In this document: positions 1 through 64,000 of the stretch, one piece after another
Layout: the number at the start of each line of letters is the position of its first letter
Numbering within the stretch: the first letter of the stretch is position 1
Notes under the pieces: generated by a model
What the model saw: only the letters and a program-made list of their open reading frames with translations
Databases searched by the model: none
What the model was told of the DNA's origin: nothing
Program-made: the position numbers and the translations under genes
Source of the DNA: Bolinopsis microptera
Taxonomy: Eukaryota; Ctenophora; Tentaculata; Lobata; Bolinopsidae
Length of the DNA: 64,000 bases
Direction: 5' to 3'
Assembly (NCBI RefSeq): GCF_026151205.1
Contig: NC_087080.1
Coordinates: 3,141,096-3,205,095 of the forward strand

Positions 1-11
1 AGGAAGAAACA

Positions 12-848
12 TTGGTCCAACTTGCGGACCGTAACTCAAAAAGCAAAATTATCCATTTGGTGAAGTTATGCCCCATGCAGAGGGTGGCGCACACCGCTGA
101 GCTAAACAGTAAGATAGTTCTTGAGCACCTTATAGATGCTTCGCATGGAAGAGTGAAGCCTCAACCGAGCCTGATCGAGAAACTTGTCAAGAAAGGCAAA
201 AATGACGCAGTTACTGCCGAACTGATGAACATAGGTATAAAAGTGCCGAAAAGTGCCAAAATGTGCAAGGGTGCCCTCGAGACTTATCTCAATAATGGGT
301 TTAGTGTTCTTAACACAGGTGATTACAATGAAACCTGTCATTTGGAAGAAAGTCGAATTGGAAGCCCCAATACTAGAAAACAAAAATCAAATGGGAAAGA
401 AACTAAGACCAGTAAAAAGAATCCAAAGAGATCAAGAAACACGATGAAAGCAAAGTAATAGTTGACCCCGATAAAAAACACGAGCCTGTGTGACTAGAAG
501 AAATTATATGCTGATAGAAACTGACACAACTAATGCAGCTGCATTTCTCATTGACAGTGACCCTCTCTGCCAGACTTAATGAAAGAAGAACATAAGAAGG
601 ACAGTGAAAATTCCAATAACTCCTTCGAACAAGATCTAGTGACTAACAGCACATCAAACACACCAGAGAACTCTACTGAACCGCGAGTCATGAAACGGAG
701 TGACGAAGTTGAGACAGAAAAGAAGGGTAAGAAGAAATCAGAAAAGAAAAATACCACGAATGAAGATTTATACTGTCCTAAAAAACAGAGACTGGAAAAG
801 CCCCACGCTCTCAAAATACCCCAGTACTTCCTGGCACTGAGCTCATGA
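12..848 (+). pseudogene. Lys-rich coding relic upstream of a decayed LINE
   Basis: Two open stretches (12-458 and 579-848) lie directly 5' of LINE endonuclease sequence and on the same strand. Both are rich in Lys, Glu, Ser and Asn, with runs such as KKGKKKSEKK. No domain is recognisable. Stops and frame changes separate them from each other and from the endonuclease frame that opens near 782. Their position and composition fit the ORF1 or N-terminal linker of the retrotransposon that follows, but this is inferred from context. Chance open frames in relic DNA are the alternative. Confidence 0.3.
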
Positions 849-2643
849 AACAACACAGCAAAATCCTGACACAAAGCAGTGTCTTTTGCCTGCAAGAAAC
901 CAAACAGGACTTTTTCCCCAACTATGAGTGCTTCACAAGAAAAGGCTGTCGATCGGGTGGAATTTGCATTGGGGTACATCGCTCAATTTCAAAACAAGTA
1001 AAGCAAGTTAAAATAATTCCCTGACTTCCCAGCTATTACTTTCTATCTAGCTATCCCAATGATAAGGAAAACAAGTTCACCATCATCAATGTCTACGACT
1101 CACCAGAGCAGTCGTCGTACAAATCAAAACTCAAGGCTAGAAATGGCTCCCCTTACATAACACCTTCAGAGCACCTCCTTGACTTCAAAGCTCAAAACCC
1201 CGATCTTAGCAAGATCTTGCAGGTGGGCGACTTAAATGCTCATACTGGAAACATTAACTTCGACTTTGAAGAAGATGACTCTAACACTGAACCAGATGAA
1301 ATCCCGTACAGCCATCCAAAAGCCAGCAGGAGAGTAAGAAAGGATCAAGTACTTGATCAGTGCTGTTATTCCAAGTGCAGAATCTTAACAAATTCTCTGA
1401 CTACAAGCCGTGCATCTGCAAAATAAAGCACAAACACAGATTGGTTGAATTCGCCAGAATTTGTTCTGAAAATAACCCGAATCGCGGAAATATAGAACTC
1501 GTATCTATCTTCCAAGATATTGCCGATGTAATAATTGTAATTCTTCCGACAACGGTTCTGTCATTAATGCAACTAATGTCAGTTGTATTAATGACAAGCG
1601 GGAGATGAACAGTCAACAGATATAGATTGTCAAAAAGTTACGACAAAAACTTAGAGACTCTTACTATGAAAGTCGCCGATCATACCGGAAACTCATAAAA
1701 CTTTAAAAATCTGCATTCATAGAGGACCTTTGTAGTAAGGTCGAACTAGGCAGGAATATAAACTGGGCCCGTTTCAAGAGGCTTAAAGAAATGAAGACAA
1801 ATGGAAGCAAACTGGACGTCCTTTGATATGCTTAACTTCAGTAAATTCTTCGAAGGGCTGTATAGTGAACCATCCATCGGCCCAAAGAAAGAAAACAGCT
1901 TCAAGACGATCATTAAAACTTACTCAGATAAAACTTAGACAAAAAGGACTCTACTTCTCAAGAGTATGCTAGACCTTCGGTATCTCCGGTAGACAACCAT
2001 ATTTAACCTTTTCGACACCCTGATTGTTCCTGTTCTTTCTTACGGGTGCCATATATGGCTTCTCATGACAAACTTCATGTCTATCTTTGCATCAAGGAGT
2101 CATCCGGCTACACAGGACATAGCAAAAGACCCCCTGGAGAAAGTTATCATCATCTATCATTGATGAAATGGACCATGAATGTCAACATATCGACTTCGAA
2201 CACCGCTGTTTGGGGTTGATACTGGAAGATATCCGCTTGCTATCGAGCTTTCGTCCCAAGTCTATAGCTACCTCAGGAGGTTGGAGGGATTGGACAAAGA
2301 GGGATACTCTTCCTTAGTGAGGCACGCTTACGCCGAGCAGAGAGATCTGAAACTGTTATGGTTCTCTAGGCTGGAATCCACCAGGAATACAGTAATATAT
2401 AATATTGCGCCCTTGCCCTCTTTGACATACGTTGCATGCCACTTTTCGCGCGCCGCCTCTCTATTAAGATTTCCGTCACTGTTTGTCACTGTTTGTAAAA
2501 CATTACTATTCTCTGATATTGGACAGATATTCGCACACCCTACAACCATCGGAGACCTAGGAAGGTTCCTTACCAAAGCACACGAACAAAGATTCCCTAA
2601 AGCATCCCCTAATCAAATTCCTAACAATAACGATATTGCCTAA
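842..2643 (+). mobile_element. Decayed non-LTR retrotransposon lacking its RT core
   Basis: Broken reading frames match a LINE polyprotein in order. An apurinic endonuclease domain comes first, with CLQETKQ near 885-905, a GG-I-IGVH block near 955 and GDLNAHTG near 1227. Next is the basic linker between endonuclease and RT (NINWARFKRLKE near 1760, then a KFFEGLYSE-like block near 1845). The C-terminal region follows, with FDTLIVPVLSYGCHIW near 2010-2058 and an acidic/aromatic tail with DTGRYPLAIEL near 2217. Palm motifs of the reverse transcriptase (such as FxDD) are absent: linker and post-RT sequence meet near 1930-1960, so about 1.2 kb of RT seems deleted. Stops and frameshifts make it inactive. 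Clade is uncertain. Confidence 0.7.
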
Positions 2644-2844
2644 TGTGAAACTCGGAACACTTTTAGAAGAGTTCATTTAAGTTAAAAAATGAAATCTCAT
2701 TCTGAAGATTTGCGGGGATTATTTCTTTGTTTGTCATAGTGGTTTCAATGTTATTCTCATTCTCTTGTATAAATACTTTTTGACTTTTGGACAAATTTTA
2801 TTTTTATATTGGGTCAGACATTACCATTATAATTTGACTTTTGA

Positions 2845-2930
2845 ATCGTTTAATCCGTTTAATCCGTTTAATCCGTTAAATCCGTTAAATCCGTTAAATC
2901 CGTTAAATCCGTTTGATCCGTTTGTCCCGT
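2845..2930. repeat. 9-bp tandem repeat (aatccgttt)
   Basis: About nine to ten copies of a 9-bp unit, aatccgttt or aatccgtta, in an AT-rich stretch. The unit length is a multiple of three, so it gives an accidental NPF/NPL peptide in one frame. I see no gene. Confidence 0.9.
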
Positions 2931-3326
2931 ATTATATGACATCTATGACTTAATAGTCCATGTTTAATGTCACATTTGTTTTAATAATTGACTTAATTTT
3001 TAAATCGATTAATGTGTATCCTATGATATATCTTAAAACATGATTATATTTATAGTTTATGCCTCAGCAAGATTTATTATTTACAGAATCACCTTTTGGT
3101 TCGCTCAATCTTTAGCATAATGAATCGTTAATTATAATATTATCATCTGCTATGATCAATTATATACTGGGGCTCTGAATTATGATTTCTTTATTTTGGA
3201 AGAGTTCATTGTACCTTTTATCATGACAGAATGCTAATTAAACTGGTATCAAGGCTGCTTTATAATCCTATAGGCAACTAGACTTTTACTGTGCCCAGCT
3301 ATGTATTGTTGAATAAGCTCCAGCTA

Positions 3327-3860
3327 GGGGGGGGGGGGGGGGGGGGGGGGGGCAAAAGTCAGTACCCATACGTTGGCCATAATAGCACTGAGTGCCAAAT
3401 TGATATAACTCTTTCTAGTATGACTTACTACCACCACTGGTTCGAGGAATTTGTCAAATCGAAAAATATTCGTGTTCATTTTTTTCAAATAGAGGTTTAT
3501 TTTCGTATTTATTTGATAGTTCGAGCCAAATTTTATTGAATGGTGTTTGGCCATTTAAATTACGTTTGTCCTGAAAAAATGAAAGTTCTAGCTTTCAGAT
3601 GACCGAGATATGTGTTGATAACTTCGTAATTTTAAATCCGTTTCGCACCATCTTTTCAGATTATATTCCGGATTAAATGGCTATTGCAATATCAATATGC
3701 AGTTACAACGGAGTCTCTAACATGTTCACAAACACGAAATCCTCGAACAAGTAGGTACAGTATGCCATCTGCAAAGCAACAACTCTCAAATATAAAACAC
3801 GGCGGTGGTATAAGACCCAACGTATGGGTACTGACTTTTACCCCCCCCCCCCCCCCCCCC
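3327..3860. mobile_element. Poly-G-ended inverted-repeat element (mariner-like TIR)
   Basis: A 26-base G run (3327-3352) is followed by CAAAAGTCAGTACCCATACG. The reverse complement of that sequence (3817-3840) precedes a 20-base C run ending at 3860. The inner sequence has no coding potential. The terminal motif resembles mariner-type TIRs (GGGTGGGCCAAAAGTC), and a related sequence occurs at 36928-37047. The flanks end in TA on the left, but no clear target duplication is visible on the right. It is most likely a non-autonomous MITE. Confidence 0.6.
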
Positions 3861-4696
3861 ATGTAGTTTCAACAATATCTAATGTTTGGCGAGTTTTTGA
3901 CTTTAAAGTTTTAATAGATAATGATTATTAATAAGTTATTATATTATAACTTAACTGATATCAAGACTGAATACTAATGCTCTAATGATGAGTTAAACTA
4001 TGTCAATTGAATGTCTTACTAATAGTAATAGTAATAAAGTTAAGTACATTCTTTATTCCTCGATATACTAAATACTTAAGAGTGCACGACAGAAAGTCTA
4101 ACACTAACAAGAACACTATTTAGATGGAGCTGTTTAGTTTATTTGCTTACTTTTCAACGGCTTTATATATTCAAACTACGTATTTATCGATGATCATTTT
4201 CTTTTTCGAAATTCTTTGTTTTATTTTTGTAAAATTACAAAATAACATTGTTCACCGAGAACAAATTAAAAAATATTTTCAGATAAGAGTTGGACCCTTG
4301 TTTGAGCTAAACCACATGCAATCCAATTTGATATGCTGAATACAAGAAAGTTTTATATCCGTTGCTCCTTAGGTTCAATTAAAAAGAAGATAATTTTAAG
4401 TTCCATCCTGTCTATCCTACGGCCACGCCCATATTTAAAATCGGCTATTTTAGTAAGAAGGAGTAATGTTAGCGGTTTGAGATTCGTTTTTCGAATATAC
4501 TGATACATTTCATAAAGGCATTTCGTTTAATTTGGTGTAATGAAAATTTGGAGGATAGACCAGTCATAAACTGTGCTTGAATGATTTTATGTTTAAGATA
4601 TATCTCCTTAAGTTTAGCAGATCATTTAATTTTATATAAGAATTAGTGTATCCGAATTAGAAAAGAGGCTTACGATTGATTAACAAACGAAGCTTT
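3861..4696. other. AT-rich stretch with no gene seen
   Basis: Only short chance open frames occur here, including a 71-codon hydrophobic one at 4124-4339 that has no recognisable domain or splice context. Confidence 0.6.
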
Positions 4697-4966
4697 TTGT
4701 GTTCAACCAAGGGACAGTTCAACACGGTTGATGAAATTCCATGGAGGTGTCCAATCAGAACACCACAGAAGAACACCTGATAGCAGATGGACCAATCACA
4801 GTCTCAAACGGCGGTCTATGGATCGTAAGAATGGATAGTGAGCGGCAGAGTTTAACGATAATTAGCAGCAGACTCAGGACTCTTTGAGATTCGGAGACGA
4901 TATATGAGGATGACGATCGGAGGATAGACCAGTCTTAGGTCAGCACAGTAGATGGGGTTGTTCCAG
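4697..4966. repeat. Dispersed repeat, copy 1
   Basis: Matches 5429-5632 closely from the CAAGGGACAGTTC block to the final GTTCCAG. This copy carries about 70 bp (roughly 4746-4815) that the second copy lacks, so the copies differ by a clean deletion or insertion next to CCATGG. Noncoding; family unknown. Confidence 0.8.
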
Positions 4967-5428
4967 TAATCAGGGGCCAGTTGACCAGTTTCGATCAGCT
5001 ACGCTATGTTTTGATAAGCTTGCTAGTCGTAGTAAACCAGTAAGTTATTTTTCTTAATTTGATGTGATCGTTTAATTTAGCTGTCTTGGCGTCTTGCTTC
5101 TAAATTAAAAGTTCAGACGTGATTTTATAATAATATTGTTTTCAATCGTCTATTCCAGTTTCCTCCATTCATCTAAATCAAATTCAATGCAGCTAGTAAT
5201 ATTAGTAATATGTAATTTCTATCTGCAGGTTCAAACAGACACGATACATGTTGCAGTTTTGTTGATAAGATTCCTCCTAAACTAGATTACCATTCCTAAG
5301 ACCATCATGCGTGTTAGGTTCGTTCTAGAGGTAGATTACTTTTATATTAATCTTGGCATATTACTGTTAGATCTAAAATTATAAGAAGGTAGTTGAACAT
5401 CGTAGTTCCTTATTCTCAATTAATATTT

Positions 5429-5632
5429 TTGTGTTCTGCCAAGGGACAGTTCGACACGGTTGATGACATTCCATGGTCTATGGATCGTAAGAATGGATAA
5501 TGAGCGGCAGAGTTTAACGATAATGAGCAGCAGACTCAGGACTCTGTGAGATTCGGAGACGATATATCAATATGGGGATGACGATCGGAGGATAGAGCAG
5601 TCTTAAGCCAGCACAGTTGATAGGGATGTTCC
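5429..5632. repeat. Dispersed repeat, copy 2
   Basis: Second copy of the unit at 4697-4966, shorter by about 70 bp. It ends exactly where the 366-bp tandem repeat begins (…GTTCCAG/CACCTC). Confidence 0.8.
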
Positions 5633-5634
5633 AG

Positions 5635-7550
5635 CACCTCAATCGTGTCATATGCCACCTATTATAGTTGACTTATTAATTGGTTGCAGGTGAGAAATTC
5701 AGTCAAGACTGTAAGATCTCGGTCTTGGAAATTTCATCTTCAAAAACTGAAAATGGGACTGAGATTGGGATTTGGGACAATATGATTTTACAATTTTATT
5801 CGGGATTTTGACTTCCAGTACCCCAGTGGCCAGTTTGGTTTCATACCATCATCAATTAACTGACTATTTGGTTTGTGGGCAAATATTTTATCCAATATGT
5901 CAAATTTGTGTTCAGAAAGTTTCATATTTGAAAATGAGACAGACTTTTGAAAATACAACTTTTCGTTTTGTTAAGGGGGGGGGGGGGGGGGGTTTACCCT
6001 GATTTTTTTGTGAAACTTGTTTTCGAGATAGCAGTTGACCAACAAACTATTACAGTATTACCGGTGACCGAACTTTTGAGGGGGTCTCGGACCCCAACCG
6101 CCAAACGGTGCCCGCGGGGCAGCCACGCCCATATTTTGTCCAAATTAGGCCCAATTTAGCCAAATACCCTGGACATGCCCAAAACCCAGATTTTAGGTGC
6201 TCTACTTGTAGCTAGTGGTGCCCTGAACCCGTATATGAATTTTAATCAAGATTGGACAAAAATGGCTGAGTAATGAGCAAAAAACCATATGACCATATTT
6301 GGGCATACGCACCAATTTTGATCGATTTTGGCCCATAAATTGATCAAATATCAATATATTTCAATATAACTAACTTTATATGGAAGGTATGCCTACATTA
6401 CACCTTCTCTATGATTATCAGCTCAATATCTACCTAACTGTGGATTTTGTGTTCAAATAATTGCAAACAATGAACAAAATTGCCCATATCTCAGTTCGCG
6501 ATATTTGCAAAACTGACTTCGCTCAAAACAATAGAACTCAATAGGGTTTCAATATTTTTACATGAAATTTTCAGAATCAACGTAGAATCGCATTTCGACC
6601 TTAAGTTTTGGGACAGAATTTTGAGTTAGGCATTTAAAAAAATTTAGTGGCCAAATTCCAAAATTTGCCGGGCATTTTTCAGAATTTGTCCAATCTTGAT
6701 GGAAATTCACATACGGGTTCAAGGGACCACTGGCTACAAGTAGAGCACCTAAAATCTGGGTTTTGGGCATGTTCAGGGTATTTGGCTAAATTGGGCCTAA
6801 TTTGGACAAAATATGGGCGTGGCTGCCCCGCGGGCACCGTTTGGCGGTTGGGGTCCGGGACCCCTCAAAAGTTCGGTCACCGGTCCTAGTTTGTTGGTCA
6901 ACTGCTATCTCGAAAACAAGTTTCACAAAAAAATCAGGGTGAACCCCCCCCCCCCCCCCCCCCCTTCAGCTTTCTGCTGTGGGCTTCATCCGACCGAAAT
7001 CAAACTTCCAGCACCTCAATCGTGACATATGCCACCTATAGTTGACTTATTAATTGGTTGCAGGTGAGAAATTCAGTCAAGACTGTAAGAGCTCGGTCTT
7101 GGAAATTTCATCTTCAAAAACTGAAAATAGGACTGAGATTGGGACAATATGATTTTACAATTTTATTCGGGATTTTGACTTCCAGTACCCCAGTTTGGTA
7201 TCATACCATCATCAATTAACTGACTATTTGGTTTGTGGGCAAATATTTTATCCAGTATGTCAAATTTGTGTTCAGAAAGTTTCATATTTGAAAATGGGAC
7301 AGACTTTTGAAAATACAACTTTTCGTTTTGTTAAGCTTTCTGCTGTGGGCTTCATCCGACCGAAATCAAACTTCCAGCACCTCAATCGTGTCATATGCCA
7401 CCTATAGTTGACTTTAACTAATTAGTTGCAGGCATGAGAAATTCAGTCAAAACTTTAAGATCTCGGTCCTGGAAATTTCATCTTCAAAAACTGAAAATGG
7501 AACAGAGATTGGGACAATATGATTATTCGGGATTTTGACTTCGATTGTCT
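5635..7550. repeat. 366-bp tandem repeat, interrupted by a transposon
   Basis: Three units starting with CACCTCAATCGTG: unit A (5635-5974 continued at 6969-7011), unit B (7012-7377) and a partial unit C (7378 to about 7550). Units A and B share almost every base. Unit A is split by the foldback element at 5975-6964, and unit B keeps the uninterrupted site at 7331-7340. No coding function is evident. Confidence 0.85.
5975..6964. mobile_element. TTAA-targeting foldback element, deletion derivative
   Basis: Begins with an 18-base G run and ends with a 20-plus-base C run. The outer ~270 bp at each end are inverted copies of each other, including CAGTTGACCAACAAACTA and a GC-rich block with GGCAGCCACGCCCAT. 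The left half matches the whole left arm of the palindrome at 8463-9830, while the right arm is truncated, so this is an internally deleted copy. It is flanked by TTAA (5971-5974) and TTCA (6965-6968), and the duplicated unit at 7331-7340 shows the empty TTAAGC site. TTAA targeting is typical of piggyBac-type transposases; the family assignment is inference. Confidence 0.8.
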
Positions 7551-7606
7551 GTCTCACAAGAAGACTGTATTCAAATACCACCTTCAGTTTCTGTTATGTT
7601 TAATAA

Positions 7607-8098
7607 CACATCAGCAATAACTTTTTCTCATACAAGAGATGTAAGATCGAAAAAACACCTCATTAAAAAGAAACACAGCCTCGAGGCCAAGCACTTATCA
7701 TGCTGTTTTTAAATGGCCGTAGTTATGGCCGTAAATCTAAAAATGTTATTTATGTGGCCCAATGTAAGCTTTGTATCTAATCTAGGAAGTATCTAATAAA
7801 GGAAGAAGGTTATGAGATAGTTGTAGAAGACACTTATTTCGGGCAAACAATGCAAAACTTTCATAAACGTGGCAATGGACACAGAGCTTGTTTTAAACTG
7901 AAAGTAGAGGATCGTAATAAATCATCTCTTTCGATTCATGCCTATGAACATCACAGTGACAGTTTTACTATTGACAACTATAAATTTGCCATTTTGAAAT
8001 AATGTAACCCCAGGGGATTAAATAGGGAGGCCTTTAGGTATATTGAGAAGTATAGAACTAATTGCTTTGGTTTAAATAGGTGCAAAGTTGAAAGATAA
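7607..8098 (+). pseudogene. Penelope-like element relic: GIY-YIG endonuclease end
   Basis: One frame, broken by in-frame stops (near 7779 and 8000), keeps the C-terminal layout of Penelope-like retroelements. A VRSKKHLIKKK-type basic block comes first, then KNVIYVAQCKLC, then YFGQTMQNFHKRGNGHR, which corresponds to the YVGQT…R…H core of GIY-YIG nucleases. An IHAYEHHSD block and NREAFRYIEKYRTNCFGLN follow. A frame change lies near 7710. No reverse transcriptase is visible upstream, where the 366-bp repeats sit, so this is a 5'-truncated dead copy. A free-standing GIY-YIG gene is less likely given the basic block. Confidence 0.7.
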
Positions 8099-8462
8099 GG
8101 TCCTTAGTTTTTAATTCAATTTTTGAAGCTTTTTTCTATTTGTAGTTCATTTCCATTTACCACGTGTATTTTATTTAGGTAATTTGATTCTCGATTTTTT
8201 GAGGCATTTTAGATCTTCGTTTGTTAAGTACTAATTAAACTAACCAACTTAATTCCATTGTAGCTAATGATGTAATCTTACGAAGTATACACTACATTTG
8301 CGTGTTTCACTGTCTAGCCCACCAACCATAATCTAAGAAGAAAAGAACGCGGTATTAAGAAGCTTTTTGTTAGATCAGTAGATTTATTATTTTGAATGTG
8401 TTGACAAATCTTAATACGAATTTTCAAAAATCGGATAAATATAACATTTTAACCTGAATTAA

Positions 8463-9830
8463 GGCTGGGGGTTCACCCTGAATTTTTTGTGAAACTTGGT
8501 TTCGAGATAGCAGTTGACCAACAAACTAGGACCGGTGACCGAACTTTTGAGGGGGTCCCGGACCCCAACCGCCAAACGGTGCCCGCGGGGCAGCCACGCC
8601 CATATTTGGTCCAAATTAGGCCCAATTTAGCCAAATACCCTGAACATGCCCAAAACCCAGATTTTAGGTGCTCTACTTGTAGCTAGTGGTCCCCTGAACT
8701 CGTATATGAATTTTCATCAAGATTGGACAAAAAATGACTGAGTTATGAGCCAAAAACCATATGACCATATTTGGGCATACGCACCAAATTTGATCGATTT
8801 TGGCCCATAAATTGGTCAAATATCAATATTTTTGAATGAAACCAACTTTATATGGAAGATAAGCCTATACTACAGATTCTCTATGATTATCAGCTCAATA
8901 TCTACCTAACTGTGGATTCTGTGTTCAATTAATTGCAAAAAATGAACAAAATCGCCCATATCTCAGTTCGCGATATTTGCGAAACTGATTTCGTTCAAAA
9001 CAATAGAACTCAATAGGGTTTCAATATTTTTACATGAAATTTTCAGAATCAACGTAGAATCGCATTTCGACCTTAAGTTTTAATATGGAATTTTGAGTTA
9101 GGCCTTTAAAAAAATTTGGCGGCCAAATTCTGAAAAATGCCCGGCAAATTTCAGAATTTGGCCGCCAAATTTTTTTAAAGGCCTAACTCAAAATTCCATA
9201 TTAAAACTTAAGGTCGAAATGCGATTCTACGTTGATTCTGAAAATTTCATGAAAAAATATTGAAACCCTATTGAGTTCTATTGTTTTGAGCGAAGTCAGT
9301 TTTGCAAATATCGCGAACTGAGATATGGGCGATTTTGTTCATTTTTTGCAATTAATTGAACACAGAATCCACAGTTAGGTAGATATTGAGCTGATAATCA
9401 TAGAGAATCTGTAGTATAGGCTTATCTTCCATATAAAGTTGGTTTCATTCAAAAATATTGATATTTGACCAATTTATGGGCCAAAATCGATCAAATTTGG
9501 TGCGTATGCCCAAATATGGTCATATGGTTTTTGGCTCATAACTCAATCATTTTTTGTCCAATCTTGATGAAAATTCATATACGAGTTCAGGGGACCACTA
9601 GCTACAAGTAGAGCACCTAAAATCTGGGTTTTGGGCGTGTTCAGGGTATTTGGCTAAATTGGGCCTAATTTGGACCAAATATGGGCGTGGCTGCCCCGCA
9701 GGCACCGTTTGGCGGTTGGGGTCCGGGACCCCCTCAAAAGTTCGGTCACCGGTCCTAGTTTGTTGGTCAACTGCTATCTCGAAACTAAGTTTCACAAAAA
9801 AATCAGGGTGAACCCCCCCCCCCCCCCCCC
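8463..9830. mobile_element. 1.37-kb nearly perfect palindromic foldback element
   Basis: Two arms of about 670 bp are almost exact reverse complements around a short centre near 9134-9150 (AATGCCCGGCAAA). The outer ends are GGCTGGGGG on the left and an 18-base C run on the right. TTAA flanks both sides (8459-8462, 9831-9834), consistent with a 4-bp target duplication. The left arm has the same sequence as the element at 5975. The open frames inside (for example 9598-9927 minus and 8489-8686 plus) are mirror copies of each other and carry no domain. It is non-autonomous, and the transposase would have to come from elsewhere. Confidence 0.85.
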
Positions 9831-9834
9831 TTAA

Positions 9835-10640
9835 ACCATGCGTTTGAGGAACTGTGCAAAACGCTAGACTCGGAAGACACACAGAGAAATAGTCTATCAT
9901 CTTTTTATGTTCGACATTCATGACCACATTAAATATACAGCGAATACCAGAATGTTGGACCTTTCACCCAACATTAGTAATAACATCAGTTGGCGGCAAT
10001 GCACCCGGCATCTAGTGGAGTCTTATGTAGTATTTATCAAAAAGAGGATATGAATAGATAAACTAAATTGTGGTAAATAAGATCATGCCATAGATCAGTG
10101 ATAAATGATGGAAAATGAAGTTAATGACTGCCACATCATCTGAACTGTAATTAGAGGAACAACAAAGGGCAAGTTTAAATTTAAGTTTGAGGATTAAATT
10201 TCATTAACTGAACAGCGCTTGCGCGCTTTCCTCTCGTGTAGAAATTGTTGTAGCTTTCTTTATTTCTCTGATTAACTGACATTCGGCGCCGCGCGCTCCA
10301 CACAGTGAAATTACGTAAGACCTATCATTTATATAATCGTCATTTCCCCATGACTTTTAAATACGGAAACCATGCCCGTCTCAACATGAACAGTGGGCAT
10401 TTTCCAAAGAAAATGACCCACACAAGGAAAATAACAACACGGAATTTTATTTTGAGAATTATAAAATCAAATTAAGCAATGTTCTTCACTTCGAGTCTTT
10501 TTCTCCTGACTGAAGTCGGCCTGATACCCATGGCGATCAGCAATGGCGCGTTGTCTGTATCTGTGGATGGGCAAATTAGCAAATAATAATTATTGCAATC
10601 AAGCATCATTACCAAGAAAAAAGTGACTCAACCTAAAACT
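9835..10640. other. No gene seen
   Basis: Sequence between the palindrome and the 3' side of the eRF1 gene. The right end probably includes eRF1 3' untranslated sequence, but no clear polyadenylation site could be chosen. Confidence 0.5.
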
Positions 10641-10875
10641 TGAGAGGAAAACAGCTTCCTGTTTGTAATTTTCGTCGTGATTTCTTTAAAAAGTTAAGGT
10701 ACTCTGAAGTTTCAGACATCAAAGTTACCAAATGGCGAGAAATCGATAAGCTTACGAACAGAACAAGGCTGTCGGCTGATGTGAAAAATGTATCCCTTGA
10801 CTGATGGAAACAAAACAATTTCATAAATGTCACCTGTATCATGGTTATTAGGCCCGGTTTAAGGCCGTCCACATG

Positions 10876-13800
10876 TCAGAAGTCAAAATCGTCCAAATCA
10901 TCCTTGTCGTAGTGGCTATCAAACACTTCAAAGGACTGGAAGTCGACCTTGTACCGGAGAATACCCCCAACTCCACCAAATCCCTTACAGAACTGGGAGC
11001 CTTCTTGTGATTTGTCTGTGATGATCTCCAGCGTTGCACCTGGATGATGCAAGTATCTGTTATTATCACAATAGTCAGATGTTTATTTCGCTTAGTTTAT
11101 TTAGTTAGTTACTTAGGGCAATTAAAAATACTCTCATTATTTAATAAAGAAGCGAAGTACCGAAGGTTTTGTAGTTGTTTGCAAACCACTCTATCAATGC
11201 CATCTTCTCCAACACCTCTAGCTCTACGCCAGCCTGAAAAACAATATTTTGCTAGAACATATCATTTAGTAGTACCTGTAACAATTCTGCCGTTTTCTGA
11301 CAAATGTGGACAATTTTTTAAATTTTCGATTCTTTTATCCAGATTTCGTTTTTAGGTCAAGATCTATCCCTAAAAACCATCAGAAATCATCAGAACCAAT
11401 CACCAGCCGGCCCCTGATATATATGCCTTTTTACAAAAGTGCTTACTTGTATATATAAACACTTTTGTAAAAAGGCATGATTAACGTTACATGCAGATTG
11501 CAGAGCATTATGCATAAGCGGTAATATCATTGATCAGAATCTAATGAACGAATTTGATTGGCTGTGTCTTTGTAAGCTAAGAAAACAAACACGCCAAACC
11601 TACCTACGATATTATAATGACTCTACAACTGTAGATAATCGCTACTTTTACATAGCTCATTAGAAAATTCCGATATTTATAATTTTATTCTTAGATATCA
11701 CTTAACAAACACATGTAATTAAGTAAAGTACGTGTAAAAGTACGTGTAAAAGTACGTGTAAAAGTACGTGTAAAAGTACGCATCAAAGTACTGACGTCCA
11801 TAAAGAGTGTTTTGTCCTGTTCATCGTCAGGTCGAATGTGTATAACACGTTCTTCTTCCGTTTGGTGGTTCTTCAAAGTTATCCTGAGTTTTAAAATTGT
11901 TTAGGATTACGACCATATAATCTATAAGTTTTAAATAGCTCAACAATTTTTTCTCTAAATTCAGCATTAATTTTACATTGTATTAATTTAACATTATATT
12001 GATATAAACCAAATTTCCCATCTCACCGCATAACATCCAGATTTTCCCACACTATCAGAGTTTCTACAGCTCCCATATCGAGGGCCTTCATGGTGTCTTC
12101 TACTCCGAAGCAGTACTTTCCCGTATCTTGTGAGATCTCGTCAAAATATCTGCCTGAAATAAAAAACATGATGAAAACCTAACATGAAATGTGATGCTTA
12201 TTATAACTGCCCAACAAGCTGAGAATGTTGCAACCCGAGAAGGAATTAAAAACTACGTCATCAAAAGTTGTTATCAGTAGCCACCGGCTGAATTCAATAT
12301 GAAATACAACGAAAAATATCCAACTTCTATTAAAACTTCATCACTAGAGTTACTCGAATCTTACCGATAAGTTTTTTCTCCTGAATGAACTTTACATTAG
12401 CTAGACACTCCTGCGATAGTTCTATAGCCTGATTGAAGCCATTCTCTCCACCGTACGAGACGTCCACTAGTTTCAATACCTTGGTTTGTAACCGAGGGTC
12501 GAACATGTCCGAACCGCTCAGCTCGCTCTTAAAATCTGCTGATCCCGCCAAAATTAGTCCAGTTACGTTGGGCTAAGAAAAAGAGGGGATTAGTAAGAAC
12601 AACTAGCTCACAGAAGGAAACCAAATAATCACATTTTTTAAAAGTAATGCTAAACAATGACCAACAATTTCAGCAGACAATACCTTGTCGTTTGCTATGA
12701 ACAGACCCACGGCAGTTTCGGCCACTTTTCTGACGTAGTTGTGCCTTTTTTCCATACGGAGTCGAGCGAAACGGAGAGCGGACTGACCACCTCTTCCTGA
12801 GGAAATATAATATTAAATATTATAAATAATCTGAGAAAGCGGTACATTACAGTGTGGGGAGACTTTTAATGTACAGCTCACAAACGTAACTAAACAATTA
12901 AACTATTAACTAATAATACTGAAACAATTAAAATATTCACAAAATCATCAACTAACTAATTAACAAACTGCAATACACTTACCGTGTTTCTTAGGCAAGT
13001 CAACTGTGAACTTCTGGAGAACATTCCTGGTATTACCACAGAGTGTACCAAACAAACAACCGTTACCGTCCATAACTATGAACCCAAATCTGAAATAGTA
13101 TTATATTTTATAACACCGGCTTAATTGAATATCTAATTGATTTAAGAACTGAAGTGGGGGCCAGGGGGGGGGGGGGGGGGGTGGTTTTGGCCGGGGTAAC
13201 TGAAAGACAACAGAATAATCAACAACCTGTTAGATTGATTATACCGATTCTAAAAGGGATTTTTATTTATCAAACGCATTCAATACTCCGCACAATTTCA
13301 TGACATACACTTGTTATAAAATTAACAAAGAAAGAGATAAGAAATACCTGTTATCATCGGCTAGGAGAGCGTCCAGGGCCTCCGTGTGGAACTTGTTATC
13401 ACACAAGTACAGAGATGTATTGATCGGTTTAAAGGGCTCGAAGTCAATGTTAACCTTTTTTTCTTTTCCTTCGTCTGTGATGATGGTACCACAGTACACT
13501 ACCAATCCCTTTGGAGGCACTGAAACATGAGAATTTAGTCAGATGTTCTTAAATCTGATATTGTTTTCGATTAAAGAGCGGTCCATGACCACTGGAAGGT
13601 TCTGCACACTTTCCATTATAACTTAGAATGATCAAGATTCTTTAAAGATGTAAAAGCATCCGATAGATTACCTCATGTAACTCTCAAATAAACAAATCTA
13701 AATAACAATGAGTTTTAGTGATAAACTGAATACAATAGTCACCTCTGTTGTAGAGCTTTATTCTGTGTTGTACAGAAGTTATAGCTCCCAAAACGGAAAG

Positions 13801-14832
13801 CCTGCGGAGTAAATCATTATAATTACAGTCTGTTATCTGTTAGTGTTACAAACCGGAACTGTTACATACTGTTACAGTGTTACAGTCTATAACAATCTGT
13901 TACAGTCTTTAACAGTCTGCTACAGACTGTGACAGACTGTAGTTCTCGTTAGAAAAATTATAGTACACTTTTTGCAACAATCCAAACACTTATACAAAAT
14001 CAAAGTTACAACTTCTAGCATATGTTGTAAGATGGTAACGAGCACCTCTACATATTCCTTCTCAAAAAATAAATTCTAATTGCTTGTTAGTTAATGGAAA
14101 CTAAAGAAGGGGAAATGTATTAATTCAGATTTCCGAGATTCTATGATATAAATTATAAACTAATATAGCAGCTAGCTCTAAGATATTGATAGTAACCTAG
14201 TAACCAGATAGTAACCTAGTAACCAGATTCAGATTTATAAGCTTTACCTGTTTACACGTGACTTAATGTTAGCCGCCGTTCCGTACTCTTCTGCTAGCAG
14301 TTTGCTAACTCTAGCTATTTGATCTTTAGGTGGGATAATGAGAGAGATCATACTGGTTCCGTTACTGAAATTAAAAGTCTTATTTTTCAGCAGATTCAGT
14401 TGCTTGCATTCTTTAACATTAGACCTGAGCAGTCCTCGAGTAGATTATTACAAAGAGGTAACCAGAAAATAATTGGTGCAGCAAACATGTGCTTATATAA
14501 TGTATTGTATATATTTATTATTTATTCATCATGATATTAAAACATTAAAATTGACATTTGATAGTAATGATTGCAAAAAGTTGTTAAAGCCATAATTTAC
14601 AATTATACGATCTATTACATATTGAAAACTAGTTTAAATTATTTGAACATTTAACGTAATGCATGAGTTCAGGAAATACAAAAAAGCACATTTAAAACTT
14701 TATTATATAGTGATTTAACAAGCAAGAGTTAAGCTCATAATAGAATTACCCTCTAGCGGCCTCCAGACTTTTGATTAGTTTCTTGATCTTCCATATTTCA
14801 ACATTTCGGTCAGTTGAATCGTCACCAGACAT
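10876..14832 (-). CDS. ETF1: Eukaryotic peptide chain release factor subunit 1 (eRF1), 11 exons
   Basis: eRF1 recognises all three stop codons in the ribosomal A site and triggers peptide release, acting with eRF3. Exons (minus): 14832-14750, 14364-14248, 13801-13743, 13519-13348, 13089-12983, 12796-12684, 12572-12365, 12153-12027, 11883-11796, 11233-11161, 11039-10876. All junctions are GT-AG, every phase agrees, and the sum is 1311 nt: 436 residues plus TGA, against 437 in human. NIKS falls at residues 60-63, YLCDNKF at about 124-130 and GGQ at 182-184. The C-terminus is acidic ([10 protein letters not shown]), as expected. ATG at 14832 starts the conserved [13 protein letters not shown] block. 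Exon 9 (about residues 329-358) is the most divergent part; its donor GTCAGT was chosen because it keeps phase. The gene appears intact. Confidence 0.96.
11423..11478. repeat. Perfect 19-bp inverted repeat in eRF1 intron 9
   Basis: The arms ATGCCTTTTTACAAAAGTG and its exact reverse complement are separated by an 18-base AT-rich loop. It could be a tiny MITE or a simple hairpin. No target duplication is evident. Confidence 0.85.
11727..11780. repeat. 12-bp tandem repeat in eRF1 intron 9
   Basis: About four and a half copies of acgtgtaaaagt, beginning only about 14 bases inside the intron from the exon 9 donor. The unit is in frame with exon 9, so intron retention would add an RTFT repeat peptide. 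Confidence 0.9.
13164..13181. repeat. Poly-G run in eRF1 intron 4
   Basis: An 18-base G homopolymer in a locally G-rich stretch. Unlike the runs at 3327 and 5975, no inverted partner is visible. Confidence 0.85.
13855..13945. repeat. Degenerate gttacagtct repeat in eRF1 intron 2
   Basis: Irregular copies of TGTTACAGTCT and TACAGACTGT within intron 2. Noncoding. Confidence 0.6.
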
Positions 14833-15600
14833 CCTTGCCTAAATGTGGTTTAGAATAAGATAAAATGCAAATTTTGATAAGAGACTTTATATTTCTATAT
14901 TTTAGGTGGTTGTTCGGTTGAAAAGGGTATTTATAGATGAGTATGAACATTGACCAGGTGTTCGTATTGAAAGGTTTTATCATTATTTCATTCTAAAAAG
15001 GCTGATTTTTAAATTTCAAATGCTCTGAGCAATTAGATTGCAGGAGTAGTTGAAACACAGATAGAGCTTTGAAATTGAATGAAATGACGAGCTAATTACA
15101 ATAAATCCGGGTTTATTACATTATACTGCACTGCTTGGCTCAACATGAAAAATCACCTAGATTTACAATAAAACCAATACCACATATTTAAAGTGATGAC
15201 TTGATTGCTTGGAACAGTTCCAGCAGTCTTTTATTAACTGAACAATGGATAAAGAAATTTCCTATAATTTACAATAAGTCTTGCAATTCTACTGTCTAGC
15301 CTATTCTCCATAAGGTATAATCTAACCAATCTTTTCCTAAATTAGTGGTAGCAAAGATCTATTTCTAGAGTTCTAAAGATTTTTTTCCAAACCACAAACA
15401 GATAAAATAAATAAATAAATTTTAACATTTATTACACGCTTCGACATTAAAATATACCCAACAAAGAAATACATTTAAGTAATTAAAGCGAGACTTAGTG
15501 TTGAAATACCAAGATTATGGACTTTTTATCAGTTCAGATTTTATGGACAAATATTTGTATGAAGTTCCCAAAATTATGCACTTTCATATCAGTTCAGACT

Positions 15601-16056
15601 TTATGGACAAATATTAGAAATATTATCAAAAGCTAGGTGGAAATAAAACGTCTTTAGCGTATTTTTAAAACATTCTACAGATGATAATGATCTCACTGAG
15701 TAGGGTAGTTCATTCCAAATTTTTGGTCCACAAAACATAAATGCAGCATCCGTTCGTCTGAAATGAGGAGCAGGAGGAACTTTCAACAAATAAAAGTCAT
15801 CATCTAGTCTGGAACTTTGTCTTCGTACTTCCCTTAGATTGATGTGTCCTTGTAAGTACTGAGGGGCTATGTTATTAAGACACTTGAAGACCAGAAGTGA
15901 TATTTTGAACTTGATTCTGAACCAAACAGGTAAAAAGTGGAGCTTTTTGAGGTAAGGCATGATAGGTTCACGTATCTTTTTTCCGTAAAGACCAAAGACA
16001 GATGGTACCATTTTGACGGAACCCAAAATGACCGCTGAGTTATTCGAGTTCTGCAC
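15601..16056 (-). pseudogene. 3' end of a CR1-like LINE (post-RT region)
   Basis: A 151-codon frame matches the C-terminal region that follows the reverse transcriptase in CR1/L2-type LINEs. It has PYLKKLHFLPVWFRIKFKI, then LVFKCLNNIAPQYL, a GPKIWNELPYSVRSL block and a closing FKNTLKTFYF. There is no RT domain upstream, so this is a 5'-truncated copy, as is common for LINEs. An AAAT-type microsatellite at about 15405-15422, downstream on this strand, may be its tail. Confidence 0.75.
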
Positions 16057-16891
16057 GCCTACAATAAAAACACACCACTTTTCAATCTTGGATGCAAGCT
16101 GGAATAACCGTCATGGGGAAATATCGTGAGGAAAATGTATTGTATGCAGTGTGATTACGGGAAAATTCTTTTTAATATAAAAAATTATATTTTTTGAAAA
16201 ATATGGGTCTTATAACAGGGGCCATAGCAAACATTCTTTATGACTTATGATTTGACTAAATTATGATTTGACTACATTTTTTCAGTAAGGAAAATTCTGG
16301 GGTACTTTCTTGCTATGCATCGTTTTAGATGCCTGTTGCATTTTTGCTCTACTAAGATAAAAACATCATAGGGAATAAGTAATTAGGTTTAAATATGAGA
16401 TGGCAAAACGTTGCACCAGTGTCTGCAGAAGTCTGCTCCTTTGCTATATATACACCACACCCTTTCTGTAAGGCAACTATTTTGCTGCGTGTGATGGCAG
16501 TCATGTGATATATACGTCATGTGATATAACACGCACGTATAAACCTGCATTTTGAGGGTTGAGGATGATACAACATTAAGTGCTTCATTTATTTAACGTG
16601 GATCTGGGCCCCCTATAGCTGAAGTTTTAAATGTGCAGCGTATATCTTTGATTGGCACATTAATTTTTTTAAGATGCTGGATTTCTATAATAAGGATTTT
16701 AAATTATAACGTTATTTACAATTATCTAAATTTTAATGTCGAAAGTTTCTCTCTGTCTAACCAGCCACATGCAAATTGGATAAGAAATAGGAAGTTGCAT
16801 GTGCTACACCTGCAAATCTGTTTTTGTTTTGCGTCAAATTTCTCTCTCTTCGTTTTAACACTAACAGTACTGCACCCCTTGTACTTGTAAC

Positions 16892-17973
16892 TTGATGCCC
16901 GACCATATAGCCAAGGCTCAGACGGCCTACACTGAAATTTCCGATATATTGGATAGTTTCCCGACTATAAATAAAAGCAACAGATCGAAGGAAGACAGTC
17001 AAAAGGCGTTTGATAATTCAAAGCTGAAGATTTTCAACCTCATGAAGTCAAGCATTCTGCCTGTTATCACTGATAAGGGTGCTACATCATACACTTACAT
17101 TGTAAAGGAGAATGTGCGAGCATCGGCTGAGATCAAAGATTTGCAGCTCATAATCAGAGAGTTGCAAACGGAAAACAAGAGCTTGAATGCCCGAGCAGAT
17201 ACGCTAATTGGGACCTATAGTGACGTTGTTGGTGAAGTCAAGACTGTTTTGGAAAACTGGAAGCAAGATCTTGATGTATCAGGTATAGATATGAAGAAAG
17301 AAGTGAAGCAGGTCGTTAAAGAACACCTGAAAGAGATTATGACTGAAACTGTCTCCACGATAGTCAAAACAGACAAAATGACAAAAACATTTGCTGACGT
17401 TGTGAAGAATACAGAAAGTATCATTGGCCGCGAGACGAAGAAATGTTTCGAGAACAGTTTAGCATCTGCGCTTAAGGAAAGCCAGTCTGAGATTGTATCT
17501 CAGACCACAGCTCGACAGGAAGCTGATGTGTTCGACAAAGAGAAGCGTATCAGGAACGTCGTGATCACTACTGTTCCCGAGAGCTCACTAACAGAGATAA
17601 AGGACAGGATCGCAGCCGATAAGCTGATAGCTGCCACGGTTCTAGATGTCACAACCGACCAGATAGAACGCTGCTACAGAGCTGGTCCCCCTCTCGGGTC
17701 TGGCTCTAATAAGGAAAGAACAAAGCCACGACCCCTTGTTGTTGTGCTTGCGCACCGGATCTTGCCCGTAGCAAGCACAAGTACGGAAATGGCTGCAAGG
17801 TTCTCAAGGATGGTGAGGACTACTGGATAAATCCAGACTTATCCCAGGCTGAAAGAAGGGCGAACTACGAGGCGCGGCAAAAAAGACGGGAGCGGACGAA
17901 GGACAGTGGTTCCAAGGGACTATTGACAGGTGGTACGGAATCGGAAAACTCCGGCAACGTTGCGACCTATTAG
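16892..17973 (+). pseudogene. LINE ORF1 protein, coiled coil plus RRM-like, one frameshift
   Basis: Presumed RNA-binding chaperone of the LINE ribonucleoprotein. The first 312 codons run to 17830. Residues ~90-190 are heptad-like and charged, consistent with a coiled coil. Residues ~225-290 (RIRNVVITTVPESS … RCYRAGPP … KPRPLVVVL) match the RRM-like fold of LINE ORF1 proteins. After about 17745 the conserved continuation (ARSKHKYGNG, YWINPDLSQAERRANYEARQKRR) lies in another frame and stops at 17971-17973. A single indel near 17745 therefore breaks the protein, unless it is a sequencing error. Confidence 0.75.
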
Positions 17974-18050
17974 CTGTCTCTAGTTATAACTCTAAACTAA
18001 GAAACAATGCTAGTCATTTTCTGAAAGTTTTTTATTCAAATGCAAATGAC

Positions 18051-20975
18051 TTGAAGAATAAAATCAGTGAACTGCAAATTGTAGCCGAATCCAGCGACTG
18101 CAAGGTTTTGGGAATTACAGAAACAATGTTCAGTGCAGATGTGTATGATGCAGAGGTAGCATTAGCGAACTTTAGGCTGTATAGAGTAGATCGATTAACG
18201 GGGAAAGGTGGTGGTTCTTGTATATATGTGCATGATTCTATCCAATCTCACAATGTAACAATAAATGTACCTGATTGCATATGTGTCATGCTAAATTCTG
18301 ATTGTATTGATATTGCATTATTTGTTATATACCGATCCCCTTCATTAACAATCGATAAGTGTCAATCAATGTTATCTAATCTGTCCGTAGCGATTGAAAA
18401 TCTAGCCCCTAATACCGAACTAATCATGATGGGAGATTTCAATCTTCCTGATGTTGTGTGGGATTTAGGTGTAGTTAAATGTCCGAATAATTCAATTAAT
18501 CAAAAATTCCTGATTCAACAGTGCTATCTTGATTTTTTCGCAAAACATGATCTCAGTTGGGTTATCGGAGACGATGTTAAAACTCGCAGAAGGAAGGTTT
18601 TAACAACAGTGCAATCGTCAACTCTTGACAATGTTATGACTTCAGACCCCGCCATATTTCAGGAAGTTCAAATAACCGCACCGCTGGGAAAATCAGACCA
18701 TGTGGGAATTATCAGTAAGTGGTCAATTGCTAACCATGATGAGTATGTGACTCAACAGAAGAAAAATTGGTCAAAAGCAAACAAAGATCTAATCATTGAT
18801 ACAGCAGGGCCGCTGCAATGGAGTGCCAATCATGACTTGACTATTGAAGAGCACTGGAATCTGATCCAGGCCAATGCCAACACCATTGCTGAAGCTGTTC
18901 CAGTCGTCAAATTGAGGATAAATCGTGCAGGTGCAATAAAATCACGATCGGTCTGGGACAAACCATGTCTAATCAAGGCACGGAAGCTAAAAGAAAAACT
19001 GTGGTCTATTTTTGAAAACGACCCGACATCAAAAAACCTGAATCATGCACTACATCAGCAGAGTGCTTACGAGAAGAAGCAACAGCAGCTCATGATATGC
19101 TATGAGAATAAAGCAGCAGCCCAGCTAAAAATAAATCCAAAAGCTTTCTACAGCTATATGAACTCCAAGCGCAAGATTAGGGCTGCAATATCTGGAATCA
19201 GAGATGCTAGTGGGGATGAACTCCACTCAGCACATGATATGGCTAACCAACTTGGGATTTTCTTTGAGAGCACGTTTGTAAAGGAGGATCAGGCCTCAAT
19301 ACCTGACCCACTACCCGGAGACAGCGCAAAGGAGACGATTCCTGACCTGAAATTCAATACAAGTGAAGTTCAAGATCAACTTCGTAAAGTTAAGATCTGG
19401 AAGTCCGTTGGACCTGATGATATACACCCCAAGCTTTTGAAAACACTAGCCGAAAACAAACAGTTTGCTGATTCAGTCACAGCACTGTTCCAAAAATGCT
19501 ACAACGAGGGAAAGATTCCCGAAATCTGGAAGCAGGCAAATGTCACTGCATTGCATAAAAAGGGGGATAAATCCCAAGCCAGCAATTATCGCCCTATTAG
19601 CCTAACGTGCGTTCTTTCCAAGATCTTTGAGAGGTTTTTAAGGAACCATATTCTAGCTCACGTATCCCCCATGATTGTGAATGAACAACACGGTTTCCTA
19701 CCAAAAAGATCCTGCGTCTCGAACCTACTGGAATGTATGGACATTGTCAGTGAGATACTAGAGAAGGACGGGTCAGCTGATATACTGTATCTCGATTTTC
19801 AGAAGGCTTTCGATTCTGTACCACACAAACGATTGCTGAGAAAATTACAATCCTTTGGAATATCTGGCAACACCCTTGCAGTCGTGGAAGACTTTCTAAC
19901 AGGAAGAACATTTCGCGTCAGGGTTGGATCATCATTTTCTAGAGTGTTTGCTGTAACATCTGGGGTCCCTCAAGGAACCGTGCTGGGCCCCCTGCTCTTC
20001 CTGCTCTTCATAAATGATCTCCCTGATGGAATTGAGAGCTTCGTATCACTCTTTGCGGACGATCTTAAGCTAGTAACGAGCACAGCTAAGCACAGTGTTG
20101 CACAAGATGATATACTGAAACTCAATGCGTGGGAGAAGGAATGGCTCCTAAGATTCAATGTGAAGGATGGCAAGTGTAAGGTACTACATATTGGGCGTAA
20201 CAATCCAATGCACGAGTACTTCATGAATGGGGAACGCCTCCCACAAGTGAAGACAGAAAAGGATCTTGGAGTTCTAACTACCAGAAACCTGGACTGGAGT
20301 GATCATATAGATAAGTCCGTGAAAAAAGCAAAGTCTGTTATAGGCTGGATCAAACGAAGTTTGATCTGCCGTAACAAATTTGTTATGCTAAATGTCTACA
20401 GAACTCTAGTTCGACCTCACATCGAATACGCTGTGCAAGTGTGGAATCTACCAGCAGAGCACGGAAACTGGAGGACTATTAAGAAGATAGAAGACGTTCA
20501 GAGAGAATTTACACGAATAATCGACGGGATTGGTATCCTACCATACGATGAGAGACTGAGAATCCTCCAGTTAACAACACTACTGGAGCGCCGTATGAGG
20601 GGTGATCTTATTGAAACCTTTAAAATAACGACGGGTAAAGTGGACTATGGACAAGATCTTTTCAGGATATCACGTAGCGGTACCAAGATCCTAAAAGATA
20701 AAAGAGGAAATCAGGTCCTCAGTAACCGTGTTGCCAATTACTGGAACAAAGTACCAAGTTCGGTTAAAGAAGCCAGTTCAGTAGACGCATTCAAAGCTCG
20801 ACTTCAATGTTATAAAAATGAACTGATAGCGAGTGGAGCATCGTCAAAGGGTCACTTCTGGGATCTCAGCGAAACCTTGATGTCAAAAATAAATACATGT
20901 GAGCATGATTCATATGCACATTTCATGTCTAATAACCCATTGATTGCTAAATACCGAGGAATCAATGTTTCTTGA
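18051..20975 (+). CDS. LINE ORF2: apurinic endonuclease and reverse transcriptase
   Basis: Nicks target DNA and reverse-transcribes the element RNA. Residues 1-~230 form the endonuclease, with GITET near 20, GDFNLPDV near 127 and a SDHVGI end motif near 215. The reverse transcriptase covers ~480-740, with NYRPISLTCVLSKIFE, DFQKAFDSVPH near 580, SGVPQGTVLGPLLF, and the catalytic FADDLK near 668. The post-RT region ends with a WNKVPSS block. No stop interrupts 974 codons. The frame stays open upstream, and the conserved endonuclease start (NANDLKNK) begins before 18051. The nearest in-frame ATG is not until about 18126, so translation probably starts without an ATG, by reinitiation, or by frameshift from ORF1, whose end overlaps this frame. 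Confidence 0.9.
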   Translation: MKNKISELQIVAESSDCKVLGITETMFSADVYDAEVALANFRLYRVDRLTGKGGGSCIYVHDSIQSHNVTINVPDCICVMLNSDCIDIALFVIYRSPSLTIDKCQSMLSNLSVAIENLAPNTELIMMGDFNLPDVVWDLGVVKCPNNSINQKFLIQQCYLDFFAKHDLSWVIGDDVKTRRRKVLTTVQSSTLDNVMTSDPAIFQEVQITAPLGKSDHVGIISKWSIANHDEYVTQQKKNWSKANKDLIIDTAGPLQWSANHDLTIEEHWNLIQANANTIAEAVPVVKLRINRAGAIKSRSVWDKPCLIKARKLKEKLWSIFENDPTSKNLNHALHQQSAYEKKQQQLMICYENKAAAQLKINPKAFYSYMNSKRKIRAAISGIRDASGDELHSAHDMANQLGIFFESTFVKEDQASIPDPLPGDSAKETIPDLKFNTSEVQDQLRKVKIWKSVGPDDIHPKLLKTLAENKQFADSVTALFQKCYNEGKIPEIWKQANVTALHKKGDKSQASNYRPISLTCVLSKIFERFLRNHILAHVSPMIVNEQHGFLPKRSCVSNLLECMDIVSEILEKDGSADILYLDFQKAFDSVPHKRLLRKLQSFGISGNTLAVVEDFLTGRTFRVRVGSSFSRVFAVTSGVPQGTVLGPLLFLLFINDLPDGIESFVSLFADDLKLVTSTAKHSVAQDDILKLNAWEKEWLLRFNVKDGKCKVLHIGRNNPMHEYFMNGERLPQVKTEKDLGVLTTRNLDWSDHIDKSVKKAKSVIGWIKRSLICRNKFVMLNVYRTLVRPHIEYAVQVWNLPAEHGNWRTIKKIEDVQREFTRIIDGIGILPYDERLRILQLTTLLERRMRGDLIETFKITTGKVDYGQDLFRISRSGTKILKDKRGNQVLSNRVANYWNKVPSSVKEASSVDAFKARLQCYKNELIASGASSKGHFWDLSETLMSKINTCEHDSYAHFMSNNPLIAKYRGINVS

Positions 20976-21218
20976 TTGTTAAATTCAGAACTACATGTTA
21001 ACGTCCTAAAAATAATTAATCATTAAATGTTCCGGATAGGAACATTTTTCTTTTTGATAATATTGTGCGAACTGCAATAGCGTAGAGTGCAGTTGGGTTT
21101 CAAGTTTTGTCGAGATGGCCATGTGGCCATAATCCTATTATTATTATTATTATAAGGATTTGCGAGTGACATTTTGATCGGTTTTGTGGTTATTAAGTTG
21201 TGTTCAGTGCAAGCAACA

Positions 21219-21310
21219 GGGTGGCCCAGAAGTAACTGCCCCCAACTCCCAAAATTTCAAGTTGGTTGTTCAAAATTTAACCGAGTTATGACCCTTTTAA
21301 GATATTGCAG
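21219..21310. mobile_element. Mariner-like terminal repeat fragment
   Basis: CAGGGTGGCCCAGAAGTAAC closely resembles the TIR start of mariner-type transposons (CAGGGTGGsCCAaAAGT). No opposite end was found nearby, so this looks like one end of a dead copy. Confidence 0.5.
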
Positions 21311-21479
21311 ATACGTGATCTTCGCAATTAATCAGTGATATTTTCACTCAATCAATGTATCAGTGTACATATTGGAAAGTTTATGTGTATTTATTATGTA
21401 TTTTGTATTGAAAATAGTCTCAGATTTGTGTAATGATTGTTTACTGATGAAATTTAAATTTTGTTTTACTTAAAAATGT

Positions 21480-22035
21480 TGTTTTACTTTTACTTACTGG
21501 ACTATGTGATATACAATTTTTGCAGTTGTTTCTGTTGTATTTCTTCCCTTGCTCTGCAAGCCCTGTTTCTTGTATAAACACTGTGTTTAGTATATTGTAT
21601 GTTCTTGTATTGATTGTAGTATAATTTGTGGGTCAGATTTCGGTAATAAGTGTTTGCTGAATTACTGTATTATACATTCTGTGGCCAGTTCTAGTGAGTC
21701 CCATCTCTTGCCCTGCAAGCCCCGTTTCTTGTTTATACAACATATTATGTTTACGTAATAAACATTTATTGTAGTGTAGGATTGTTAGAATCTCTATTTG
21801 CTAAGTCATATAATATACACTTTGTGATTGTTCCTCCCGTTTTTCTTCCCTTGCGTTGCAACCCCTGTCTCTTGTAAAAACAACCTCTTTTGTAGATACA
21901 CAGTCTCTACGCCTTTATCCTCTGGTCCCTACACCCTAGGGTCAGCTGACTCCGGGCCAGAGAAAAATGACCGATTGCCAGGGTTTAATGACTAGGCAGT
22001 TGAGACCTCTTATTGAGACCAAATATAATAATAAT
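21480..22035. repeat. ~150-bp imperfect repeats and a LINE-like 3' tail
   Basis: Three imperfect copies of a block with CCTTGCTCTGCAAGCCC…TTTCTTGT sit near 21546, 21703 and 21848, spaced about 145-157 bp. The stretch ends in a GTTGAGACC…GAGACC block followed by an ATAATAATAT tail, like the 3' end of a 5'-truncated LINE. No open frame supports coding. Confidence 0.5.
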
Positions 22036-22611
22036 ATCCTAAGAAGATTTTAGATTTTTTTAGAACGTTTCGAACAGTATACAGATAATTTCAGCAATGG
22101 TAATTATCTAACTGTAAAGATATAGACACTCTCGAAAAATTAATAAACCTATACAATAAATTAAATGTGATGAAAATGGAACAAATTTTTAAAAATAATG
22201 AAAATTTTGCTCTATCCAGATCCTTTGCAGTGGCGCGCCTTCGCCCGCAGTGGCCGCACGAAAAGACATGGGTAGGTGAAGATTTAACCCATAATCACAG
22301 TTTTGCATTTCAAATATATTATACAATGCTGTACGATTGCAAGGCAAGTGGACGGTGAGCAACGATAATACTCAACCTTGAAAGTGGGTGTTGAGAATTC
22401 TCAACTAAACTTTTTTAAACGATCGTGAAGATTGATGAGGAGGATTAAATCCCATACTTCAAATGATCAGGCAGTATATGCGAGTAAAAATGATGAAAGA
22501 AACTAAATTTTTATAGCGCGACGCAATGCGTTATATACTGGGCCGCGCCGCGCATTTAATAATACTTTTCGCTTCGTTAGTTCACATAGCCATGTTTATA
22601 CGCGTACTGCG

Positions 22612-23455
22612 TGACGCGCTTGTTTCACAAGTAGAATATATATCCTTTGCCGCCTTCGGCGGTCGCGCGCTACTGCAAGCGAGAGGGCTCTGGTTAGAGC
22701 AACTTCGTTAGATTGGCGAAATGCATTTGCTATTTCGAGAAAAAAGCGGCGCGCTATACTTCAAAGAAATTTAGACGAGTAACATCCGTCAACCACGGGG
22801 TCTGCTACATTTTTACGCTATTTTACCTGGGGACCTTAGGCTATCATTTTCATAAACATATAGAGATTCGGCGGAAAGACAGGCTGAGCGCAGCCCAGTG
22901 AGCACTACAATATACACTTTTGCTTTTTTGGTGTGTAGCATGTATACACTATACTAAAAAGTGTAGTAATTTAACGGGTGATACTAATGCAATATTTGTT
23001 CCAAATAGGGCCGTCGACGAGTCCAACTCGGCGCGCGTCCTGGTAGGTTATAAACCTACAACATACAAGTAGTAATTAGTTGACGGATGTTACTAATTGT
23101 TTAAATTTCTTCGAAGTACTAGCCTGTAGCGAGCGCCGCTTCCTTCTTGACGGTCCAACTCGGCGTGCGTTTTACTGGGCCGCGCTCAGCCTGCATCATT
23201 TCGCAGAATCTCTATTCGAATCTAGCTATGTTTATGAACATGACAGCCTGAGGTCCCCGCCCCAGGTTGAGGTAACGAGCGTCTTGCAAGACGCACGCCG
23301 AGTGGTAGGTTATATAAGCCTAGATAGTTATACGTTTTACAAGTAAAATGGTGTGTCGCTGCTTGGCTTGCTCTATCCAGAGCCCTTGCGCTTGCAGTAG
23401 CGCGCGCCCGCCTCACGGCGGTAAAAGGACTTTTCTTGACTTGTGAAACAAGCGC
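22612..23455. repeat. GC-rich mosaic of inverted repeats
   Basis: Three blocks occur twice in opposite orientation: A (22612-22705 versus about 23360-23455, containing GCAGTAGCGCGCGC), B (22757-22792 versus 23078-23118, containing AACATCCGTCAAC) and C (22825-22905 versus 23173-23268, containing CATAAACAT). On the plus strand the order is A B C … B' C' A', so the foldback has been rearranged. A further partial copy of A is at 23620-23665. GC content and CpG density contrast sharply with the surroundings. Short open frames here lack domains. Confidence 0.75.
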
Positions 23456-23737
23456 GCCCGCAGTGGCGCGAAAGCACATGGTTATTGTATCACGTGGTGA
23501 CCCCCACGGTCGCTTCACTATAGTACTGTAGAGTTTCGACGATACAAGGGGGAGCCGCGCACTTGTGCGCGGCGGGTCATACAACGTATGACAACATGGT
23601 TAAGTTAGGTGAACTGCTTGGCGGGCGCACCTACTGCAAGCACGAGGGCTCTGGTTAGAGCAAACACACGGTGTATACCTCTTTTCACGCGCAAAGACCG
23701 CCAAAAGAAATGAGGTATACAACGTGTTATCGCTCCT

Positions 23738-24107
23738 ACTAAATCGCTCGCCCAAATTTTAAGAAACTTCTTGTGAAAACAGAAAAGGCCCTTTGGGTAT
23801 GAAATTGATCTCGTTCGGTGTATTTTTTGGACGCTGATTCCGAATCACCCCCCATGACGTAGGGTAAAAATGCTTCCCTGGAGAGTTATGGGCAAAAAAC
23901 CGTTTTGGTCACGTGACAGGCTAGTAAAAGATGAATTCGATTGTTTAGGGCTCGGGTTAGGGTTAGGGTTGTGGTAAGGGTTATGGATAGCTTCGGGGTT
24001 ATGGTTAGGTTTAGGGTTGGGATTAGGGTTTATGTAAAACCGTTTTGTACGGCTGCAAAACCATAAAAACCAAAGTCACGTGAAATTTTTGGGCGAGCGA
24101 ATTAGTA
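23738..24107. mobile_element. TIR element containing telomere-like repeats
   Basis: Inverted ends of about 22 bp: ACTAAATCGCTCGCCCAAA at 23738 and its imperfect reverse complement ending near 24105. Similarity weakens outward through a gtgttat/ataacac pair. The inside carries degenerate (TTAGGG)n on the plus strand (23944-24031) and CACGTGA motifs near both ends. No coding capacity. It could be a MITE that captured telomere-like DNA, or a palindrome formed by repair. Confidence 0.6.
23944..24031 (+). repeat. Interstitial telomere-like repeat, degenerate TTAGGG
   Basis: About a dozen TTAGGG-like hexamers, many altered (TTATGG, TTAAGGG, TTGGGA). TTAGGG is the usual animal telomere unit. With non-repetitive sequence on both sides, this is interstitial rather than a chromosome end. 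Confidence 0.75.
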
Positions 24108-24235
24108 AGAGCCACGTGTTATTATAGCACTAGCAGTACATTTCCAAAGGTAAAACATACCTTTATATTAGTGAGAAATAATGTTACTTGTTTTACACTT
24201 TTTAAGGCTTTTTTTGGCTACAATTTTTTACACAG

Positions 24236-24356
24236 ATTAACTGGTAGTTTTGTAGTCCTATATGGAATCGTAGTGCTTGCCTTCCCCATGACTATCATTA
24301 TCTTTATGGGATTAAGATTCCTAGCAAGAGTTGCAATGGTCCCTGTCTACAGCTGA
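24236..24356 (+). pseudogene. Orphan terminal exon resembling the S6 helix of a Kv channel
   Basis: After a TTTTTTACACAG acceptor, 39 codons read LTGSFVVLYGIVVLAFPMTI and end in a short tail with TGA. The pattern GS-x4-GI-x3-AFP-x3-I matches the sixth transmembrane segment of voltage-gated K+ channels, where an A-L/F-P bend forms the gate. No exon with the pore signature (TVGYGD-like) was found upstream, where the sequence is repetitive. It is either the last exon of a channel gene split by repeats or a dead fragment. Confidence 0.45.
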
Positions 24357-24640
24357 TCTCTGTATTGAGTTTCCAGTTTGTTGAATTATACGCAAAAAGA
24401 TAACAAGTTGGTAAAGTTCAATAATGAATAAGATATCAAACATAACAAAAATTCATCATATTTCGCCCTTTAATAAGACTTAGCTTTAATTCTATGATAA
24501 AAATAACTTATCTGTTATCGATACTAAAAACCTCTGACTGAAACTCAAACTTATAACATCAACACTAACATGTAAGTGTAACAGAATAATCATTAATAAA
24601 ATAAATCTATAATCAGCTCCCATTCTTAATCATTTAAAAA

Positions 24641-27600
24641 CTAAACACTGGGTCGTATCAGGGCGCTGTTCTCTTCTTCGATACAAAGACTAACATCATT
24701 ACTTCTTGAAGATGTTGTGGCAGGGGTCTCCCCCTCCTCCCCCTCTTCTTCAGGCACGGGGGACGCGGTGCGGCTGTTGCAGCAGCTACCCGAACTGTTA
24801 CTACTACCACTACTACTTCCACTGCTCCAGTAGCTTGAAACTGCAGAAAAGGTTTGTTTGAAAGTTTTTGGGATTTCGAGAAGCGAGCTAAGTGCATATC
24901 GTCACGTTTTATCAAATAATTAAATTAAAAGTATGAAATTTACATCGTTATTAATTAAGAACTAAATGACTCATAGTAATTCTGCGAAGAAAACATAATA
25001 AAATTATCAAGTTTCTTTATATCAATATCAATCAAATCAACTTAATGAGATTCATTGAATTCCCGATCTCTACTCACTGGAACTGTAGTCTATGTATTGT
25101 TTTAGCAGTTTCATCATGTTCTTGTTTTTGTTGTCAAACGCTACAGCAAGACATGTTCTACCATCGTAATCTCCCGAGTGTATGTTGATCCCTACAACAG
25201 ATCATACAATCTTTACATTCAACAAATTATAACATATGTAATAAATGATAAACAACCATCTTTCTTAGAATTTTCTGTGACCAAACTTAAGAATGTATTA
25301 CTATTGATTATTCGTTTAATCGTTCATCGCCTGACAAGGATTGAAACTTATGTCCTACTAACAGAAAACAAGAATGATCTCAACCAACAGTTACCCTACT
25401 ACTTAAGTGAGCATGTACCTGCGTTCACAAGACGTTGAATCATCTCAAAGTCGTTACTAAAAACAGCCCAGCACAACTCTGAAACCTGAATGGAGTTGGG
25501 TTAAGAACATATAAGTGATACGATAGTTAAACTTGTAGCTGTAGAAGCTTTCAATAAACATGTGTTAGTCAAAATTACAGTACAATGTCAATAAACCTGC
25601 ATCTCCAGCGGTAAACACAGCTGGGCTCCCTGGTCCAGCAGGAACTCACACACGTCATCGTGCTCACTTTTACATGCCTCCAGTAGGGGCGAGTAACCGA
25701 ACCTGGTCACAAGATTGTAAGTCAGATCACGTGATCAGATTAAATAGATTTAAAACGTTCATGCTTTAACAATTTGATCGGTTATATTGTTGATGTATGC
25801 CCAAATAGGTTTAACTTTGCGATGATGATGTGTCGAAAATAGGGTTTATCGTGTTGAAGTCATTTGAGCGCGTAATTGTAATTTATACCTGTCGATTATA
25901 ATTATAATTATAATTACCTGTCGATAGCATTAATGTTAGCGTTATTCCAGCAGAGAGTTTTTACTGTTGCTATGTCTCCCGTAGCGCATGCTATGTGAAG
26001 TGGTGTCCGCAAATCATAGTCCGCCACCTGGGGTTAGCAATTAGTAATTAGTAATGAGAAATTAGTAATAAGTAATTAGAAATTAGTAATTAGTAATTGG
26101 TAATTAATAATTAGTAAACAGTTAATATTAATTAGTAAATAGTAATGGGAAATAGTAAATAGTAATTAGTAATTAGTTAATAGTAATGGGAAATTTGTAA
26201 ATACTAATTATTAATTAGTAAATAGTAATGAAAAATTTTTAATTAGTAATCAGTAATTAGTAAATAGTAATTAATAATAATTAATAATTAATAAATAGAA
26301 TCCTACTAAAAACTGGTCTCTGAGATCACTGTTACGCAAACTTAATCCTCGGCCACTGTGGTCAACTTAACTGCGAAACTTATTTTGCCAATAAAGGCAG
26401 CAAAATGTAGACTTACATTCAAGTCGATGAGAACGTTCTCTTTGATAAGGATGTGCATGATATCCCTCTCTTTTTTAGCGACCACCTCGCAGACAAGGGA
26501 TGGTAGTAAGGCCTGGAGATAAAGGGGTTACAATAAAAAAAATAAAAACAAAGCAATATCAGATATGGGAAAATCTATGTATGGAAATAAGCTTTTTTTT
26601 GTCACGTGATGAAACGCTATCACCCCTCGAGCTTTTCACAAATTTTGGAATCAATTTGTTTGCTTGTGTGTACCTTGTATTACAATTTACTTGTACTCTT
26701 GTCTTATTAGTTGAGATTGTTATAATTACTGCATTCTGCAAATACCACAGCTTATTTTCTAAATCGCGTTTATTATATGTAGTAAATCCTGAAGAGACAT
26801 GCTGAATGGTGAATGATACATTATCCATCCTTTTATTGACGGACCTTATTTGATTAATTAGCCCTCTACTGCCTATAATTAGGACCGTTCTTTGTTCCAA
26901 CCCTAATTTCGTTGTTTATCGTACTCATATTAGAAAATTATAGTCGGGTGGTAAGACAAAGAAATATAATCAAACTCTGAGATAATAATAAAATTATTAG
27001 AATATATAAGATATTTTGGAAGACTTTTGAAGAGGAGCTTTTCTGCCCTCCCCTTTGACCTAAATTTCGCGGTTTTTACTGAAATTTTGACCAGTGACCA
27101 ATCAGTGAGGTCGGTGATAATGACACAAGTCGCCATCAACTATCAAGGCGGTACTGGAAGCAGTATTTCCTTCATGACTAGCTCCTATTACGCTAATTAT
27201 GCTATAGATGTTCAAAACTTGGGTTATGATTGATATTTTGGGATGCGGTTAAAAGTATCGATCATTGAATAGTATAGTGATTACTCAAAACACGGTTCAC
27301 AGTGGTGCTCAAGGCTCGACCGAGTCCTCAGCCTCGGTCAGGAAGACAATTCCTCGGTTTGCCTCGGCCTCAGTTTAATCAAAGCAAAATTTCCTCGGCC
27401 TCGGTCGCAAATCCTGCCCTCGGTCGACCCTTGGTGGTGCTACATGATAAAGAGAAATTGGGACATAATACTGATTTTAAAATTCCTGAGTATAGCTGCA
27501 TTTCGACCAGTGACCTTCTAGTTACTAGTATTACATCATACATGTATGATTATGCAATATAATACAATATTTAATTTTAATGAGTCTTTAGTAATATAAT

Positions 27601-30600
27601 ACAATAGTCCATAGCTCAATATTTTATTTCAGACTAGTCTTAAATACTGGGGGTAAATGGGGGAATTTCTGGATATATTTTCTTGGTATGGGAGAATTTG
27701 TTGCTAATTCTAGTGGAGTTGGTTTATCTAATAAGTATACCTTACCATACTTTACTTGAACGGGCATTTATTGGACGCTGGAGGCCCTTATAACTTAATA
27801 ACGTTTATTTTAATGTCCGTTCAAATAAAGTCGGTCCGTTTATGATCCGTTAAAATTTCTTTCCCAAACTTATTGTATGCACTACGAACTTATTGGCCAG
27901 GATATGATTACTTATATTTTGTGGTTCGTTTAGTTTACTAGTTTAGTTTAAATGCAACCAATTGCCAAGTTACATCAAAACTGTGTCTGAATGCACTTTT
28001 GTTAAGGAATAATTTTATATCCTGCCTTGAAACTTTTACATAGTGGCCAAATCAAAACTCGCGAGCAGCCCTGATTTGAGCAATTTGCCCTTCTACTTAT
28101 TACTAAGGTATTCCATAATTTTACATTACTTTTGTCGGATGATTTGAGTTCACCATAACATTGCAAGTCTTGTAATCTTCCTATCTTTGATAAGTTTGGT
28201 ACAAACGATTGTGAGTGATCAAGCATACATGGTCTAATGACTATCAGTGAGAATATAAAACAGAAAATTCACCATAATCTTATCCTTATCATCAGTCCTC
28301 ATGATGTGCCTGATGATTCCCTCTAGGATGACTGGGTCTATCTTCATATGCTGACGACTCCTTTTGCCATGCTGGTGTCTGTTCCTCATCAGTTCGGCGC
28401 TTTGATCAATCTCTGATAGAATTTGTGAATCAGTGATTTTTACCACATTATGATGACATTAATGATGATTATCTGAGGGTTCACGATTAGGTGAACTGGG
28501 TTATTTATCATGCAAAAACGCCATTTTGGTCAACCTTAACCGAAATAGATTCAAGTTAAACTGAAATTCAGTAAGTTTTTACTTTTCTTAACGTCTTTAA
28601 CAGGCTGCAGGTCCTGAACAGTTTTCCCGTAGCATTCTGAAGGTTTCTTACCCCATCTGTCTGAAGTTATGTAGTCATTTTAAAGCATTGCAATTAAATT
28701 CTGTTTTATATTTAATTTGAAGTTGAGCTGTGATTTTTCAGTAAAATGAACCAACAAACACAGATCACGATATGTCGTGCCAGTCCACTGAACTCTGCAA
28801 TAATCTCACAGTACGCGACACCCACAGTGGATACCACTGTATAAATCTGCATAGATTCTTTAGAAAGACACACACGTCAGAGGTGGCTATTATATTCCCA
28901 CATAACATGGTGATAGTCATAGTAACTGTACCTTCAACCTCTTTCTTAGGCGCATAACGTTTGAGGAAATTGATCATCTTGTCGTTTTTCTTAGAGTACG
29001 CAATGTGTAGAGGTGTCCTGTTGTCGTAGTCACTCGAGTTGGGATCCGCACCACAATCTAACCAAATCTGGGGGATTAACTGTTTTTAATATCCAAGGTT
29101 GAGCAATTTTCCAATAAAAATCAACCTTTCATTCATTGAACAATAACTCAGTGACCTAGTATGGTTATGACGTCACCTTCGTAACAGATATATGTTTAAT
29201 CTCATTTCCCATCTGCTTAGTTCTGTCGGACAATTTCAATTGATGTAGAAGACATGCGACCAGACGTTTATTGCTTGTTCAGGCACGTGATGAATTGAAA
29301 CCCAATCGCAATATTCGGAGAACAAATAGTACTATTAGTTCGTAGAATGGGCTTAGTTATCCGACCTTAATTTCAGGGAAACCTCACGCACTCCTCCAAA
29401 TATCTTGTTCTTCTATAGCCATTAATATCAATCTAGTGATTGAACCAAGTATCAGTGATGAGTGAGATGCATAGTTATATTATATTCACCATTATAGTAA
29501 GGCGATCTTTGTCAAGCACTTTCCGTTCTAAACGCAGAACCTCTAGAGACGGTTTTCTACGACACGTACGTAGTTTCAGAAGACTTGGTCTGTGTCATAT
29601 TGCTTTCATAAAATGACACGACATTGATCATACGTATTTATTTCACACATAAATATCATAACACGCCGCTTTTTGAGAATAAACAATTTTTGCATTTCTT
29701 TAGTTTTAAATCAACCATGTCTTGGCATTTTCCCTATAATATGAAACTACACTTTATTTTGGCTTATCAAGTACGGCTACCAAAGTCAGTAGTTTCCGTC
29801 ATGCTAGAAAACATTACGTTCAAAAACAAACTAGTTTCAAAAACAAACTAGTGCCATATTCTCACCATCACAGTTATAGGCAGTTGAAAAGCTTATAGTT
29901 TACTAACTTACTTTAAGTCGGTCGAGGTCGTCGTAAGCGACCATATAACACAGCATGGAAGATATCTGACTTTTCTTCAGCCTGAGTCTACCTCCTGCAG
30001 AGACACGTGAGTCGAATTAAAAAGTTGCTCTTTTAGAAGAACTCTTCTGTAATTTATGTAATTTACATATTAAATATATTAAATAAACTCTTTAAACAAA
30101 CTTAAATAAACTTAATTTAGTAAACTCTTTAAATAAACTCATAACACATGTCTGGTGACATAACAAAGAATCTGAAGAGCAGCTCACCCTTTTTATATAT
30201 GTATTTAGCAAGGTTAAAGTGTCCGTGAAGAATAGCGGAACTGAGGGCGTTGTTCTGGAAATTATCAGTCTGGTGAATATCAGCCTGATTCTGTAGGAGC
30301 AGATGTACCAGTTCCTCTCTGTTCTCAGCACAGGCCAGGTGTAACGCACATCTCCCGTCATAGTCACTGCAGATAAACATTAAACAGTCATAGTCACTGC
30401 AGGTATACAGTCATAGTCACTGCAGGTATACAGTCATAGTCACTGCAGATATACAGTCATAGTCACTGCAGATAAACAGTCATAGTCACTGCAGGTATAC
30501 AGTCATAGTCACTGCAGATATACAGTCATAGTCACTACAGGTATACAGTCATAGTCACTGCAGGTATACAGTCATAGTCACTGCAGATATACAGTCATAG

Positions 30601-31700
30601 TCACTGCAGATATACAATCATAGTCACTGCAGATATACAGTCATAGTCACTGCAGATATACAGTCATAGTCATTGCAGATATACGGTCATAGTCACTGCA
30701 GATATACAGTCATAGTCACTGCAGATATACAGTCATAGTCACTGCAGATGTACAGTCATAGTCATAATGTATAATGTATAATGTATAATGTATAATGTAT
30801 AATGTATAATGTATAATGTATAATGTATAATGTATAATGTATAATGTATAATGTATAATGTGAATAGGTTTACTCATCAGACAATGTCTTGCTTATCATA
30901 AAATTAGCAGATCTAATTCTATTTCTAGGTTACTTGTGGCCCAAAAAGTCGGCCCGAAATGTATTCTTTTTACTGTTGGAAAACTTGCCTTGCGTTTAAA
31001 TCAGCCCCTAAGTCAATCAGTTCCTTTATCTTCTTTATAAAACCATGTTTTGCGTAAGCACAAAGTAAAATAGGCAGAATGCTTTTTTCAATGTTTTTAT
31101 AAGCAGATGGAGCAATTTTACGTTTCCCAGTCCGTATCTTTAAATCCTGTGCAAATGAATATTTTACAAAATGTGTTGATTAATTATTCATAAATCTCGA
31201 AAACTTTTCGAAAAGTCGGTTACTGAAAAGTTCTCAGTTTCTAACGATAATGTTGGTATTATTAATTCATATTTCTGCATATAATCTAAAATAAAACTTC
31301 GTAATTTAACCGTGACTTGACTCACTGTTATTATCTTCTGGGAGAGCCAATAACGTCTGAGGTGATCCTCTGGTGTGGTCACTGACATGAGTTCTACTTG
31401 AAGTATCCGTCTAAACGCTCCTGGGGTGGATTCAGTGGAACACGCTGCTAGTCCGAGATATTGTTCAGACGTCAGGTTAATTCGAGTGCATCAATATTTA
31501 TTTTTTGCATTTAACTTAATTAATCCATATTAATTCCCATTCTGAATGTAAATTTCTCCTACCTCCAGTGATATTGAGGATAATAATGACAATGTAAGCT
31601 GCTAGCGGGGCTGAGGTTTCCAGGTTAAATAGCTCAAAATAGGAGTTAAGAACTATCGATAGGAAAGTCGTGAAGAAGCAGGCAAACAGACCAATTATCA
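24641..31700 (-). CDS. Ten-ankyrin-repeat, probably membrane-attached protein (13 exons seen, 5' end missing)
   Basis: Exons (minus): 31700-31563, 31420-31326, 31146-30989, 30366-30188, 29994-29912, 29067-28932, 28412-28273, 26512-26417, 26027-25918, 25702-25597, 25485-25419, 25191-25078, 24840-24641. Phases agree at every junction, giving about 540 codons with stop TAG at 24641. Exon 1 encodes two hydrophobic stretches (LFACFFTTFLSIVL and AAYIVIIILNI). Ankyrin repeats follow, with diagnostic DYDGRCALHLA, DYDNRTPLHIA, DYDLRTPLHIA and DYDGRTCLAVA. They form two five-repeat modules joined by a basic segment (RNRHQHGKRSRQHMK). The tail is Ser-rich, then acidic (PEEEGEEGE). The DYDGRT ankyrin style is also seen in asparaginase-, glutaminase- and plant K+-channel-type proteins, but no catalytic domain is visible. 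The first coding exon was not found. Function unknown. Confidence 0.8.
26034..26300. repeat. AT-rich taattagtaa-type repeat in an intron
   Basis: Irregular tandem array of attagtaat and aaatagtaat words, directly 5' (minus sense) of the ankyrin exon at 26027-25918. It forms most of the short intron between exons 8 and 9. Confidence 0.85.
27310..27433. mobile_element. hAT-like MITE with perfect 8-bp target duplication
   Basis: A 124-bp element beginning CAAGGCTCGACCGAG and ending CTCGGTCGACCCTTG, which are inverted copies. It is flanked on both sides by the identical octamer GTGGTGCT (27302-27309, 27434-27441). An 8-bp duplication and CAAGG ends are the hallmark of hAT transposons. Inside are repeated CCTCGG words. 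It lies within the 1.76-kb intron between ankyrin-gene exons 7 and 8. Confidence 0.85.
30361..30765. repeat. 23-bp tandem array made of duplicated splice acceptors
   Basis: About 17 copies of a 23-bp unit (cagtcatagtcactgcagAtata). In the minus sense each copy contains CTGCAG/TGACTATGAC, the acceptor and first ten exon bases of the ankyrin exon at 30366-30188. The array fills the intron side of that exon, so the intron seems to have grown by copying its own 3' splice site. Use of the nearest upstream copy (AG at 30397-30398) would add ten codons in frame without a stop. Confidence 0.9.
30762..30861. repeat. 7-bp tandem repeat (ataatgt)
   Basis: About 14 near-perfect copies of ataatgt, directly beside the 23-bp array and in the same intron of the ankyrin gene. 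Confidence 0.95.
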
Positions 31701-32579
31701 CTGAAACGGAATGTTTTCAGATACACAATAATAATATAATAATAATAATTTGGTCGACCGCAGTCGGGGAGCCGATTTCCCTGTCTAATTGCATTTCGGC
31801 CACGGTCCTTTCGGTACAGATTTCCCTGCAGTATAGTCGGGACGCAACCCCAGGCATATACACTCGTGTTATTTTCGCAACTCTAATGAAAATACACAAT
31901 AAACAAAACATTATTCATTCAAAATTAACTTGGACCAAGGTCGAGTAGGATTCTCACAGAGCAATACTCATTACCATTTACCAATCACACCAAAAAAATT
32001 AAGGGTGTGAGTTGAGGTTGAACATCTGAAGAACAGAAATGTAATTGACATAAATTCAATTTTAATCTGATTTTTTAATCGCCGTCCTGTCAAAGCGGTA
32101 TAGCCTCCCCATAGTTGAATACATCTATTAAGAAATATCTTGCATTTAACCCTAGCCACTTCATTCATAATATGTTAAATACATTTTAAAATTAGGCATA
32201 ACTTTAGATACGTTTGAGGTTACTATCGTTAAAAAGTTATAATAAGACCATATCTCGTCTTAAAGCACTTCATACTACGTCTTGTTTAATGTTTGTGCGC
32301 CTGCACGATACACACATAATACAGCAATAGTGATTGGGGTCTGGTTATAGCTGTACTACTTTTTATTGTTTAAAAACAAAGAGGCAATATTGAAGACTTC
32401 TTACACCGATTTTATGTTTCTCGAGACGAAGCGTGTAAAGCGTGTTCAATGTACAGATGTACATTGTACAGATGTATATCTATCATTTTGTTTTACAGTT
32501 TGCTAAAATAAAACTAAACATTGTCCTGAAGTTTATTTGTGAATAATCCGAGCTAAATTACATAGTTACATTAACTGTC
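31701..32579. other. No gene seen; likely upstream region of the ankyrin gene
   Basis: The missing 5' exon of the ankyrin gene probably lies here or further right. A 34-codon minus-strand open stretch near 32070-32168 was considered but has no matching donor. Confidence 0.4.
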
Positions 32580-33332
32580 TTAAATCTTTAAAAATAAAAA
32601 GAACAATATACAGCTCATAAAACCAACAAATAACAATAATTTCAACCCGGCACGTCGTAAGTTAGTACTGACTTTCGCTCCGACTCTCCTTTTCCACTGC
32701 TCCTCGGTGTTCACCCTAGGAAACGGTGTATCAGGAACTGGGACCCCAAGAAAATCACACAGTGGCTTCCATCCTTCCTTCACATTGAATATCAAGAGTT
32801 TTTCAGCAGGCACAGTTTCAATAACTCTGTTGTTCCAATCTGTATACATCTGAGCTAGATCTGTTTTTGGGTCATTAGGGTCGACCCCATGAACTACGAC
32901 CATAATTTTCATGACCCAATAAACGTACGATGCCATCATATAGGAAAATATAAATCTTTTAATTTTCCAAGCTAACCATGACTGCTTCTTGTTGCCACTG
33001 AATATTGTCTCTTGAGCTGAAGTGACCCATAAATCTGGACTGTCTCTTACTGTCAGTATAACTTTGGCGTCCGGATTCCATTCCATTAGCTGTTCGTAAA
33101 ACAAGCACCCGGGATATGATAAAGTAGAAGAGAAGCCATGAAGCAACTGAAGTAAACTAGAGTTATCCTCCTCATCCTCGTGTAGTTTCTGAAATAGATG
33201 ATAAAGGTGGGTATTGTGGAACGCTCTGAGCATGTCATAGCCTGGACCGAACCCGAGTTCTTCTAAAGCTGCTTGCAGAGATCTTGTACCAGTCCTGCCT
33301 AGTCCCACGCCGATAACTTTCAAACTTGTCAT
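32580..33332 (-). CDS. Sulfotransferase-like P-loop protein 1, C-terminal anchor
   Basis: 250 codons, no introns. The N-terminal P-loop-like motif GVGLGRTGTRSLQAALEELG (residues ~8-27) corresponds to the PAPS 5'-phosphosulfate loop, and VILTVRDSPDLW (~93-104) to the 3'-phosphate site. KEGWKPLCDFLGVPVPDTPF sits near the end of the catalytic fold. A hydrophobic C-terminal segment (LKLLLFVGFMSCILFFLFLK) suggests tail anchoring. Length and motifs fit the Sulfotransfer_4-type family; the substrate is unknown. It is the first of three tandem paralogues, and its 3' half is almost identical to theirs. ATG at 33332 precedes the conserved start MTSLKVIG. Confidence 0.85.
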   Translation of the reverse strand: MTSLKVIGVGLGRTGTRSLQAALEELGFGPGYDMLRAFHNTHLYHLFQKLHEDEEDNSSLLQLLHGFSSTLSYPGCLFYEQLMEWNPDAKVILTVRDSPDLWVTSAQETIFSGNKKQSWLAWKIKRFIFSYMMASYVYWVMKIMVVVHGVDPNDPKTDLAQMYTDWNNRVIETVPAEKLLIFNVKEGWKPLCDFLGVPVPDTPFPRVNTEEQWKRRVGAKVSTNLRRAGLKLLLFVGFMSCILFFLFLKI

Positions 33333-34043
33333 TATTGAAAAGTACGACGGCTTGTTTTTGCCCAGTAAATAAAGAGCAAACAGTACGAGAACACAGGGTG
33401 AGGTGGTCTCATTAATTAAAAGATTAGAAATATATATCTACATCCTACAGTGTAGAACTGTAATCTTAGATAACAAAATTACCATATCATATAATCAAAT
33501 TTTATTACATAATTATACAGTAGTATTTACATAACTTTATTCAAATCAAAACTAGAACATAAAAATCTGATAAGTAGCCTGAAAAGAAATACTAATACAT
33601 AAACTAAAACAACTTCCTCCATCCTGCTCCGTGATAGGCTATTATTCTAAAACTATACAAATCGTCTGTATTTACCGATGGAATGTTTTTATTCCTAATC
33701 AAATCTAATTTTATAGTATCCTAAGCAAGTTTGGCTGTGTCTGCCTAGTTCGGCTGGTGTCTGCCTACTCTAGTACTTTTCCCTTTTTAGTAGTTCGGCT
33801 TTCTACTGCGAAGTGTAAAGCAGCTGATTAATGTGAGCTGTTTTCATTGTGAAGGACTATTAGACAGTAGCAAAACTAGACAACTTCATGGAAGGAAGAA
33901 CTCCTGATAAAACTCTGTAATCACGAAGAAAGAATCGCTATAGCAAGGGGAAACGACAATAATTATGATACAAAAGTCTGACAATTAACTATAGAATAGA
34001 AACTACACACAAATAAATTCTAAATCGTCATCGAACGCCACAT

Positions 34044-34808
34044 TTATGAACAGAAATACATGCGATAAAGTACATAGCCGCAACCTAAGAGTGCCCATGC
34101 AAGTAAAACTTTTGGCAATGTCTCGCACAACTTCACTTCAATGCTTATGGAAACAAGTTCATTCCATTCTTCAGTGCTGTTCACCCACGGAAACGGTGTA
34201 CCAGGAACTGGGACCCCAAGAAAATCACACAGTGGCTTCCATCCTTCCTTCACATTGAATATCAAGAGTTTTTCAGCAGGCACAGTTTCAATAACTCTTT
34301 TGTTCCAGTCTGTATACATCTGAGCTAGATCTGTTTTTGGATCGTTTGGGTCGATCCCATGGAACTTCGTATCTGCCATTATCTTATGCACCAACTGAAT
34401 TTGTGGTGGTTCAAAGAAATCCCAAAAAAGTCTCTTGATATTAGACGGAATCCAGCCAGAGCTGTTGTTGCAGCTGAAAATAGTATTTCTGGCTGATCTT
34501 GCCCACGATTCTGGGGAGTCTCTGACAGTAAGGATAACTTTTGCTTTGGGGTTCAGCTTCATAAAGGTTTGGTAAAACATATTACCGGGCTGATCTACCG
34601 TGGCTTTGAAACCTTCAAATATAGCTTCGATAGCCTCTTCATTTTCAACGTCCTGCAAAATGGCTCTGAAATGGTGATTACGGTCGGGATGATTGGACGT
34701 CTCCTTCATATGATGACACGGAGTAAACCCCAACTCCTCCAAAGCCAACTTCATGGACATTGTACCGGTTCTCCCCAATCCCGTCCCGATTACTTGCATA
34801 CTCGTCAT
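34044..34808 (-). CDS. Sulfotransferase-like P-loop protein 2, C-terminal anchor
   Basis: 254 codons, single exon. The P-loop GTGLGRTGTMSMKLALEELG and the motif VILTVRDSPESWARS are intact, followed by DPKTDLAQMYTDWN and KEGWKPLCDFLGVPVPGTPF. A hydrophobic C-terminus (VLLAWALLGCGYVLYRMYF) is consistent with a membrane tail. It lies 711 bp upstream of copy 1 and 521 bp downstream of copy 3, all in the same direction. Bases about 34190-34340 are nearly identical to the matching parts of both neighbours, while the 5' halves differ clearly. This pattern suggests gene conversion or a mosaic duplication. Confidence 0.85.
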   Translation of the reverse strand: MTSMQVIGTGLGRTGTMSMKLALEELGFTPCHHMKETSNHPDRNHHFRAILQDVENEEAIEAIFEGFKATVDQPGNMFYQTFMKLNPKAKVILTVRDSPESWARSARNTIFSCNNSSGWIPSNIKRLFWDFFEPPQIQLVHKIMADTKFHGIDPNDPKTDLAQMYTDWNKRVIETVPAEKLLIFNVKEGWKPLCDFLGVPVPGTPFPWVNSTEEWNELVSISIEVKLCETLPKVLLAWALLGCGYVLYRMYFCS

Positions 34809-35000
34809 ATTACCAGAGCATTAATTTCAACCTGATGTTAGTTGTGAAAGTAATGCTCATCTCGTAAAAGTGAAAAACATCAAATCTCAAGAGAAGAAAT
34901 TCAAAATAGAAATAAAGTCGGTAAGTATAAAACTTAAAAAGAGCAGATGTGAAGTTTCGGTTGTGCTACATTAGTCCTAATGAAATACGCTATCAGATTG

Positions 35001-35045
35001 CACTGAAAGATAAATATTGTCTGCACTGAAAGATAAATATTGTTT
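35001..35045. repeat. Direct 20-bp duplication
   Basis: Two adjacent copies of ctgcactgaaagataaatat, in the spacer between sulfotransferase genes 2 and 3. Confidence 0.8.
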
Positions 35046-35329
35046 GCATCAACTTATCGGATGACAGTCTGCTTAACCCTGGCGAATCGTATGATAAGTT
35101 TACATTTTAGAGGCTTACATCGCCCAATTTGGCAAATATCCTAATTAAAAATTGTCATAGCTTTACAAATTGTCATGGCTTTGATAATCTAATCGCTCAA
35201 ATACATATCAATTTAATTCCTAGTCTGCTATTAATGCATTACGTCTTAAGGATGTAAAATAATCAAATTTGTATTATAATCGAGCATAAAAATCGAGCAT
35301 AAAAATCGAGCATAAAAATGACCATACCA

Positions 35330-36082
35330 CTAGAATCCTACAAGAAGGTAATACCCGCAAGCAAATATGAGTCCAGCCACTACGACTCTAGTCAGAGCAT
35401 TCAATATGTTTCCCTTCATCATTCCAGAAACTTTATTCTGCCACTGCTCCGTGCTGTTCACCCTGGGAAACGGTGTATCAGGAACTGGGACCCCAAGAAA
35501 ATAACACAGTGGCTTCCATCCTTCCTTCACATTGAATATCAAGAGTTTTTCAGCAGGCACAGTCTCAATAACTCTGTTGTTCCAGTCTGTGTACATCTGA
35601 GCTAGATCAGTATCCGGATCAGTAGGAGCGACTCCGTGGACACTTTGCTTTTCCATTATCTTGTGTATTAAGTAGAGGTGAATTGGCATAAACATTTGGA
35701 ACATGAAGACTTTCAGTTGTGACACGAGCCAATTAGCTTGGTTCGCACTGAAAATAGTGTCGCCTGAAGATTTAGCCCAAGCTTCCGGAGAATCTCGTAC
35801 ATTGAGGATCACCTTAGCATCTGGATTCAGTTTCATCAACTCCTCATAGAACATACATCCCGGATAGTCTACCGCTGCGACAAAATCTTTGAATACCGCT
35901 TTAATGGATTCCTCGACTTCCTTGTCTTTCAATATGTTATTGAAATATTTAAAACATCCTTCTTGCCCAAACGTGACCACCATGTGATGGCATGGTCCGA
36001 AACCAATTTCTTCCAGAGCTAACTTCATGGACATGGTTCCCGTCCTTCCCAACCCTGCTCCTATTACTTGGAGGTTTGTCAT
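35330..36082 (-). CDS. Sulfotransferase-like P-loop protein 3, C-terminal anchor
   Basis: 250 codons, single exon. The P-loop GAGLGRTGTMSMKLALEEIG and VILNVRDSPEAWAKS are present. The core includes DPDTDLAQMYTDWNNRVIE and KEGWKPLCYFLGVPVPDTPF; a C-terminal hydrophobic stretch (RVVVAGLIFACGYYLL) follows. It is closest to copy 2 in the N-terminal half (shared MSMKLALEE-GF-PCHHM). Its stop is followed by a short array of atcgagcataaaa repeats (about 35279-35318), probably in the 3' UTR. All three copies look functional, with no stop or frameshift. Confidence 0.85.
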   Translation of the reverse strand: MTNLQVIGAGLGRTGTMSMKLALEEIGFGPCHHMVVTFGQEGCFKYFNNILKDKEVEESIKAVFKDFVAAVDYPGCMFYEELMKLNPDAKVILNVRDSPEAWAKSSGDTIFSANQANWLVSQLKVFMFQMFMPIHLYLIHKIMEKQSVHGVAPTDPDTDLAQMYTDWNNRVIETVPAEKLLIFNVKEGWKPLCYFLGVPVPDTPFPRVNSTEQWQNKVSGMMKGNILNALTRVVVAGLIFACGYYLLVGF

Positions 36083-36892
36083 TCTTTCACTTTGTCAATG
36101 CTTAAACGCTGCTGGGAATTAATATGTCAGGTATTTAATGTTGTTAATCAATACCTTACGTTGATAAGTTAATAGATAGGTCAGATAAATACTAAACAAA
36201 AACTAAATCGAAAAATTAAAATTGACATCAAATTCTTGAGCTGACGAAATTGAGCAAGGACTTGATAAAGATTGGCAAATAAAATCGTATTTTGGGAGTT
36301 ACATATTTTTGTCATATGGAACATGAAAATTGAAAATTATGTTTTTTTTCCTTCCCTTTTAACCCTTGCCAGTTTGTTGCCAAAAATTAAAAATTACATC
36401 ACTAAGCATGGTGCAATGAAAACTATGTCAAGATATGATATTTTTGCCTTCGTTGCTGAGCAAGAGATAAAGAGAGGTATTAGGTAACACGCACAGAAAA
36501 AACGTTTATAAACGTATAAATACCAAACAAACACAATTATCATTAAGACTAGGAACTAGAAAGTCAATGACAAACTCATTATTCAATTTACAATTTACAT
36601 CACTTCCTAGTATAGTCTTAATATGGTAGTTTCAGACGGTAAATACAGGAAAACTGCACTTAAGCTTAGACTCGTGATTCTGAAAATTCGCATGTCAAAT
36701 ATTTGTTGCCATAACATGCAGAAAAAAAAACGAAACTTTTAAAAACATGAAAACAATGTAATATTTAGTGAGCACAGATTGTCTTTTATTTCTGCCGTCT
36801 AGAAAATTACGTGTAAAATTACAATGTGTAACTTCACATTATTCTCCATAACAGCTGGCCTGCTTATTGAAAAGGTTTGCAGTTATTTCACG

Positions 36893-37084
36893 AGGCGCAG
36901 CCGAGTCCAATAACTGGTGTTATTTTACAGGGTGGGCCAAAAGTCAGTGGGCATACGTTGGCCCTAATAGCTCAGTCACTGAGTGCCCAATTGAAATAAT
37001 TCTTTCTGGTATGACTTACTATCACCACTGGTTCGGAGAATTTGTCATTGTCTGCGCAGCAGAGTCCGATAACTGGTGTTATCG
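36893..37084. mobile_element. Mariner-like TIR fragment between two copies of a host repeat
   Basis: The fragment starts after a TA at 36926-36927 with CAGGGTGGGCCAAAAGTCAG and runs to about 37047; it is similar to 3353-3470. On both sides lies a 30-bp direct repeat (36893-36922 and 37054-37083) containing ATAACTGGTGTTAT. The opposite TIR is missing, so the element is truncated. Confidence 0.55.
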
Positions 37085-37089
37085 TATTA

Positions 37090-38440
37090 TACACGCAGTT
37101 TGATTCGCGAATAAGTTCACGCTAATTCTGGTGTTATAATTAGTGCGATTAGTTTTTAATCGCATCGACGATGCTGTCAATTCACAATCGCTCTAAAAAC
37201 AATCAAACAATGCAATATGTTTTATTCGCACTCCATCTCAGGCCTAAAGTTTCAAAATTTAAAGTTAGCCTGGAGGAGCAAACACCGAAAAAAAATTCGG
37301 TGCGATAAAAATTTCAGTGGCCGTCAAATAAGCCGAAAGTGAAGTTTGATTAAAAAGCTTCAAGTTCAAGTTACAGATCAAATAAAATGGATCGTAATAT
37401 TGTTTATTACGGCATGATCTCATTTTATAAAATTAAGTATGTATGAACTCCCATCAATTGCTGTGAAATGCTCAGCCGTCCATTATCAGGTCGATTTGAT
37501 TCTTGGGATGATAATATTTCCAAGCAGCTGTTAAATGCACCACAACACGGCAGCAAACAACCATCGGGCCTGTATCAAAAGAAAAAGAAGCGGCCGGTCA
37601 CACTAAGCTTTATATAATAATAGGGTCTTGTGATTCACACGATCAGTGACATTACATTATTGTCTTTATTGAGCTATATTATTACAGTCGTGCAGCTAAT
37701 GTAGACTTAGCGTTTGAGCAGCAAATTGCGGAACACGATATTCAGACTTTCAGATAATCAATTAGTTTTATATTATCCATCTCCCTGCTTGGTCACAAGT
37801 TTTATTTAGCCCGGAGGGCGGAGAAGGAAAGTCCGAAAAAATCATCCTAATCATTCATTCACAGGGAATACAACGTCTTAGAATCTCGCTACGCATTTCC
37901 TACTTTAGGTGTGGGATTTAGCGATTCCACAACTGCGAGCCAGTTTAGAAGTAGAAGTAAATGAAACTAAAATAATTCACAGTTCAGAAAACAGAAAGGT
38001 AATATGATTATTAGCACAAGAAAGTCTACCAGGATTAGTTAATACAACTTCGTTTGACTACGACAGCCTCATTTCTAAATTACATTCCAAAATCGTAAAC
38101 CTATGGCGAGGGCCTCATCCTTAAAATAATATCATAGCAGTCAATACTGATATCATGATATGGATCACTGACTATTTGTCAGCTAGCACATACCTAAGAT
38201 GTGATTCTAGATTATGGATACAAATTCTTAATCATTGTCTCAATTTATTTCGTCATATTTTCGAAAAGTCCTAATGATGCAAAAATTCAATGCCATTATA
38301 AATCGTTCGGAAAATGAAGAATCCACTTTCCAAGAATCCTGTAACTAACAAAATTTTAACAAATTCACTCAACATCACAAAGTACTTGATTTCACAGAGC
38401 TTCAGGGTTATGATCGGACGTTGCTAAAAGCTGATTGGTT
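37090..38440. other. Intergenic, no gene seen
   Basis: No open frame with recognisable content. A small hairpin (GCGATTAGTTTTTAATCGC) sits near 37146. Confidence 0.5.
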
Positions 38441-38448
38441 GGTAAATG

Positions 38449-38477
38449 TGACGTCACAGTGACGTCACAGTGACGTG
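38449..38477. promoter_or_regulatory. Three phased CRE-like sites (TGACGTCA)
   Basis: TGACGTCA at 38449-38456 and 38460-38467, then TGACGTG at 38471-38477, spaced 11 bp, about one helical turn. The octamer is the full palindromic CREB/ATF site in animals. The nearest promoters are uncertain: the flanking genes read leftward (sulfotransferase 3 starts 2.4 kb away), so the target is unknown and the site could be a chance tandem repeat. Confidence 0.45.
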
Positions 38478-38708
38478 TCTCACCTTCCCACCAGTATCCA
38501 AGTCAGGGAACAGTTTATAAAGAATTTTATAAGAAAGTCACAAAGTGACTCCCTTCCTTCCTGATGAAAAACTTCTGACACTCAATGTGAAGGAAGGAAG
38601 GACGTTTGAATTGAAGCTGTGAATATATCGTTTTCTTATCGAGCGTAGAGTGATTAATCATCGTGTGATAACATTGAGTTATCTACTGCCAGTACACTAT
38701 TTCGAAGT

Positions 38709-38780
38709 CTTGATGCCGTTAAAGTCCACCTTGATGCCGTTAAACTTTAAAGTCCACCTTGATGCCGTTAAAGTCCACCG
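38709..38780. repeat. Short tandem repeat after the receptor gene
   Basis: Three copies of cttgatgccgttaaagtcca, the second with an extra actttaa, just beyond the stop codon side of the receptor gene (3' UTR or intergenic). Confidence 0.85.
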
Positions 38781-38794
38781 CTTATATTAGTATA

Positions 38795-39881
38795 TTAGCT
38801 TGGACTATCAACAACCTCTCGTACCCTACCCAGTGATGATAAGTGGTCCAATGTTGCAGACACAGAGTAAGCCTTTGTCCTAAGGAAACTCCTGAAGCTT
38901 GGTACAGTCAGACAATAAATGTAAAAATTGGACACTATGTTGAGAGTGGTCAGAAATTCCGTAATTCGTCTCAAAGCAATCCCTTCATCAACACCAGACG
39001 TAATGTTGATGTTAAACAGAAAAGCCACCAACACTACCCATAACGGGACGATGGAAATGCAGTAAACCACCGCTGTTACCATAACTGTAACCAAACCGTG
39101 CCACTGTCTTCTCCCTCCACTGCGTCGTGATACCCTCCTAGATTTCACCAAGTAGCACGATGTTGCAGAGGTAGTGACAATAACCAGTAATATAGGAAGG
39201 AGAACTGTCAACACAAGGGAAGCTTTAGTTATTATCATGATCCACACAGAAGAAACACCAAGTGTGATGTGATAAACTGAGTAGTTAAAGTAAATGGTCT
39301 GGTTATCAGAGAGACGGAGAGCAGGGTACCACAAGGATACCACCCAAACAACACCGCACATGACATGAACCCTTCTCTTCAGCCAGTCAGTTGTCTGTGC
39401 AGGGTACTTTAGCAGCAGTATTTTAGTTGTTGTTAGAACACAAATCAGCATGTTACTGACCTGGAAACTGACAATGTTAAGGAAGAAAACAACATATCCC
39501 AGTGTTTCTCCGAAGATCCATCTCTTTGTGATGAGGGAGACTGTAGTTGGCAGGACGAACACAATGGACCTCAACAAATCAGACCGCTATATGCTGGATT
39601 ATTACAACAACGTATCTGTTGAGCTTCAAAGCGTTGTACCCCACAGAGGCTACCAAGATGAAGATGTCTCCGATGAGCGATGATAGAAAAGCTATGAGGA
39701 AATACAGGATCCAAGCATATTCTTCAGCAGAAGATTCGATCTGATGTTGCGTATTTCTGGAGATCATGATTGGTGCGCTTTGAAATAATCTAGTGAGAAA
39801 TAATGAGAGTACGATAATAATTTGAAACATTTCAAGAAACTTATAGTTAACGAAGATAAAATTACAACATCTGGGTCGCAT
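38795..39881 (-). pseudogene. Rhodopsin-like G-protein-coupled receptor with one frameshift
   Basis: Two overlapping-end frames make one receptor. The first (39881-39579) has TM1 (AWILYFLIAFLSSLIGDIFI) and the start of TM2. The second (39577-38795) has the rest of TM2 (DLLRSIVFVLP) through TM7 and a short tail. A family-A layout is seen: SDLL in TM2, W-x-FG before TM3, and NFYIY in place of NPxxY at the end of TM7. The DRY motif is replaced by a TTKILLLKYP-like sequence and the usual TM3 cysteine seems absent. The join falls at GCG-G-TCTGAT (about 39584), needing a one-base insertion or two-base deletion. Ligand unknown. A sequencing error would make it intact. Confidence 0.7.
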
Positions 39882-40816
39882 GATGAAAGTTCAAATAATA
39901 AATAAGATGTAATTGTAACGATGTGTTCGAGGTCGCGAAAATGGAGCTACAGTAACAGCTTTGATCACTAACAAAATTAAAAGTTATCAATATTGCTGAC
40001 TCCGTCTATAAAAAGTTGTTAAAATTGCCGACATTATACCACTGATCCATTCTAGTCTCTACAAAAATTATCGTTTAAAACATCGAGGGACAGCTGCGCG
40101 AGTGAAAGGCTCAACAGTCCATTTAAAATGTTTTGTAGCTTTTAAATCGCTGCCAAATAACGAACAGCTGGGCCAACAACACCGTCAGTGGCTGGTCAAC
40201 ACTTACCAAATGGTTCTGTCAGTCAAGTTCATTAGTCTGGTAGTTAATGTCTGCTGCATAGTGTGATGTTTCAGATATGTCAAAGTTGTTTGAAGCAAAT
40301 GCCAACGAAATTTACAAAAAAAAACATCATAAAAGTCTATTAAAATAGTTAACAGAACATATGTATCATGTTTTTAGCACCTGTTACAAGTTAACACAGG
40401 TTCGAAATCATCGAGGCGAGGTATAGTCCAGAGCCCTTTTGTTAGAAAGATAAACGTATTATGACTTGCATTATGTGCTCTGGTCTATAATTTATCAGAA
40501 TAATTTTCAGCAGGTGTTGACGATGATTAACACATGTTTATTGAAAGCTTCTACAAGTTAAACTATCTATATGTTTTTAACCAACTCCATTCAACATTCA
40601 GCAGGTGGTTGAGCTGTTAGATGGGTCAGATCATGTTTCTAGAGCCCTTAAGATCTATGGCGGACACAAGAGGTGTTAGATATTTATACCTGATTCTTAC
40701 GAATCTTACGAATAGACGAAACAAAGACGCGAAAAAGAAACATTAGAACAAAACAGTAATATCTTAATTCTTAAAAACCAAACACAATACAAGACTGCAC
40801 CGCAAAATGCTCGTGA

Positions 40817-41003
40817 TTTTCTGAGCTTTGAAATCAATGAAGTAAAGAATATACATTTTGTTTGAAAACAGAGGACGATACAATGCCGCAACGACCGAAA
40901 CAACAACTCACCTAACTTAACCTTAATGCGGATTGAGGAAGTTTAGCACTCATCATGGTTTTCAGAGCTTTGAAATCATTGAAGTAAGGAATATATATTT
41001 TGT
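40817..41003. repeat. Local duplication of ~45 bp
   Basis: GAGCTTTGAAATCA-TGAAGTAA-GAATATA occurs near 40826 and again near 40966, with weaker similarity outside. It lies 3' of the last recognisable urea-transporter exon. Confidence 0.6.
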
Positions 41004-41052
41004 TATGAACACAACACAAGTTTACAACTTTACAACAACCGCACAAACTAAC

Positions 41053-44000
41053 CTGAGTGAACTCCAATGACGAAGTAGAGCCCAGAAATGCTCATCATGG
41101 TGAAGACCGAGGGGAATATAAGGAGTTTAATTGAGACAGTAGTCCAGAGGGGGGAAAGGAGGATAGCACTGACTGCTCCTGCAACTGCTCCTATCCACGC
41201 CATTAGGCAGGAGATCGGCGAAGTTATCAGTAACCCTGGGGTTAATCAGCGTCAGTGAGGGATTACAAAAGTAGTATCAGTTGTTTCCTTGAGATGAGAT
41301 GATGTTAATACGTCAAACAACCAATTGTGTTCTTGATGTTCAAGACACAATCTCAGTTCATACAATAATGGAGCACAGAAGAACGCAGAACTAAAAGTAT
41401 TGGTAAATGTTGACAAACATATAGTGAGTGGGATGATAAACTAGAAGTGTTGGTAAATGTTGACAAACCTATAGTGAGTGGGATGATAAACTAAAAGTGT
41501 TGGTAAATGTTGACAAACCTATAGTGAGTGAAATGATAAACTAAAAGTGTTGGTAAATGTTGACAAACCTATAGTGAGTGGGATGATAAACTAGAAGTGT
41601 TGGTAAATGTTGACAAACCTATAGTGAGTGGGACGATAAACTAGAAGTGTTGGTAAATGTTGACAAACCTATAGTGAGTGGGACGATAAACTAGAAGTGT
41701 TGGTAAATGTTGACAAACCTATAGTGAGTGGGATGATAAACTAAAAGTGTTGGTAAATGTTGACAAACCTATAGTGAGTGGGATGATAAACTAGAAGTGT
41801 TGGTAAATGTTGACAAACCTATAGTGAGTGGGATGATAAACTAAAAGTGTTGGTAAATGTTGACAAACATATAGTGAGTGGGATGATAAACTAGAAGTAT
41901 TGGTAAATGTTGACAAACCTATAGTGAGTGGTATGATAAACTAGAAGTGTTGGTAAATGTTGACAAACCTATAGTGAGTGGTATGATAAACTAGAAGTGT
42001 TGGTAAATGTTGACAAACCTATAGTGAGTGGTATGATAAACTAAAAGTGTTGGTAAATGTTGACAAACCTATAGTGAGTGGTATGATAAACTAAAAGTGT
42101 TGGTAAATGTTGACAAACCTATAGTGAGTGGTATGATAAACTAAAAGTGTTGGTAAATGTTGACAAACCTATAGTGAGTGGTATGATAAACTAGAAGTGT
42201 TGGTAAATGTTGACAAACCTATAGTGAGTGGTATGATAAACTAAAAGTGTTGGTAAATGTTGACAAACCTATAGTGAGTGGTATGATAAACTAGAAGTGT
42301 TGGTAAATGTTGACAAACCTATAGTGAGTGGTATGATAAACTAGAAGTGTTGGTAAATGTTGACAAACCTATAGTGAGTGGGACGATAAACTAGAAGTGT
42401 TGGTAAATGTTGACAAACCTATAGTGAGTGGTATGATAAACTAGAAGTGTTGGTAAATGTTGACAAACCTATAGTGAGTGGGACGATAAACTAGAAGTGT
42501 TGGTAAATGTTGACAAACCTATAGTGAGTGGGATGATAAACTAGAAGTGTTGGTAAATGTTGACAAACCTATAGTGAGTGGGATGATAAACTAGAAGTGT
42601 TGGTAAATGTTGACAAACCTATAGTGAGTGGGATGATAAACTAGAAGTGTTGGTAAATGTTGACAAACCTATAGTGAGTGGGACGATAAACTAGAAGTGT
42701 TGGTAAATGTTGACAAACCTATAGTGAGTGGGATGATAAACTAGAAGTGTTGGTAAATGTTGACAAACCTATAGTGAGTGGGATGATAAACTAGAAGTGT
42801 TGGTAAATGTTGACAAACCTATAGTGAGTGGGATGATAAACTAGAAGTGTTGGTAAATGTTGACAAACCTATAGTGAGTGGTATGATAAACTAAAAGTGT
42901 TGGTAAATGTTGACAAACCTATAGTGAGTGGGATGATAAACTAGAAGTGTTGGTAAATGTTGACAAACCTATAGTAAGTGGGATGATAAACTAGAAGTGT
43001 TGGTAAATGTTGACAAACCTATAGTGAGTGGTATGATAAACTAAAAGTGTTGGTAAATGTTGACAAACCTATGGTGAGTGGTATGATAAACTAGAAGTGT
43101 TGGTAAATGTTGACAAACCTATAGTGAGTGGGATGATAAACTAAAAGTGTTGGTAAATGTTGACAAACCTATAGTGAGTGGGATGATAAACTAAAAGTGT
43201 TGGTAAATGTTGACAAACCTATAGTGAGTGGGATGATAAACTAAAAGTGTTGGTAAATGTTGACAAACCTATAGTGAGTGGGATGATAAACTAGAAGTGT
43301 TGGTAAATGTTGACAAACCTATAGTGAGTGGTATGATAAACTAGAAGTGTTGGTAAATGTTGACAAACCTATAGTGAGTGGTATGATAAACTAGAAGTGT
43401 TGGTAAATGTTGACAAACCTATAGTGAGTGGGATGATAAACTAGAAGTGTTGGTAAATGTTGACAAACCTATAGTGAGTGGTATGATAAACTAGAAGTGT
43501 TGGTAAATGTTGACAAACCTATAGTGAGTGGGATGATAAACTAGAAGTGTTGGTAAATGTTGACAAACCTATAGTGAGTGGTATGATAAACTAGAAGTGT
43601 TGGTAAATGTTGACAAACCTATAGTGAGTGGTATGATAAACTAAAAGTGTTGGTAAATGTTGACAAACCTATAGTGAGTGGGATGATAAACTAGAAGTGT
43701 TGGTAAATGTTGACAAACCTATAGTGAGTGGGATGATAAACTAGAAGTGTTGGTAAATGTTGACAAACCTATAGTGAGTGGGATGATAAACTAGAAGTGT
43801 TGGTAAATGTTGACAAACCTATAGTGAGTGGTATGATAAACTAAAAGTGTTGGTAAATGTTGACAAACCTATAGTGAGTGGGATGATAAACTAGAAGTGT
43901 TGGTAAATGTTGACAAACCTATAGTGAGTGGTATGATAAACTAGAAGTGTTGGTAAATGTTGACAAACCTATAGTGAGTGGGATGATAAACTAGAAGTGT

Positions 44001-46138
44001 TGGTAAATGTTGACAAACCTATAGTGAGTGGGATGATAAACTAGAAGTGTTGGTAAATGTTGACAAACCTATAGTGAGTGGGATGATGCTTTCCCATCTA
44101 TCTGTAAATAGAACATACGACATTCCTTTATACAAATCAATACCAAACTGGCTCCTAGAATGGAATATTATGTGTTAGTCTTAGATAACTTTTACTTATT
44201 CAGCAACAATTGAACAAAACAGGTCTAGGAAATAAAGTCATAAAGTAATAAAGAAATGTGAAAACTGATTGAAAGAACTTATATAAAAGCAAGTTGATCA
44301 CAATAATTATCTCACGCTGTAACAGAGCAGTCGGCACTACCAGGATTATCACAGTTAACAAAAAACATAATATTGTCAGCGTCCACACTGGTTGGTTTGA
44401 GGTCTAGGGTAGGAGCAGGACTTGTGAAGAGGTAGGTGCTGTGTGACTTTAGAGTGACTACCATGAACCCCACCAGTGCTGGGGCTAAGAACAAAGGGGT
44501 GCATCTTAATCTGATTGAGAGATAGTGGGTTTGAAAAGGTTGTAACCTTTAAATTGTAGTTCAGATCAGAAATCCTCTATTCGGGAAGTAAAAACAAAGT
44601 TTTAAATCAAAACTATAGTTCCAAACTCGCAAATAAATAGACAAATAAAAAAGAAGACTAACACTTTCACAAGGAAGATGCCAATAGCCTGGAAGAGGAG
44701 TAGAGTGAGTAAAGTGAAGGGGATTAGTAGCACTAGCTGGGGTAACTGACTGACATGATCCTCTTCTAAGTTAGCTCTGTACACTATAAAACCCAACAGT
44801 ACCCCTGAAAATGGAGTTATAAACATTCAAAATAGTTGTAGTTTCAAACATTCAAATAGTTTGAGATTTAAGTATTTTTGTTTCTAAATTCAACTCAAGA
44901 GAAGCTGACACGCTTACCTTGAGGGGTAGAGTCTATAGAGACTATATTATTATATAATATAGAAACTATAGATACTATATTATTATATAGTATAGAGACT
45001 ATAGAGACTACTACTATACCTTGGGAGGGATAGAGACCGTTATAAATCTGTTCGTCAGGAACTCCCAGATAGAAGGCCCACACTCCAACCCACAACACAC
45101 ACCAAGTTACATATATCACACCATACGGCCTGGAAAGTGAGGTGTGAACGAAAACACTGTGGATATAGAAAGTAAATACAAATCTCAGTAGTCATTAATA
45201 AACACATGATAACACTGTGGATATAGAAAGTAAATACAAATCTAAGTAGTCAGTATTAAGCACAAGGTAACATTACCAGCTGATCAAGTATTATATAAAA
45301 TGTGTTGTCAGGTAACTGAGGTAGACCAGGGACACAAGAAAATCGCGATTATTTTGCTCAAAAATCGCGATACCGCGATTTTTGACAGGCTATACATAAG
45401 ACTATACATAAAATTTGTCGCAAATAAAGGGACAAAATCGCGATTCCGCACATCCGCGATTTCCTTTTGTCCCTGAGGCAGACAGGTCACGTGATATACA
45501 GTGTTCCTTACCAGCAGCCTAAACAGATCCCAACGAACACACAGAGACCGAGAAAAGGATTGCTGATTCCTAACCACATCCCCAGAGACCGCAGGAAGGA
45601 GAATATTACTGAAATTAGAAATGTTCAGGTTAGATAGTTAAATGTGTGGAACTATCCCAATGAAATAGGCTAAGCAGAATATATAGGGTCACACTGTAAT
45701 TATGATACAATATTTGTATTTCTAAAACCAAAATGGACAGAAAGCTGGCTCACACGTGAGAGTGGTGTGTCCCCTAATGATCTGATGAAAGTCTGGCATG
45801 GTGCCAGAAAGGTATTTCCATGTAGGGTTAGAGGCTCTCTTGAAACGATTCTGGTAGTTGGTATTCCAGGGGCTTATTTCACTGTAGTCTGAGTAGAGAT
45901 TACGGTCTGTACTCTCAAACGGTCCCCTGAAAGGAATACCTTCAGTCACAATTCAGGTGATGTTTCGTTAAACATTATCTTTTAACATCTCAAATATATG
46001 TTTAGGATTGTTTCAAACGATAAACAGAACGGCCGGAAATAGACATGCCATATTTTCCCTCTTTCTTTTCAAGGAGAAAACATAGTGGAGCGTTGAGAAC
46101 ACTTACTCATATCCATCATACTCATCAGCTTCACTCAT
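41053..46138 (-). CDS. Urea transporter (SLC14-like), seven exons seen, C-terminus missing
   Basis: Exons (minus): 46138-46107, 45926-45754, 45608-45512, 45129-45020, 44804-44665, 44510-44341, 41235-41053. The protein begins MSEADEYDGYEG and continues to about residue 300, then a donor with no recognisable next exon. Family marks in order: LGISNPFLGLCVFVG (the LxxNPLxG signature), IYNGLYPSQGVLLGF (like SGLYGYNATLVG), LFLAPALVG, the NCDNPGG repeat start, and ITSPISCLMAWIGAVAGAVS in the second half. Channels of this family pass urea through the membrane as trimers. Phases agree except between exons 5 and 6, which do not fit by one base; that border is misplaced or frameshifted. The 3.1-kb intron 6 is mostly minisatellite. 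A possible alternative first exon is at 49844-49917. Confidence 0.72.
41391..44088. repeat. 50-bp minisatellite, ~54 copies, in a urea-transporter intron
   Basis: The unit contains tggtaaatgttgacaaacct and atagtgagtgggatgataaa, then ctagaagtgt, and repeats about 54 times with very few changes. Most variation is at two places: g/a in cta[g/a]aagtgt, and gga/gta/gac before tgataaa. Such homogeneity implies recent unequal exchange. Noncoding; no origin or protein-binding function is evident. Confidence 0.97.
45327..45475. mobile_element. hAT-like MITE, copy 1
   Basis: Starts CAGGGACACAAGAAAATCGC and ends CGCGATTTCCTTTTGTCCCTG in inverted fashion, with internal ATCGCGAT words. The flanking octamers AGGTAGAC and AGGCAGAC differ by one base, a decayed 8-bp target duplication. 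The same family is at 58695-58771. It lies in the intron between urea-transporter exons 3 and 4. Confidence 0.8.
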
Positions 46139-46589
46139 GATATCTCAATATCATGAAGATTGAAGAGGTCACTCAGCTTAGCAAGACAGCTTTAAAAGAA
46201 CACGTGTAAGTGTTTTGGTAGAAATACGTTTCAATAAACTCTAAGCTAAGACTAGCAACAAAAATTAAATTATGAAATATGAGCAGGCGGCAACAGTTAG
46301 GATGGGTTGTTTAATGATTATGTTTTAAGTAACTTAACAATACAATTACGTTACACAGCATTCATTGTGCGAGTTTAAAATTATATTCAAAATTCATATC
46401 ATAATATTTTGTAGTAAGAGCGGGTATGTGGTACATGTTTTGCTGGAATGTGAAATCAAATCAAACGAGTATACCTATATAACCAGAAGTAGACTATAAA
46501 TTTCATGATAAACACAATGAACTGGTAAGCTATGCACCACAAATATTCCTGATTTTAAATCAAGGATGGACATTAATTTTAAGATGATG

Positions 46590-46925
46590 CACCTTGCACG
46601 TTAATAGCTATACATGACACGTATTTTCATTGTAGCAAGCATATTCTTTCCGGGAGATTCGAAAACTTCTTGAAAATTCCTGATTTTCACATACTTCTGA
46701 TCCGATCCAAAAGTATCTACTTTCCAGACAAAGATTATTTAATAGAAGTTGTGATTTGACAGGAAATAAAATGGGAAGAAGTTGTCTAGAATCTTCCGAG
46801 CAAGCATGGAGCAGCCATGGTCCAACAGCAAACATTTAACTTTTACAATATACATGGCAGAAAAGTTGGAAAAATGTATGATATTAAAGTATTAAGGGTT
46901 GTAAATATGGGGGAGAATGATCTGG
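46590..46925. repeat. Duplicated segment A1 (partner 49140-49355)
   Basis: TTGCACGTTAATAG, CACGTATTTTCATTGTA and TTCTTTCCGGGAGATTCG are shared with 49140-49355, and the end (AAAGTATTAAGGGTTG) also matches. This copy has about 110 extra bases at 46720-46835. Confidence 0.8.
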
Positions 46926-47234
46926 AACTAGTCGTTTGTGATCATATAAAGTGTGGTATGTGGTAGATATTTATACAGCGTACTCTACAATCTAGATCTA
47001 TAAAACGAAGTACGAGTTACCACGATAGTCTATCTCTCCGTCTACAATTATGCTAACTAACAATTGAGTATGAGGTCAATTACATGTCCACAGATATGGA
47101 TTATAGAGATTACACTCACACATAGTTGAACATCATGAGACAAGTGGAAAACAAACAAACGAATAGACTTCAAGCTCATAAAGGATCGTTCTTGAGATCG
47201 CAGATTTCAAAACTCTTGTTCGACAGTCGAAGTT

Positions 47235-47392
47235 CTCTTGTCGAAGTTTAGTACGTGTCGAACTTGAGTCCAGGTAGCGCACTTTAGTTCAACAGAGTCG
47301 AACCTTAGTGTTTGTCAAACTACAGTACGTGTCGAACTACAGTACGTGTCGAACTTGAGTACGTGTCGAACTTGAGTACGTGTACCCATATA
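47235..47392. repeat. 17-bp repeat (acgtgtcgaacttgagt)
   Basis: Several imperfect copies of TACGTGTCGAACTTGAG. Isolated copies of the same word occur at 58218-58256 and, inverted, at 61660-61705. Noncoding. Confidence 0.8.
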
Positions 47393-48342
47393 TATGACAT
47401 GAATATTATTGCTGAACTACTTTGAAGTTTGACTATTACACATGCTTTCTTATTCTTTTACTTCCTTTTCCCATCAGGCAGTATCTGCATCTATTTTAAC
47501 TCATAATGTAATTATGTGAAACGACCTCTTCTAGAATTTAGCCTTTAAAACCGTTGCTATATGTTATAGTAAACCATTAAAGTATGACTATGACTTTATA
47601 TAAATCAAGAGGCTTGCATATGAACATATTATGTGCGAAATATGAAGAAAAACAACTAGCAAATGGAATGGAAAATGCAGTCTCAAAAAGTCGAAAAATG
47701 TGACTAAAATTGTTGCCGACTAGAAATGTGCGAAATTTGCGACTAAAATTATGGTAACCAACATTTTTGTAAATTTATTGTGAACCAAATTTATTGGACT
47801 TAAGGTATATAATAAACTGGTCTCAATCACTAAAATTTAATAGCTACAAAGTGAGGTACAAAGTGGGGTACAGAACTGGTGATCTCATGTAGAAGCTACA
47901 AAGCTGGGAATAGGATGTAATATGTGATCTAGTTAAGAGGGTGCAGCCAGATTATGCAACATTCAATTTCGAGACCAACAAACTTCTAATATACAAGGGG
48001 TACCGGATCACAGCAATTTTTGTCTTTAAAAAGTAAAAAGCTGAATCCCTGAGTTCGTATACGAATTTCTATCCAAATCGAACAAAAAAAGCAATTGAAT
48101 GAGACTAAACTTAAAATATTTCGCCATATCTCAGTTCTAGATGCTCTCAAAATATCAAGGGTTCTAAATTTTTTTACAATATTTTTATGAATAACGCAAA
48201 AATTGATAAACGCACTGAAATTTAAGAAAGTAAAATGTAGACACACTGTGACACGGAAGGAACGAAGAAGCAAATTGCTGTGAAGTTCAAATCAAATACC
48301 GCTTAGCAATTACCCTGGATACATGAAGTACACACGGCGAGC

Positions 48343-48665
48343 GGAGAGAGAGAGAGAGAGAGCGGATGTACCACCCTAATACCACTTCAGTATATCTTCA
48401 GACCAATGTTCATTCTAACACTTTGTCATTCGCGTCTATTTAGCCATTAACCATGCAATAAATGTGATTGTACCATTAGCATAACTAATGGTGAATGATT
48501 AACATAAGTAATGGTATTTATCGAGCTGCATAACAGGTCTGATAAGCTTGATTTGCTGGTCAGTCCCAGCCATGGTATGGTAGAAACCGATTACATGGTT
48601 GTTTGGGAGAATTAGCAGTTTAAAGTAATCTGGCGGTCGGGAGAGAGAGAGAGAGAGAGAGAGAG
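48343..48665. repeat. Two (GA)n microsatellites
   Basis: GA dinucleotide runs at about 48343-48363 and 48643-48665, both preceded by a cg-rich GCGGAGAG or GTCGGGAG word. Intergenic. Confidence 0.9.
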
Positions 48666-48808
48666 CAAGGATCTCTCCACTTCCTGATGGTTCGTTCTCC
48701 AGCATAGCTGGTTAACTACTATACTGGCTTACTGGTAGTGCTCAGTGGGTAATTTGTTTAAGCTAGTATTTGCACGGTTTCTTTGCTGTGCGGGAATATT
48801 GTTTTCGT

Positions 48809-49143
48809 CCATATTTCATATGTTAGATTAAAGGATCATGTTATTATAATCAATATTTCCTTTTATTTTCCGGTTTATTGGGTTTGTCAATGTGTTTGTT
48901 GGTGATCGAGCGGGACGAGCATGGCTAAACTTACTTTTATAACCGTTAAAGAGTTGTCAAAAATGCAAAACGTTCCCTACAACACTAGTCTTACTGAAAA
49001 AGTGATGACGAATCGAGGAGTCCCATCTTCGTAACCACATCAACTCGAGTCATGGTTGTAGCAACCGGTTATCACGTACCAAACCTTCAATACTAGGTAC
49101 ACAAAATACTCTAAAAATGTAACAAGATAAACATTAGAAAATG
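48809..49143. repeat. Duplicated segment B1 (partner 49498-49833)
   Basis: Over 330 bp, this segment matches 49498-49833 at roughly 90 percent, judged by eye, from CCATATTTCATAT to TTAGAAAATG. Together with segments A1/A2 the order is A1 … B1 A2 B2. B2 ends directly before the possible alternative first exon of the urea transporter. Confidence 0.85.
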
Positions 49144-49355
49144 CAGCTTGCACGTTAATAGTTTTACAGTATTATACATGGCACGTATTTTCATTGTAAC
49201 AAGCATATTCTTTCCGGGAGATTCGAAAACCTCTTGAAAATTCCTGATTTTAACATACTTCTGATCCAGAAGTATCTACAATATACATGGCAGAAAAGTT
49301 GGAAAAATGTATGATATTAAAGTATTAAGGGTTGGAAATATGGGGAGAATGGAGA
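49140..49355. repeat. Duplicated segment A2 (partner 46590-46925)
   Basis: Second copy of segment A, without the 110-bp insertion, placed between B1 and B2. Confidence 0.8.
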
Positions 49356-49497
49356 TGTATCGGCTTCAATGGGAATAAGACGCTTTCCGATGTGGAAATA
49401 ACTACATCATAGTATAAAGACAGGTTATGATGATGACTGAATACTTACATAATATATACATTCTTAATTCTTTTATAATAAACTGCTCTTAAGTGAG

Positions 49498-49833
49498 CCA
49501 TATTTCATATATTAGATTTAAAGGATCATGTTATTGCAATAAATTTTCCATTTTAATTTTCCGGTTTACCGGTTTTATCGATGTGTTTGTTGGCGATCGA
49601 GCGAGACGAGCATGGCTATTTTAAATTTGTTTTTATAACCCTAAAAGAGTTGTTAAAAATACAAAACGTTTAGTCTTACTGAAAAAGTGATGACGAATCG
49701 AGGAGTCCTATCTTCGTAACCACATCAACTCGAGTCATGGTCGTAGCAACCGGTAACCACGTACCAAACCTTCAATACTAGGTAGGTACACAAAATACTC
49801 TAAAAATGTAACAAGACAAAAATTTAGAAAATG
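49498..49833. repeat. Duplicated segment B2 (partner 48809-49143)
   Basis: Second copy of segment B. It ends 11 bases before the exon-like segment 49844-49917. Confidence 0.85.
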
Positions 49834-49843
49834 AATAACTCAC

Positions 49844-49917
49844 CATGGTCCCGGCTGTTTCGTTAGGATATCACAATATTCACCCACACGATTATAATAT
49901 GCTCCTGAATCTGTCAT
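49844..49917 (-). CDS. Possible alternative first exon of the urea transporter
   Basis: ATG at 49917 opens 24 codons (MTDSGAYYNRVGEYCDILTK…) that end in a strong donor, CCATG/GTGAGT, in phase 2. The main first exon (46138-46107, MSEADEYDGY) also ends in phase 2, so this exon could splice to 45926 and read on as W-GPFEST. No other downstream gene on this strand fits. Transcription is not shown. It could also start a different gene or be a chance match. Confidence 0.35.
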
Positions 49918-51116
49918 ATCAGCAGTGGTCTGGCAGCTGGTATGTGATATAGTTTTCCGGTATAGAGAGGCAGTTCATCACAGGTCCATGTTCATTATTG
50001 TCACGTGATGTCTGCCCTTTGAAACAGATAAACTAATAAACAATGGAGGCAAATAAGCAGATTGAGATGAGAATTGTTCGTTTAAAACTAAAATACAGAA
50101 CTAACAACGATCGAAGGTATGTGGTAATCAAGGATTACCCAATGCATGCGAGAAGTATGCCACGTGAATATTCAAGGACTTTTTAAACTGTGATAAATCC
50201 AGAGGCCCAAACCAAAAATTTGTCAGCCTTTTAAAGACGCGGTGAATGCAGTAAATTCAATGATCAATACTGATTCCGAGAGCGATATAAATTAAGGCTG
50301 GACAATTGAATTATAAAACATATAGGGGAAGTATGCAAGAATATCAAACAAGTTGCAATTGGTGTACCTGAGCACTCCGCAGGATTCACTTCAATCCATA
50401 CAAAACATTTGTATATATAGTATAATGTATAATATAAATATTATTTGTAGTCATTTGTCTTCAAAACAATTAAAAGTTTGATTCTGTAAACTTTGGTTTC
50501 GATGGCAGATAATTACATACGCAAAAAACTTACAATTCACATCAAATCAGTCAACAATACTACAATTACTTTAATTACTTTAATTAACAATACTACAATA
50601 ACTTAATTTAATTTGGATTTTGGCGGATGCTTCGAGTTGTCCATTTTCGGTCACAAGTTACCATTTGACTTTCGCAAGCCTAGGTCGAGTTAATCTAAAC
50701 CTAAATTAGGTCAATATCTGTCTAACAATCAGTACTTGTGATTTGTATTTAATTAAACTTCATTTAATAATGCCCATTCTATTCCTGTACACAGCCACGC
50801 GATAAAAAACAACAAAGATTACGGAAGATTGACACACATATTTTATTCAAGCCCCATCGGCTAAACATTCCTCTGATATCTAAATAAAACTAGGTCATTG
50901 TAACTGTGACTTTGTAGTAGACCTCATAAATATGTAATATGAATTGGAACATCATTGTGGGTCATTATCGAACCGCGACAGAGTTATTTCAAACTGATCT
51001 TTTGTAAGCATTAACTTCTCTTTTGTAAGCAGTAATATAGGTTTAATTAGAAGTACAAATGTTCATGAACATAAACACAAAGCTTTTAAATGAAGATATT
51101 AGACTATTAGACTACT
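49918..51116. other. No gene seen
   Basis: AT-rich, with no open frame of interest on either strand. Confidence 0.5.
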
Positions 51117-51600
51117 GTCGTGTTTAGTAGCGATCATCACAGCTCTCCATAGACAAAGTAAAACAGGGAAAACAAGACAAATACTGGTGAATACTTAAAA
51201 AAATAATCTACGTATCGGTATTCATTGGCCTTCTCCTCAGATTACTGATTAAAAATTACAAGGGTATCACTTAAATAAACAAACCCGATTATAGGAAGTA
51301 AACAGCATATAAGGTGGACCCCAAATTGGCTAAACATACACGGTAGTTTAAGTCTGGAAGTCATGACCTTCTGATCAAAACTATGCCTTTTATTGCGTCA
51401 TACACGGTAGTTTTGAAAGAATAACAAATTAGGACATTGATTAGGTAGCCTAAATCCTAATCAGCGTCCTAATATGTTATTCTAATTTATGTTCGATGAT
51501 AACATGTATCAAACTATTTTCATTTAGTGTTCACCAGTTATTTGCCTTGTTTCATTCTGTCTGTTGAGAGCCGTGATGCTCCCTACTAAACACTAAAATG
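51117..51600. mobile_element. Foldback element with ~75-bp inverted ends
   Basis: GTCGTGTTTAGTAGCGATCA…ACTGGTGAATACT at 51117-51196 is mirrored at 51527-51600, with about 80 percent identity judged by eye. Inside, another inverted pair (ATTAGGAC … GTCCTAAT) lies at 51428-51478. TACACGGTAGTTT occurs twice (51337, 51402). Noncoding. No clear target duplication. Confidence 0.65.
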
Positions 51601-53125
51601 TTAAAAACTAACGCCCGGCCTTACGAGATCTAGAGTTAGAACCGAAGAAAATTTAGAACCACGACAGAGAAATTGAAATACAGAAACAGAGTTGAAGACA
51701 TATAACAGCTGATCTGATTGAACAGTATGGAGTATCAGTATGATAACTGTTAATATAAACAGTGCTATAATTCATACATGACACAATTCCTACTCTAAAA
51801 CATTGCGATTTACGCGAACCATCTAGACTGTAATTTTACAGCTACTGTACGTGCGGTCGACAGTAAAATGTAAAACTTTTAAGAGCATCCGAAATGTGAT
51901 CATTTATCGATGCAACAAATTTGGCGTGTAATGTTGCAGTGGTTAAATCAATCATTAATGGTTATAATGAGAGGAATAACAGTGCATTTAGAAAAACAGT
52001 TGATTGCACGGATATGGAAAAATGACTAAAAAATAAACCCAAGATTTCAGCAAATTACCTTTTTTCAGAGGCGAATAAGAACCACTTAACATTGTATGTT
52101 CCTAAGAGAGATTATGAGCTGTCGTTTAGAATTTCTAAGACGATTACACCTCTTTCACTAAAATAAGGCTGCTAAACTTCCAGTTTTATTCTTTTAAAAG
52201 TTGATTAGAAAGTGTAATAACTTTTCCCAAGTTACAAACAAACTTTTCATGAACAACTGAAAATTTAAGCCAAAGGTTAACATCAAAATTGTTAAAGGAG
52301 TCAATTTTTCGTCATCGTGCGTGATAAGTTTGAATTTGAAGTTTAAAATTACAACTATCAAACGTATATTTATTAATTCTGTCGTCTTGCCGAACCCATG
52401 TTGACGTAAGATATTTCAATTAATCATCGTGCGTGATACTGAATCTAAAGTTAAAACTCAAAAGTTCATAAATTAATTCCGTGGAATATAATATTGACCA
52501 GCCCTGTTAGATATTTCAATTAATTCAATAAAGTACATCGATAATTCTAGCTATCAGATTGGCAGATTAATCATTAAAATAATGTCAATTTACATTTTGG
52601 AGCCGGTACTAACATTGTCATTACCAATTTTGTGGGCTCAATCTTTGTGCGGCTCCCTATCATGAAGACTAACCTTATCGAACATAACAATGTCCGACAG
52701 TTACATAATATTATGTCCAGCGTTTGGGCCTTCAGTGCGAATATTAATGCGCATGAAATGAATATCCAGACAAGCTTGAGTCTACAAAACATTCCTTCGA
52801 AGTTTTATAATTGCTTTCCAACACTGCGTGCCCTTAAAGTGCTTTGTAGCCATTGTCGGCAGAACATACCACATGATAAAACAAAGCACACGGCACGTAC
52901 TATAACAAAATTCTGTGCTTTCTGCTATCAAAATCTGCTTAGTAGCTTCATTTGATATATCTCAAAAATAAGTGCTTGTTTCATTTTCATTTCATAGCCA
53001 ACTATTTCTATGGAGACTGCTTTCTGCTACCTAGTCACTCCTAAAAAGAAAAAAATCTAATGAACTGTAAACTAGGCTACGATTAGTGAACCCAGTTTCT
53101 GGCTATTTGATTTATGGCTAATAAG
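51601..53125. other. No gene supported
   Basis: A 107-codon plus-strand frame (52632-52955) has no recognisable domain, and its composition does not stand out from chance. Confidence 0.4.
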
Positions 53126-53218
53126 CAATGCCAAACGGCTGTTAGAGGGCTATTAGCCGGCTATTTTTGAGGGACAAATACCATCTATAAATAGCCCTGT
53201 AACAGCCGGTCGGCATTG
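53126..53218. mobile_element. Small hairpin MITE
   Basis: CAATGCCAAACGGCTGTTAG and its near reverse complement enclose a short centre; the whole 93 bp folds on itself. The GGCTATT words in the arms recur nearby at 53101 and 53158. Confidence 0.65.
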
Positions 53219-54036
53219 TACCTATTTAAATGTGTCTGTTTACGAACCTATTTCACTGGATTATATTTCCTGTTTAATAGTGTTTAACCTCTGTTCACTC
53301 TCACAATTACCGTGTTACCGTCTGTTGACGTGTGTCACTATCCTCCGACTTACGCCTCTCCGTTTAAACCTGTTTGTATTTCTTTCATATTCTGCAGCTG
53401 AGGGTGATATTTTCGAACGGTTCTATTTTATGATCATTTATTGCTGAACTCTGTAAAATTTGAAAACTACTCAATAACAAAATGAGTACTCAAAGTCCAA
53501 CCTTCATAGAAAATTGTTTAAAAAATCAGTCTGGAAATGTCTCACCTCATCAGATATAGGGAGTCTATAAGCTAGTGACCGGCTAGGGTATACATGATTA
53601 TTAATGGTCCGTACTCTGTACCGATAATCGTTGTGATGTAACGAGCTGTAAGATATTTTACACAACAATGCATTATACTTAATTACCTTGTAAATAGATT
53701 TGGTTGTGCTGTTAAATTAGTTTGGTGAAAGTTCACCATAATTTGTCTGATTAATGTCGTACATATCCGGACAATTTCCAAGACATTTGTTAAATATTTA
53801 ACTAACATCTGCAATAAGAGGACCAGTCTAGTTTAACTTTATGCTTTTATGCTTTAATAATCTTGAGGCACAAAGAAAGATACATGCACGCTATTGTGAT
53901 ACACACCCACGGGTTAAGTTGTAAGCCTCAATTAACCTATACCCTGAAGGAGTACATTGTCACATACATGTTAACATTTAGCATTAATCTTAAACATTAT
54001 GGTTACCTCATACATCTGCCATTAATATGTTATGGT

Positions 54037-54122
54037 GAGCTACCTTTAAAGGGTCATCTCTGTTATACTTGAGTATTTACAGCTACCTTTAAAGGGTCAT
54101 CTCCGTTACTTGAGTATTTACC
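54037..54122. repeat. Direct duplication of ~45 bp
   Basis: AGCTACCTTTAAAGGGTCAT…ACTTGAGTATTTAC occurs twice in tandem with few changes. Confidence 0.85.
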
Positions 54123-54783
54123 TCGCAATTTGAGGGGGAAGGAATCAGCTGCGGATAATCAGGGGGATCGCTGCAAATCAGTGTTTTGATCGTTAACATT
54201 ATGTGGAGACAAGAAATAACCGAGATTTTACTGTATTTGATACTATTCAATATTCCCCTCAACTTGATACAGACACTGTTCTGGTATTCTGCTAAGTTAC
54301 CTCTAACTACAGCTTTTGTTAGGGACACAGTTTAAAAGTTCCTCATTTGATTATATTCTTCGTTTGAAAATATTTCATATTACTTTATTTTTGAACTTTT
54401 TTGTCAAAAAAGACTGGTTTTACGATTTATCATCCTCATACTGCAGTAGCTATCTATAAACTGTCTATTTTACGTAAAGTTAACGTAAAGGATTAAGTTT
54501 CTCATTTTTGTTTTCAAGAGGTCGTTTAAAAGGTCTAGGCGATGAGGTTAATTACAGCTCATTTCTATTAGCACAGCTGCCCTTTATTATAGAAGTATAG
54601 ACTCACTCACTTATACCTTGTGCATCCTACCGATGTCATTCTTTGATTAATTTGATTTTTTGTTACGCTATTTATAGTTTTAGTGCATATAACTTCTTGT
54701 GTCAGTCTAACAATAGGTATTAGTATATTGAACATGCCGTTATATCAGATCTTGGGAAATTAATTATAAACTGAATCAGTTAA

Positions 54784-55573
54784 CCTACCTTACTCGGGAT
54801 TGTTATGACCGGGATAAAGTGGTGGGTTTAGGGTAATTTCGCCATATTTTTCCCGAACCACATTTTCACCGGTCGTTAATAAACCCGCCTACTCAGCTTT
54901 TAGGGTTCCCAAGGGGTATGGGTGCTCATATTTTAATCGTTGTCTTATATTCACTAAAGAAGACTATTGGGACACTTGTTGTAGGTTTTTCGACTTCATT
55001 TGGCTAAAATTGCAAACAATTCACCTTTTTGCCCAATTCTTGTCGTATATCCTTATTGTCAAATTTGATTTAAATACATAATAGGACTATCTCTACATAA
55101 TGAAATAGGACTCAAAGTAAAAGTAACAGTTAAATTAAAACTCGAATTAATTAAAACTGATGAAAGGGATGATCCAGATGAAGATAACGAAGATTATTAC
55201 TACTTATTGGAAGACTAAACAGCTCTCCCTTTATCTTAATATCGATCTGGTTGTTACGCTTCAAATGTTAAAAATAATTTTCCATCTAGTTTGATTAACC
55301 ACGAGTCATTATTTCTGTCTACTTTCAACAATAATTGATAATTCGACTTGTTTCACAAGTTTTAGCAATGCGAAAATTTCTAAACTTGCTTATCTCTAAT
55401 AAGGAAATTTACATCTGCGACAAAATTTTTGAATCTAAAATTGAAAGGTTGGACACCGGTAAAATGGCGACCGGGAAAATGTGGTGGGTTTTGAGCAATT
55501 TCGCCATATTTTTCCCGAACCATATTTTAACCGGTCGTTAATAAACCCGTTGTAATAATCCCGAGTAAGGTAG
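54784..55573. mobile_element. piggyBac-like MITE with TTAA duplication
   Basis: 790 bp flanked by TTAA on both sides (54780-54783, 55574-55577). The ends are CCTACCTTACTCGGGATTGT and its imperfect reverse complement. Just inside each end is a direct copy of a block with AATTTCGCCATATTTTTCCC and ACCGGTCGTTAATAAACCCG. CC-starting ends plus TTAA are typical of piggyBac-type elements. A short acidic open stretch (DERDDPDEDNEDYYY near 55165) is too small to be a transposase. Confidence 0.82.
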
Positions 55574-56261
55574 TTAACTTTAAAACGACAACTCCAGATT
55601 GCTTATACTAAGTTAAACAGTTAAAATACCACTGAACATATTTACACTCAAAAACTGAGTTACATCATTTCTCAATACGAGGGTCACAAACACAAACACA
55701 CAACGGAAAGATGTTTTAAAGGAATTTTAAAAGAAAATCAGATAATGTAGGTAATTACTAATTAGGTTTGAAGTGATCGAATCTTATCATAGAGATCAGG
55801 GTAGGTACTGGGTGCGGTCTGGAGGCTGAAACTAGATGGCCACTGATTTTATAATCGGAGTATCGGTTTATCGGCCGTCTATTATATAATAACACTTATA
55901 TAATGATATACCTAACACCATATAACACATAACAATACACCATTGACTGTGTTAATAATAATATCATTAACATTGATCTCTAAAGGGGGGACACAATGAC
56001 GATATTATGATATTACAGTGGTAATGGTTATAAATTCTCACCGCCAGTTTATTCATTTGCTGGGATGTTGTTGTTGTCTCTTGGGTGAGTTTAGTCCTCC
56101 TTGTTTTTAGAATTTTACCCAACTTGATGCCACATGTTGATCAAGCGGGACTAACGGTTTTATTTGGAGTGAAATAGAACGTAAAGTTTATAAAACGTAT
56201 CTCACCATATAAATTTATACTAAACTGTTAGTTACCGCGTATAAAAGCCTGAAGAACTCTC

Positions 56262-56992
56262 AGGATAACTCAGGATAACTTTTAGGAGAAATCACAGGAT
56301 AACTCTCAGGAGAACTCTCAGGAGAACTCTCAGGAGAACTCTCAGAAGAACTCTCAGGAGAAATCTCAGGAGAACTCTCAGGAGAACTCTCAGGAGAACT
56401 CTCAGGAGAACTCTCAGGAGAACTCTCAGGAGAACTCTCAGGAGAACTCTCAGGAGAACTCTCAGGAGAACTCTCAGGAGAACTCTCAGGAGAACTCTCA
56501 GGAGAACTCTCAGGAGAACTCTCAGGAGAACTCTCAGGAGAACTCTCAGGAGAACTCTCAGGAGAACTCTCAGGAGAACTCTCAGGAGAACTCTCAGGAG
56601 AACTCTCAGGAGAACTCTCAGGAGAACTCTCAGGAGAACTCTCAGGAGAACTCTCAGGAGAACTCTCAGGAGAACTCTCAGGAGAACTCTCAGGAGAACT
56701 CTCAGGATCGAGAACTCTCAGGAGAACTCTCAGGAGAACTCTCAGGATCGAGAACTCTCAGGAGAACTCTCAGGAGAACTCTCAGGAGAAATCTCAGGAG
56801 AAATCTCAGGAGAACTCTCAGGAGAACTCTCAGGAGAACTCTCAGGAGAACTCTCAGGAGAACTCTCAGGAGAACTCTCAGGAGAACTCTCAGGAGAACC
56901 CTCAGGATAACTCAGGATAACTTTTAGGAGAAATCTCAGGAGAACTCTCAGGAGAACTCTCAGGAGAACTCTCAGGAGAACTCTCAGGAGTC
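56262..56992. repeat. 12-bp minisatellite (ctcaggagaact), ~58 copies
   Basis: A long, mostly perfect array of ctcaggagaact. The edges are degenerate (CTCAGGATAACT) and two units carry an inserted GATCG near 56706 and 56747. The unit is in frame but no start or splice context supports translation. Confidence 0.95.
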
Positions 56993-57306
56993 ACATAAAG
57001 TATTATTCCGCTAAGCGTGAACCTACTCAAGACTTCAAGATACAACTTGCACATCAAATTAATTAACTCTTAAAGCGCAGCCATATTACCTACCAAGCTA
57101 CCAATTCCTTCTTGGCAATTAATTTCCTCTCTGTTTGGTTGTTCTATACTTCTAAAAATAAGATGCAGCGTGAGTTTAATGCCGTATATATAATATTTAC
57201 TTTTGACTTTCCTGGCAATATTCATGGGATCTAATCTGATCATCATGGAATTTACAATAAGCGTACTGCTCTTCTAAGGTTCATTTCATTTCAGTCACTA
57301 TCAATA

Positions 57307-58785
57307 GGGCCTGTCGTGATATCATGGATCACTTAGGTTCCACCAGGATCTGGTAGTCCTCATAATAAATAAAATAATTCTGCGGCCTCTACGTATCGGC
57401 ATCTCGCACAACTCCTTAAGAAAAATAGGTGCTGGGTATGTGAAAATTTGCAACCTTCCAGATTGGGTAAAAATATAATAAAAAAATAATAATAATAAAA
57501 TAATTCTACGTATCGGCATCTCGCACAACTCCTTAAGAAAAATAGGTGCTGGGTATGTGAAAATTTGCAACCTTCCTTGATTGGGTTAACGAGGCGTCGT
57601 ACGTCACCTCAAGACCAGGTAAGAAGGAGCTGACCAGGCCAGAACCCAGTTGATTGGGTCTGAGCTCACTTGATTATGAGCCTGAGGTCACGTGATTATG
57701 ACGTCACCAGAGCTAGAGCTTGTTCTCCGTTTCCCGCTGATCATTGGACCAGGTGAGCTCGCATGCTTGTGAATGTGAGTGTAACCCATATCGATTTTCT
57801 GACAGATCAAAGCTGGAAATTTACCAAAATATCGACATTGTTATAAACTCATTTTGATAACCGTTCCTAACCTAAAATTGCACGAGAAATCGATAAAAAC
57901 TTGGTTGCAGAACCCAATTATGCTTCCTCATGCTCTAGAATCCATGTTTTACCAATATGATCAACATTTTGATATTAACTAGGGCGTAGTGTAGGCCAAC
58001 TAATAACTTCAAGTATAGTTATGTGGTAGACAACCTCAAAGTAAAGATCAAGACAGGACCCGGCAATAGCCGTTGGAATTAAAACTATACTGAAAGGTTC
58101 TGGAATTTCTAACTGCTGGTTGCTAGATGTCAAAAAATTGTTTATCTGCCATTGAACCCTGTGATCCTATGATCATGAGGACCCGGCAATAGCCGTTGGA
58201 TCACAAGCAGAAACTATTTGTCGAACTTTAGTACGTGTCGAACTTGAGTACGTGTATACCGGTGGTTTCGGCTTGTTGGTTAACTGTTTAATGTTCCTTT
58301 GCAGTTCATACTCTAGGGGGGGGGGGGGGGGGGGGGCCCCTACTCTAACTTATCGATCAGTTTAGTCGACGATTGTCTTGATCTTTACTTTGAGGTTGTC
58401 TACCACATAACTATACTTGAAGTAATAAGTTGGCCTATACTACGCCCTAAATAGTATCAAAATGTTGATCGTATGGGTAAAACATGGATTTTATGGCATA
58501 AGGAAGCATAATTGGTGGTGACGTACGACACCTCGTTAACCCAATCAATTTCTGGAAGGCTGCAAATTTTCACATGCCCAGCACCTATTTTCTTTGAAGG
58601 AGTTGTGCGAGAAGACGATACGTAGAGGCTGCAGAATTATTTTATTTATTATGAGGACTACCAGATCCTGCAGTGGAACCTAAGTGATCACGACCAGGGA
58701 CAAAAGGAAATCGCGGCATGTACGGAATCGCGATTTTTGGCCAAAATAATCGCGAAATCCTTTTGTCCCTGGTCACGACAGGCCC
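57307..58785. mobile_element. Long-TIR foldback element with TA flanks and a nested MITE
   Basis: The ends are GGGCCTGTCGTGAT and its reverse complement, each next to TA (57305-57306, 58786-58787), suggesting a TA-targeting (IS630/mariner-like) mover. Arms of several hundred bp match in inverse: left 57307-58055, right 58370-58785. The left arm has a tandem copy (57380-57470 repeated at 57500-57590) and about 300 bp not in the right arm. The right arm is interrupted by the hAT MITE at 58695. The centre holds two GACCCGGCAATAGCCGTTGG repeats (58057, 58182) and a poly-G run (58316-58336). No transposase. Confidence 0.75.
58695..58771. mobile_element. hAT-like MITE, copy 2 (nested)
   Basis: A 77-bp member of the 45327-45475 family (CAGGGACAAAAGGAAATCGC ends), inserted in the right arm of the foldback element. 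The flanks ATCACGAC and GTCACGAC are an 8-bp duplication with one change. The matching left arm shows the empty order (…ATCACGACAGG in reverse complement). Confidence 0.82.
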
Positions 58786-59401
58786 TACACTGTCCAATAG
58801 TACCTGCTTCTTGTGCCGAGCAGCATACCGACCTCCGATCGTGTTGTGATAAGATTTTGGCTCCACAGGATCTCCTCTTCTCGTCTTTTTTTTTGAAAAT
58901 TATACAAATTATGAGCACATACTGATGAGTGGGCTTTTACAACTGTGGTGCGTGCAATGCGCCAACAGAACCGCAATGCGCCAACAGAACCACAGATAGT
59001 TTTAGCTAAGAATGGTGATTCAAGTTAGAGGTGATCATTAAGTTAATCAATATATCCAAGGAAGTAATGTAATGAATAGTGCGTAAAGTGTCACGGCTTA
59101 AGTCGTACACAATAGCTAATGGTTATTGATAGCTTTTAATAAGCGGTTAAGCCTTACCTCACATGACATATTTGAGACCTCGTGGCTAATAGCTTATTTA
59201 CAGTTCTTACTCATGCCCTCGCCATATTGTCAGCAGGAGTGACATAATGCTCCTTCATAATATTAATGGATGACCAATATTTAAACGTAAAACTTATGAT
59301 CATCCAGCCATTTGACAATTTATTTTCTTTGCTATCTTTCGTTAGTTTAGTATACGACGTCGTATTTTGAACTGTGAAAATCTTGAAATTCACAAGTCTT
59401 A

Positions 59402-61172
59402 TGTCCGTATGCTCCAAATTCCCTTTTAAATACGACCTTGGCTTTAAATATAAAGCTGGTCTCCCCTTTACAGCGGGGCTTTAAAATTTTTCGTATGCTC
59501 CAAAAATTTAAAGGTCGCCTTTAAATCTAAATACGAGGTCATCTTTATCGATAAAGGGGACCTGAACTTTAGCTACTTTGCCGGTATGCTCCAAAATTTG
59601 AAGACGAGCTGCTCTTAAAAAACGGTCATCTCCATATTTGGAGTGAGAATTGACCAAATAAGGCAGACCCAGTTTTACTTCCTGTTCACACCTTCCGGGA
59701 CATCCGTCACACTTCCTCTCACTCAGGTATGGTTTACTGCAGCTTTTCTTTGATTTTTCAGCCTGACTGTGTAGGCATGTTGACTCAGTAATTCCTCCGT
59801 GTTCCTTTATAACATCCCTCTAAATTGTAATTAATTTTATCCAAGTGAATCTGATGGTAACTGTAAGAAAAAGGGGAAAAATTGGTCTAAGTCAGAAGAA
59901 GGGATATTAATGGACCTGATAGCGGACAAGCGGGATATTATAGAATCAAAAGCCACTAATCGCACATTTAAAAACTTAAATCTGAAAAATCAAGCGTGGA
60001 AAGAGGTTTTTGCATTATACAACAATAACTTGGGTGTTAATCACCGCAGTATAGAGCAGCTCAAGAGCAAATGGGACAATCTGAAAACTTCTGCCAAGAA
60101 AAGGAGTGATGCACTGAAACGGCATCTAAATCAGACTGGAGCAGCCCCCAATCCTAAACTGAATCTGAGCCCGAATGAAGAAAAGATACTGGGAATCATG
60201 ATGGGGGCCTTTGATCCAATCAAGAACGAATACGACAGCGATAACGCAATTGAGGAGAAGGAAACTAAAGTGGAGATGACTGGTTGTGTGAGCCCTGTTG
60301 CCACTGTGATTGATTTGGAAGAGGACTCCCGGCCAGAGGGTCAGCTGGAAGAGACAGATGACATGGAGACGGCAACAAGGAAGCGTGACGTTGACGTGAT
60401 GAAAACACCAGGTAACAGTGGGACTGCCGCCTCTAAAAGACCCAAGACTCAGGCACAGACTGTAAACCAGCTAAGAATGGACTATATGGAGCTACAGAAG
60501 ACGCTGCTGCTAGAACGGCACCAGAGATATATGCAGCTGATGGACACTTTGGAAACCTGTGCTAAGGAAACCTCCAGGTTGCGTGAAGAGAGACCAGAGC
60601 ACAGCCAGCTGCAGGATTTGGAGACAAACACTCAGCTGGCAGACCTCATCACCCAAAGTTTTGGGGTCATATCTGAGGACAACTGAATTTATACTAGTAC
60701 CTGATAATATATGCAAATGATATGTACAGTTATACACAACTGCAATTTCTACCTACAATTTTTTTGACAATTTTATATACAATTTTTATTGACAAGATTT
60801 TACTGCACAATACGACAGTTTTATTCCTTTGTTTGACAAATATGGCCTTCGGTATGACAAAAACTTGAGCATCGCATTTCGTAAATTATCAGGCACAGTT
60901 TTAGTGCCATTTAAAGACGACCTTGTCGTTTAAAGTACATGGGGACCCTACTTTAAATTTTCTTCGTTTAAAGTCCAACTTTAAGGGTGACCTGGCCTTT
61001 ATAATTTTGGAGCATACCGGTTTAAAGTCAGCTTTACAAGGTGCTCTTTAAATTTTAAAAAATTGCGTTAAAATTTGGTTTGCATGCGAAATTATACAAA
61101 ACACAACTTTAAAGCTCAGCTGAGCTTTAAATGGGCTTTAAAGTCGACTTTACCGTTTGGAGCATACGGACA
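59402..61172. mobile_element. Harbinger-like DNA transposon encoding only a Myb/SANT protein
   Basis: 1.77 kb with TIR TGTCCGTATGCTCCAAA and its reverse complement, flanked by TTA on both sides (59399-59401, 61173-61175), the 3-bp duplication of PIF/Harbinger elements. The word GTATGCTCCAAA recurs inside as subterminal repeats: 59407, 59495 and 59587 on the left; 61006 and 61155 inverted on the right. AC/TTTAAAG-rich subterminal zones flank the gene at 59910-60686. Autonomous Harbingers encode a DDE transposase plus a Myb-like protein. Here only the second is present, so movement would need a transposase supplied in trans. Confidence 0.8.
59910..60686 (+). CDS. Myb/SANT-like (trihelix) DNA-binding protein of a Harbinger-like element
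   Basis: 258 codons from the first in-frame ATG. The trihelix domain spans the N-terminal ~75 residues: W residues at AWKEV and KWDNLKTS, following NWSKSEEGIL, which is coded just upstream (59880-59909). The middle is acidic, a KRPK basic patch near residue 171 may be a nuclear signal, and residues ~182-225 (MDYMELQKTLLLERHQRYMQ) look like a coiled coil. In Harbinger transposons this protein binds the TIRs and brings the transposase. The full domain would start at ATG 59854 (MVTVRKRGK) if one A were added to the A run at 59877-59881. So the element copy may carry a one-base frameshift, or an upstream exon supplies the start. Confidence 0.75.
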   Translation: MDLIADKRDIIESKATNRTFKNLNLKNQAWKEVFALYNNNLGVNHRSIEQLKSKWDNLKTSAKKRSDALKRHLNQTGAAPNPKLNLSPNEEKILGIMMGAFDPIKNEYDSDNAIEEKETKVEMTGCVSPVATVIDLEEDSRPEGQLEETDDMETATRKRDVDVMKTPGNSGTAASKRPKTQAQTVNQLRMDYMELQKTLLLERHQRYMQLMDTLETCAKETSRLREERPEHSQLQDLETNTQLADLITQSFGVISEDN

Positions 61173-61175
61173 TTA

Positions 61176-62320
61176 AACTGAATTGATTAACAGCCAGATA
61201 TTTGCTATATGTTGCTTCACACGATAATATGTATTATATAACCATTATAAGTGTCATTTTCTTGGTTCATAAACAGCAGGAAGATGAGTTTAAATATTAT
61301 GCTTAATGCTTATTGCTTAGCATCGTGGACGAGTTGCGAAGTTTAAGAAGTTATAGCTTGATTTCATTTGAAAGCAAAGGCAGGGGCATTTTCACTCGTA
61401 GGGTGTTGTAACTGCTGTTGTTGAGATGGAATGCATAGATAGGTGTTCTTTTCTGACACATGGTTCAAAGTTTGCTGACAAGAAAACGAATATTATGTAA
61501 ACATGAAATATTAAAAGCTATCTGTGTCCATGATCCGTCTCGAAGCACTACACTGCAATGGAGTATTGCTTAGGCCTAAATTTAATCGATGTAAGTTTTA
61601 TAAAAGTTTGCCATATTACGGACATACGGTATTGGTAAAGTCGTCAATTGTAGGTTGTATCGGTACACGTATAAGTGCTAGTTCGACACGTACTCTAGTT
61701 CGACAAGCCCTTAAGATCGACTCAGTCTAAGTAAGCAACCTGGACTAGAGTATACTTCGACACGAATTTGAACAAAACCGATTAATACAAAGCATCGATG
61801 GTTGGTATTTTATAGCATCGATTATACCAATAACCATGAAACTATCCGTTTGTCAGCTCCTGATTTCGAGTGTCATTGTGTGATATAAAATACAAATAAT
61901 GCTCTTTATTAAAATCCAGCACCGAACAAATTGGTGAACAAAAGCCATAAACTAATCACGAACAAATGCTATCAAATCGGATTTATTTTGGTCCGACTTT
62001 CGTGAATAGATTGTGAAATAATTTTAATACAGCAAACATAGTTTTATATCACGTTGACTACTCTTTCGCAGTCTATTATTTAGCTTTCAAGCAGTATATA
62101 TTATTTTGTTTTCTATATTCATTCAGACTTTTACTGAAGTCTAGTTATCTACTTTATCATATTTTATCGAACTAATACATAATAGGTGTATAATTGCCAG
62201 ATCCAAGTTCATTTTGTAACGGAGTTTTATATTAACAGGAAACGATGTAACAGAATCGATATATTTTAATGTTGCCATGGGGTGGCAAGTCCCCATACAT
62301 CGTGGTCCGGTAGTTTCATT
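61176..62320. other. No gene seen
   Basis: Contains short inverted copies of the GTCGAAC/ACGTGT word near 61660-61760 and otherwise unremarkable AT-rich sequence. Confidence 0.5.
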
Positions 62321-62324
62321 GCGT

Positions 62325-62420
62325 CCTAATATTAGTAAATAAAGCTAATATTAGTAAATATTTTAAATTAAAATATTAAAGCTAATATTAGTAAATAAAC
62401 CTAATATTAGTAATAAAAGA
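62325..62420. repeat. ctaatattagtaaata repeat
   Basis: Four copies of CTAATATTAGTAA, each itself palindromic at TAATATTA, spread over 95 bp. Confidence 0.85.
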
Positions 62421-64000
62421 CCTTTTATGATAATTTATTATCATGCATTCTACGTAGTTATAGTACTTCCCAGGTTACAGGGTATATTTCCCGAGCAATC
62501 TCCTTCCATTTAAAAGCTAAAGATCTGATCACGACATTCGTAGTGAGTCACTGATACATACCATCAAGCGATCAGTATTCTGTCGACAGATCAATTAGTC
62601 AACGTCCTAGTTTTTTGACAAAATTTATCTTTCATGAAGTTTATCTACTTGTATGGCTTGTGACTTACTTGTGTTCTCAGATCCTTCTCGATTTCCTCTT
62701 TGTCTTGATCTGTTCTAGGGGTACACTAGCCCGTTCAATTTCCGGCAGCGGTGTGTATAAAACGGCACCGGCGTGAAAGTCCAAAATTTCGCCGATAAAA
62801 TTTTAAAAAATTAATAAATTCCATTACAGTACAAATGTTTTTTAACAAGTTGATCCCAGGTCTGAGCTGAACAATAATATTTTTACAACCGCATATTATA
62901 AGAATTCAATTAATCATTCCCGCTATTAAATTTTGTCTTTTGACATACATCATTATCTGTCAAGTCACAAATGTCATACCGCTAAAATTTGCACGCCGGC
63001 GTGAGACCTTGCAGCGTGGGCCGTGGCAGCATGTAAAATGTAACAATCTATCGGCGTAGCGGCGTCTGGCGGCGTCTATTTGCGTCTGGCGGGATGTGGA
63101 CTCCTGATATGACCCGTTTTAAACGTCTATTTTGGCAGTGTCTGGCTATTACTTTGTCATAGTGTAAAGGATTGCGTCACTTGAGCGATGAAATGGGTAG
63201 ACAGTAGGTACGGTCCGCTACAGATGGTTAATAATTCAATTAACCACTGAAACAATGCGGTGGAATGCCGAATGATCCGATGTAAGAACGTAAGAGGAAT
63301 GCAATTAAAAATAAGAGTAAAGAAACGTGCATTTTCTATCTTCGCATCGTATTGTTGCGTCCATTCACCATGGCATTGTAATTATTCTTGTTCAACGAGA
63401 TTTGTTTTGAGAAGATGGTCTTGCTGCCTTGAGCTTGCTTAGTTTGCTAAACTATTCACTTGTTGTAGAGTGAGGCATCCTTTAAATAGACATCCTCTAA
63501 ATTCTTAACTTCTTCTTCATGGGTTGTGTTGCTGGATTAATAAGTAGAAGGAGCTGCGAATAAACCGTAGTACGTGTTTATGGTAATTTATAATCGGTAG
63601 GACGTGGGAACTGTAAAACAATTTCGGTGGGAACCAAAGAAGCCGAGCAGCAAATTGTAGCTTTTCGCCACTTGCACTGGTGCCATTACAATGTGTTACT
63701 GTTATAGAATGTGAATAGTTTGAATACATCATTTCAAAACGAATGTTGAAAATGTAAAATTATTATTGTTAAGTCGGGAAAAAATAAAAAAGTTAGATTT
63801 TAAGAATCACGACAACTATTCCAAAAATTCCAACTATCTCTCGACTCTCCTTCTATTCGGTGCCACTGAGTATCGGGAATTTATTTCTCAGTTTTCTAGG
63901 CTCAACCCGGAAATGTAAATCACAATTCGTTATACTTATATGATCACATTACAACGTATCCGCACGATACCTTTCTTCGCGTAACTTCGCCCCACACTTA
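62421..64000. other. No gene supported
   Basis: A G/C-richer island at 62735-63115 holds ggcggcgtct and tctggcggg words, suggestive of another repeat, but no TIR pair or open frame could be supported. The 60- to 71-codon frames beyond look random. Confidence 0.4.

Follow-up and report, generated by a model that had tools for sequence, protein, structure and literature searches.

The question raised by this locus is why one intron of an ankyrin-repeat gene ends in a row of sites that look like its own acceptor, where those sites came from, and what they would mean for the splicing of the gene. The gene lies on the minus strand of the window (by which we mean the whole stretch of 64,000 nucleotides analysed here), and four of its exons, A to D, join in frame to give the translation ...KELIDLGADLNA-SDYDGRCALHLACAENREELVHLLLQNQADIHQTDNF..., laid out in order of transcription as follows:

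30989..31146, minus strand: exon A, the upstream exon, an open frame with an in-frame join to exon B, ending in ...LGADLNA plus AG, phase 2
30367..30988, minus strand: the A/B intron, 622 bp, phase 2, with GC...AG ends, its position and phase as in a paralogue on contig C9
30188..30366, minus strand: exon B, an ankyrin repeat, starting DYDGRCALHLACAENREELVHLLL..., donor AAGG/GTGAGC
29912..29994, minus strand: exon C, GRLRLKKSQISSMLCYMVAYDDLDRLK, with a frame-consistent join and a paralogue match
28932..29067, minus strand: exon D, IWLDCGADPNSSDYDNRTPLHIAYSKKND..., acceptor CCCCCAG/ATTTGG, with a paralogue match

Parts of exon A match paralogues at 53% and 49% identity, and exon B has Pfam matches to Ank_2 (2.4e-10) and Ank_4 (4.2e-10). 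At the 5′ end of the A/B intron we infer a GC donor, CAAG/GCAAGT at 30989, whose counterpart in the alignment with the C9 paralogue is a GT donor; a GT site 15 bases further on (AACA/GTAAAA at 30974) could serve as donor instead and would likewise keep the frame. The intron is a hard case both for gene prediction and for read mapping.

The last 398 bp of this intron are a tandem array of sixteen 23-bp units and one 30-bp unit (TRF call: 23 bp x 16.6, 95% matches, 30384-30764), bordered on one side by a second, shorter-period array and on the other by the exon itself:

30764..30861, minus strand: 7-bp array, ATTATAC x14 (TRF, 100% matches), directly upstream of the 23-bp array
30397..30764, minus strand: the sixteen 23-bp units, TGACTATGACTGTATATCTGCAG, each of which copies the exon start and the intron end
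30367..30396, minus strand: the unit next to the exon, 30 bp long through 7 extra bases and holding the true acceptor TTATCTGCAG
30357..30366, minus strand: the first ten bases of exon B and last piece of the array, TGACTATGAC (S-D-Y-D)

The TRF calls for the 7-bp and 23-bp arrays have base 30764 in common. Each 23-bp unit is made up of the last 13 bases of the intron and the first 10 bases of the exon, giving 16 extra copies of the true A/B acceptor junction, TTATCTGCAG/TGACTATGAC, and one inner unit is identical to that junction over exactly 23 nt (13 intronic and 10 exonic), whereas 1000 shuffles of the array, and likewise 155 other segments of the window, reached 12 at most. The 7 extra bases occur only in the exon-adjacent unit, in an array called by TRF with 95% matches. 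A preliminary description, made from the letters of the window, had read the array as an acceptor amplified about 17-fold, with the acceptor context and the first ten exon bases in each unit, and the layout above bears out both statements. The unit therefore spans the exon-intron boundary, and the outermost copy is the authentic junction of an intact exon, exon B being open, matching ankyrin models and joining its neighbours in frame.

The repeat belongs to this locus. The 20-mer CTGCAGTGACTATGACTGTA occurs ten times in the whole assembly, every time at this array, and a 120-nt piece of the array finds this locus only in a DNA search of the assembly, a search type that skips simple repeats. 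The assembly comprises 264,652,675 bases in 232 contigs, of which C1-C13 are between 26.2 and 15.2 Mb long and together make up 258.07 Mb (97.5% of the assembly), with C14 at 0.2 Mb; no second haplotype of the array locus was found in this one assembly. A search of it for COX1 found nothing; of two glutamate receptors encoded in it, one has ML032222a iGluR, a Mnemiopsis gene product, as its best match in the PDB, and the other is closest to mammalian kainate receptors.

Comparison with paralogues indicates the direction of copying. The C9 paralogue, found at 13.095 and 13.106 Mb of the same scaffold, has an intron at the same codon and in the same phase 2, with the donor CTCAAG/GTATTA and acceptors given as TTTTTTACAG/TGACTACGATGG and TTTTTTACAG/TGACTACGATGGACG, and no repeat of the 23-bp type was present in the stretches of it that were examined. 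A paralogue on C5 encodes SDYDGRCALHLA and is intronless at that point. The codons within the array are the window gene's own TAT-GAC, whereas the paralogues have TAC-GAT and TAC-GAC; because the array carries the DYD codons of its own gene, the copying appears to have gone from exon to intron. An origin of the exon from the array was rejected, as DYD is also encoded by the paralogues, which have no array of this kind. The C5 paralogue has an array of its own at another exon, a 52-bp unit in 21 copies which repeats the exon end ...YDISTSVN and the donor AACG/GTAAGT; judged by eye only, that exon is similar to one near 28.67 kb in the window, and it has no Pfam match.

The intron thus presents a row of acceptor-like sites upstream of the true one, as the preliminary description held. 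The AG is kept in 15 of the 16 decoys and lost in one (CTGCAA), so that 15 are usable. The nearest decoy, at a distance of 30 bases, keeps the frame, is open and would add ten residues, also as first described. The further statement that the other copies change the frame stands for most of the distances but not for five decoys lying at multiples of three (99, 168, 237, 306 and 375); reading on from GADLNA, all 15 non-nearest decoys, the AG-less one included, lead to a stop within 22 codons. With read-through stops behind every one of them the coding outcome is nonsense and not a set of alternative frames, a premature stop being expected from 14 of the 15 usable decoys. A coding tandem repeat was considered for the array and rejected, since read-through meets stops at every third unit. 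Pyrimidines per 12 bases number 7 in 15 decoys, 8 in one decoy and 8 in the true site; decoy and true acceptors are so nearly alike that the sequence gives no reason for preferring the last AG.

Similar arrays recur at other exon boundaries of this genome. Apart from the window, the C5 paralogue and the motif-blind sample described below, loci were chosen by motif; flanks were read by eye, 17 arrays being picked as candidate boundary copies. These were then recounted by a rule under which a match had to cover 5 or more bases on either side of the true junction and 14 or more altogether, some mismatches being tolerated, an array passing when its junction copies had a median of at least 10 matched exon bases. 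By this rule 15 of the 17 passed, 8 on the acceptor side and 7 on the donor side:

Acceptor arrays passing the recount: window, L037, L040, L041, L043, L046, L070, L075
Donor arrays passing the recount: L014, L030, L032, L043, L065, L069, L075

L036 did not pass, and L044, with a median of 5 and a maximum of 8 exon bases, was on the borderline; L033 lay outside the recount, and the reading by eye was not blind. Both kinds of array stand on a single exon at L043, and the L075 stretch holds one of each. The arrays carry from 2 to 68 further junction copies, which are lower bounds as some loci end inside the array. Splice dinucleotides in the copies of the 15 arrays are largely intact, AG being present in 60 of the 64 acceptor copies, and GT or GC in 159 of the 160 on the donor side, a retention that would be expected if the decoys were simply young copies. 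Several of the exons at these arrays are supported by homology:

Exons with the Pfam matches LMF1_C (4.3e-29) and Sushi (1.9e-05)
UBE2W exon, 1.4e-24 in PDB, with UQ_con at 1.3e-14
Exons matching CoaE (1.1e-06) and EDC4_C (1.5e-14), and the window ankyrin exon

For the remaining array exons the evidence is an open frame that runs up to a splice consensus, the L050/L070 exon reaching MFS_1 only below the cut-off, and in one series of searches 24 of 30 open frames had no Pfam match at 0.01. Codon-usage scoring was too weak to call exons, exon A itself scoring below zero in its true frame, and it only guided the choice of frame for Pfam.

Taken from the sequence, the reading that we consider very probable is that the array is a neutral, unstable boundary minisatellite of the mirage type, and that the exon-adjacent acceptor (30367/30366) is the one used. 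Tandem duplications arise often in this genome, and one such event would have duplicated in tandem the last 13 bases of the intron and the first 10 of the exon; slippage or unequal exchange could then have amplified the duplication to 17 units inside the intron, leaving the protein untouched. As the outermost copy would still form the junction, the gene would stay intact and the array be tolerated, and the location of the repeat at a boundary may reflect no more than this tolerance filter. The spliceosome most likely takes the exon-adjacent acceptor, with decoys probably used only rarely and leading for the most part to premature stops and decay; that the last AG wins is suggested by the intactness of the gene and by analogy with amphioxus. 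By the same analogy array length is expected to differ between haplotypes, and the variation among individuals raised in the preliminary description is plausible, given the haplotype and somatic length variation of amphioxus mirages. Against the neutral reading, a spliceosome that scans from an upstream branch point and takes the first AG would come upon a decoy before the true site; the decoys are hardly poorer as acceptors than the true site, and the nearest is in frame and open; and the true site could be under selection, which the 7 extra bases, confined to the last unit, might reflect.

It is unlikely, on the sequence features considered here, that the array is instead a regulatory device in which decoys would compete for the spliceosome, their nonsense products tuning the gene down according to copy number. 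The AG retained in 15 of 16 decoys, a pyrimidine content similar to that of the true site, the stops that follow 14 of the 15 usable decoys and the GC donor would all suit such a device, but the same structure is present at unrelated conserved exons (UBE2W, CoaE, EDC4), which points to a general mutational process, the amphioxus arrays are reported to splice normally, and the C9 paralogue does without an array. The proposal that the array could tune splicing draws no support from anything seen in this analysis. It is quite unlikely that the nearest decoy would serve as a regular alternative acceptor, yielding two proteins, one of them with ten residues more in an ankyrin loop: its distance of 30 would keep the frame free of stops, but the ten residues would separate LNA from SDYDG within an ankyrin repeat that is conserved, and the 7 extra bases at the true site alone also speak against it. 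An assembly error or a dead gene is very improbable; tandem arrays are prone to misassembly and a single assembly is available, but exons A-D keep an open, continuous frame and resemble two paralogues, and arrays of the same build are found at other genes. Least credible of all is that an ordinary minisatellite or dispersed satellite ended up next to the exon by transposition or by chance. The wealth of minisatellites in this genome, some of them dispersed, might argue for it, but the exact 23-nt junction identity and the single locus contradict it, dispersal being rejected because the 20-mer count and the DNA search of the assembly place the unit at one locus.

How common such arrays are was estimated without reference to motifs, in a sample of 130 kb (10 kb at 8.0 Mb of each of the 13 chromosomes), which held 24 arrays by the TRF cut-off. 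The flanks of 14 of these were examined and at least 2 showed copied junctions, both in the L075 stretch. Two in 130 kb has a Poisson 95% interval of 0.24 to 7.2, which scales to about 500 to 15,000 per genome; with only some 1 kb between them, however, the L075 arrays do not count as independent, and the estimate says only that such arrays are not rare. As for a preference for splice motifs, triplets of GGTAAGT with 12-42 bases between them gave 5205 matches, against 45 for the reversed motif, and triplets of TTTCAGG gave 1426 against 309. The donor motif count was rejected as proof, because it is made per copy, is inflated by dispersed arrays and gives positions for the first matches only, and because at all four of the donor-picked loci examined (L030-L033) the motif was, by eye, antisense to the neighbouring exon. 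The acceptor comparison set all 15 motif arrays among the matches listed against 18 of the 22 control arrays among the matches listed, the 4 left out being repeats of one dispersed family already sampled. Counted by eye, boundary copies were found at 7 of 15 acceptor-motif arrays and 2 of 18 controls (two-sided p 0.047), a count which omits L064 (4-5 exon bases) as well as the second array at L037 and the donor array at L043, these not being the picked ones. On the recount the figures were 5 of 15 (L040, L041, L043, L046, L050/L070) and 2 of 18 (L065, L068/L069), p 0.20, and with homology-supported exons only, the criterion originally set, there remain L041 and the borderline L044 among the 15 and L068/L069 among the 18. 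Given the recount we claim recurrence and not enrichment at splice motifs. Tentatively, boundary minisatellites may form a genome-wide class in this ctenophore lineage, with hundreds or more at donors and acceptors and many genes carrying rows of intact duplicate splice sites, a possibility to which we give somewhat under an even chance; such a class would keep supplying new introns and splicing variation that depends on copy number, in animals other than the chordates from which mirages were described.

Among known systems, NAGNAG and other tandem acceptors offer a few acceptors, a few bases apart, for one exon; they share with the array a row of several acceptors, but are not minisatellites. 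A human minisatellite study of 1995 reportedly describes, to judge by its title, a splice donor in each unit that is used in the transcript, in a gene which we take to be 6-16/IFI6; the window array likewise has a splice site in every unit, but its units carry acceptors where those of the presumed IFI6 repeat provide donors. Donor arrays occur elsewhere in this genome. Tandem repeats at exon boundaries, with alternative splicing or novel introns as possible results, are also described in a report on human segmental-duplication genes (PMC2812944); these resemble the present arrays in their location, but they belong to recent paralogues, half of them lie in coding exons, and they average about 4 copies of 30 bp (PMC2812944).

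Closest are the mirages of amphioxus, for which Canestro 2002 is said to be the primary paper on the Adh case. In two later reports, mirages in Adh3, the globin genes BflGb6/BflGb9 and TnC are boundary repeats whose splicing is reported to be undisturbed (PMC3087553, PMC3902484); one of these also gives haplotype and somatic length variation and proposes, from a few amphioxus genes, that mirages are a source of new introns (PMC3087553), the other describes repeats over splice sites in PGBD5 and states that the Adh and TnC mirages generate no aberrant mRNAs (PMC3902484). As described there, amphioxus mirages, with unit lengths of 10 to 160 bp, agree with the arrays found here in having tandem units which contain a splice junction with exon sequence, on the donor or the acceptor side, next to an intact exon. 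They differ in that the present arrays are from a ctenophore, that one donor junction here has up to 68 further copies, and that ours are known from sequence alone; a literature search of open-licence papers found no mirage reports in ctenophores. By itself the window array matters mainly as a caution. With at least 15 arrays from a small search, in conserved genes and on both sides of exons, the idea that mirages give rise to introns becomes directly testable, as does the question of how, among dozens of near-identical sites, the outermost comes to be chosen by the spliceosome. The array is of the mirage kind, already known from amphioxus, and what is new is the recurrence of such arrays in this genome.

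Tandem arrays whose units copy exon-intron junctions were read, with their flanks, in stretches fetched from the whole assembly (G000; C1, C5 and C9 are chromosome-scale contigs), and are listed here with features of the window.

Junction-copying arrays and features of the window
L032 (C1:36-38 kb): 32-bp donor array, 37 copies
L033 (C1:761-763 kb): 32-bp donor array, 26 copies
L041:436-907: 45-bp acceptor array at UBE2W
L075:5002-7099 (C5:8.005 Mb): 30-bp donor array, 69 copies
Window 30764-30861: perfect 7-bp array (ATTATAC, 14 copies) adjoining the 23-bp array
Window 30988-30967: putative GC-AG intron, donor CAAG/GCAAGT
Window 32580-36094, minus strand: three successive long open frames, mutually similar sulfotransferase-like proteins
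Window 41389-44087: 50-bp array, 54 copies, 97% alike

The 32-bp donor array is common to L032 and L033, whose nearly identical flanks make them look like recent duplicates, and with 37 copies against 26 these apparent duplicates therefore differ in copy number. One reading frame of the L041 unit has no stop and encodes 15 residues; use of the array's decoy acceptors might therefore lengthen the UBE2W protein by 15-residue steps. The L075 donor unit contains the exon end ...EWVSQYNTG and GTAAATAC, and an EDC4_C acceptor array lies in the same stretch.

GGTAAC/GTTACC or GGTAAGT is also present in many G000 arrays that are not donor arrays, where the splice-like motif is antisense or mid-intron; counted per copy, GGTAAGT triplets number 5205 vs 45 for the reversed motif. 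Flanks of the 50-bp window array, read by eye, held no exon boundary.

The sulfotransferase-like frames sit upstream of the ankyrin exons, and the first, the one searched against Pfam, matches Sulfotransfer_4. For the array-bearing ankyrin intron, splicing from a second possible donor, the GT at 30974, would preserve the frame as well, and the C9 paralogue, whose stretches read here lack the array, has a GT donor where the window gene has its putative GC donor.
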